Part shown: positions 1 through 45,768 of the stretch, one piece after another | Layout: the number at the start of each line of letters is the position of its first letter | Position numbering within the stretch: position 1 is the stretch's first letter | Assembly (NCBI GenBank): GCA_030747675.1 | Contig: JASLKH010000050.1 | Span: 1 to 45,768 of the forward strand | Direction: 5' to 3' | Source: Candidatus Thalassarchaeaceae archaeon | Lineage (GTDB): Archaea; Thermoplasmatota; Poseidoniia; Poseidoniales; Thalassarchaeaceae | Length of the DNA stretch: 45,768 nucleotides | The notes under the pieces: generated by a model | Database searches by the model: none | Told to the model about the DNA's origin: nothing | What the model saw: only the letters and a program-made list of their open reading frames with translations | Translations under genes and position numbers: made by a program

Positions 1-169
1 CTTTCAAACCGGCAATCGCACGAGGAACATTGCTCCGAGAAATCGCAACTGCATTTGCAATTCCCATTTGTGATAGGGCAAATGGAACTTCGACAGAATC
101 AGTATAACTTGAATAATCCCTCAAATGCAATAGTATGCGCTCTTGGACTCCCGGTTTTGGATGCAGCAT
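1..169 (-). CDS. Partial N-terminus of a probable winged-helix/HTH regulator (runs off the window start)
   Basis: Reverse strand reads MLHPKPGVQERILLHLRDYSSYTDSVEVPFALSQMGIANAVAISRSNVPRAIAGLK, open to the window edge; helix-turn-helix-like segment (LSQMGIANAVAISRSNVPRAIAGLK). Not in the ORF list because it has no stop inside the window. Confidence 0.6.
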   Translation of the reverse strand, partial: MLHPKPGVQERILLHLRDYSSYTDSVEVPFALSQMGIANAVAISRSNVPRAIAGLK

Positions 170-245
170 ACACTCACTCCACTACTATGTTTCACAAGTA
201 TACCTTTCAATCTAATGGGAGTTGGCCCCTTAAGCCCCACCCCAA

Positions 246-3200
246 TTATTGTTCATCGGGGACCCATTTACTTTGTTCCGAATCCCATACCCAACCAGGA
301 TAGCCCTGAACTGCAGGTTGAGCTACTTGGGTAGTTGGTTGCGGTGCGGCTGCTTCTGCTTGAGGTGCGACTACTGTCTCACCTGACGTTGCAAGGTTTT
401 GCCCTTGCTTGGCCCAAGCATATGGATCAACTTCCACATCAGGTTCAATATCTTCGTCAGGGTAATCCTCGAATTCAACAAAGAAGAAGACGAATACACC
501 AACTAATGCCCCAATGCCAAGTAAAACAAGAACAATGATCACGATTGTCATAATTAGGCTTGACTCCTCGTCCGCACTGCCCAACTGAACAGTCGAATCT
601 TCGTTTGAAGGTTGAACTTCGCCATCATATTCGAAAACAATTTTGTTGCTACCTGATTCAAACCTGTTTGCAGGGATTTCGATTGACCAAGTTGAATCTT
701 GCTCGACTTTAGTATTTCCAAGGCGGAGGCCTCCCGAGGTTTCGGCAATGACTACTTGATCAGGTCGCCCAGTGCCACTATAAATCAGTGTATCTGATTT
801 TGAAATTTGTTCTGGACAACCGGCAGTATATTCTCCATTATCATCCCTCAATCCTGTGCAAACTGACGTGAATGCGACTCCAACAACATCAATGTCTAGA
901 GGGAAAGAAAATGCCTTTTGATTATACGTGTCTTTCGCTACAAACACAACGTTTTCCAATGTCCAATTACTCATCAGACATTGCTGCATGATCAAACACA
1001 TATTCAATGGGTTGTAATTTACCATACCTGTGGAAGAAATTAACACAACTTGGAAGTGTGAATCATCAGAACTCTGTTCTAAGTCTTGGACATACCATGT
1101 CAACCCACTCAGGCCATTGTCGTCACTGAAATATTGACTCAAGTCGATAGATACACCATCTCCACATTGGTCACCCGAGCCAACTGTTGAACCACCAGTT
1201 TGTACATCGCAATATGCGGTGATACTTCCTGGCCAAGCAGTTCCATTGAATGTAGGAATTTCATCATCTTGGTTTGGCGGATTATTGATGATTATTTCTA
1301 CTTCTGCGGCATCACTGTAATCAAATCCATCGAAGGAACGGGTTTGCACAATATAGTGCCCATTGTGTGACAATGTGCGTGTATCCCAACTAGTTTCCCA
1401 AATACCAGTGACATCATCAATTTGAGAACGTACTACTAATGAGTGGGGACCTTCAGGGACAGCAAGATACCCATCTGGACCTGGAGCTTGCATATCTAAT
1501 ATGGATATTTCAACCCGTGTAACGTCGCCGTCTGTGTCAACTGCACGTCCTCGAATTAGGGTATCGGAAGCAACTGTGATTGTCTGTCCTTCATATGGCG
1601 CAAGTAATTGGATTTGAGGTAAATCATTGTCATTATCAACATAAATTGAGATTTCGACAGGAGTACACTCGTCAACCACGAATTGGCAAAAGGCAGAATC
1701 ACTAGCCCATATTTTCAGGTCATAAGTTCCACTTGGAAGGGGAGCCACTGACCATTCAGCATTCCAATTCTGTGAACCTGGTTTTGAGAATGTATTCGAG
1801 TAACCATTCGGCTGTTGTACAGTCGCAGGGCCACTAACTTGGAACCATATTTCTTGAATATCGCTACCGAAATTTCCGTTATATGAATCAGAAGCTGTTC
1901 CACTAAATGTTACTAAACCATTTGATATCACTGTGTTATTTGTTGGTGTACTGAGCGTCAAAGTTGGAGGTTCGATATTCAACTTGATTTTGCGAGTGAC
2001 AACTGGCGAATAGTCAATACCATCAAATGAGCGGAATTGGAAAGTATAATCATTTTCTGGCCGATCACTCATGTCATACTCAAAATACCAATTTCGGAAT
2101 GGATGATTATTGTAAGTGACATCACTACCTGCGCCACTACTATCGGTGGCAAGTTTCATGTCAATCCAATCACTGGTGAATGGGTCCTTTACCTGTACTT
2201 CTTCAACAACTCCTCTCTGATCCCATTGTGCCAGAGTGTTTCGTTCAGATTGACTCATTCCATCATGACCATAAATTCCAGCCCAGATGCCATCATGTGC
2301 TGAACCTGTGAAATTTACTGTTCGTTTGAAAGAGTGCCCATCGTTCTGAGAAACAGTAATGCTAGGTTCCAAATTCTCCAATGAAATAATTTCTGAAAGC
2401 ACTCCAGTCTGACTCGTCATATTGATGCTATATCTCTTGTAGCCCTTTCCAAACTTGTAAGCTGTTACGTAGTAACGTGACATTTCTCTACTGGATGCAC
2501 CATTTTGGCAATCAGGGTCATCATTATCGAACAGAACATCGCCATCATTGTCCATGCCATCACTGCAAGAGTTTTCACCAGGATCATCAGCGTGGCGGTC
2601 TGGATTTGTCCCTCCGGGTCCGCCACCAGTCATATCCAAGTGGAAATCACTTGGCATCGATACTTCAGATGTCCATCCTTGGTCATTGGTGGTTAGGGAA
2701 TAAAGATCGTTACCACGGGCATCTTCAATCAATACGTCTGCACCACCAACACGTATTCCTGACACGAGAGTTCTGAATTTGACAATCTCCGCCTTACGGA
2801 TTTGTACAGCCCACTTAATGGGTGATGTGTCGATATAGATGTTGGATGTATCCACGCCTGTCAAGTTTGCAAATGTGAACACAGTTGAATTGTTTGTGAG
2901 CGACATTGCGAGCGGGAAATCTTGTGGCGGCCATACGCTACAAGTTGGTACCAAAACTTGTCCACCCCAATTATTCCAACTATATGCTTCAGCATCTGGC
3001 CAGGCTAATTTCACTGGATTAGTTTCATTGGACGCCGCATTTGGACTTGGGATGTTCTCCGATTGAACTGTAATACTACTCTTGGTTGCATTGTAGGTCT
3101 GTCCAACATTCTGCCAAGTATTCATTGAAAAGAATCCAAGGGTACCATATTCAGGTTGACCCTCGTAATTTGTATCGTGATTTTTGACTAAAGCCCCGGT

Positions 3201-4706
3201 CCCTGTAGCATTAAAGATATTATTTCGGACGTCAAGAATGGCTCCAATTGCCCGGATTCCGTCTCCTCCTCCACCGACTGAAATATCGTTATTCATTAGA
3301 GTAAGAGATGAACGGAAGGCATGTACTGCTGGACAAGGGAAATCACCACCCCATGCTTTCACACTGTTGCAAGTGTTTCCGTCGCTTTGTAGAATGGAAT
3401 TATGGACATGCATTCGATTCTTGGTGGGGTAAGGCACACTCCATCCACTATCCCCATAGTGGTACTCACCTGCAACAATTGGTTCTTTGGCTGTACCTGT
3501 AATTGATACTGAATCCACGGTGACATCACTTTCGCCAATTGACCAGATTCCATTCCAACCACCAATAGGGCCAATGGTCCCTCCAGTGATTGAGACGGTT
3601 GAGTCAGAAATTTGCATACCTGAACTTCCAGATGCACCTTCTGCACGGTTATTGTTGAAATCAACCCAAGCTCGATTGAATGCAGTCAATGGAGATCTTT
3701 CATCCGTTACCACATCGTTGTTTTCAACTATCAATTTGTAATCGACATTGTTGACTGTTTTCCTATTGTTGACGTCAATTCCATTGCAAGATGTTTCTAT
3801 TTGCCCATGTTTGATCTCACCAGCAGAATCATCGAATCGCATACCAAAATCACCAGACGCGATCGTAGCATGAGTTACTTCGACAAACGATTTCTCAGCC
3901 CATAGGACGTGGCGACCACCATCTTGTTCCCCACAACCCTTGTCGGTTCCAGTGAATACTGGGGCTGAAACCTTCAATGGATTTAGCGCACTTCCTGCAC
4001 CATATGCTTGAATAGCCGAACCTACAAGACTTGACTCGTCATCACCAGTAACGAATTCGCCTCCCAGAATTTCTGGACTAGCCAAGTCAAGAATTAGTAG
4101 GCTAGTTGTATTAACGCCTTCAAATTTCAGTCCAGTAAGTGTAGGGCTTGCGCCATCAAGGACTAATGCACCATATCGAACCTCTTGGATATCGGTCACA
4201 TATGTTGGTATCCCGTATGCATTCGTGATTGATACGTGATTGAATTTGGTGTAACCAATATCTACTGTATTTCGGATTAAAATTCCTTCATAGCAAGATG
4301 GATCTCGATTCCAATGTGCATTGTTAAAAATACCATAACAACTTCCGATTGCCTGAGGGTCTGCTGGATCCTGCCAATTGAATGTTACACGGCTGCTATT
4401 ACTGGCCATTCCATTGGCACCACATGCAACGTCTCCTGCACACAAGGCGCCTCGAACGTCGATGTATGTACCATTTGGAATTGTAACAGTAGTACCTGGT
4501 TGAACAATCAATTTTGCACCAGGTGGGATGATTACATCACCTGTTAAAGTGTGGCTTCCGGACCACACTTCTGTACCTGAAATTGTTCCGGCACTTGTTT
4601 CATTCGCTGCTGTAGCAGTAGGCATCATTCCAACGAGGCCTACCATTACACTAGTGAACATCAAGATTGACAGCATTAAACTCTTGTTTCGACGAGAATT
4701 TTTCAT
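246..4706 (-). CDS. Very large exported surface protein: signal peptide, right-handed parallel beta-helix-like N-terminal half, Ig-like repeats, C-terminal TM and short cytoplasmic tail
   Basis: ORF 246..4799; likely start at 4706 (MKNSRRNKSLMLSILMFTSVMVGLVGMMPTATA signal). Repetitive GTEVWSGSHTLTGDVIIPPGAKLIVQPGTTVTI; CSDGMDNDGDVLFDNDDPDC acidic motif; repeated Ig-like 'PPTLTLSTPTNNTVISNGLVTFSGTA'; TM 'SLIMTIVIIVLVLLGIGALVGVFVFFFV'. Confidence 0.85.
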   Translation of the reverse strand: MKNSRRNKSLMLSILMFTSVMVGLVGMMPTATAANETSAGTISGTEVWSGSHTLTGDVIIPPGAKLIVQPGTTVTIPNGTYIDVRGALCAGDVACGANGMASNSSRVTFNWQDPADPQAIGSCYGIFNNAHWNRDPSCYEGILIRNTVDIGYTKFNHVSITNAYGIPTYVTDIQEVRYGALVLDGASPTLTGLKFEGVNTTSLLILDLASPEILGGEFVTGDDESSLVGSAIQAYGAGSALNPLKVSAPVFTGTDKGCGEQDGGRHVLWAEKSFVEVTHATIASGDFGMRFDDSAGEIKHGQIETSCNGIDVNNRKTVNNVDYKLIVENNDVVTDERSPLTAFNRAWVDFNNNRAEGASGSSGMQISDSTVSITGGTIGPIGGWNGIWSIGESDVTVDSVSITGTAKEPIVAGEYHYGDSGWSVPYPTKNRMHVHNSILQSDGNTCNSVKAWGGDFPCPAVHAFRSSLTLMNNDISVGGGGDGIRAIGAILDVRNNIFNATGTGALVKNHDTNYEGQPEYGTLGFFSMNTWQNVGQTYNATKSSITVQSENIPSPNAASNETNPVKLAWPDAEAYSWNNWGGQVLVPTCSVWPPQDFPLAMSLTNNSTVFTFANLTGVDTSNIYIDTSPIKWAVQIRKAEIVKFRTLVSGIRVGGADVLIEDARGNDLYSLTTNDQGWTSEVSMPSDFHLDMTGGGPGGTNPDRHADDPGENSCSDGMDNDGDVLFDNDDPDCQNGASSREMSRYYVTAYKFGKGYKRYSINMTSQTGVLSEIISLENLEPSITVSQNDGHSFKRTVNFTGSAHDGIWAGIYGHDGMSQSERNTLAQWDQRGVVEEVQVKDPFTSDWIDMKLATDSSGAGSDVTYNNHPFRNWYFEYDMSDRPENDYTFQFRSFDGIDYSPVVTRKIKLNIEPPTLTLSTPTNNTVISNGLVTFSGTASDSYNGNFGSDIQEIWFQVSGPATVQQPNGYSNTFSKPGSQNWNAEWSVAPLPSGTYDLKIWASDSAFCQFVVDECTPVEISIYVDNDNDLPQIQLLAPYEGQTITVASDTLIRGRAVDTDGDVTRVEISILDMQAPGPDGYLAVPEGPHSLVVRSQIDDVTGIWETSWDTRTLSHNGHYIVQTRSFDGFDYSDAAEVEIIINNPPNQDDEIPTFNGTAWPGSITAYCDVQTGGSTVGSGDQCGDGVSIDLSQYFSDDNGLSGLTWYVQDLEQSSDDSHFQVVLISSTGMVNYNPLNMCLIMQQCLMSNWTLENVVFVAKDTYNQKAFSFPLDIDVVGVAFTSVCTGLRDDNGEYTAGCPEQISKSDTLIYSGTGRPDQVVIAETSGGLRLGNTKVEQDSTWSIEIPANRFESGSNKIVFEYDGEVQPSNEDSTVQLGSADEESSLIMTIVIIVLVLLGIGALVGVFVFFFVEFEDYPDEDIEPDVEVDPYAWAKQGQNLATSGETVVAPQAEAAAPQPTTQVAQPAVQGYPGWVWDSEQSKWVPDEQ

Positions 4707-4823
4707 AGTTCCACTTCCTAAGTTCAGACTCGGGAGAGTTACAAGGGCTATAACAGCAACGGCGTCGTGGCACAACGTTTTAGAGCATAAAAATATCAAA
4801 TAATTATTATTGTATCAATAATT

Positions 4824-4840
4824 AGTATCATTTTGATACT
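4824..4840. promoter_or_regulatory. Inverted repeat AGTATCA-TTT-TGATACT in an AT-rich intergenic gap; possible operator for the downstream minus-strand surface-protein gene
   Basis: Perfect 7-nt arms, 3-nt spacer; additional GTATCA copy at 4812-4817. Lies between the S8 protease stop and the 1517-aa ORF. Confidence 0.35.
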
Positions 4841-6165
4841 TAAATATCGCCACGTATTGCGATTTCATCAGCTACAGCCCGTTCCCAAGTCAGAGCGTTG
4901 AGCGTTCCGTACCCGTATCTCGAGTGATGTGGCTGTCCTTGCAGTGCATCAGAATCACAGGAGTCTGCTAATGCGCGTTTCACCAAATCAATGTCATCTC
5001 GATCTGCATTCATCCCATTTCGGGTCAAAGCATCCCCATGCCGTTCCAATATTAAGGCAAGTGCACCCACGACAAATACAGTGGAATCACTGGTACCCGT
5101 GCTCTCAGAATACGGAACCGTTAGACTAGAATCAGATGTCGAGATTATTGCAACTCCCGGGGCGCTAACTTCGGGCTTTTGATTTGGATATTCACGTAAT
5201 TCGCCGCCTGAAATATCTGTTTCGGAGCCTTCAGCAGTTTGTTCCCAGAATATTCCACTTTCATCAATAGACCCAACAGCAATTACGCCAGCAACATTTG
5301 CTGGGACCGAAACATCAGTTACAGTAGAATCGGGGCCACCTGAATTACCCGCTGCAGCAACTACGAATACGCCATGATCAAGGGCATCGGACACGGCAGA
5401 TGCTGTTTGTGAACCCAATGGGTTATCGGGATTAGGGTCCCCACCCAGTGACAAACTGATGATGTGTGCATCCACATCCCTCCAACACCAATTAATTGCA
5501 TTTGCAATTACTGCTTCCGAACTACTTTGCCCATTTTTATCCAAAGCCGCTGCAACAAACAAATCCACATTTGGGGCGGCTCCGGTGAATTTTCCTTGTG
5601 CAACAAGAATGCCTGCCATCATCGTCCCGTGTTTGTCATCACCTCTATCTTGAATTGTGCCGTCAGCATTCGAGATGAAGTCTTTGTAACGGACCAATCG
5701 GACTTCTTCAAAATCAGGATGGTCTATGTCTATTCCTGTATCCACTATGCATACACGGATGCCTTCACCTGTGAGTCCATATTCATCTTGTAAAGTGTAA
5801 ATTTCAGAGTTTTCATATGCCCATTTGGAATCAGGTGTTAACGCATCAGCGAAGAAGCCAACTAATGATGGATAACTCAAGAACATGCCTGAAATTATAA
5901 CCAAAACCGTCAACATTCCCCACGGCTTTGGACCATCATCACGGACATTTTGAGCGGTCATTTTCCTCCATTCCTCTGCTTGCTCTGCTGTCGCACCGTA
6001 ATCTTCAGGAGGGTATCCTGGTGCATCTGCATCAATGGCAGTCAGCATCTGAGGCTCTTCCGGCTCAGGAAGATATTCCAAATGCTCGTAGGGGCCTCGG
6101 GGCATGTTAACAGGTATGAGGGATCGAATAGGGTACATCTTCCCTTCGTGTACTCCAACTCGCAT
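4840..6165 (-). CDS. Membrane-anchored subtilisin-like serine protease (S8 family)
   Basis: Asp box VCIVDTGIDIDHPDF, His box HGTMMAGILVA, oxyanion Asn VVAAAGNSGG, Ser box ESTGTSDSTVFVVGALAL; N-terminal TM segment WGMLTVLVIISGMFLSYPSLVGFF. Confidence 0.9.
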   Translation of the reverse strand: MRVGVHEGKMYPIRSLIPVNMPRGPYEHLEYLPEPEEPQMLTAIDADAPGYPPEDYGATAEQAEEWRKMTAQNVRDDGPKPWGMLTVLVIISGMFLSYPSLVGFFADALTPDSKWAYENSEIYTLQDEYGLTGEGIRVCIVDTGIDIDHPDFEEVRLVRYKDFISNADGTIQDRGDDKHGTMMAGILVAQGKFTGAAPNVDLFVAAALDKNGQSSSEAVIANAINWCWRDVDAHIISLSLGGDPNPDNPLGSQTASAVSDALDHGVFVVAAAGNSGGPDSTVTDVSVPANVAGVIAVGSIDESGIFWEQTAEGSETDISGGELREYPNQKPEVSAPGVAIISTSDSSLTVPYSESTGTSDSTVFVVGALALILERHGDALTRNGMNADRDDIDLVKRALADSCDSDALQGQPHHSRYGYGTLNALTWERAVADEIAIRGDI

Positions 6166-6195
6166 AATTGCGATTCCGAGTAGTAAGTGATTGCA

Positions 6196-9100
6196 TCAGA
6201 ACGGTTGTGCTCCACGACGACCACTGAACTTCACAAACATGTAGATAATCCCTACAAACAAAAGAAGAACAACGATGCCCAGTATAAAGCTAGCCTCCTC
6301 TGGGGCTTCCTTCTGAATATTAACAGCGAATGTGACGTCATCTGGTTCACTAACTACTTGGAACCCAGTGGTGTTAATATGCAAAACGAAATTTTCACTC
6401 CCAATACCATATGGTGCAGTGTTAACAATAATTTCGAAGGATTCAGTTACACCCTTTGCGACAGGGAGGGCCTTAGAACCGACCACATCCCCGGATGCAT
6501 TCAAAATTTCTACAACGACATTGGCGGCATCAACATCACCACTGTTCTCAACATTCACAAAGAATGTGTTGTCAGAATCGGCAGCAGCGAAACCACTCTT
6601 TGAAGTATCTACGACACCCCAGTCATCTATCGAAAGGTCAGGCAATGCCGTCTTAATCTTAATCTCAAATGGTGCATAACTGGTATTATCCTTACTAGTT
6701 ACTGTAATCCATACACTAAACGACGTGTCTGGAGCATTTGTAGGCGAGTGGATGTTCAAGGAGTACATTTGTGCTGAGGATGCACCAACTGGTACGGAAA
6801 CAGCCCCCTGTACACTCCAACCTTCCAACTCAGGTGTATCGGGTATTGCACCAATCTCAAAGAAATACTGATCATCTCCATTTCCTGTGTTCTTGATTAT
6901 AAATTCATATTGATCATCAGAACCGGGTATAATTCCAAATTCTTCTGTAATGTCACTAACAACTTCAAATCCGTAAGTTTGAGGTACGCGTAGAGTTAAT
7001 TCATATTCACTGTGTGAACCATCAGAATTGGTCATTTTTATCTTCAAAGAATGTCCAAAGCTGTAAGATTGTGCCAGAGTTTGATTTGCAGGAACAATTC
7101 TCATCATTACTGTCGTTTCATTCGCCGGTGAGCCAATCCCCATAGTGTATGTACGAGTTGTTTCCCATACTTCAGCACCAGTCTCATTGGTACCATTATA
7201 GAATACTACTGTCCAATATTCTGCATCTCCACCATTGATTAATGCAGATACCGTGAATTCATCAACTGCCTGATTCCCAGTATAGTTCACAATAACCGGA
7301 ATGTCGGCTATCAAGAATTCTTCGTTTTCACCAGCAATAATCGTGAATTCATCAGTGTCGGTAGTAGATTGAGTGACATTGACGAAATTGTCACCTATTG
7401 CAAACATGACTGAATGATCAAATCTTCGATTGAAATTGACCACATAGTCGGGAGATTCAATACCCCCTCCAACAACCTCTGCAGAAAGGCCTCCAGAATA
7501 TGACATCTCCATTGCTTGCTCCATAGTGGTGAAGCTGGCTTCAACAGAATAGTCTCCAGCAGGCAGCAATAAATTGAGTGAGCCATTTGCATCAACTGTC
7601 TCGTTCCAACGCATAGTCAAACCATTTGCCATGATTAAATCAGTTGGGTTGCTAATTAGAGTCGTGTCTGACAAGTTGCGTTCAACACCGTCGAAATCAA
7701 TCCATGAGGTTTCAAGATTCAATATGCTTGCAGTGGAAAGTGTCACATTTAGTTCTCCGCCATCTGCAATTTCGGCATTCACCAACTCCATAGCAGCAAA
7801 CTTTCCTTCATTTCCGTCATAAGTCACATGCAAAACCCAAGCCCCAGGTTCTACTACTGCGGACCATGTGCCATTCCAAGTCCCATTATCAAGAACCTTC
7901 GTTGCAGACAATGATGTTCTTGCAAGTCCTGATTCAGGTAGTAAAGTAATCTCCACATCATCCGAAATTAGATTCCACTCGCTCGGAAGTGAATGAGTAA
8001 TCATTCCGCCAATCGTGACAACTCCGGCATCCATTTCCATGTCACTTGAATTTGCAGTATATCCAACCTCTATTACTGTCGAGCTTGGGCTGTATCCTTC
8101 ACGGATCGCATTTACAGTATAATTGTCACTAGTCGGGACAAATACGCTCCAAGTACCCATATTATTACTGGTCAAATTAACTGGTCCAAATGAGGGACCT
8201 GTTACTGTAACATTTGCATCGGCTATTCCTTCACCGAGATTCCACAAATCATCATTATTCAAATCCCAGAACAAATTACCTGCAATCTCAACCCACTTGT
8301 CCAATGTGATATTGACATCTGCATTTGCAGCAGCACCGGCGCTAACTGTAATTGTGTAATTCTCAAGTATCCATCGCAAATTACTGTCTGTCCGATTAAG
8401 CGAAAGTGTCCAATCTCCAGGCATTAATCGGGCTTCAATCAATCCATTTTCGTCACTGGGCCCTACTTCAAATACATCCCCAGGACGATCATCGCTGTTT
8501 GCTATGAGAGTAAAGCCACTTAATGTGGTATTACTTCCACTTTCGGATATTGAAAGATTAAATTGAGCCGATTCAGTTGTAGTCCAAACAATTCCCGATT
8601 GTTCACTGTCAATGATGATACTACCACGGTATTCTTGTGGGACATTATCTTCAGTACCATCATCTTGGATGAACCTATCGACAATAACAAACCATTCGCC
8701 TTCTGCGATATAATCAACTATTGTTCCGTTGGAATCGGTAAGTAGTGAGAAACTACGAACGCCATCAATTTCTTCAAAGTCAACGGTCCAGTTCTCCAAT
8801 GGTACATTCAACTGGTTTTCAAGCAAAATTGATGTGTGCCATTGAGGAATAAATCCGATATTTACTTCAGTACTCTCATTACCAATTAATACCGAAAATT
8901 TGCTATCTGTATTTACTGCACCAAAAGATTCGTCGCCATCGTCTAATACAGATATTATTGTACTAAATGATGTTGAGTTTGCAGGATCACTTGGATCTAG
9001 TGTAGGTGTTTCAAATATCCAATCACCAGCCTGAAGATTCATGCTAATACTACCATTGTCCCATCCTGCGTCATCCGCACTTACATTGACGGTGTACCCC

Positions 9101-12100
9101 GTCATTGAACCAATTTGAATCAAAGTGAATTCAATTGCTTGTGTTGTGCCATTGCTTACATTGCCATCAAGTGAATGATCAATGAATGGAGTCAATGTAA
9201 CATTAACTGCGTCAGGTGAGGCGATTAATGTCAGAGTGTTATTATCTGCCCCTGCTACTGAATAGTTCAATGGTTCTACATTCAGAATATCTTCATTAAT
9301 GCCGAATACCCAATTCGAGGTTTCATTATCAATCACGTAAGATACGAAATGACCATTTTGGTCAACAGGCCAATGCCAGGTAACACCTGTTTCCTCATGG
9401 TATGTTTCCAGTACGAATGGGTGTTGCCCATAACCCGGTACTTGGGAATCGTAACGACGGCCAACTTCATACAAGAATAGGTCACCTGATGCACCCCATG
9501 TGGTTTGAGGCATTAGCGGTTCACTGAGATTTTCTTCGCCTACAATGAAATGTTTGCCAATCATACGATTACCAACAATAACATGGATTGTCAGGTTCAC
9601 TTCAGCACCAAGAGGTAACTGGAATGAGAAACTTCCATTGTCATCAGTCATGGTGTCTTCAGTGATTCCACCCCATTGCACCATCACCATTTGATTCTTG
9701 TAGGGTTCAAGTTCTGTTGTTTTGTCATCGACGGGTTCATACATCACAGTACCATTGACCCATTCAGATTCAACATAATTCAGTTCAAGGTCAATGATGT
9801 CATCCTGTTCAATGAGGATTTCCTCGTACAGGATACTGTCCTCATCGAGTAAACTTGTAGCAACCCATTCACCGGTAGCCAGTTCAATGTTGTATGAACC
9901 ATTTCCATTATCTCTTGCATCAAATGAAATTGGAGCAAATTGATTAGTGAAGGTGATATTCATTCCAGAAACCAAATTCCCATTTGGACCCTTCACAGTA
10001 AATTCAACATCGTACATTGGAGGAATCATGTTAATATTGTCAGGTGTGACATTTCCAGCATTATCTGAAGTCACAATGATTGGGGATGAACGATATTCAT
10101 CAAATCCATCTTGATCCATGTCCATTGTAACAACATATTCACCTTCAAGTACGGGTCCAATTCCGAATCCGCCATCAGCACTAGTTTCAACGTAGCAAGG
10201 TGCCCAAGCAACTTCACCGCATGGCGCTGAAGCATCTTCATCTGGGGTTTCAGAATTGACTAAGTTCACACGGCCCGTAATTGCATCTCCACCCATGCTA
10301 TTTGCTTCACCCTGAATCCATGTACCCAAGAGTGTTAGTTCGATATTTTTCGCAGCAGGACTTTCCTTAGACAACGGAACTTCAAGCGGCATATGTAGAA
10401 CTGCTTCTTCTCCATTCTCAAACAATACTGCAACGTGATACTTGCCCGGAATTGCATCAACCAAATGGAACGAACCTGGGCTAACCATATCGCCACTGAA
10501 TTGGCCAGTTCCTTGGAATACACCTGTACCATTGATTGTACCATAAGACGTCAGAGATTCATCGGATGTATCCACGACAAATACGCCTGCACCAATGATA
10601 GTTTCACGATAAAGTGCAGTTGTAAACTGAGCAGTACCATTAGCTGTAAATCGACCACTAGCACCTTCAACGTGACCATCAATCAAATATGAGTCTGTAA
10701 CATTGGAATCAAGATTACAATATGTTGCATTTTCAGGCATAGTGCCATTGATACAAGTAAACGATGTAGCGTCTTCAATAGTACCAACAAATGTGCCTCG
10801 GCCATCGATGATACCCTCTCCTGTGAATGAATGGCCATTCAATATTGCACGAGTGAAATTACCTGTAAAGTCAGTCGCAGTTACCGTTCCTTCCGAAATC
10901 ATTGTTCCTGAACCAGTGAAGGTCACCTCTCCAGTTGCACTAGGGCCAAATTGACGCTCGCCCTCCACTTCTCCAGTTGAAGTGCGAATGATATATGGGT
11001 TCTGAGTAGTTTCATCCCAGATATTAGAAATTCGCAATTCCATGTTCGCTAGAGGCTGCTCACCAAAGTCGCCCTCTCCTTCCCAGAATATTGTCCCCGA
11101 TGCTCCACTAGCTTCGACGTTTACATCTGAATTCAACACAGCAACACCGTTCGAATGGCCATCTTCGCCATTCACAACTATTGTTGATTCTCCCAACCAA
11201 ATTGAACCTGATACATTCGCCAAAATACCTGTGATTGGGTTAACCTGGCGGTCTTGATTTGATTCAATTACTAAATCATCACCCCATGAATTTGCAATTT
11301 GCTGATCTGCTTGACGCATTGTATCACGAGCAGCGGTCAAATCCGAATCGCCTATGAAAGCAGATATACGAATTTTCCCAGAAGGAACTCGTACACTATA
11401 ATGTCCATTTTCATCTGCAACAGTTGTGGTTACTGGAATCCAATATGTTCGCTCATCTGAGTCGACGTCGTCTTCTCCACTGAATGCATCTCTTTCGATT
11501 AATATCTTAGCATTAGGAACAATGCCTACATCTCCGAGATTTACATCGCCTTCAAGAGTTGCACCTGAATAATATTTCAGAATCTTAACACCTGTATTGG
11601 CTGAAAGAAGTTCGTTTTGAGTTGCACCTGGAACATACCAATTAGCAAGTGCGAAATGAGGCATCATTGCACCAGGTAGTGGTTTTGCATATGTCAACGG
11701 TGTATCTGGGGTTCCAATGTAATATCGGGCATCCAGATGCTGAGCGGGTTGAGCAATTCGTTCATTAGTTGAATCCAAGCCTAATGAAGTACTTCCATAC
11801 CCTACATAAGTACGAGAAATCATGGTATTGAAGAAAGATTCTTGATGATCTACTCGCACATCAACTAACTCAATTATATCGCCACCAGTTCCAGATTGAC
11901 TAGCTAAGATATCATTCACATATTGTTCCTCGAACTCAAGACCAGTCATTTCTTGTTCTGGACGGTCGCCACGCTGTGTGATGTAAACGGTCTGAAGGTA
12001 ATTGTCTGGATCCAATCCACTCAATGTAGTAGGTGCATAGAAAATACCAGTTGGGTTACCACTGTGCAACCCTTGCTCGGCATATTGATATCCGCCAATT

Positions 12101-15100
12101 GGATACAATCGATTATCAACTGCAAAATAGCGAATATCATTATTTCTGACAACGGTTTCACCGGGTCCACTTTCAAAACTTGCAACTTCGTATTCCAATG
12201 CTGTCAAGTCATGGTACAACGATACCATTTCTTCCATCGAAAGCGCTGTGATCAGTACTTGGCGTGCAAAGGCAAATCGTGCATTCTGGCGATGTAAAGA
12301 TGTCGATACATCACCGAAATCATCGACTAAATCATTAGTGTACCAATAGTCTCCAATGATGTAATGTGTCGCTGAATCACTAAAACCATCGGCATCCCAA
12401 TCGACCTTGCTATTCAAGTCGAAACCAGCCTTTGCCTCTTCTAGAGTATCGTAAATTCCAATTAATTCTCGATTTTCATACAAACGATAACTTGTAGCAG
12501 ATTCCATAGTCCCATCACTTTGGATTTCGTGGCCCTCTGCAAGAACAACATCGTCAGCTGAACCAATAACGGAGTATGCACGGTCTGCGACTGCCGCCCC
12601 ATTCTCTAATTGAGTGACTGCGAGCCATTCATCCCAGCTTGCTTCATTTGGAAGGTGGCTGCGTAGTATGTTACCGAATTCTGCTGTAAAGCGTTCTCCA
12701 TCATCATCATCTGGGTCATCCATGGATTCATGGCGCATATCGCCCTCAGCCAATGTCATAATGAACAGAGCGAGTGTATCATGCTCGCCATCTGCAAGCA
12801 ACATATTACCTGCTGCTGGAATTCCAGATTGGAAATTGTCAGCAACTGTAGGGTGTTGCCCCTGTGCTAGTGCTTGGAACCCATAATCCCACCATGAAAC
12901 GAATGCCGGTCGTTGTGAGAAAGACTGATCGGAATCTTGATGCTCAAGCCAATCATATGCCTGATTCCAATATCGACCATTAAATCCAGGACCGAATGTA
13001 CCCATATACCAACACTGATTTTGTGTACTTTGGCATCGTGAAGTTGAATCTTCACCTACACCATAATCGACATAAGGTGAACCATCAAAAACCGACCATC
13101 CAAATAATTCTGCACGAAGTACGTCAGGCAGAATGTTGTGAATTGTATTATCCAACTCCTTCTCACCTGATTCCCCTCGAGGTATCCCTGAATCTAGACC
13201 ATAAACAGCATGCTGGCTGAATAACATCAGCATTACCATCAGGATAGCAGGTACAGCAGGGTGCTTTCGGCTTGCTCCTATTGTGGATCGAAGACGGGCC
13301 CCTGAACCTGAAACTCCTAATCGGCGCCATGTCTTCACGAATTCCTTAGTTCCACACCAGCGCCATAGGCCTGCAATAGATGCAGAACCCATAATTGCCA
13401 TAATTGGAGTTGCGTTGAACATAAATCGTCCAGCAGACCAAGCCATGTATGCTGCAATCAAAATCCAGACTGAAAGGACAAGGTCGATTTCTTTACGGTG
13501 ACGTAATCCGCGCCAAAGAGCGATTAATCCCATCCCTAATGCGAAAATGAATACAAGGGGACCGAAGTTTGCGAATAATTGGCCTCGGCTTGGCGCCTGA
13601 GCCTCCGCAATTGTTCCGAAAACCTTGTTCTTCGAGAAATAATATCCTCCAGTGAACAAAACATCCCATCCATTGTAAATGTCCAACATTTGTAACAAGT
13701 ATAGACTGAATAGTAAGAATCCAAACAATCCTCCACCCATTACAATAACCATCAACCATGGTTTATCGCGGAATGCTGTGACCACCCAACCGTTGATGAT
13801 AGTGAATCCAAGAATGTAAAACATAGGTTGGAATCCGCTTGCATCCCATATCAAATTCAATTCCATATTGCCGTAGAATGGCAAAGGAAGGAGGAAGGTG
13901 ACAAGCATCATCACAATTGCTGCCGAAGTCAACGGCATACTATCACGACGTCTTAGCAAATTCAAAGCAGTTTGAACAAAGAACGCTGCATAAATAATAG
14001 CCAAACCGTAAACGAATCCTTTCCATCCTAGTGCAACAGTTGCGAAGGAGACACCTGCTAGAATTGCATAAGACATAGCCTGTGCATGTTTCCTAAATGA
14101 TGCCTTTATTCCACTAAAAAGATGCGTTGGGTTCCAGTGTGAATCTGGTAACAATTTGTCATTACCAACTGTGTCTACTGCACATAACCAGAAATAGAAA
14201 CCAAGTGACATAAACAAAATAACAAATGCGTCGTGATCAGCTAATGCAAATGTGCTGTGGCTTACATGACCAGGCATTAGTGCCATTAGCCATGCGCTAA
14301 TTGCTCCTGCACCTGCACCAAAGAATCGACGGCAAGTAGCAGCAATTGGCAGAATAGTTAGAGCGCCATAAATTGCTGGCATTGCGGCGATTGACCACCA
14401 TGCGGCATCATATACATCACCGGCCAGGAATGGATCGAGGATCTTTCCGCCTAATGCCAATGACCAACTGAAAAGGGGTGGTCGTGGATTAATTGAACCA
14501 ACTGGGTACGAACGATCCATGTCGATAATAAAATGGCTATTTTGTGCCAAGATGTAATCGATTGCCCGCTTCATGTACCATGGATCAGACCCACCAGTCA
14601 TATCCCACTCACCTGTACCGTTTGCATTCATTGCAGGTATTACGTTCCACAGTGTTCGTACAACTAATGCTGCCAAGAGGGCTCCACCTACTGTGATTCC
14701 ATACCAATGCTTGGACCACCATTTAGCAGCCATTCCTGCTGTACGGCGTTCTGAGCCCTTGAGTAATTTCCCAGTGAAACCTGCCCACAATACAACTGAA
14801 TTCAGCCAGAAGAATATAGCAAACCAAGTAAGTGTGCCAAGACTACCCGTTAGGAAATTGTAACCACTGAGTCCAAACAAACCCATATCTTGCCATCCAC
14901 CAATACTGTACAGTATCCAGTTAATGCCAACAAGTCCTGCAAGTGTCCGCCAATGCTCAGCCCAACAATAGGCAACGAACAATGCGACAATACCTGTCAA
15001 GAATGCCCAAAAGAACCCAATTTGCTCTCCAAGGAAAATAGCATCTGGGTTCTCAAGACTGTGTAAGTGCCACAAACTGAAACCATGTGCAGCCGCCCAA

Positions 15101-15771
15101 ACGAAAAGGGCTGAAAGCAGTGGAATGCATTCTTTTCCAACCATCTCTGGTAAGTCCCTAAACCAACTTCCTTGACCTGGATTTTGCAAACGACCTCGCA
15201 TTGCTAGAGCTATTAACGCCCCCGTGACAATCGAAAGTACCCACCATGTGAAAAATAAGTACGCAGTTACCGAACGATCTATGTCAATCAGGCTATAATA
15301 GCCCCCTAATGTTCCTTCTGAAGACCATGCATGGCCTGCAGCAGCCACCTGAATTGCATACAAGAAACCGGCCACAATACCGACGAGGATGATTTCCTCT
15401 TCGTGGCGGTTTGCTCTATCAAAAATATGTACACCAATAGCCGTTATTGTAAAAACAAGTCCCAATAAAGCCGCTCCGTCGTAAATATGGAGCAAACCAA
15501 CGGCTCCAATTACAATTGCAAACCCTAGAGACACGAGAGAGGGGCGTGTTCCAACAGGTTCGAAGATAATACGTGGTGCTTTGCCAAGTAATCCACCGGC
15601 CAATAGCACGACGGTCATCATTAGCAATGTGTTCCATTCACTAGCTTCATAATCGACGTAATTCCAAGTAGCACCTACCATCATGGCTAGCATGATTGCA
15701 ATTGTCACAGGAATTGCTAGCAATCCATGCAGCGGATTGCTAGATGTCTCTGTTTCGTTTTTCTCATCCAT
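6196..15771 (-). CDS. aglB: AglB/STT3-family oligosaccharyltransferase with an extra N-terminal TM region and a giant C-terminal extracellular extension (3191 aa)
   Basis: SDPWY catalytic-Asp motif (14575..14589, S395-Y399), second acidic motif ALADHDAF, WWDYG signature (12880..12894, residue 960 on), AglB-like C-terminal segment VKILKYYSGATLEGDV; then about 1,700 residues of CarboxypepD_reg/Ig-like and CARDB-like repeats ending in TM 'ASFILGIVVLLLFVGIIYMFVKF'. Confidence 0.9.
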   Translation of the reverse strand: MDEKNETETSSNPLHGLLAIPVTIAIMLAMMVGATWNYVDYEASEWNTLLMMTVVLLAGGLLGKAPRIIFEPVGTRPSLVSLGFAIVIGAVGLLHIYDGAALLGLVFTITAIGVHIFDRANRHEEEIILVGIVAGFLYAIQVAAAGHAWSSEGTLGGYYSLIDIDRSVTAYLFFTWWVLSIVTGALIALAMRGRLQNPGQGSWFRDLPEMVGKECIPLLSALFVWAAAHGFSLWHLHSLENPDAIFLGEQIGFFWAFLTGIVALFVAYCWAEHWRTLAGLVGINWILYSIGGWQDMGLFGLSGYNFLTGSLGTLTWFAIFFWLNSVVLWAGFTGKLLKGSERRTAGMAAKWWSKHWYGITVGGALLAALVVRTLWNVIPAMNANGTGEWDMTGGSDPWYMKRAIDYILAQNSHFIIDMDRSYPVGSINPRPPLFSWSLALGGKILDPFLAGDVYDAAWWSIAAMPAIYGALTILPIAATCRRFFGAGAGAISAWLMALMPGHVSHSTFALADHDAFVILFMSLGFYFWLCAVDTVGNDKLLPDSHWNPTHLFSGIKASFRKHAQAMSYAILAGVSFATVALGWKGFVYGLAIIYAAFFVQTALNLLRRRDSMPLTSAAIVMMLVTFLLPLPFYGNMELNLIWDASGFQPMFYILGFTIINGWVVTAFRDKPWLMVIVMGGGLFGFLLFSLYLLQMLDIYNGWDVLFTGGYYFSKNKVFGTIAEAQAPSRGQLFANFGPLVFIFALGMGLIALWRGLRHRKEIDLVLSVWILIAAYMAWSAGRFMFNATPIMAIMGSASIAGLWRWCGTKEFVKTWRRLGVSGSGARLRSTIGASRKHPAVPAILMVMLMLFSQHAVYGLDSGIPRGESGEKELDNTIHNILPDVLRAELFGWSVFDGSPYVDYGVGEDSTSRCQSTQNQCWYMGTFGPGFNGRYWNQAYDWLEHQDSDQSFSQRPAFVSWWDYGFQALAQGQHPTVADNFQSGIPAAGNMLLADGEHDTLALFIMTLAEGDMRHESMDDPDDDDGERFTAEFGNILRSHLPNEASWDEWLAVTQLENGAAVADRAYSVIGSADDVVLAEGHEIQSDGTMESATSYRLYENRELIGIYDTLEEAKAGFDLNSKVDWDADGFSDSATHYIIGDYWYTNDLVDDFGDVSTSLHRQNARFAFARQVLITALSMEEMVSLYHDLTALEYEVASFESGPGETVVRNNDIRYFAVDNRLYPIGGYQYAEQGLHSGNPTGIFYAPTTLSGLDPDNYLQTVYITQRGDRPEQEMTGLEFEEQYVNDILASQSGTGGDIIELVDVRVDHQESFFNTMISRTYVGYGSTSLGLDSTNERIAQPAQHLDARYYIGTPDTPLTYAKPLPGAMMPHFALANWYVPGATQNELLSANTGVKILKYYSGATLEGDVNLGDVGIVPNAKILIERDAFSGEDDVDSDERTYWIPVTTTVADENGHYSVRVPSGKIRISAFIGDSDLTAARDTMRQADQQIANSWGDDLVIESNQDRQVNPITGILANVSGSIWLGESTIVVNGEDGHSNGVAVLNSDVNVEASGASGTIFWEGEGDFGEQPLANMELRISNIWDETTQNPYIIRTSTGEVEGERQFGPSATGEVTFTGSGTMISEGTVTATDFTGNFTRAILNGHSFTGEGIIDGRGTFVGTIEDATSFTCINGTMPENATYCNLDSNVTDSYLIDGHVEGASGRFTANGTAQFTTALYRETIIGAGVFVVDTSDESLTSYGTINGTGVFQGTGQFSGDMVSPGSFHLVDAIPGKYHVAVLFENGEEAVLHMPLEVPLSKESPAAKNIELTLLGTWIQGEANSMGGDAITGRVNLVNSETPDEDASAPCGEVAWAPCYVETSADGGFGIGPVLEGEYVVTMDMDQDGFDEYRSSPIIVTSDNAGNVTPDNINMIPPMYDVEFTVKGPNGNLVSGMNITFTNQFAPISFDARDNGNGSYNIELATGEWVATSLLDEDSILYEEILIEQDDIIDLELNYVESEWVNGTVMYEPVDDKTTELEPYKNQMVMVQWGGITEDTMTDDNGSFSFQLPLGAEVNLTIHVIVGNRMIGKHFIVGEENLSEPLMPQTTWGASGDLFLYEVGRRYDSQVPGYGQHPFVLETYHEETGVTWHWPVDQNGHFVSYVIDNETSNWVFGINEDILNVEPLNYSVAGADNNTLTLIASPDAVNVTLTPFIDHSLDGNVSNGTTQAIEFTLIQIGSMTGYTVNVSADDAGWDNGSISMNLQAGDWIFETPTLDPSDPANSTSFSTIISVLDDGDESFGAVNTDSKFSVLIGNESTEVNIGFIPQWHTSILLENQLNVPLENWTVDFEEIDGVRSFSLLTDSNGTIVDYIAEGEWFVIVDRFIQDDGTEDNVPQEYRGSIIIDSEQSGIVWTTTESAQFNLSISESGSNTTLSGFTLIANSDDRPGDVFEVGPSDENGLIEARLMPGDWTLSLNRTDSNLRWILENYTITVSAGAAANADVNITLDKWVEIAGNLFWDLNNDDLWNLGEGIADANVTVTGPSFGPVNLTSNNMGTWSVFVPTSDNYTVNAIREGYSPSSTVIEVGYTANSSDMEMDAGVVTIGGMITHSLPSEWNLISDDVEITLLPESGLARTSLSATKVLDNGTWNGTWSAVVEPGAWVLHVTYDGNEGKFAAMELVNAEIADGGELNVTLSTASILNLETSWIDFDGVERNLSDTTLISNPTDLIMANGLTMRWNETVDANGSLNLLLPAGDYSVEASFTTMEQAMEMSYSGGLSAEVVGGGIESPDYVVNFNRRFDHSVMFAIGDNFVNVTQSTTDTDEFTIIAGENEEFLIADIPVIVNYTGNQAVDEFTVSALINGGDAEYWTVVFYNGTNETGAEVWETTRTYTMGIGSPANETTVMMRIVPANQTLAQSYSFGHSLKIKMTNSDGSHSEYELTLRVPQTYGFEVVSDITEEFGIIPGSDDQYEFIIKNTGNGDDQYFFEIGAIPDTPELEGWSVQGAVSVPVGASSAQMYSLNIHSPTNAPDTSFSVWITVTSKDNTSYAPFEIKIKTALPDLSIDDWGVVDTSKSGFAAADSDNTFFVNVENSGDVDAANVVVEILNASGDVVGSKALPVAKGVTESFEIIVNTAPYGIGSENFVLHINTTGFQVVSEPDDVTFAVNIQKEAPEEASFILGIVVLLLFVGIIYMFVKFSGRRGAQPF

Positions 15772-15803
15772 TGTTATTCCCTCTCATAGGTTACTGACTG
15801 CAT

Positions 15804-15892
15804 TCGTTCCACTGTCAGCGACGCCGCGACTTGAGACCCCGTTATAGAGTCTCCTCACGCGCTCGCGCGAGGGAAGGGGCGCAGTGCAACGA
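15804..15892 (-). promoter_or_regulatory. Structured intergenic leader candidate upstream of the AglB gene
   Basis: Closing arms TCGTT(c)CACTGT ... GCAGTG(c)AACGA (one mismatch) enclosing GAGAC/GTCTC and CCTC(a)CGC-GCTC-GCG(c)GAGG hairpins; GC-rich compared with neighbours. Confidence 0.4.
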
Positions 15893-15906
15893 TTCCGATT
15901 AACCAC

Positions 15907-17169
15907 TCAAAGTGCCCTATAACCAATATCTTGGCGGAAATGTGACCCCTCAAGATGGACCTCTGAAAGCTTCTGATATGCTAAATTACGAGCCTTTAGC
16001 AAAGTCCCAGATATTCCAGTTGCAGCAAGAACTCGTCCGCCACTTGAAATCAATTTCCCGTCCTGAAAAGTTGTTCCTGCATGGTGAATAAAAGCCCTTC
16101 CTTCAAGTCCAGTATATTGAGTGAAATCTCCAGTGATTTCTACTCCTTTGATAGGGGGACCTGGGTAACCTTCAGCAGCCAAAACAACAGTCATGGCAAA
16201 TGCATCATGAAATGTAGGTGTATTTTCGGCCAGCCTACCTTCTGCTACAGCCAGAAATAGGTCACATAAATCACTAGAAATTAGAGGGATTGTCACTTGG
16301 GTTTCAGGATCACCAAACCGGACATTAAATTCAACGACGGATGGGGCCCCATTTGAGTCAATCATTAATCCAACATACAAGCACCCTCTATATGGGACAT
16401 CTTGTGATGAAAGGTATTTGTGCATGGGTTCTACAATTTCTCTGATAGCACGATTACGGATAGATTCAGTCACAACAGGGGCGGGAGCATATGCGCCCAT
16501 TCCTCCAGTATTAAGGCCAGTGTCACCCTCTCCGACACGCTTGTGATCTTGGCTGCAAGGAAGGGGAACAAAACCTGATTCATCCATCATCACCAGCATA
16601 CTTGCTTCTTCCCCTGGGAGAAATTGTTCAAGTAAAACAAAACCATCAGAATCAATGGATTGAGTGATGAATTTTCTAGCCTCATCCAAATCTGCTGTTA
16701 CAACAACCCCCTTACCTCCAGCAAGTACATCCCGCTTCACTACCCATGGAGAACCGAATTTTTCGAGGGTGTCGTCAATGTTACTTTCAATATCTAATCG
16801 TGCTACTTCGGCTGTAGGGACTCCCAATTTCAGCATCGTTTCTTTGGCAAATGTTTTGCTTCCCTCCAGCATTGCACCAGTAGCATGTGGGCCAAAACAT
16901 GGAATCCCATCGGCGCGAAGTTTGTCTGCAAGTCCGTCCACTAAAGGTGCTTCTGGACCCACAATAACCAAATCTGCATTGAGTGCTTTTGCCAAATTAA
17001 CTTGGCCAATTACATCTCCCGCACTTACTTTGTGATTGGTTGCAATACTGGCTGTTCCAGCATTACCTGGAGCAACATGAACTAAGTCTACAGATGGACT
17101 TCCAATTAATCCAATAGCCAAGGCATGTTCTCTACCCCCACCACCAACGATGAGAACTGTCCGCCCCAT
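15907..17169 (-). CDS. purD: Phosphoribosylamine--glycine ligase (GAR synthetase)
   Basis: MGRTVLIVGGGGREHALAIGL; VVKRDVLAGGKGVVV; GEEASMLVMMD; VEFNVRFGDPETQV. ORF listed to 17187; MGRTVL start at 17169 preferred. Confidence 0.95.
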   Translation of the reverse strand: MGRTVLIVGGGGREHALAIGLIGSPSVDLVHVAPGNAGTASIATNHKVSAGDVIGQVNLAKALNADLVIVGPEAPLVDGLADKLRADGIPCFGPHATGAMLEGSKTFAKETMLKLGVPTAEVARLDIESNIDDTLEKFGSPWVVKRDVLAGGKGVVVTADLDEARKFITQSIDSDGFVLLEQFLPGEEASMLVMMDESGFVPLPCSQDHKRVGEGDTGLNTGGMGAYAPAPVVTESIRNRAIREIVEPMHKYLSSQDVPYRGCLYVGLMIDSNGAPSVVEFNVRFGDPETQVTIPLISSDLCDLFLAVAEGRLAENTPTFHDAFAMTVVLAAEGYPGPPIKGVEITGDFTQYTGLEGRAFIHHAGTTFQDGKLISSGGRVLAATGISGTLLKARNLAYQKLSEVHLEGSHFRQDIGYRAL

Positions 17170-17207
17170 GAGAGGCTCTAGGTACATCCAGCCTTTGAAG
17201 AATCGCT

Positions 17208-17867
17208 TCAGTAAGGGACTTCTTTCAAACCCAGTTTGTGCCCAATAATATTCGTTATCCTATGAATAATTGGAGTCAAAATAAGTACATACAACATTGG
17301 TTTGAAGAGCACGGAATCACCCAATAAAATCCCTGGGAAAAGAAGTAAACCTAATCCAAATGTAAGAACTGCAAATGGCAAAGTGTCCAGTAAAGGTGCG
17401 CTTGAAGATACATCTCCTTCTCGCTTTAAACCTCGACGCCGTTTGATGAACGAACCGCCCATGTCTCCAATCATACATCCAAAACCTAAACATGCACCTA
17501 CAATGAATGCAGCACCCCATTCACCACCAATCCAAAACCAAGATGTGGTCTCCGACCAAGTCAATGGATCAAGGAATATGCTATCCCCTTCCACTGAATT
17601 CTTTGAACCAATCCAGTGTGTGAATAATCCAAGAAAGCCTGCACAAAGAACTGCGCCTAGCAATCCATTCCATGTTTTGCCATCACCCAATATTCGATTT
17701 CCATCCGAAAGCACTCGTCCAGCATCGATAGGGATTATTGGCCAACCTGTCACCTCAGGTATCCACTTCCCCCCCAACATTGCGCCAGTATTGGCTAAGT
17801 ATCCTGGTAAATATAGCCAAAGAACTAGGATTATACCCCCAAAGCCAGTCCAAGGTTCACCCGCCAT
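17208..17867 (-). CDS. carS: CDP-archaeol synthase (CarS/DUF46 family)
   Basis: Multi-TM protein with RILGDGKTWNGLLGA and GDMGGSFIKRRRGLKREG...APLLDTLPF motifs of the CarS family. ORF extends to 17939; MAGEPW start chosen. Confidence 0.85.
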   Translation of the reverse strand: MAGEPWTGFGGIILVLWLYLPGYLANTGAMLGGKWIPEVTGWPIIPIDAGRVLSDGNRILGDGKTWNGLLGAVLCAGFLGLFTHWIGSKNSVEGDSIFLDPLTWSETTSWFWIGGEWGAAFIVGACLGFGCMIGDMGGSFIKRRRGLKREGDVSSSAPLLDTLPFAVLTFGLGLLLFPGILLGDSVLFKPMLYVLILTPIIHRITNIIGHKLGLKEVPY

Positions 17868-17951
17868 ATATTGTCTAGTAGGAATTAGGCTTTGAGAACT
17901 TGTGCTCTGGAAGCCGTAGCCTTCATGTTGTATATGCATCTAAGCAATGTC

Positions 17952-19796
17952 ATGGGAAGTAAATTGAATCTGCCTTTGCTAATGGCCGCACTGATGTTCA
18001 CAGGGTTAATTCCAATGAGTACTGCCAATTATGCACCTACAAATGGCGGACCTTATGCAGTTGATAGTGATGAAACATGGGACCAGGGTGGTTATCTCGA
18101 TGCACAAGTTGTAATTGAAGCGGGAGCGACCCTTACAATAACATCCAACATTATAGTCAAAGATGGAGCCTCAATAACAGTGAATGAGGGTGCTACGCTG
18201 AACGTTTCAGAGGGTGGACTTAGCGCTGAAAATGGGCCACACGCGGTTCGCCCCATCTCAATTTCAGACTCGTCGAGTTTACTCGTCGATTCCAGTGTAT
18301 CCACTGCTGGTTTTGCTTTGCGCATCATTTCTGCTGCAGATAATTCACTTGAAGGATGGACTGTGAGTTGGGACGATATTACTCCACAAGACATGAATGG
18401 AACCATGCACGAAATTAATTTCACTGCACCAAAAGAAGATTTTAGAATCTATTTTGACTTGCCACCTGGGAACTTAGGGGATCTTGTTATTGACCGATTG
18501 GAAGTTTTCGACATATCGACTTCAGCAACTCATATTACATACGCAACTGATGCTGCTCCAATAGACTGTTTCCTTGCAGGTGATGTTGGTTTCCCACTAA
18601 TCGTCAATGGGAATGCTCATTTTGAAAATAGTTTGATTGAAGGTTCAGAGATAACCATCACAGGTGACGTCACTACTGATAGTTCTGCCTTCAAATCATC
18701 AGGACCAGTAGTTGTTACAGGAGGAGATGCGAGTCTAATTATGTCAGAAGGATCAATTTCATTATCTCGAATGGATCATGACGTTCAACTCGATAGTGTT
18801 GCACAAATCATCTGGGGTGCTGCCAATGGTACAGGTGGATTAATTGATCGTTGGGAGCGTATTGTTCCTGAACAAATTATTCACATCCCTATTGACAACT
18901 TTGCTGCAGGATGCCCCTCAGGGGGATGCGTGCAGTACGATTACCATGGCCTGGGTAGCCCAAATGCAGGGAATACTGGGATTCGTGCACCTGACATTGA
19001 TGGTAATGCCATAGTCCCATCACGGACTGTCGAAATTGGATGGGCTGATAGTACAGATGTATGGAATGAAAATGGTTTTATCGAAATTAAGAAATTCCAA
19101 ATTGTCTGGAATCTTGACTCATCAATTGGATCTTGGAGTGAAGGTGAAATGGTTCCAATGCCCTATGATGTGGGGGTATTCAACATCCTTGAACATCTCG
19201 AATACCCCGTGATTTCAGTTGACTCCGTTGAACTGGAAAGTGATGTAGGTACAATAGGGGAATCAATGGATGTAGTCGTAACTGTATCAAATACTGGAAC
19301 TGCAGCTGCAGCTGTGGCAATTCTTTGCAATATTGCTGAAACTGGACAAAGTGCTGACATGACACCGCTTTATTCATCGATGACATTAGAGCGTGGAGAA
19401 ACTGATTCAATCGAGGCGCTTTGGTCCTATGGGGGTAGTGGAGATGCTAGTTTAGTTTGCTTTGTTAATGAACCCGCTCAATTACTTGATACAAGTGCAT
19501 TCATTACCAACCAAAATCAAACTGGGACTTATGGCGACTCAACGACTGTGGATTGGAGTAGCTCAGATGAAACCGAATTTGACTCTCTACTCATTGTAAT
19601 TACACTCATCATTGTAGTCATTGTATGCTTAGTTGCTGTAGTAAGAATGGCACAACAAGGTGCCTTCGATGACATCACCTCGGACGGTGATGGAGATGAG
19701 GGTGAGGACGAAATTTCCGATGGAAATGATGATGAAGGCGATGGAGAAAGTCGTGTGGACCGCTTCAAAGAATTACTACAGGGTGAAGAAGACTGA
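17952..19796 (+). CDS. Exported beta-helix-like surface protein with C-terminal TM and acidic cytoplasmic tail
   Basis: Signal MGSKLNLPLLMAALMFTGLIPMSTA; 'VVIEAGATLTITSNIIVKDGASITVNEGATLNV' repeats; TM 'SLLIVITLIIVVIVCLVAVV'; tail SDGDGDEGEDEISDGNDDEGDGE. Confidence 0.8.
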   Translation: MGSKLNLPLLMAALMFTGLIPMSTANYAPTNGGPYAVDSDETWDQGGYLDAQVVIEAGATLTITSNIIVKDGASITVNEGATLNVSEGGLSAENGPHAVRPISISDSSSLLVDSSVSTAGFALRIISAADNSLEGWTVSWDDITPQDMNGTMHEINFTAPKEDFRIYFDLPPGNLGDLVIDRLEVFDISTSATHITYATDAAPIDCFLAGDVGFPLIVNGNAHFENSLIEGSEITITGDVTTDSSAFKSSGPVVVTGGDASLIMSEGSISLSRMDHDVQLDSVAQIIWGAANGTGGLIDRWERIVPEQIIHIPIDNFAAGCPSGGCVQYDYHGLGSPNAGNTGIRAPDIDGNAIVPSRTVEIGWADSTDVWNENGFIEIKKFQIVWNLDSSIGSWSEGEMVPMPYDVGVFNILEHLEYPVISVDSVELESDVGTIGESMDVVVTVSNTGTAAAAVAILCNIAETGQSADMTPLYSSMTLERGETDSIEALWSYGGSGDASLVCFVNEPAQLLDTSAFITNQNQTGTYGDSTTVDWSSSDETEFDSLLIVITLIIVVIVCLVAVVRMAQQGAFDDITSDGDGDEGEDEISDGNDDEGDGESRVDRFKELLQGEED

Positions 19797-19800
19797 AAAC

Positions 19801-21138
19801 CTAACAAGATGATACTGCTTCAAAGGTCTCCCAATTCATATCTTCATCACTGTTTGACTTGTATTCATAGAAAATTGAAGGCATTGTATATCCGCTACCT
19901 CCTGCGGCATCTGGCCCGAATTGTGTTGCGGATACATCTAATTTGTAGCACCCGTAATCATCCAATGCTGTATCGCGATCAAAATACCACAAATCAACAG
20001 AGTCCTGCACATCACCTTCAATCGAGAAGGTTGCAGTTCGTTCACCGATACTAGTCAGTCCACTACCATAGTCCGAATTGTCCCATGTGGCGCGTGTTCC
20101 GGCAACTGAAATTATAGGATAGGATAGCATTTCCATATCGTTATCTACGTAAGTAAAAGCAACGGAAACTGTGTAAGCGCCGCGGATTGACATTGGAACT
20201 GTAGATGCATCCTCGGCAATGGATGAAATTCCTACTGCACCATTAATGTAGAGGCGCTTGACACAACTACTGTAGCTATTATCGCAATTTCCTTCTTCGA
20301 ATGGGTCGATCTCTGCATCAATATCATTCACAGTTCTTGTTAAATTTTGAGATGGCAATGATACAGAACCCGAGGCAGTCCCATCTATACTAGCGAATAC
20401 CTCATACTTATGCTCAGAAAGTTGAGCGACTCCGTCGGAACTGCCTGACACATAATACGCATTACCTGAATAAAAATCATTGGCATTGATGGTAAATGTA
20501 CCCATTTCGCCACCTTCACTACTATCACTCATTTCCACTTCGATTTCATCATCCCACACTTCATCGCCATCATAGAGAACTTTGACATGTACATCCGTTG
20601 TCCCTGCTGAACTGCCCAATAAGCCTGAAGTGTAACGCATTGACATAGTGAATGTGTCGGTAGCATCATCATATTCTGCGTCAACAAGTGTTGTACGTCC
20701 ACTGAAATCCATGCCACCAACATATGGAACAGCACCAAGTAAGAGGTAAGCAACAATCAGAGTCCCCCATTGTGCACCTGTCAATGCTTTTCCTAGATTT
20801 CGATCATTCTTGATGTGCATAAATGCCACACCAAATGATGCTAAGAAAAGTGCTAGTACAGCAAAACCAGAGTACTCAGGTAATGAAGAAAGCATGAAGA
20901 TAAGAATCATGCTAACAAATAACGATCCTGCTGCTGCATACAGCATGATTGGTTTGGAATTTGAGGAGGGGGATGTAGCTGAAAATTTGGACAACAATCC
21001 ACCTGAACCTGATGGCTCTGCATCTAAGACTTTCTTGTGCTCTTTCAAATCGGGATTTTCGGGGTCTCCGGTTGCACTAAACACACCTTCTGGTTCGTCA
21101 TTCTTTTGTTTGGCTTTCTCAAGTAATCCACCTGACAT
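19801..21138 (-). CDS. Membrane protein with cytoplasmic N-terminus (MSGGLLEKAKQK), central TM helices and exported C-terminal domain, function unknown
   Basis: ORF 19801..21144 opens at GTG; ATG at 21138 preceded by AGGTGTGAT. TM 'KPIMLYAAAGSLFVSMILIFML' and following helices. Confidence 0.75.
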   Translation of the reverse strand: MSGGLLEKAKQKNDEPEGVFSATGDPENPDLKEHKKVLDAEPSGSGGLLSKFSATSPSSNSKPIMLYAAAGSLFVSMILIFMLSSLPEYSGFAVLALFLASFGVAFMHIKNDRNLGKALTGAQWGTLIVAYLLLGAVPYVGGMDFSGRTTLVDAEYDDATDTFTMSMRYTSGLLGSSAGTTDVHVKVLYDGDEVWDDEIEVEMSDSSEGGEMGTFTINANDFYSGNAYYVSGSSDGVAQLSEHKYEVFASIDGTASGSVSLPSQNLTRTVNDIDAEIDPFEEGNCDNSYSSCVKRLYINGAVGISSIAEDASTVPMSIRGAYTVSVAFTYVDNDMEMLSYPIISVAGTRATWDNSDYGSGLTSIGERTATFSIEGDVQDSVDLWYFDRDTALDDYGCYKLDVSATQFGPDAAGGSGYTMPSIFYEYKSNSDEDMNWETFEAVSSC

Positions 21139-21237
21139 AATCACACCTACTGGTCAGACCTCGCACTCAGGGTTATCAAACCGTTGGTTTGTATGCGTGT
21201 CAACTAGCCCTTTACAGGGATTCCAAAAAGTGCCGAA

Positions 21238-22182
21238 TCAAAGTAACGGGTCTTGGAAAAGTGGGTTTGTACCTTCAAGGTCTTCTCTTGAAACACTACG
21301 CCGCCCAACAATTGCTGCCGCAAGACCCAGCATTAGTAAACTCGGGATTAGCATGAATCCAGGTAAGTAAACACCACGGATGTAAATTGTAACAGACTGG
21401 CATTGCATAATCGGGAACAGTACATTACTTCTCAATGAATGATCACTGACTGCACAGAATTGAAGATTGTAGTATTGGTCCGACCACCCTTGCTTTTTTG
21501 GTGTACGCATCATTACACGCATTGTTTCAGGTGGTGCTTTGGAATCGACCCATGTGGTAGTCTCAGGTAATGAAATCTGGAAGCCATCGTCTTCTAAGTC
21601 CTCACGGTTTTCCACACCTATGATGAATTGATCCCGGTTATTTCCGTCATTGTAAACCTTGAACTCAAATGTGTAATCAATCTTCGGACGCAGTTGGCGG
21701 AATGGTTCTTCGGCCTGGACTCGGAGTAAAGCGAATTGCTTGACTACGACCATTACGTTGGTGACTTGCGAGGTGCAAGTTGCACAAGGTGCACCATTTG
21801 CTTGATCGACACGGGCTGAAATTGTAACTTGGCGACTACCTTCAGTCATCTGGTCGTCACCACGCACAACCACTTCGAAGGTGGCTGTGTCTTGGCTTGC
21901 TACCGTAATAGACCCTGGAGCGCTGTAAGTCAGTCCCGCAGACGTGATTTGAATGTTCACTTTTTCGACATAAAGAGTAGGGTTTGATGCATCGCAGTAG
22001 GTAGTTCCAATACGTGTGTCACCTGGTGCTACGTCGATTTCTACAGCAGTTGGTGAACACAAAATATTGATGTCTGGATTCACTTGAGCTTCGGCGTTAT
22101 CAACAGTACCGGCCCAAGTACTAAGTACATAGATTGTCATTAACAAGGTCATTCGGAAGACAGACTTCACAGGTTCCACCAT
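21238..22182 (-). CDS. Exported membrane-anchored protein (beta-sandwich type), function unknown
   Basis: Signal-like MTLLMTIYVLSTWAGTVDNAEA; C-terminal TM 'GFMLIPSLLMLGLAAAIVGRRSV'. ORF listed to 22200; start choice uncertain. Confidence 0.75.
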   Translation of the reverse strand: MVEPVKSVFRMTLLMTIYVLSTWAGTVDNAEAQVNPDINILCSPTAVEIDVAPGDTRIGTTYCDASNPTLYVEKVNIQITSAGLTYSAPGSITVASQDTATFEVVVRGDDQMTEGSRQVTISARVDQANGAPCATCTSQVTNVMVVVKQFALLRVQAEEPFRQLRPKIDYTFEFKVYNDGNNRDQFIIGVENREDLEDDGFQISLPETTTWVDSKAPPETMRVMMRTPKKQGWSDQYYNLQFCAVSDHSLRSNVLFPIMQCQSVTIYIRGVYLPGFMLIPSLLMLGLAAAIVGRRSVSREDLEGTNPLFQDPLL

Positions 22183-22252
22183 AGGTGGCCTGCACATCAT
22201 CCATACATAAGCGTTAGTAGGAGACGAACAAATTACTTAATCCCAAAATGTT

Positions 22253-23338
22253 TCAAAAGTCTTCCAAATCCAAATCGTCAAGATCATCCAAATCGTCAAG
22301 ATCATCAAAATCGTCAAGATCATCCAAATCGTCGTCTTCAAATTCGAAATCATCATCGTCGTCATCATCAACGGCATCGTATTCGTCGAGGTAGGCAGAT
22401 GATTTCGACTTCATTCTTTTGACAAGGGAAGCAATTACTGCAAGGACGACTAAGGTCGCCAAAACACCACCTGCAATCCACGCCCAAGTAGGTATATTCA
22501 TTGCTGAAAAGTCAAGAATACTTTCTGGTTCAGCTGTGGCATTAACAGTAAAGACTTCACTTGTACTACCGAGACGTTCAGTTGAAGTTGCCGTGACTCG
22601 GACTTCAATTGATTCAGTATCAAGTTCACTAGGAGGTGTGATACTAACCTCAAATGTTACACCTCCATCCTTTTGTATGGTGAAATCAGGCGGTGGAAAA
22701 TCAACTAAGAATCCTCTCGCAATTAAATCAGCAGAACCCACTGAAATCTCAACATTATCGGGGGCATTTCCATCGTTTAGTACCGTGACTAATACAGTTT
22801 GAGCGAGCCCACCTGCATCTAATTTCATGAAATTTGGGTTAATCTCCATTGATAACTCAGAGTATGCTTCTATGTCAACAAGAATGTTTGATTCATCGGT
22901 AGGGCGTATTTGATCCATTATTGGGACTGCCCCCACGCTAGTGACTTCCGCTGAAACTGTCACATTCTTATTTGCGGGATTCATTCCTTCAGTACCAGCA
23001 ATAGCAACTTGGATATCTATCGAAGCAGATGCTGCAAGTGTAAGAGATGTCGGTCCCACTACGTTTAATCCATCGTTATCATATTCAATCGATATATCCT
23101 CACTAAATATTGAACTGTTTTCTATTGTACACATTGCTGTAACAAAATTTGATCCTGTTGACGACACATCTAATGATGCCGGATTCGACTCAAATTGGCA
23201 CGTAACAGATACAGAAGGTGGTCCGCCCGGCTCCTGTGCGCTTGCAAATGGCAGTAGAAGTGGTACAAGAAGCATCAAAACGGCAAACGCCCGAGAGTGC
23301 AGACTACTTGCCATCACCCTTCCCTCACCATCTCTCAT
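22253..23338 (-). CDS. Exported protein with Ig/CARDB-like repeats, one TM and a highly acidic D-D-L repeat tail
   Basis: Signal FAVLMLLVPLLLPFASA; TM 'WAWIAGGVLATLVVLAVIASLV'; tail YDAVDDDDDDDFEFEDDDLDDLDDFDDLDDLDDLDDLDLEDF. Alternative start at 23314. Confidence 0.8.
   Translation of the reverse strand: MRDGEGRVMASSLHSRAFAVLMLLVPLLLPFASAQEPGGPPSVSVTCQFESNPASLDVSSTGSNFVTAMCTIENSSIFSEDISIEYDNDGLNVVGPTSLTLAASASIDIQVAIAGTEGMNPANKNVTVSAEVTSVGAVPIMDQIRPTDESNILVDIEAYSELSMEINPNFMKLDAGGLAQTVLVTVLNDGNAPDNVEISVGSADLIARGFLVDFPPPDFTIQKDGGVTFEVSITPPSELDTESIEVRVTATSTERLGSTSEVFTVNATAEPESILDFSAMNIPTWAWIAGGVLATLVVLAVIASLVKRMKSKSSAYLDEYDAVDDDDDDDFEFEDDDLDDLDDFDDLDDLDDLDDLDLEDF
22272..22334. repeat. 18-nt tandem repeat (about 3.5 copies) encoding the acidic DDL tail
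   Basis: aaatcgtcaagatcatcc / aaatcgtcaagatcatca / aaatcgtcaagatcatcc / aaatcgtcg. Confidence 0.85.
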
Positions 23339-23363
23339 TGAAGAAGGGTTCGCGTATTTGAGG

Positions 23364-23438
23364 TGGACCCCACCGGATTTGAACCGGTGGCCACCCGGTT
23401 ATGAGCCGGGTGCTCTAACCAGACTAAGCTAGGGGTCC
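23364..23438 (-). tRNA. tRNA with CAU anticodon (elongator Met or Ile2)
   Basis: Reverse complement GGACCCC TA GCTTAGTCTGGTTAGAGC A CCCGG-CTCATAA-CCGGG TGGCC ACCGG-TTCAAAT-CCGGT GGGGTCC A; full cloverleaf, no encoded CCA. Acceptor G1-C72 and anticodon stem argue against the initiator. Confidence 0.95.
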
Positions 23439-23474
23439 GTGAAACCATGGTGAGAGGGCGAGGCATTTCAGCCT

Positions 23475-24734
23475 TCACTCTCCGGCCATCGCTAAGTGGA
23501 TTGCATTTTCAGCCGCTTCTCGACACTCTTCTGGAACAAATACCATGATGTCATTGATAGGGGCGGCGATACTGGCAACAAGTGGACTCACATCAACGAT
23601 ATCTCTTCCATCTTCCAATCGAATCCCTTCACTATATGGACGATATCCCTCTTTTGACACACGAGTTACAAGCATGTCCTCTTCAGGATTGTAGCCAGAT
23701 TCTGTTAAGATATCTTCAACAGCACTCCTTGCACCCCAAAAAGCAACTTCCGTAAGATCGCGTACACGTACTCTCTTGTGCATACCTGAGCGAGATTCAA
23801 GCATACCTGCCCACTTCGAAAGAATTCGGTCAGAGTGAGTGGAAAATGCAGACAACTCTGCCTGTACCAAACTATCAGTTACTGCGAGATAATCTTTCAC
23901 AGAAAGGTCATTGTCAGTTAACATTCGTTCCATCCTTCGACTCACCGATAATTCTCCTGCAATGACTAGTTCACGTGCACGCTGTAATGCATGAATTACG
24001 TATACCTGAGTTAACATGTTGACTTTGTGGAAGTAGACGTTGTGATACATATGGTATCGCATCATCAGGTAAGATTCTACTTCAGCAACCCCACCGCGAG
24101 TGACTGTGAGGTGTCCGTCTTCCCCAATCCGCATTGCCCTAAATATTCGAAACACATCGAAAGTCCCGACTTTCGCGCCTGTGTTGATTTGATCACGCAT
24201 GAGATAATCTAGACGATCAATGTCAAGTTGGCTACTGACAATGTCATGCAGAGCTGGGAAATCAACCGAACCATCCATGATGCTGAACAAACGTGCAAGG
24301 CCGTCCTCTCCAATCAAATCGATTAAGGCGAGGCGGAGATCATTATTCGGTTCGTTGAGGATACGCCCCCCCCACTTTTCGTGATGATGATATGTAGCGT
24401 ATACATCTGGACTTTCTAATGCATGGCTAAAGGGAGGGTGACCAATGTCGTGAAGGAGGGCAGCGTACCGAACTAAAGTGGCATCTTCTACTGAAATTCG
24501 GCCAGGATGGACGACTTCAAGGTGCTCGAGAAGAACGCCTGCAAGATGTTGGGCTCCAAGGCTGTGAACAAAGCGAGAGTGGGTGGCAGTTGGAAATACA
24601 TAGTGGCATGTTGCCAATTGTTTGATGTCTCGTAAACGTTGGAATGTAGCAGTATCAACTAATCGGCTAATATCTGGAGTCAAAATAATGTCCCGATGGA
24701 CGTTGTCACGAACAACACGGTGATGATCAGCCAT
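23475..24734 (-). CDS. HD-domain phosphohydrolase (dNTPase/SAMHD1-like family)
   Basis: THSRFVHSLGAQHLAG, LLHDIGHPPFSHALE, DIVSSQLDIDRLDYLMRD motifs. Confidence 0.9.
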   Translation of the reverse strand: MADHHRVVRDNVHRDIILTPDISRLVDTATFQRLRDIKQLATCHYVFPTATHSRFVHSLGAQHLAGVLLEHLEVVHPGRISVEDATLVRYAALLHDIGHPPFSHALESPDVYATYHHHEKWGGRILNEPNNDLRLALIDLIGEDGLARLFSIMDGSVDFPALHDIVSSQLDIDRLDYLMRDQINTGAKVGTFDVFRIFRAMRIGEDGHLTVTRGGVAEVESYLMMRYHMYHNVYFHKVNMLTQVYVIHALQRARELVIAGELSVSRRMERMLTDNDLSVKDYLAVTDSLVQAELSAFSTHSDRILSKWAGMLESRSGMHKRVRVRDLTEVAFWGARSAVEDILTESGYNPEEDMLVTRVSKEGYRPYSEGIRLEDGRDIVDVSPLVASIAAPINDIMVFVPEECREAAENAIHLAMAGE

Positions 24735-24743
24735 AATTTCACC

Positions 24744-26207
24744 TCACAAAGTTGAGTTACCACCCACAGGAATTACATTCAATGGACCAATGTCGCCTCG
24801 AAGAATTGGTCCTTCGGTCACTGTAGCGAAAATTCCTATATCTTGCATATTATGCGATAGGCCAAACCAGGGACGTCCGTACTGATCAACAGCCATGTCA
24901 AGAAAATCTCCCAAGCCTCCGCAGCGATTGTAACCACATCCCGCCTCGGTGGAAAGAGGATCATTTGCTTGATTGATTTGGACTGTAGTCAACAATGGGT
25001 TTTGACTAAACGCATCGGTCATGATAGTCATGTAACCATTCCATACGTCTCCACCAGTATCACCAACATATCCAAAGGCGACTCGGCCGGCACTTCCTGC
25101 GGTAACAACTGGGAAACCAGTCCCTATGAGTCCTGCCGGTGGTGCAATCATCATTGCATCACTCCAACTATCGCCATCGTCTCTCGAATAGGCATAGTAC
25201 GGCATATCATCAGAACCAATCCACATCGCATGGACATTGTTTTCATCATCTATCGCAACTTGGGCTTCTTCGGCATTCCAAGTATCAGCTGTTCCTGTGT
25301 CACCAGTTGGCAAAGGATGCTCTGTCCAAGTCAACCCACCATTTGTGCTGCGATATATCGAGTACCCATCGCCATCACATCCATGTTGCCCACGGTAGAA
25401 ATTACCATTTTCAGCCCCTTCAAGGTGAGCGCTGAGTCCACCACTTTGGCAAGATAAAGGTGCACCAGGTACTTCGGGACTCCAGTTCCATCCACCATCT
25501 TCACTAATAGAACACAAGGGCATAGGTGCGTTGCCATTAACGCAGTAAACCCAGGTAGTAGGGTGTAATGCCCCTCCTGGTGCTGATGTAATGGTCTGAT
25601 GATCTTGAACTGAATACGGGGATGTTGAAAGGGTAACTGGTTTCCAAGATGCGCCCTCATCGTCGGACCACTCAACGGTCATTGCTGCTAAAGCATGCAT
25701 ATCGAATTTCATTATTCTATCAGTCCATTTGTCAACATAGATGTAAGGGTCATTGCTACTAACAACTGGAAGTAAGGGATTATACACATTAGCACAAGAA
25801 TAATCTGAAAGATTTGTCATCTCAATCAAACCTGTGCATTGGACTACTGCGGTTGCACCACCAGGTCCATTACCCCAACTTGACATGTAGAGGTTGTCAG
25901 CAGAAGTTATGCCAATGGTAGGCTCAAAGGTGCTCATTCCAATTCCATAATAACTGCCATGTGTCCAAAACGGCATGTTATTTCCAGTCAAATTTGCTGT
26001 AATATTAGCCTCTAGCACAACTGAGGAATTCAGAGCATCAATTCCACCAGCATAGTGATACCAAGTCCCCATTGGTATTTCACGTCCAAAGTTGAAAGGG
26101 TTGTCATCAACGGATGAAGGCCCAGTGTCATCAGACCCAAGACAACCCATCAGGCTGGTACAAAGCATTAGTATTGACAAAATCAATGCTGACTGAATCC
26201 TACTCAT
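24744..26207 (-). CDS. Lipoprotein with BNR/sialidase-like beta-propeller repeats
   Basis: Lipobox ILMLCTSLMGCLG; repeated 'SEDGGWNWSPE', 'STNGGLTWTEH', 'SRDDGDSWSDA' Asp-box-like motifs. Confidence 0.85.
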   Translation of the reverse strand: MSRIQSALILSILMLCTSLMGCLGSDDTGPSSVDDNPFNFGREIPMGTWYHYAGGIDALNSSVVLEANITANLTGNNMPFWTHGSYYGIGMSTFEPTIGITSADNLYMSSWGNGPGGATAVVQCTGLIEMTNLSDYSCANVYNPLLPVVSSNDPYIYVDKWTDRIMKFDMHALAAMTVEWSDDEGASWKPVTLSTSPYSVQDHQTITSAPGGALHPTTWVYCVNGNAPMPLCSISEDGGWNWSPEVPGAPLSCQSGGLSAHLEGAENGNFYRGQHGCDGDGYSIYRSTNGGLTWTEHPLPTGDTGTADTWNAEEAQVAIDDENNVHAMWIGSDDMPYYAYSRDDGDSWSDAMMIAPPAGLIGTGFPVVTAGSAGRVAFGYVGDTGGDVWNGYMTIMTDAFSQNPLLTTVQINQANDPLSTEAGCGYNRCGGLGDFLDMAVDQYGRPWFGLSHNMQDIGIFATVTEGPILRGDIGPLNVIPVGGNSTL

Positions 26208-26215
26208 GCTCCCCC

Positions 26216-26235
26216 CCCGGCCCTATGGGGCCGGG
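26216..26235. promoter_or_regulatory. Perfect 8-bp GC-only stem with 4-nt loop directly upstream of the BNR lipoprotein start
   Basis: CCCGGCCC-TATG-GGGCCGGG; 8 nt from the minus-strand ATG at 26207; adjoins a C8/G8 homopolymer (26211..26218). Confidence 0.5.
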
Positions 26236-26295
26236 TTCTCGGCTTCAACCCGACGGTTTGTCCAAAATCGTATTTCCCAACAATTAGGGTTGATT

Positions 26296-27516
26296 TCAGT
26301 CGCCCCAGTAGGCCTCTCGAATTGCCTGATTCGCTTCCATACATGCAACTACATCTGCTGGCCTAGAAGGCATCGATTCAAAGCCTGCAAGGTGGTTGTA
26401 AATTGGTTCGACATTGGACATATTGACTACACCCCAACCCACTTGACTACAAGGTGCCACAGGAGATATTGGCATGGTCCCCGATGTTGGATCCCAAGTT
26501 GAAAAACTTGGATACCAAGCAGACAAATTCAATGCATCACGCAACAAACTATTCGATACTGAAAGATTAGTGGAATTGACAAGCATGCCATTGCGATTCT
26601 CACTAGCGCCAGAACCCATGTCACTCCCAAGTTCTCGAAGTTGTGTCAACACGAGGCTGAGTATTCCGGCTGTGCGAGGTGTCGCGAACGATGTTCCTGA
26701 GGTCTCATGATATCCATTTGTATCATCATGATTGGGTAAAACTTGAGTCCAATCAGCAGCAATGTCGGGATAGGAACCACTCATTGTTTCCTTTTGATCA
26801 TCATCTTCCTCGGCATATCCCGAAATTCCAATCGACCAAGGAGGTCCCGCAGTGGAGTCTTGAATTGCAGGCGATGGAGTGTTGTCTGATGCCCCTGTGT
26901 GGACCTTATTTTTCTCCACTACTGCAACTCGCGTAGCATCCTCAATTCCAGGAACTGGGACGCTTCCAATGGGGCCGAATGATGTTGTGATAACGTCCAC
27001 TAATGGCTGATTAGCTGCTGCTAAAACTGCAGCATCACTGAATCCTTCTACAAAGAAAATAATTGCATTGGGATTAGCATCAAGAACGGCACCAGTTACT
27101 GCTGTACCGTGCCCATCTGCTGGATCATCTAAAATTGGAATATCTGTATCGTCATCTGGAGTAGTACCAATTATTCGAGTCCCTGGGAAGTATACGATAT
27201 CACTCGATGTAATTACATCCCAGCAAGACGAGAGGTCAGCCTCGTAGCGTTCTTGCCAAGTCCCATTCTGAGTTAAGTTACACCACATTGTCACTCCTAA
27301 ACCTTCTAGAAGCCAATCAGGTAGAGTTTCATTCAAAGTGAATCGGGCATGATACACATTGATTCCTGTATCAATAGGTGCCACTACACTGTACGCACCA
27401 AATTCTGGTTCGGCTTCGATCTCTTCTACTCCTTTTTCTTCATTGCCAAAGCACCCAGACAATGTTGAACCTAGCACCAATATGGACAAAATTAGAGGAA
27501 TTCCCACCTTGCGCAT
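26296..27516 (-). CDS. Subtilisin-like (S8) lipoprotein protease
   Basis: Lipobox LVLGSTLSGCFG; VVAPIDTGINVYH (Asp), DGHGTAVTGAVLD (His), ETSGTSFATPRTAGILSLV (Ser). ORF to 27522 opens at GTG; ATG at 27516 with GGAGGGTGA upstream. Confidence 0.87.
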   Translation of the reverse strand: MRKVGIPLILSILVLGSTLSGCFGNEEKGVEEIEAEPEFGAYSVVAPIDTGINVYHARFTLNETLPDWLLEGLGVTMWCNLTQNGTWQERYEADLSSCWDVITSSDIVYFPGTRIIGTTPDDDTDIPILDDPADGHGTAVTGAVLDANPNAIIFFVEGFSDAAVLAAANQPLVDVITTSFGPIGSVPVPGIEDATRVAVVEKNKVHTGASDNTPSPAIQDSTAGPPWSIGISGYAEEDDDQKETMSGSYPDIAADWTQVLPNHDDTNGYHETSGTSFATPRTAGILSLVLTQLRELGSDMGSGASENRNGMLVNSTNLSVSNSLLRDALNLSAWYPSFSTWDPTSGTMPISPVAPCSQVGWGVVNMSNVEPIYNHLAGFESMPSRPADVVACMEANQAIREAYWGD

Positions 27517-27545
27517 GTTCACCCTCCACTTCGGCGGAAACTGCG

Positions 27546-28382
27546 TTAGGCTTCAATTCGACGGTCGGTTTTGGGAGGGACACCTAGCCAAAGTACAACT
27601 GGAATTGAAATCATTAAAAATGAAAATATCCATGAAAAAGATGAACCCCAAATCACCCCGTATTCTGGAATAAAACGAGTGGCGACTAAAGCATACAAAC
27701 TTACTGACATTGAACCTAGCATCATTGGGCCAATTGCGCCACTGGGAACTTCTTCTCCCTGGGAAAGCCAAAGTGCAACCATACTGGTCAAGAAAATTGC
27801 AGGGAATACTGAGGCTATTCCTGCCAACAATGGTGAGCCTTGTTGGGAAAGCCAAACTGCCACTCCAATTGCTGTTGCAGCCGCGATTCCCCTTAATGCA
27901 AGAGTAAAGACGCCTACCTTGTTTTTCCCTTTTGGTGCAGGAACAAAATCAAGGGTAGCCCACCAACCAAAAATTAAACCTACACCAAGAGTGCAACTGC
28001 CGACAATTATTGGATTGGAATCTGAAAATAATTTTACAGCAAATACTGCCCCAGCAAACCAAAAACAGAGATTCACTACAGTAATTCCAGTGAGTCTGAT
28101 TCCGAAAGACCAGTTTGGCACTTTTGAAGGTGTGAATCTCCATAACCACAAAAAAAATGAATTTAATAGCATTCCAACTGGAACCATTCCCATTGAGGAA
28201 TTAAATGAAGACTGACTTGAATCTGCAATCCAAATAAATGCTGCTGCAGGAACAATAGTTGTAGGCACTGTCCCTAAAGCACCACCAATTACACCACCAT
28301 ATTTCTCAATCGCGACGGTGACGGCGATGGCCACCAAACCTGCAAGAATTGCGGCCAGCAGGATTTGAGCCTGCGAGTCCAT
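27546..28382 (-). CDS. Polytopic integral membrane protein, function unknown
   Basis: Multiple predicted TM helices (MDSQAQILLAAILAGLVAIAVTVAIEKYGGVIGGALGTVPTTIVPAAAFIWIA...). Confidence 0.75.
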   Translation of the reverse strand: MDSQAQILLAAILAGLVAIAVTVAIEKYGGVIGGALGTVPTTIVPAAAFIWIADSSQSSFNSSMGMVPVGMLLNSFFLWLWRFTPSKVPNWSFGIRLTGITVVNLCFWFAGAVFAVKLFSDSNPIIVGSCTLGVGLIFGWWATLDFVPAPKGKNKVGVFTLALRGIAAATAIGVAVWLSQQGSPLLAGIASVFPAIFLTSMVALWLSQGEEVPSGAIGPMMLGSMSVSLYALVATRFIPEYGVIWGSSFSWIFSFLMISIPVVLWLGVPPKTDRRIEA

Positions 28383-28383
28383 C

Positions 28384-30354
28384 TTAATCCCCTATTTCTG
28401 ATTCAAAAGGAGATTCAACAAAATCAACTCCTCCACGGAGTTTTTGTAACTGCATGTACAGTACTGCTGCGGCTCCCAATGAGAGAAAGAGGAGGAACGA
28501 AAGTCCACCGACAATCAAGCCCGTACTCAAGAATCCGGAATCCTTCGAATCTGTAGGAGCCTTCTCACTACCCATGATATGCAAATGAGTAACTATGTTG
28601 GCGCTGGAGTTACTTCCAACGAGCGCACGAACCATGAGGGTTTGGTTACCTTCAACCGTATTGCCTGGCAAATACTTGAGACGGTCAACAAACATATCAT
28701 GCTCAATTTCAAATTCTTCCGAACCTGGAACAAAACTATCCAGATCCATCCACTCATCACGCATGTCCCATGTCCGCCACTGGATTTTTTCTGCAGTACC
28801 TTCAATCACAAACGTGATTGATTCACCTTGGCCAACGTGTACCTTGTTGTCGCCCATTGCTGATGTGGAAAGGTTGACTGTGACCATATCAGTAAACCCG
28901 TAGACTTGATTGGCGGCTTCCATAACAGCCGGATGTGCTCGAACCTCGCCATGACCATACACATTATTCTGTCTTGGTGAAAGGGTAAGATCCTCCCCAC
29001 ATGGCTCATTCGCAAACTTGTGGTGGCACTGTCTGTACTCTGCGGTTTCTTGCATTATATTGCGGACATCAAAAGGTGAAAGCTCTGGGTTCGCTTGGTA
29101 CATCAAAGCCGCGACACCTGCCGCCCCGGGTGTAGCCATGCTGGTACCGGACATCCCTGTATATCCAGTTCCCGAATTGGCCTCAACAGACATGACGTCT
29201 GATCCAACAAAAGCAATGTTTGGTTTAACCCGAATAACTGTAAGGCCATCATCCCCCAATACAGGTCCATTGCTTGAATAGGGAGCGATTCCGGGATCTT
29301 CGCCCTTGTCAAGAGCACCCACTGTGATGACATCTTCTGCACTACCTGGTGTCCCTATCGTAGATGGACCAGCACTGTTACCTGCAGCAATGAATAGTGC
29401 AATACCAGAACGGACCATCTCGTTGGCCATTCGTGCAACACTCTCTTCTTCAGCACTTGTCATCTCGATGGCACCTGGACCACCTAGACTCATACTTGCC
29501 GCCCGGATGTTGAAATCGTGACGCTTGTCTACAGTCCACTCCATGCCCATCATAACACCTGCAAACGATCCAGAGCCGCCTGAATCGAGTACCTTCACGC
29601 CGACCAGCTGGGCTTGTGGAGCCATCCCTGTATGCTCGTAAGTTGGCGCACCTGTGCCGGCTGTTGTGCCTGCACAATGTGAGCCATGTCCCTGGTCATC
29701 ATAAGGGAAGATTTCAGTGCCATTTGTGAGTGTAGGGTTGTTAACGACGTCATAGAATGCGATTATTTTCGGATCATCTGTGCTGTTGTCATCATCCAAG
29801 TCATCCAGACCTACATGCAATCCATCAATACCGGTATCGATAATTGCAACAACGCTACCTGCGCCATCATAACCTGTTGCTTCGTAAATCTCCCATACAC
29901 CATGCGTGTCCTTAACATCGGAGTTCATGATTTGCAGAACACTGTCCAATTCAACCATAACGACACCAGGAAGCCGTGACATCGGAACAATGTCCTCAAC
30001 GGCGACTGAGCCTGCGATGCTGTCAATGAGGTGGAATGTATGTAGATGGATGAAATCTAGTTCATTCTCCAAAAGTTTGACATCTTCTTCAGTTGGAAGA
30101 TGATCCAAGTTGACAATGATGTCGATATGACCGTCGTCATCGACCCAATCAAAGTCGGTATTATTGAGAGCAACCCATATGTCATCGTCGATTCCATCCT
30201 TGTCCTTGTCCATCAGCGTATCTTCCCACCAAGACATCTCATCCAGAGGGGGATAGGAAGTCGGTTGTGTTGCAGCTACAGCTACCAACGCTGGGAATAC
30301 GAATAAACCGATGGCGACGAATGTAAGAATGGCTCGATAGCGGTTTTCAGACAT
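28384..30354 (-). CDS. Exported subtilisin-like (S8) protease with C-terminal TM
   Basis: SVVAIIDTGIDGLHVGL, GHGSHCAGTTAGTG, FIAAGNSAGPS, SGTSMATPGAAGVAALM; TM 'TGLIVGGLSFLLFLSLGAAAVLYMQL'. Confidence 0.95.
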   Translation of the reverse strand: MSENRYRAILTFVAIGLFVFPALVAVAATQPTSYPPLDEMSWWEDTLMDKDKDGIDDDIWVALNNTDFDWVDDDGHIDIIVNLDHLPTEEDVKLLENELDFIHLHTFHLIDSIAGSVAVEDIVPMSRLPGVVMVELDSVLQIMNSDVKDTHGVWEIYEATGYDGAGSVVAIIDTGIDGLHVGLDDLDDDNSTDDPKIIAFYDVVNNPTLTNGTEIFPYDDQGHGSHCAGTTAGTGAPTYEHTGMAPQAQLVGVKVLDSGGSGSFAGVMMGMEWTVDKRHDFNIRAASMSLGGPGAIEMTSAEEESVARMANEMVRSGIALFIAAGNSAGPSTIGTPGSAEDVITVGALDKGEDPGIAPYSSNGPVLGDDGLTVIRVKPNIAFVGSDVMSVEANSGTGYTGMSGTSMATPGAAGVAALMYQANPELSPFDVRNIMQETAEYRQCHHKFANEPCGEDLTLSPRQNNVYGHGEVRAHPAVMEAANQVYGFTDMVTVNLSTSAMGDNKVHVGQGESITFVIEGTAEKIQWRTWDMRDEWMDLDSFVPGSEEFEIEHDMFVDRLKYLPGNTVEGNQTLMVRALVGSNSSANIVTHLHIMGSEKAPTDSKDSGFLSTGLIVGGLSFLLFLSLGAAAVLYMQLQKLRGGVDFVESPFESEIGD

Positions 30355-30358
30355 GTTA

Positions 30359-30373
30359 TCACCCTACGGGTGA
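30359..30373. promoter_or_regulatory. Hairpin overlapping the likely Shine-Dalgarno of the 656-aa S8 protease
   Basis: Minus strand TCACCC-GTA-GGGTGA-TAAC-ATG; GGGTGAT resembles the archaeal SD GGTGAT. Confidence 0.35.
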
Positions 30374-30491
30374 ATCCTAGTAGATTTGAAGTAGCCGGTC
30401 TAGTGTGTTCATGTAATTCTCATATTTTTTGAAATAATTAGCAATCTACTCATCGGGAATGTTCATGCCAGATACCTGTTGTGTGCACAAT

Positions 30492-32060
30492 ATGACCAAG
30501 ATGTGGGGTGCCTTTTTTCTATCCATTTTACTGGTATCAACACTGAATTTCTACGCAGTTGTTAGAGAACCTGATCGAGTTGAGATTAGTGACATACACG
30601 AGCATGTCCAAGAAACCGTGAAAGTTGAAGGAACTCTAATTTCATGGATTGCAGATCCATATTCGGATGGCTCTGATAGAATCGATTTGCAAATTGAAGA
30701 TGATTATGATGTGGTGAAGGTGCAATGGAGGGACACTAGTGATGATATGCCACCAATTGGGTCAACCATCATTGTTGAAGGACAAGTTCGAGAATACAAT
30801 GGTAAAATATACATCGAATCAAAAGGCATGGGGGCCGTGACTCAAAAAGAAAGTGCGGGTGTGGAAGAACTAGGGCTGACGCTGAGTGACTTCGCCAAGA
30901 ATTCCTCTGATTATGAAAATGAGATTATACGCATCACTGGATATATTTCAAGCCCAATTTCACCGTCCGATACATACCAAACATTCACGCTCACTGACAA
31001 CCCAACTTACCTAAATTCCGATCATAGATTGTATGTTTCTTTGCAAGGAAGAACTGATGCTTGGATTGAAGCAGGCTCGAAAGTTAATGTCACAGGATGG
31101 GTTCAATTCGACGAAAGAAATTATCGTTGGCTAATTGTAGTTCAAAGTTCCACTGTTGACGTCTTGAATCCTGAAGGTGCCAAGAGAATGTCATGGGATT
31201 CAACAATGGAAATATGGTCTTATGACATTGGAAAATTGGTTACTATCAGTGGAGACCTCACAGTCACTGAAGAAGGTGAATTCTGGATTTATGACCCCAG
31301 TGGTAGTAATGCCAGAGTCTGTTTGATCCCAAACATCGATTTGTTCTGGAACCCCAGCACCGGCAGAGGTGAATTTGAAGGACGTCTTGCTTGGTCAGAT
31401 GAGAAAGTTCAGATTTGTCTCGAAATGTCTGAACTACCAGATTATACATCACCTGCTCCAAGTAATGGTCCTTACGAATACACCCCCCTAATCGATATTG
31501 CTGAAAATATCGAAGAGTGGAAAAACAAAATTGTCAACATTTCTGGAGTCATAAAATATACCGTAGAACCTGGAAAGGATGGATATATTGCAGATGGAAC
31601 TTACGATGCAGGGTACAATACATCAATTCGTTTTACATGCGTATGCGCACACGATTACTGGCTTGAAGAAGGGCAAGAAGTACAGATGTTGGGAGCTGAA
31701 GTTACATGGGATACCCGTAATAGTCGAATTGAATTAGTTGCACAAACCATCGAAGTTGTTGGAGATACTCCTCCGCCCGAACCATTTGGATGGAACAAGG
31801 GTTGGGCTGATTGGAAATATCAAATTGGAGTCCACGTCACAGTTGCAGGTACGTTGAATACTACAGATGATGGAAATATGTGGATTGTTCGTTCAGGGAC
31901 TGATGAGCGCATGTGCCTCTATGATGATGGTTCTGCAAATAATTTACAATATAATTCAGAAGGGGTTAGCAATGGTGTCATCACATGGATAGGGCGGCTC
32001 ACATATGCTGATTCAATTGAAACTGCACTTTGTCTAACATTGGAACCAGGAACTGCTTGA
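30492..32060 (+). CDS. Exported/membrane-anchored multi-OB-fold protein (about five OB-like repeats)
   Basis: N-terminal hydrophobic anchor MTKMWGAFFLSILLVSTLNFYAVV; repeats such as ETVKVEGTLISWIADPYSDGSDRIDLQIEDDYDVVKVQW...GSTIIVEGQVREYNGKIYIE; NEIIRITGYISS...GSKVNVTGWVQFD; NKIVNISGVIKY...GQEVQMLGAEVTW. Confidence 0.75.
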   Translation: MTKMWGAFFLSILLVSTLNFYAVVREPDRVEISDIHEHVQETVKVEGTLISWIADPYSDGSDRIDLQIEDDYDVVKVQWRDTSDDMPPIGSTIIVEGQVREYNGKIYIESKGMGAVTQKESAGVEELGLTLSDFAKNSSDYENEIIRITGYISSPISPSDTYQTFTLTDNPTYLNSDHRLYVSLQGRTDAWIEAGSKVNVTGWVQFDERNYRWLIVVQSSTVDVLNPEGAKRMSWDSTMEIWSYDIGKLVTISGDLTVTEEGEFWIYDPSGSNARVCLIPNIDLFWNPSTGRGEFEGRLAWSDEKVQICLEMSELPDYTSPAPSNGPYEYTPLIDIAENIEEWKNKIVNISGVIKYTVEPGKDGYIADGTYDAGYNTSIRFTCVCAHDYWLEEGQEVQMLGAEVTWDTRNSRIELVAQTIEVVGDTPPPEPFGWNKGWADWKYQIGVHVTVAGTLNTTDDGNMWIVRSGTDERMCLYDDGSANNLQYNSEGVSNGVITWIGRLTYADSIETALCLTLEPGTA

Positions 32061-32088
32061 TACTGAGGTGATTTTTCTGGAAGGATTC

Positions 32089-33903
32089 ATGCTAGAATGG
32101 GCGTGGCTTATGGCCGCATTCTTCATCGGTGTGTTTCTGGGATGCATGACTGGTTTAATCCCTGGATTCCACGTCAACAATGTCGCACTAATTGCACTTT
32201 CAATGTCGCCTCTCGCTGTCTCCGCAGGTATCCCCCTGGAGGCTGTCGCAGCGATTATTGTAAGCATGGGGACCGTGCATACATTCCTGAATTATATTCC
32301 CAGTGCATTAGTTGGAGCGCCCGATGGTGACACTGCTCTAGCTTTACTACCTGGGCATCGGATGCTTATCTCGGGTCATGCGGCACAAGGTGTGGCCTAC
32401 TCTGCCAGAGGAAGTCAACTTGGATTATTGCTAAGTATTCCATTACTCATTTTTGCAAGACTGCTTTTTGGATCGAATCCCGGACTTGGATTGTATGATT
32501 TGAGTCGAGATATTCTACCCTGGTTACTACTCACCATCTCTGCATTCCTAATCATCACTGAAACAACAAGGCTAGCATGGCCACTTTGGATGCAGAAAGT
32601 AACAAGTTGGGCACATTATCCTCTGAAAAGACCCATTGAATTCACCATCCCAATTGCCAATTGGAAAATATATCGGAGATGGGAAGCAATTGATTTCAGA
32701 TTAGGTGATAATTCCCGTATAGCAGGAATGATTGCTGCAACTGCATTCTTCCTTCTCGCTGGATTCTATGGGTGGGCAGTATTCATTCTACCTGGTCGTT
32801 CACCCGTGGGTATGCCATCAGCAACATTGCTTATGCCAGCCCTTGCAGGTCTATTCGGTATTGCCAATTTAATTGATATTTATGTGACAACAGCAGAAAT
32901 GCCACCTCAAGAACAAAATTGGGAATTACCGCCTGTAAAGCCTCTGATTGTACCCTGCTTCCTCTCCTCTTGTTGCGCTGCTGTTATGGCGATTTTGCCC
33001 GGCATGACTGCTGCTCAAGCAACGGTGGTTGTTATGAGTGCTCGAAATTTCTGGGGTAGATTAACAGACCCCGATTACATTCCCGCAGATTTCGAATACG
33101 GACCTGGTGGTGTGAACGACCCTGCAGCCCAAGCACGAATCCAGGCTTATCGGGCAGAAACTGCCCGCCTTCATGGATTAGGAGGAGATACATTAGTCGC
33201 TAGTGCAGCACCGATGATTGTCGCCGAATCAGAAGGTTGGGATGCGGTTGTCGGTGAAGATGTTGAAGTCATTGAAGCACCTTTAGGGGATGTCCAACCA
33301 ATGGATACAGATGCAAAAGAATTGGAAGAAAAAGAGTTGGAAGATCAAGACATGCTCAAAAAAGCAAGAGAAGTGAAGACCACGTCTCCTGACTTGGACC
33401 TTGATGCTCAAACACGTGAGCAAGACCTCGAAGTGATTGCTGTTCTTTCCGCAACAAATACAGCTGTGACAGTAATGGTACTGACCTTCCTATACCTAGT
33501 ACTACGACCTCGTTCGGGAGCCGCCCTCGCTCTGAATATGATGTACCCCATTGATCAATGGACTATGATTGAACCACCGTCTGATTACATTCGCTTAATG
33601 GCGATTACAATTGGATCTGGGTTATTCGCGGTTCCAGTCATGATCAAAGTAGGAAAAGGGATGCTCAAATTGCATGAATTAATCCCACTTCGCACCCTTG
33701 TTTTGAGCGTGATTGGATTCGTGACTGTTCTAGTTTGGCTCTCAACGGGATGGATAGGGATAGGAGTTCTAATTGTGGGGACTACAATGGGATTAATGCC
33801 GCCTCGAATTGGGATACGGCGAAGCCATGGAATGGGTATTATTCTCGTCCCGATTATGATCTATACATTTGCTCAAAAGTATGACAGTTTCGGATTTATC
33901 TGA
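32089..33903 (+). CDS. TctA/DUF112-family membrane transporter-like protein with a charged central insertion
   Basis: GVFLGCMTGLIPGFHVNNVALIALSM...VHTFLNYIPSALVGAPDGDTALALLPGHRML; GAGGTGAT then ATG at 32089 (listed ORF begins at GTG 32068). Confidence 0.8.
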   Translation: MLEWAWLMAAFFIGVFLGCMTGLIPGFHVNNVALIALSMSPLAVSAGIPLEAVAAIIVSMGTVHTFLNYIPSALVGAPDGDTALALLPGHRMLISGHAAQGVAYSARGSQLGLLLSIPLLIFARLLFGSNPGLGLYDLSRDILPWLLLTISAFLIITETTRLAWPLWMQKVTSWAHYPLKRPIEFTIPIANWKIYRRWEAIDFRLGDNSRIAGMIAATAFFLLAGFYGWAVFILPGRSPVGMPSATLLMPALAGLFGIANLIDIYVTTAEMPPQEQNWELPPVKPLIVPCFLSSCCAAVMAILPGMTAAQATVVVMSARNFWGRLTDPDYIPADFEYGPGGVNDPAAQARIQAYRAETARLHGLGGDTLVASAAPMIVAESEGWDAVVGEDVEVIEAPLGDVQPMDTDAKELEEKELEDQDMLKKAREVKTTSPDLDLDAQTREQDLEVIAVLSATNTAVTVMVLTFLYLVLRPRSGAALALNMMYPIDQWTMIEPPSDYIRLMAITIGSGLFAVPVMIKVGKGMLKLHELIPLRTLVLSVIGFVTVLVWLSTGWIGIGVLIVGTTMGLMPPRIGIRRSHGMGIILVPIMIYTFAQKYDSFGFI

Positions 33904-33952
33904 GCAACCTAATGAGGGTAGCGACTAAGGAGGAGTGGTCCTCACGCATGAG

Positions 33953-33971
33953 CGCAGGGCTATGCCCTGCG
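33953..33971. promoter_or_regulatory. Perfect 8-bp hairpin 9 nt upstream of the lamin-tail/PLD gene start
   Basis: CGCAGGGC-TAT-GCCCTGCG, then GTGGATGCA-ATG (33981). Confidence 0.45.
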
Positions 33972-33980
33972 GTGGATGCA

Positions 33981-36900
33981 ATGCGAAAGAATGCACTATT
34001 TTTTGCTACAATGATGATTTTGATGACACTCTCGCCACTGGTGCAAGCCAGTCAAGGGCGGTCTTCTGCCTGCACTGTTGATGTTTGCATCAACGAATTG
34101 ATGCCTAATCCAGCTGGGTCAGAGTCAGGGAGCTATCCAGCTGGTGAATGGGTTGAACTTTACAACAGTGGAACTTCTGATGTCAACCTACAAGGATGGG
34201 CCCTGACTGATCTAGCAGGGTATACTCACCCAATTGATGCAAACACTTGGGTTGATTTTGTTAATTTGGCCACGCCGTATGTTATTCCAGCAGGCGATTA
34301 TGCTATAATTGCTGAAAATAACCAAGGCACTCTCAAATTGAACAACGCAGGCGAAACATTGGATTTAATCGACAATAATGGTGCGACTGTTCAAACTGTA
34401 ACTACTGGGCAAGCAAGTAGCGACATCAGTAAGGTACCTGGGGCTTTGACTACAGATGATTTTACTGATTCTGGAGCCAATACACCGGGCGCTACGAACA
34501 GTGGTGGTGGGACTGGGCCAACTTTCGTTCAAAGCGATATCAGAATCGCCGAGGTGATGCCTGACCCATATTGGTCCAATGATAACGGAACATGGCCTGG
34601 TGGTGAATGGGTTGAAATAGCCAACACGGGGCAAATTGCTGTAGACCTCGCAGGGTGGACTGTGGAAGATGCTGCAGGGAATTCCATGCAAATGAACATC
34701 ACCCACCTTGTGGGTTCTGGAACAATCATTCAGCCTGGAGAACATCGTGTTGTTGCTGTAAATGGAACTCGGACTTATGGGATGTTGAACAATGGTGCAG
34801 GTACTGAATTGGTCAAACTGAAAATGCCTGATGGGATGGTCACACACCAAGTGGAGTATTCAGGGCCAACGAAACCTGGGCATTCCTATGTTAATTCAAC
34901 CAGCATAATTGGTGATTGGGGCAGAAATGCTATCCTCTTGGAAACAGCGAAGTGGCCTACACCTGGACAACTGAATTCACCCCTCGACACTTTGCCAGGA
35001 ATTGGTTTCCAAATCAATGAAATTTTAACGAATGCAACAGGAATATCTACCGGTACGTGGGTAGAATTCTACTACCCTGATACAGAAAATGCACCGACCA
35101 TTGACACATCGAGTTATTCGCTTATGACTGCCACTGGACGTATGAGTCAACCTTTGCCGGCAAGTATCCAACCAGGTGAATTCGTTGTATTCGGCCCAGT
35201 GGATTTGATCAACATTTACGATTCATTATCTCTTGTTGATGGTAATGGTGATGTTCGACAAACAGTGAGTTGGGATTCGCCGCAAAATGCTAATGTCAGT
35301 ATTGTCCCATCCAACCCACTAATGGTGGACTCTCCATGGGATGCATCAGATTACAACACACCTGGTGCATTGAATCCAGGTCAGGGAAATAATACTGGGG
35401 GTAATAACACTGGAGGCAACAATACAGGTGGAAATCACACAATCAGTATGGATATTCAAATTTCAGAAATTATGCCAAATCCTCTGGGGTCAGATTCACA
35501 AGCCGAACCGAATGGAGAATGGGTTGAATTGTATAATGCGGGTAATGAATCAATTGACCTGACTGGATGGAAGTTGCGTTCAGGAGCAGGATACACATTA
35601 CCAATGTTGAGTTTAGACGTTGGCGAATATCACGTGGCGTACTTAGGAACTCATTCAATCAGTTTACCAAACAATGGAGGTACACTCGAACTTTCCGATT
35701 ATGACGACAATTTAGTTCAAACAGTTACATGGGAATATTCAGCATTCGGCATGAGTATGGTTGCTGGAGGTGACCCACTTGGGCCAGACCCTTGGGTGAT
35801 GGCACCATGGAGCACACCCGGTTCTACAAACGCATTGTTTGAACACCCATATTCAGGGCCGACTGAAATTTTAATGAGTGAAGTTAGTGCTCAATGTAGT
35901 GCACCAGAAAATGGACTCACAGGTGAATGGATCGAATTATTAAACGCTGGTGCATACCCTGTGGATCTATCTCGTTGGTCTATTCGAGATAAAAGCGGAA
36001 ATGAAGCAGCTGTCGCACCTGACAGGATATGGGGTCGAACAGATAGTTCAACAACTCTTGAACCTGGAATGTATGCCGTATTGTTATTTGAAGAAAATAT
36101 CTTGACAAATATGAACGAATCAATTGAACTCCATAACCCAAATCGTGTTGTAATACAGTCACTCTCGTGGGAAGAAAGTACGGATTGCTTGACACTTGAA
36201 TCCCGAAACGGGAACGAGCAAACACGTGATACGCTTTGGCCTACCCCTGGTGAGGTAAATCCAATTATTGACATCTACGATGGCAGTCAAACACTGAAAT
36301 TCACGCGGTTCATGCCAACGGAAATTGATAACAGAGCTAATGATTGGTTTGAGATTACCAACACAGGTACAACATTGGTTGATCTGAATGGGTGGAGAGT
36401 TTCTAGGGACCGAGCACCATCCTCAGCATTCAATTCAACATTCAGTGTTACGCATGTACTATACCCTGGAGAAAGCGTTGTTATTTCAGAAAATCCTGCA
36501 AATCTAGCAAGCGATAGTGGTCCAGCATCCATTGATGGAATGGTTGCATTCAGTGGGAACCCCCCGCACTTAGTTAATTCAGGTGGTGCATTGCAATTAG
36601 CAGCACCTGACGGAACAGTTGTTGACACATTTGTGTATGGAAGTGGCAATGCAGAAGTTGTGGGTTGGACTGGTGGTTCGCTAGAATTACCTAACACAGA
36701 TTACGCTGGATTGATTCTTATGCGAGGTGACGGATGTGGGACACTACCAGATACAAACTCATCCGCAGATTGGGAATATCGTTGGCTTCGATTAGGTTCA
36801 AGTCTATTCTGTGATGAAGGTATATTCTCGACTACAGGTTCACTCACACCAGTAATTTCGCCACAAGGGTCACTTGGCCAAATGGTCAATTGGATTGGAG

Positions 36901-38747
36901 GTGCAACTGAATCTATGCACATACACGTCTACCAATTTGATTCTCCTGAACTCTTTGTAGCAATTCAAGAGGCTGTAAATCGTAATGTTGACTGCACGAT
37001 ACTTCTCGAGGGAGGAATTCTTGGAGATGCTGATGATGGTGCAAGTCAGCGTGGTTGGGCTGATGAACTGAGCAACATAGGTTGCAATGTACTGTGGATG
37101 GTTGAACCGGATGGAAACGATGCACCGATGGCTCCATACCGATACATTCATTCAAAAGTCGGTGTAATTGATAACTCAAGTGTGTGGATTGGAAGTGGTA
37201 ATTGGAAACGCTCAACATTTCCCTTAGATGGAGATGCCGCGAATCGTGACACTGGAATCATCATCGAAAGTGATGATGTGGCCGAAGTAGTACTCTCACG
37301 CATGCTTTGGGATGAAGATTTGAGTCACCGGCACATCATTTCTCAAGATGATGCACCTTTATCCATGGGGAGGCCAATGGGATGGAGTGCCCCCTCAGCA
37401 TCCAGCGAATTTACAACCCCTGTTGAACCCATGCCTACTTTCGAAGATTCATTCACAGGACGTGTGCTAACTTGTCCTGATGATTGCATCGAAGGAATTG
37501 TTTGGTTAATTGACCAAGCAGATGACACATTGGAAATATCCCAACAATATCTGTACATGGATTGGACTTGGGGGTATGGAGAGAACCCAATTATAGACGC
37601 TATTGAAAGAGCTGCTAGAGATCGAGATGTACAAGTCAGATTATTGCTCAATGGGTTTGCGTTTGATGGGGTTTCAATCAGTCCGAAGATTAGGGAAACT
37701 GTGGATTACTTCAACCACGTGCTGAACATGACAGAGAATTTAGATGTCGAAGCAAGGTTGATGTCAACATCAGAAAACATTACCAAATTACATGATAAAG
37801 GTGTAATTGTTGATGGGAGCATTGTCCTATACAGCAGTATCAATTGGGGGAGTAATAGTGCCTTGCGCAACCGAGAGATGGGAGTCGCAATTGAACACAC
37901 AGGTCTAGCACTCCATCGCTTAGCAATCTTCAATGAAGATTGGGAGCGCATGGATTCAAGCATGGATTCTGATGGAGATGGGATGCCTGATATTTGGGAA
38001 GCCGAGAACGGATTAAACAGAACACGAGCACTTATTCCAGGTACAATAACAAGTGAATTTAGTGTGGATCGTGAGAACGACGGGTTGTCCAATCTAGATG
38101 AATACCGCTACGGTGGTAATCCAAATTTGAACGATACTGATGGCGATTGTATCGGAGATGGTGATGAAGTGAGACTCGCCACCCTCACCTACGGAGTAGA
38201 TCCTGCATTGGCCGTTCAAACTGCTGATGCTGACTTGGATGGAGAAGATGATTACCTTACATGGGGCTGCACCATCGAATATACAGATGATGACGATGCA
38301 ACTACTCCTTTAGATGAAGATGACGATGAACCAGGTATTTTCCGTGAAGATGCAATGGATAGTGGGGCTGCAAAGGTGTTCCTCGGAATGATTATCATCG
38401 CTGCAATTTCCTTGCTAGGAGCTGTAGCCATGATGGTTATTCGGAAACAACGTGAAACCGCAGGGAATTTCCTACTTGACGATGCTGAAATCTCAGAGGA
38501 AGCATGGGGTGATGATTCAATCGAGTCGACACCCGCTGGTTCGGTGATTCTGGAAGGTACAAGCCTAGGGGAAAACGCAGGCAGTGAGGCTCGTGAAGTC
38601 TCTGCAGGTCGTGACGATGGGGTCTTTGGCGCCCCACAACTGGACGGGTATGATTTCCCCAACTGGTCACCACAAGAAGTCCAAGCCTCTCTTGACCAAG
38701 GCTGGACTGTCGAACAGTTGAGAGAAAAGTACGATTCCGAGCAATAA
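33981..38747 (+). CDS. Giant exported protein: about six lamin-tail (LTD)-like domains, paired-HKD phospholipase-D/nuclease-like domain, Ca-binding DxDxDG motifs, C-terminal TM and cytoplasmic tail
   Basis: LTD signatures INELMPNPAG...GEWVELYNSG...VNLQGWALTD repeated; HKD motifs HSKVGVID (37149..37172) and HDKGVIVD (37791..37814); DSDGDGMPDIWEAENGLN; TM 'KVFLGMIIIAAISLLGAVAMMVI'. ORF listed from 33912; MRKNALFFATMMILMTLSPLVQA start preferred. Confidence 0.9.
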   Translation: MRKNALFFATMMILMTLSPLVQASQGRSSACTVDVCINELMPNPAGSESGSYPAGEWVELYNSGTSDVNLQGWALTDLAGYTHPIDANTWVDFVNLATPYVIPAGDYAIIAENNQGTLKLNNAGETLDLIDNNGATVQTVTTGQASSDISKVPGALTTDDFTDSGANTPGATNSGGGTGPTFVQSDIRIAEVMPDPYWSNDNGTWPGGEWVEIANTGQIAVDLAGWTVEDAAGNSMQMNITHLVGSGTIIQPGEHRVVAVNGTRTYGMLNNGAGTELVKLKMPDGMVTHQVEYSGPTKPGHSYVNSTSIIGDWGRNAILLETAKWPTPGQLNSPLDTLPGIGFQINEILTNATGISTGTWVEFYYPDTENAPTIDTSSYSLMTATGRMSQPLPASIQPGEFVVFGPVDLINIYDSLSLVDGNGDVRQTVSWDSPQNANVSIVPSNPLMVDSPWDASDYNTPGALNPGQGNNTGGNNTGGNNTGGNHTISMDIQISEIMPNPLGSDSQAEPNGEWVELYNAGNESIDLTGWKLRSGAGYTLPMLSLDVGEYHVAYLGTHSISLPNNGGTLELSDYDDNLVQTVTWEYSAFGMSMVAGGDPLGPDPWVMAPWSTPGSTNALFEHPYSGPTEILMSEVSAQCSAPENGLTGEWIELLNAGAYPVDLSRWSIRDKSGNEAAVAPDRIWGRTDSSTTLEPGMYAVLLFEENILTNMNESIELHNPNRVVIQSLSWEESTDCLTLESRNGNEQTRDTLWPTPGEVNPIIDIYDGSQTLKFTRFMPTEIDNRANDWFEITNTGTTLVDLNGWRVSRDRAPSSAFNSTFSVTHVLYPGESVVISENPANLASDSGPASIDGMVAFSGNPPHLVNSGGALQLAAPDGTVVDTFVYGSGNAEVVGWTGGSLELPNTDYAGLILMRGDGCGTLPDTNSSADWEYRWLRLGSSLFCDEGIFSTTGSLTPVISPQGSLGQMVNWIGGATESMHIHVYQFDSPELFVAIQEAVNRNVDCTILLEGGILGDADDGASQRGWADELSNIGCNVLWMVEPDGNDAPMAPYRYIHSKVGVIDNSSVWIGSGNWKRSTFPLDGDAANRDTGIIIESDDVAEVVLSRMLWDEDLSHRHIISQDDAPLSMGRPMGWSAPSASSEFTTPVEPMPTFEDSFTGRVLTCPDDCIEGIVWLIDQADDTLEISQQYLYMDWTWGYGENPIIDAIERAARDRDVQVRLLLNGFAFDGVSISPKIRETVDYFNHVLNMTENLDVEARLMSTSENITKLHDKGVIVDGSIVLYSSINWGSNSALRNREMGVAIEHTGLALHRLAIFNEDWERMDSSMDSDGDGMPDIWEAENGLNRTRALIPGTITSEFSVDRENDGLSNLDEYRYGGNPNLNDTDGDCIGDGDEVRLATLTYGVDPALAVQTADADLDGEDDYLTWGCTIEYTDDDDATTPLDEDDDEPGIFREDAMDSGAAKVFLGMIIIAAISLLGAVAMMVIRKQRETAGNFLLDDAEISEEAWGDDSIESTPAGSVILEGTSLGENAGSEAREVSAGRDDGVFGAPQLDGYDFPNWSPQEVQASLDQGWTVEQLREKYDSEQ
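35385..35441 (+). repeat. Short tandem repeat encoding GNNTG(GNNTG)n linker of consecutive N-glycosylation sequons
   Basis: GGA AAT AAT ACT GGG GGT AAT AAC ACT GGA GGC AAC AAT ACA GGT GGA AAT CAC ACA = GNNTGGNNTGGNNTGGNHT. Confidence 0.85.
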
Positions 38748-38789
38748 GCACACGAAGGATTCATGGGCACTCGGGTTTCGCTCTGCATT

Positions 38790-39746
38790 ATGGCAAGAGA
38801 TTCCATTCCAACACTTGACCTGCGAGAATATACAAATGGCGACCAAGGAAGTCGTGCAGCATTCATCCAAAAAATGGGTGAGGCTCTAGAAGACATCGGC
38901 TTCTTTGCATTAACCGGGCACGGCATTCCACTTGACGATATTTCTCAAGCATACGCGGTTTCTGAGGAATTTTTTGATAAAGACGATTCAGTCAAAATGC
39001 GCTGGAATCAGTCAGGTAATCAAAGAGGATACGTACCTTTTGGTGTAGAACACGCGAAAGACAACCCCGCCCCTGATCTCAAAGAATTCTGGCAGACGGG
39101 AAGAACACTTTCCGATGGTCATGCAATGAAAGAAGTATATGCCACAAACATATGGCCGACAGAGGATGCCCCTGAATTTGAACCCGCAATTGATGGGCTC
39201 TACATCCAGATGGAAGAATTGAGTAGAACTCTATTGGAAGTTTGTTCCGAGTATCTAGGCAAAGGTCCGAATTGGCTACCAGACATGGCAATTGATGGCA
39301 ATACAATTCTCCGAATTTTGCATTACCCTGCACTAGGAGCAGATGTGCCAGATGGTGCTGTTCGCAGTGCCCAACACGAAGACATCAACTTCATCACACT
39401 TCTAGTTGGAGCGAGTGCTGATGGGTTAGAAGTTATGGACCATGATGGTGAATGGATTAAAGTTCAAGGAAATCATGAACACATCATTATCGATTCAGGA
39501 GATATGCTGCAAAATTTAACGAATGGGCTTTTCAAGGCAGTCACGCATCGAGTAGTCAATCCACCTGATTCAACCAGTGACCGATATTCTATGCCAATGT
39601 TCACTCATCCTCGTGATGATGTTGATTTGACGCCTCGTCCCGAATTCATTGCCCGAACTGGAGGAGAAGCACTCTATCCAAGCATTAGCGCTGGTGAATT
39701 CCTTCGCCAACGACTAATTGAAATCGGGCTGATTAAGGATGATTGA
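38790..39746 (+). CDS. Isopenicillin-N-synthase-like Fe(II)/2-oxoglutarate-dependent oxygenase
   Basis: IPTLDLREY...GFFALTGHGIP; metal ligands QHEDINFITLL (HxD) and THRVVNPP (H); RYSMP (RxS 2OG-binding motif). ORF listed from 38763. Confidence 0.88.
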   Translation: MARDSIPTLDLREYTNGDQGSRAAFIQKMGEALEDIGFFALTGHGIPLDDISQAYAVSEEFFDKDDSVKMRWNQSGNQRGYVPFGVEHAKDNPAPDLKEFWQTGRTLSDGHAMKEVYATNIWPTEDAPEFEPAIDGLYIQMEELSRTLLEVCSEYLGKGPNWLPDMAIDGNTILRILHYPALGADVPDGAVRSAQHEDINFITLLVGASADGLEVMDHDGEWIKVQGNHEHIIIDSGDMLQNLTNGLFKAVTHRVVNPPDSTSDRYSMPMFTHPRDDVDLTPRPEFIARTGGEALYPSISAGEFLRQRLIEIGLIKDD

Positions 39747-41010
39747 GATTCAACAATTCGTCGACGGAGTTGTCGATGGCTCACTTTCTGATAAGGAAGT
39801 AGAATCATGGATGAAAGAAGTTTATGAAAATGGTCTTTCCAAGGAAAAAACTGTCATTCTAACTAATGCAATGATTCATTCAGGGTCCGTGTTACAGTGG
39901 CCAAATGAATGGGCTCATCTTGTGGTTGACAAACATAGCACAGGAGGGATTGGAGACAAGGTATCGTTACCTCTTTCTCCTGCTCTTGCTGCTTGCGGGC
40001 TGAAATGTCCTATGATTGCTGGGCGGGGACTTGCCCACACAGGAGGGACTCTGGATAAACTCGAATCATTACCTGGATATGATGTTTCAATTTCCCCAGA
40101 AAAAGCACTGGAAATGGTCGCCAATATTGGATGTATGATTGGAGGGCAAACAAGTGAAATCGCTCCCGCAGATAAACGAATGTACGCCATTCGTGATGTG
40201 ACTGGATTAATTGCTTCAGTCCCACTCATTACGGGCTCAATTGTTTCCAAAAAAGCTGCTGAAGGACTAAGCGCACTTGTGATGGACATCAAAGTTGGCC
40301 GAGCGACATTCATGAAAAATGAAGATGATGCGAGAAAGTTAGCTCAGAGTATTGTATCTACTGGGGAAGGACTTGGGATTAAAACTTCTGTGACATTAAC
40401 TGAAATGGACACTCCGCTTGGTTTTGCTGCAGGAAATGCCCTTGAAGTCTTGGAAAGTGTTGAAACATTGCGTGGCTATGGGCCTGCAGATTTGGAAGAG
40501 TTGGTTTGTGTACAAGGTGGAATCTTGCTTCATGCAACTGGTTTAGTTGAATCCATCGAAGAAGGAGCGAATCGTATTCATGACTCACTTCTCGATGGGA
40601 CTGCACTTGAGAAATTCGAACAAATGTGCATTGCACAAGGAGTCACAGCATCTGTTTTCCAAACCGAGCGATCGTTGTTAGATGCCATTGGTTTGCTTGA
40701 TCCCACCCTCAATTCAACTGAATTCAAAACAACACAACATGGATATGTTGCTGATATTGATGCAATGGCACTTGGACAAGTTGTCCTCGAATTAGGTGGA
40801 GGTAGGCTCAATCTAGGTGACGATATTGATCACTGTGTTGGATTTGTGCTTGATGCCCATATAGGGTCCATGCTTGAAAATGGCGACCCATGGATTACAA
40901 TTTACCATAGAGAATCTCTTTCTAATTCACATTCTCAACTCGTTTCAAATGCGATAACCTTGGATGAAAGTCTAGTCGAATCACCTCAAAGGATTATCGA
41001 TATCCTCTGA
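39739..41010 (+). CDS. deoA: Thymidine/pyrimidine-nucleoside phosphorylase
   Basis: VVDKHSTGGIGDKVSLPLSPALAACGLKCPMIAGRGLAHTGGTLDKLESLPGY signature; overlaps the upstream oxygenase gene by 8 nt. Confidence 0.88.
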   Translation: MIEIQQFVDGVVDGSLSDKEVESWMKEVYENGLSKEKTVILTNAMIHSGSVLQWPNEWAHLVVDKHSTGGIGDKVSLPLSPALAACGLKCPMIAGRGLAHTGGTLDKLESLPGYDVSISPEKALEMVANIGCMIGGQTSEIAPADKRMYAIRDVTGLIASVPLITGSIVSKKAAEGLSALVMDIKVGRATFMKNEDDARKLAQSIVSTGEGLGIKTSVTLTEMDTPLGFAAGNALEVLESVETLRGYGPADLEELVCVQGGILLHATGLVESIEEGANRIHDSLLDGTALEKFEQMCIAQGVTASVFQTERSLLDAIGLLDPTLNSTEFKTTQHGYVADIDAMALGQVVLELGGGRLNLGDDIDHCVGFVLDAHIGSMLENGDPWITIYHRESLSNSHSQLVSNAITLDESLVESPQRIIDIL

Positions 41011-41013
41011 ATT

Positions 41014-41045
41014 GGTGGGAACCACCCTGTAAGGGTGGATTACCC
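41014..41045. promoter_or_regulatory. Overlapping, mutually exclusive hairpin segments in the deoA/surface-protein intergenic gap
   Basis: GGTGG(41014-18)-GAA-CCACC(22-26) versus CCACCC(22-27)-TGTAA-GGGTGG(33-38) versus GGGT(33-36)-GGATT-ACCC(42-45). Confidence 0.35.
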
Positions 41046-41083
41046 ACGCTTCTCTCATATACAAGCAGGGCACACAGAACATC

Positions 41084-43195
41084 ATGTCCAGCGGACGTCA
41101 GGTCATTTCGGCGATGGCGTTAGCCTTGGTTCTCATCGCTGTACCTTGGACGGCAAGTGCTTCTTCACAATCCCAAGAAACCACAGGAAGGAGTTCGGTC
41201 ACTGCTACAATCATACTCAATGTTGAAAGTTCTGAAATTGAGTATGAAATCGAATTCGATGAGGTGGAGATTTATGGAAATTATATCTACGAACTTAATT
41301 TCACACGAGTTGATCCCTGTTTCAATCATTTGTCCATAACATCAAACATATCTGCTGTGTCAAATTCAATCACTATTGCAGATACTTGGACACCTGAACA
41401 AGATGGGCCTTACACCTTGAAAGCGAGCCTTTATGACACAGAAAAATCATTAATTGTAACTACTAATTATTCATTTGAATGGGGGGATGCAACAAGTAAC
41501 AGCGCCCCAATCCAAGGGAGTATTTCATTCACACCAGATTTAGAATATTATGATATTTTTAACAACCAAACTCTATACGAAGAAGCGACAATTTCCTTTG
41601 GTCGTGAGAATCGTGAATATGGGGCTGCATACAAGGGTTCTTGGAAAATTTACCGCACCACAGATGATGGAGAGGAATATCTCTCTGGGGAAGGCGCAGG
41701 CAATTGGGGGACTCGAACTCTAACTATGAACAACCTTGATTCCGCCATCGATGGTTGGGAAGATAACACTGAGTACAAATTGAAGTTGTGGACTTACCGT
41801 GTCGATGAGGGTGTGAATATCGAAGTTGATTATGCTGAACGAATATTCAGAACTGGTGTAGAACCTCAAGTACCTCAACTCGTTAACTTGGATCTTATGT
41901 GTGCATCTCCTAGTTTGGGAGATTCAATGCACAATTGGGACTTTACTTACAATGAAACGATTGTTGACTGGCAAACAAATGAATACAATTGCTCTTTGTA
42001 CAATTTCAATTATGTACCAATTTCAGCGGTTTTTTCGGTCAGTTGGACTGGGGCCAAGGACTTTGACATTGGAGGATTACCCTCTTCCGATGAAAAAGTC
42101 AACATGGAATCTTACGGAGAATTCAACTTGACATTGTACCCCCTATGGGGGGCTGATGGGCCGAACGAAACCGATGGATCTTTTTCTATATTGATAGATA
42201 TATCATCAGAATCTGAAGAAATATGGGTTGGAAACTCCACTGAATTAATCGTTGATTTCGACTTCGATTATATCGACGAAATTATTGTCCCTGAAGTTAT
42301 TTATGGCTGCATGGATTCAAATGCAACGAATTACAATCAAAATGCTACTGAATCTGATGGTTCTTGCATATACCCTGGGTCAGAACCCGAACCCGAACCG
42401 GAACCTGTACCTCTGAATGTATCCATTGAGGCGAATCGAACATCGGGCGAAGGTCCGCTACAAGTTTCATTCACAGCAATTATTTCAGGAGGGATAGAGC
42501 CATATTCAATCGAGTGGGAAATAATAAGTCCAACAGGCCCATCATTTTCCACAGATAACATACTGAACCATGAATTCGCCCCCGGGGGACACACAGTGGT
42601 TCTCAGCGTCTCAGACAATGGAACATTTGTTGCTACTGACCAATTAGAAATCTCAGTCACAGAGCCACCCATAATTGAGCCGCTTACAGGATATATTGTA
42701 ACATCACTACAAATTGAACCGGCAATAGACAACATGACGGGTGGGATGGAGTTTACTGGTGTTGCCAGCGGAGGTGTCGCACCATACACATTCAAGTGGG
42801 ATTTCGATGAAGTGGTGACTCCATCACCATTTGAAATTACCCAGATAAATACAGGCGAGACTGTCCTACACGAATTCAAGAAAGCTGGGAATTACACCAT
42901 TACCCTCACTGTTAGAGATCAGGTTGGTGAAATATTCATCACTGAATCTGTAATTGAAATTGTGGATTCAAGCACGAATGAAGACAGTGGAGATTTACCC
43001 TCCCCAGATGACAACGAAATTGTATCTGAGGAATTGGGCTTGTTCATTGCTTCAACTGGCGGACTTTGTTTATTGATGGTTTTCGGATTAGCAGGGCGCA
43101 AGAGAAAGGAAGACCTCTTGGAAAAATTGCGTAATGAAAAAGCAGGTACTTGGAGTCATGAAGAAAATGCAATGTGGGATGATTCCCAATTTTGA
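41084..43195 (+). CDS. Exported protein with PKD-like domains, GCMDxxATNYNxxA...DGSC motif, EP-rich hinge and C-terminal TM
   Basis: Signal MSSGRQVISAMALALVLIAVPWTASA; YGCMDSNATNYNQNATESDGSCIYPGSEPEPEPEP; PKD-like 'EGPLQVSFTAIISGGIEPYSIEWEI...HEFAPGGHTVVLSVSDN'; TM near the C-terminus. Confidence 0.85.
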   Translation: MSSGRQVISAMALALVLIAVPWTASASSQSQETTGRSSVTATIILNVESSEIEYEIEFDEVEIYGNYIYELNFTRVDPCFNHLSITSNISAVSNSITIADTWTPEQDGPYTLKASLYDTEKSLIVTTNYSFEWGDATSNSAPIQGSISFTPDLEYYDIFNNQTLYEEATISFGRENREYGAAYKGSWKIYRTTDDGEEYLSGEGAGNWGTRTLTMNNLDSAIDGWEDNTEYKLKLWTYRVDEGVNIEVDYAERIFRTGVEPQVPQLVNLDLMCASPSLGDSMHNWDFTYNETIVDWQTNEYNCSLYNFNYVPISAVFSVSWTGAKDFDIGGLPSSDEKVNMESYGEFNLTLYPLWGADGPNETDGSFSILIDISSESEEIWVGNSTELIVDFDFDYIDEIIVPEVIYGCMDSNATNYNQNATESDGSCIYPGSEPEPEPEPVPLNVSIEANRTSGEGPLQVSFTAIISGGIEPYSIEWEIISPTGPSFSTDNILNHEFAPGGHTVVLSVSDNGTFVATDQLEISVTEPPIIEPLTGYIVTSLQIEPAIDNMTGGMEFTGVASGGVAPYTFKWDFDEVVTPSPFEITQINTGETVLHEFKKAGNYTITLTVRDQVGEIFITESVIEIVDSSTNEDSGDLPSPDDNEIVSEELGLFIASTGGLCLLMVFGLAGRKRKEDLLEKLRNEKAGTWSHEENAMWDDSQF

Positions 43196-43199
43196 TTCA

Positions 43200-44513
43200 T
43201 CATAGCGGATATCCACTGACTTCCTCTTCATTGAAACAATATCGAATTGTCAAGAACTCATCCTTCAATTCACGTACTGAACTTTTCACTGTTGCAGGGT
43301 CTTCACCGTGAATCAACACCCGCGCATACAATCTTGCAACCTCTTCCATCTGAGTTGTATCCATACCTACACGTGTCAGTTCCTGTACACCCAAGCGAAG
43401 CCCACTGGGCGTCATTGCCTTGGTATCTCCGGGCAGCATGTTCATATTCGTGATAATACCTGCATCTTCAAGTAACTGAGCGGCCTTTGCACCCGCACCT
43501 GAATCAGTAGTTCCATGCCGAGTCAATATTTGGTGAGATTGAGTGTAACCACGCCCTTCTGCTAAGACATCGAACCCTTCACTGGCCATGGCTGTACCGA
43601 ATGCACGTGCATTTTCAACGGTCGCAGCAGCATAGGCCTCTCCATACTCTAAGAATTCTGCAAAGGCAATCACTTTCCCTGCAACGTGATGCAAGTGATA
43701 AGAGGAACAAACTCCTGGAAAAATCGCTGTGTTGAGTTTGCGATGAAACTTCTCATCCTCAGAATCAGAGAGAACGAATCCTCCTTGTGGGCCAGGGAAT
43801 GTTTTGTGGCTTGATCCAGTCACGATATCTGCCCCTTCACGCAACGGGTCTTGAAACTGACCTCCAGCAATTAATCCAAGAACATGGGCTCCATCGTACA
43901 TCATTGAAGCCCCTACTTCGTGAGCTGCATCTGCCATTTCACGAAGTGGAGTTGGGAATAAGAACACGGATTGTCCAACCAAGGCTAAGGCGGGTTCGAC
44001 CTCTCGAATCATGGCGCATGCCGCATCTACATCAGGTTCCATTCTGTCTTCATCCCAAGGGTATGTTGTCAAATCTAGTCCACGTAACCCTACTGCACCC
44101 ATTCGTGCATGAGATATGTGGCCACCATCAGCAGTAGATACTGCTGTGATTTTGTCACCTGGTTTGGCTAGTGCCTTGAGAGCACCAATGTTTGAAACAG
44201 TACCACTGGTCGATTGGATATTGGCAAATCGGCAATTGAAAACATCCTGTGCAAGCGATATCCCAAGTGCCTCGATGTCATCAAAGTCCTCACAACCCTG
44301 ATAGTAACGCTTGCCAGGAAGACCTTCTGCATAGCGACCATGTAGATCGGATGTGATTACTTTCTGAACCATTGGGCTCACGATATTTTCACTGGCAATC
44401 ATGCCCAAGCCACGTCGATAATGATCTCCACTCGCAGCGGTGGCGGCAAGTACTGAATTCGCATGACCTAAGTTCTCTGCACTGGGTTTCCAACTGCCCC
44501 CAACGTCGCTCAT
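43200..44513 (-). CDS. glyA: Serine hydroxymethyltransferase
   Basis: GLGMIASENIVSPMVQKV, LHGRYAEGLPGKRYYQGCEDFDDIE, VTGSSHKTFPGPQGGFVLS (PLP lysine). Confidence 0.93.
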   Translation of the reverse strand: MSDVGGSWKPSAENLGHANSVLAATAASGDHYRRGLGMIASENIVSPMVQKVITSDLHGRYAEGLPGKRYYQGCEDFDDIEALGISLAQDVFNCRFANIQSTSGTVSNIGALKALAKPGDKITAVSTADGGHISHARMGAVGLRGLDLTTYPWDEDRMEPDVDAACAMIREVEPALALVGQSVFLFPTPLREMADAAHEVGASMMYDGAHVLGLIAGGQFQDPLREGADIVTGSSHKTFPGPQGGFVLSDSEDEKFHRKLNTAIFPGVCSSYHLHHVAGKVIAFAEFLEYGEAYAAATVENARAFGTAMASEGFDVLAEGRGYTQSHQILTRHGTTDSGAGAKAAQLLEDAGIITNMNMLPGDTKAMTPSGLRLGVQELTRVGMDTTQMEEVARLYARVLIHGEDPATVKSSVRELKDEFLTIRYCFNEEEVSGYPL

Positions 44514-44625
44514 ATCAGGGAATGCAGCCTAATCCGCCCTTAGTATTCACGACGAGAGCACGTCTTTCAAACGGTCCAATTTACCCGATTCCTTGATGAA
44601 GGAGAGGCAAGTCGCGCAGACGCTA

Positions 44626-44698
44626 GCCGTGTTAGCTTAGCTGGTGGAGCGGCGGACTGTTAATCCGCAGGTCGCAGGTTCGAACCCTGCACACGGCG
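44626..44698 (+). tRNA. tRNA-Asn (GUU)
   Basis: GCCGTGT TA GCTTAGCTGGTGGAGC G GCGGA-CTGTTAA-TCCGC AGGTC GCAGG-TTCGAAC-CCTGC ACACGGC G; no encoded CCA. Confidence 0.97.
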
Positions 44699-44722
44699 CC
44701 TCTAACGACACCCACGACGGTA

Positions 44723-44802
44723 GTTACCATTTCTCGGCGGCAGCGCCTCGAAGAGGCGCCGCACGCGTACACACGTGCGCAGGGCGAGTTTCAAATGGTA
44801 GC
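44723..44802 (+). ncRNA. Candidate structured RNA element (three-way-junction-like) between tRNA-Asn and the last CDS
   Basis: Outer arms GTTACCATTT/AAATGGTAGC (10 bp incl. one T-G), then CTCG/CGAG after a 4-nt bulge; inner hairpins GCGCCTC-GAA-GAGGCGC (44743-44759) and CGCACG-CGTACACA-CGTGCG (44760-44779). Confidence 0.45.
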
Positions 44803-44818
44803 ATGAACACGCACGGTC

Positions 44819-45768
44819 ATGATGTCCCTTCGTGGAAATGCTAGTTCAGCACGTGCGCTAATCGCTTTGATGGTACTTGCTACCCTAACGCCAATGATGG
44901 CTGGAATGACTGATTCCCCTGCTCAAGAAAAAACCGATTTCAAGCCTGAGTCACTTGAATTAGGCGAGAGAATTGTGTCCTCAACTGGAGCTCGGGCACC
45001 TTGCCCCTCCACCCAAAATGATGGAGGTACAACTGGTGATGCAGCCAACAGTACCAGCACCACAAAGACACTAGGGGCCAATCCAAGTACACAAAATGTT
45101 CCAGGTTGTGTTGATTCAAGTGACTTGATGGATTTCTACAGTGTGACTCTTTCAGCAAACAGAGATTTCTCAGTTGAATTGACTGTTCCATCAACTGCTG
45201 ATTTTGATTTGTACATCGTCGATTCAAATTCAAACGTTCTACAAGCATCAGAGTATAATGATCCTCTCGAAAACGTCATGCACATCACCAATGCATCTTC
45301 CACTCTCTATGTGGTTGTTTCACGATACACGGGTGATGGTTCCTATTCATTGGACATGTGGACAAACACCAGTGTGGCGCGCCCAGACCTTACCTCAAAC
45401 AGTGTCAGTGGACCTACTTCTGCAACCACTGGCAGTACTGTGACCATTTCTTACACTGTTAACAACGTGGGTGCTGCAGCCTTGACCAGCAGTACACCCT
45501 ATGACATTCCAGTCATATTGTCAACTGACACTACATATGATTCAACTGACACAATTCTTAGCACACAAATTACTGGACCGAATCTAGCAATCAATGCCAA
45601 TCAGCAAATGAATTCGAATGTCCAAATACCATCGTCATTGAGTGCAGGCAGTTACTATTGGTTAGTTTGGCCAGATGGCTGGGACAATGTCACTGAATCA
45701 AATGAATTGAATAATAATGCATGGAGCACGACTACCACATCAATTACTGTTCCTGGATTGACTGGTGA
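44819..45768 (+). CDS. Exported protein with PPC-like and CARDB-like domains (partial; runs off the window end)
   Basis: Open frame MMSLRGNASSSARALIALMVLATLTPMMAGMTDSPAQ... PSTADFDLYIVDSNSNVL ... RPDLTSNSVSGPTSATTGSTVTISYTVNNVGAA ... SAGSYYWLVWPDGWDNVTESNELNN; no stop before 45768. Confidence 0.85.
   Translation, partial: MMSLRGNASSARALIALMVLATLTPMMAGMTDSPAQEKTDFKPESLELGERIVSSTGARAPCPSTQNDGGTTGDAANSTSTTKTLGANPSTQNVPGCVDSSDLMDFYSVTLSANRDFSVELTVPSTADFDLYIVDSNSNVLQASEYNDPLENVMHITNASSTLYVVVSRYTGDGSYSLDMWTNTSVARPDLTSNSVSGPTSATTGSTVTISYTVNNVGAAALTSSTPYDIPVILSTDTTYDSTDTILSTQITGPNLAINANQQMNSNVQIPSSLSAGSYYWLVWPDGWDNVTESNELNNNAWSTTTTSITVPGLTG

Follow-up and report, generated by a model that had tools for sequence, protein, structure and literature searches.

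Among solved structures, the nearest by sequence to the protein described here is the AglB of A. fulgidus (3waj), an oligosaccharyltransferase (OST) whose AglB-L form (3waj/3wak) measures about 870 aa. The two share the catalytic membrane core, the D396, DHD, TIxE and WWDYG motifs and an outward C-terminal domain, but the protein from our window adds a 10-TM N-terminal domain, a 1,760-residue beta-sandwich rod and a C-terminal transmembrane (TM) anchor, and is 3.6 times as long. The NCBIfam model TIGR04154 (archaeo_STT3, archaeosortase A system-associated OST), 831 aa in length and likewise without a rod, matches the window protein at 9e-51 with 173.2 bits, which is below its curated cut-off of 450, and is the best NCBIfam model for all 20 proteins that we chose to represent the phylum. 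For the rod, a described system of similar build is NOMO of the BOS complex in the ER multipass translocon, in which transthyretin-like domains stand in tandem and one TM helix closes the C-terminus; however, NOMO is not fused to STT3, and its similarity is common to unrelated surface proteins of the phylum. In the open-licence full-text literature, searched for AglB or oligosaccharyltransferase in Poseidoniales/Marine Group II and Thermoplasmata, for fusion and for self-glycosylation, we found no published description of an AglB-rod architecture. An oligosaccharyltransferase gene of the Poseidoniales genus O1, filed under lipid metabolism, is reported to be enriched in field metatranscriptomes when O1 is active (PMC9723583), and it may or may not be the giant AglB gene.

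The window, meaning the whole contig of 45,768 nucleotides that was analysed, belongs to a 1.68-Mb genome that is 78% complete. Its AglB-type oligosaccharyltransferase gene lies on the minus strand (15771-6199) as a single open frame of 3,191 aa, with an ATG at 15771 and a stop at 6198-6196; the initial annotation had correctly described a frame uninterrupted for 9.6 kb, leaving the strand unstated. It had also identified the product as AglB/STT3 by SDPWY, DHD and WWDYG, and indeed these lie at aa 395-399, 512-514 and 960-964, accompanied by TIAE and by a Pfam STT3 match. The roughly 340 residues of extra TM helices that it placed before the core prove to be 346 aa with 10 predicted TM helices, and the roughly 1,700 extra residues and final TM helix after the usual AglB C-terminal domain come to about 1,760 aa with a TM helix at 3162-3180. 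The features of the gene and its neighbours are as follows.

6196..15771, minus strand: AglB-type oligosaccharyltransferase, whole gene (Pfam STT3; TIGR04154; orthologues of 3,124-3,324 aa across the order)
14734..15771, minus strand: order-specific N-terminal domain, aa 1-346, 10 predicted TM helices (AlphaFold2 model; hydropathy in 19 orthologues)
13000..14733, minus strand: AglB/STT3 catalytic membrane region, aa 347-924 (Pfam STT3; A. fulgidus AglB 3waj; Foldseek 3wak, E 1.2e-9)
14575..14589, minus strand: SDPWY motif, aa 395-399, with catalytic Asp396 (Asp invariant in 20 phylum-wide proteins)
14230..14238, minus strand: DHD (DxD) motif, aa 512-514 (unchanged throughout the order, conserved to at least 90% among the phylum-wide proteins)
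13603..13614, minus strand: TIAE (TIxE) motif, aa 720-723 (T, I and E unchanged across the 20 phylum-wide proteins)
12880..12894, minus strand: WWDYG motif, aa 960-964 (invariant in 20 phylum-wide proteins)
11587..12999, minus strand: usual AglB extracellular C-terminal domain, aa 925-1395, sequon-poor (profile matches in short AglBs; sequon counts)
6307..11586, minus strand: giant all-beta extracellular extension, aa 1396-3155, acidic, 49 sequons (AlphaFold2 model; sequon counts; mirror-motif control)
8065..8235, minus strand: CarboxypepD_reg (transthyretin-like) domain, aa 2513-2569 (Pfam, E 3.9e-15)
6199..6306, minus strand: C-terminal TM anchor, aa 3162-3180, with basic tail, the whole being aa 3156-3191 (shared by every complete giant AglB examined, missing from the short clade)
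15907..17187, minus strand: purD, phosphoribosylglycinamide synthetase (Pfam, 9e-58; upstream neighbour of AglB, kept in 19 of 19 loci)
4840..6165, minus strand: S8 subtilase without signal peptide (Pfam, 1.2e-39; 30 bp downstream of AglB)
246..4799, minus strand: Big_7 surface protein, 1,517 aa (Pfam, 2.3e-9; second neighbour, kept in 17 of 19 loci)

Pfam STT3 (PF02516) matches aa 395-792 at 1e-14 (55.3 bits against a curated cut-off of 24.5), and an AlphaFold2 model of aa 1-1019, of moderate confidence (pLDDT 64.6, pTM 0.69), finds 3wak as its best Foldseek match (E 1.2e-9, prob 1.00). None of the catalytic residues varies among 19 orthologues, and very few do among the 20 phylum-wide proteins; with Asp396, DHD, TIxE and WWDYG conserved, the enzyme looks catalytically intact. 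The window genome contains a single STT3 match, the giant AglB alone, and while a second AglB may be missing from a genome that is 78% complete, more complete relatives likewise show one.

We compared the gene with 59 relatives, 54 of which had one STT3 match each. Complete AglB frames of 3,124-3,324 aa were present in 35 of these 54, from both families of the order, and the shorter frames whose contigs were examined end at contig ends, with which the class-wide set agrees. As the length stays within these bounds in dozens of independent genomes, an open frame of 9.6 kb is far beyond chance. The source is a fragmented MAG of 100 contigs, for which an assembly or gene-calling artefact joining separate genes has to be considered, but this explanation was rejected and we give it practically no remaining weight: the same single gene lies between conserved neighbours in independent genomes of both families. 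Separate genes for the AglB core and the rod were found in none of the close relatives, and the lone apparent split, in a closed genome (1,603 + 1,646 aa), is a run of N between the two halves. Neither objection foreseen in the initial annotation, mis-assembly or separate genes in close relatives, therefore holds, and the giant AglB frame is a real fusion rather than an assembly accident.

The surroundings of the gene are similarly constant. The order purD, AglB, S8 subtilase and Big_7 protein (about 1,500 aa), all on one strand, recurs in nearly all of 19 other Poseidoniales loci and was not found in the flanks of the AglB loci examined outside the order. The S8 subtilase follows AglB in the same place and on the same strand in 18 of the 19, and a protease so consistently placed invites the proposal that proteolysis of the finished chain yields an AglB of normal size and a surface glycoprotein with an anchor of its own, the last TM helix holding the released rod on the cell and the fusion serving co-production only. 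We regard such processing as improbable, since the subtilase lacks both a signal peptide and sequons, it is missing beside the giant AglBs outside Poseidoniales, and no processing site was identified.

At the other end of the protein, the first AglB helix (aa 347-381) comes after the ten predicted helices of aa 1-346, and because this number is even the N-terminus would stay in the cytosol. The N-terminal domain is present in 19 of 19 orthologues and diverges fast, with a mean column identity of 35%. It has no Pfam match and nothing notable in the PDB (best match E 0.044), and its profile matched nothing in the other families of the phylum. In the AglBs of two such families (f13 and f20) there is an N-terminal extension of about 8 TM helices, which differs from that of Poseidoniales; kinship between the two was considered and rejected (hhalign probability 0.3%). 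The ten-helix domain is thus an innovation of Poseidoniales. It may dock a partner of the pathway, and our guess would be the lipid-linked donor supply or the Sec translocon.

Profile comparison traces homology with ordinary AglB C-terminal domains as far as residue 1400 or so, and the extension beyond this point, which we call the rod, carries a net charge of about -205. For aa 1395-2575 AlphaFold2 predicts a chain of beta-sandwich domains, all beta (pLDDT 80.5). The earlier description of Ig, carboxypeptidase-regulatory and CARDB-like repeats is thus upheld for the CarboxypepD_reg domain (4e-15) and in the all-beta model, while the CARDB-like match near the C-terminus is weak (E 0.002).

The distribution of sequons separates the rod from the enzyme. 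Shuffling the window protein leads one to expect 20.9 N-X-S/T in the extension, where 49 are present (z 6.9), and 2.7 in the C-terminal catalytic domain, where there are 0. Over 19 orthologues the extension holds 773 sequons (342 expected) and the catalytic C-domain (aa 925-1395) 36 (77 expected), and slightly shifted boundaries give 778 against 349, a 2.2-fold enrichment, and 30 against 71, respectively. This enrichment is specific to the motif: within the same extensions N-X-S/T occurs 787 times and its mirror S/T-X-N 367 times, the corresponding Asp motifs are balanced (D-X-S/T 517, S/T-X-D 575), and there are only 4 N-P-S/T. Several sites recur in 15-17 of the 19 orthologues, for example those at positions such as 1532, 1675, 1747, 2207 and 2459 in 16-17. 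Within 0.8 Mb of the window genome, 48% of the total, the giant AglB ranks first among 577 ORFs by number of sequons and second by enrichment, whereas ORFs without TM helices in the same 0.8 Mb show no enrichment (599 against 605). Taken with its controls, the pattern shows a rod under selection to be N-glycosylated and, in Poseidoniales, an enzyme part under selection against it. A mild enrichment is seen in the genome's other secreted proteins too (553 against 416), so the rod would not be the sole substrate.

Two further frames of this genome, L153:3-2240 and L107:32-3229, are strongly enriched in sequons (z 7.1 and 6.4); they are probably incomplete surface proteins and are candidates for further AglB substrates.

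We favour, at a probability of roughly one half, an OST that carries its own main acceptor, namely an acidic, N-glycosylated surface rod anchored at both ends. Like that of other AglBs, the core would sit in the membrane and act at the outer face, while its C-terminal side would continue into some 1,760 residues of stacked beta-sandwich domains; since the rod would return to the membrane through the last TM helix, it would be held at both ends. With dense, conserved N-X-S/T and a strongly acidic composition the rod appears to be laid out as a target of glycosylation, next to a catalytic domain that avoids such sites, and AglB may glycosylate the rod that it carries, either in cis or between neighbouring copies. 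With one STT3 match per genome across Poseidoniales, AglB is the only candidate enzyme found for this modification, but the enrichment shows selection for the sites, not that AglB is the modifier of its own rod in cis. The glycosylated rods might then form part of a surface coat around the enzyme, a glycocalyx or pseudo-periplasmic scaffold. Taken to its full extent this would be a self-decorating coat, in which the sole OST is also the most sequon-laden surface glycoprotein and a single polypeptide, at once catalyst and principal substrate, makes up an envelope layer, a proposal that we offer only tentatively.

To place the fusion in a wider context we surveyed 243 genomes of Thermoplasmatota and examined domains and motifs in the 20 representative proteins. 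AglB frames measure 2,080-2,740 aa in many families, with anchored giants of this size in most of those sampled, including 2,317-2,360 aa in Marine Group III, and 920-1,430 aa in others; one further AglB (f17) appears short and is cut by a contig end. Giant AglBs of other Thermoplasmatota lineages (Marine Group III, DHVE2/Aciduliprofundum-like archaea, Methanomassiliicoccus and many MAGs) resemble the window protein in joining the core to a sequon-rich beta rod and a C-terminal TM helix, but they are shorter at 2,080-2,740 aa, mostly lack an N-terminal extension, and have a catalytic domain that is not sequon-poor. Indeed, sequons are enriched in these other giants (803 against 408 for the mirror motif), and the catalytic domain of AglBs outside Poseidoniales has 158 against 76, so that a general rule by which OST catalytic domains avoid sequons fails there and was rejected. 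All complete giant AglBs terminate in one TM helix and a basic tail, an ending that the shorter forms lack; CarboxypepD_reg domains are present in all 20 representatives, the short ones included. In a tree of the catalytic part the giants form one large group (94/95) that encloses a single short clade (f5, f16, f29, f34 and f40), which is probably a secondary reduction. The flanks of short AglBs yielded no match to the extension profile, and hence no separate rod gene. Among named records, giant AglBs occur in Marine Group III, DHVE2 and Methanomassiliicoccus, among others, and in one scan of such records the matches were attributable to Thermoplasmatota. The AglB-rod fusion is thus phylum-wide and old, and not peculiar to Poseidoniales.

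Several individual loci in this survey depart from the common plan. In the 2,743-aa AglB of one family (f26, L072) some six extra TM helices lie inside the catalytic membrane region or behind it, not before it. Some families (f15, f21 and f23; L090, L091, L093 and L094) encode a second AglB of about 920-980 aa, which is very divergent, branches deeply apart on a long stem and has neither rod nor sequons. In Marine Group III (L058 and L078) a second giant protein of 2,307 aa is encoded on the same strand about 1.2 kb downstream of AglB, and its C-terminal module is common to the giant AglB (E about 1e-36). A record titled Flavobacteriaceae bacterium TMED121 (L217, NHFW02000028.1) carries a Marine Group III-like AglB with 37% identity to the query and is probably a mis-binned contig.

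Two readings of the rod give its glycans a lesser part, and both seem to us rather unlikely. By the first, the rod is a spacer or adhesin that places the enzyme with respect to an S-layer or coat, or makes a surface fibre, and is glycosylated like any surface protein. The best Foldseek matches of the modelled extension, a streptococcal surface protease and beta-sandwich arrays of pilins and adhesins, are what this structural bookkeeping would predict, as is a length that varies within about 6% in Poseidoniales, as a ruler would require; moreover, the rod is dispensable, the C-terminal TM helix and most repeats being lost in the short clade. It leaves unexplained, however, why a sequon-depleted catalytic domain lies beside a doubly enriched rod and why the rod is anchored in the membrane at both ends.

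By the second, the rod is a scaffold for handling substrates, built like NOMO from stacked transthyretin-type domains, and would hold the OST beside the Sec channel or organise emerging chains, its own glycans merely stabilising it. Among PDB chains, the profile of the extension across the phylum has human NOMO2 as its top match (E 2.7e-34), far above any other. NOMO_5th Pfam matches occur in 9 of the 20 giant or related AglBs, and in a genome-wide search of 18 genomes 8 of 9 such matches at E <= 0.01 fell inside AglB, while ten control CarboxypepD_reg proteins gave none at 1e-5. Homology to NOMO thus looked strong, but a control profile built from these ten, all of them unrelated surface proteins from this phylum, likewise matches NOMO2 best (4e-19), and what we retain is a likeness at the level of the fold. 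Furthermore, the window genome has no NOMO_5th (PF23194) match at E <= 1, the window extension alone matches no PDB chain by sequence, and Foldseek favours the pilin and adhesin arrays. NOMO is therefore treated here as a likeness of build, not of kinship.

If the rod is indeed the main acceptor of its own enzyme, N-glycosylation in abundant ocean archaea and in most of their phylum would have enzyme and acceptor in one chain, and there would be a testable answer to the question of what covers cells whose envelopes are poorly known, with Methanomassiliicoccus and DHVE2 as named groups open to direct study. More generally, fusion can provide an OST with large accessory parts, in contrast to the separate subunits of eukaryotes.

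Other genes of the window are worth recording. A gene on the strand opposite to AglB (17892-19796, plus strand) evolves fast, with 24-44% identity, has no Pfam match, and holds a fixed upstream place in all Poseidoniales loci examined. A second S8 subtilase is encoded at 28384-30354 on the minus strand, and a secreted protein of 1,611 aa that combines several Lamin Tail Domains with a PLD-like (phospholipase D) domain at 33912-38747 on the plus strand.
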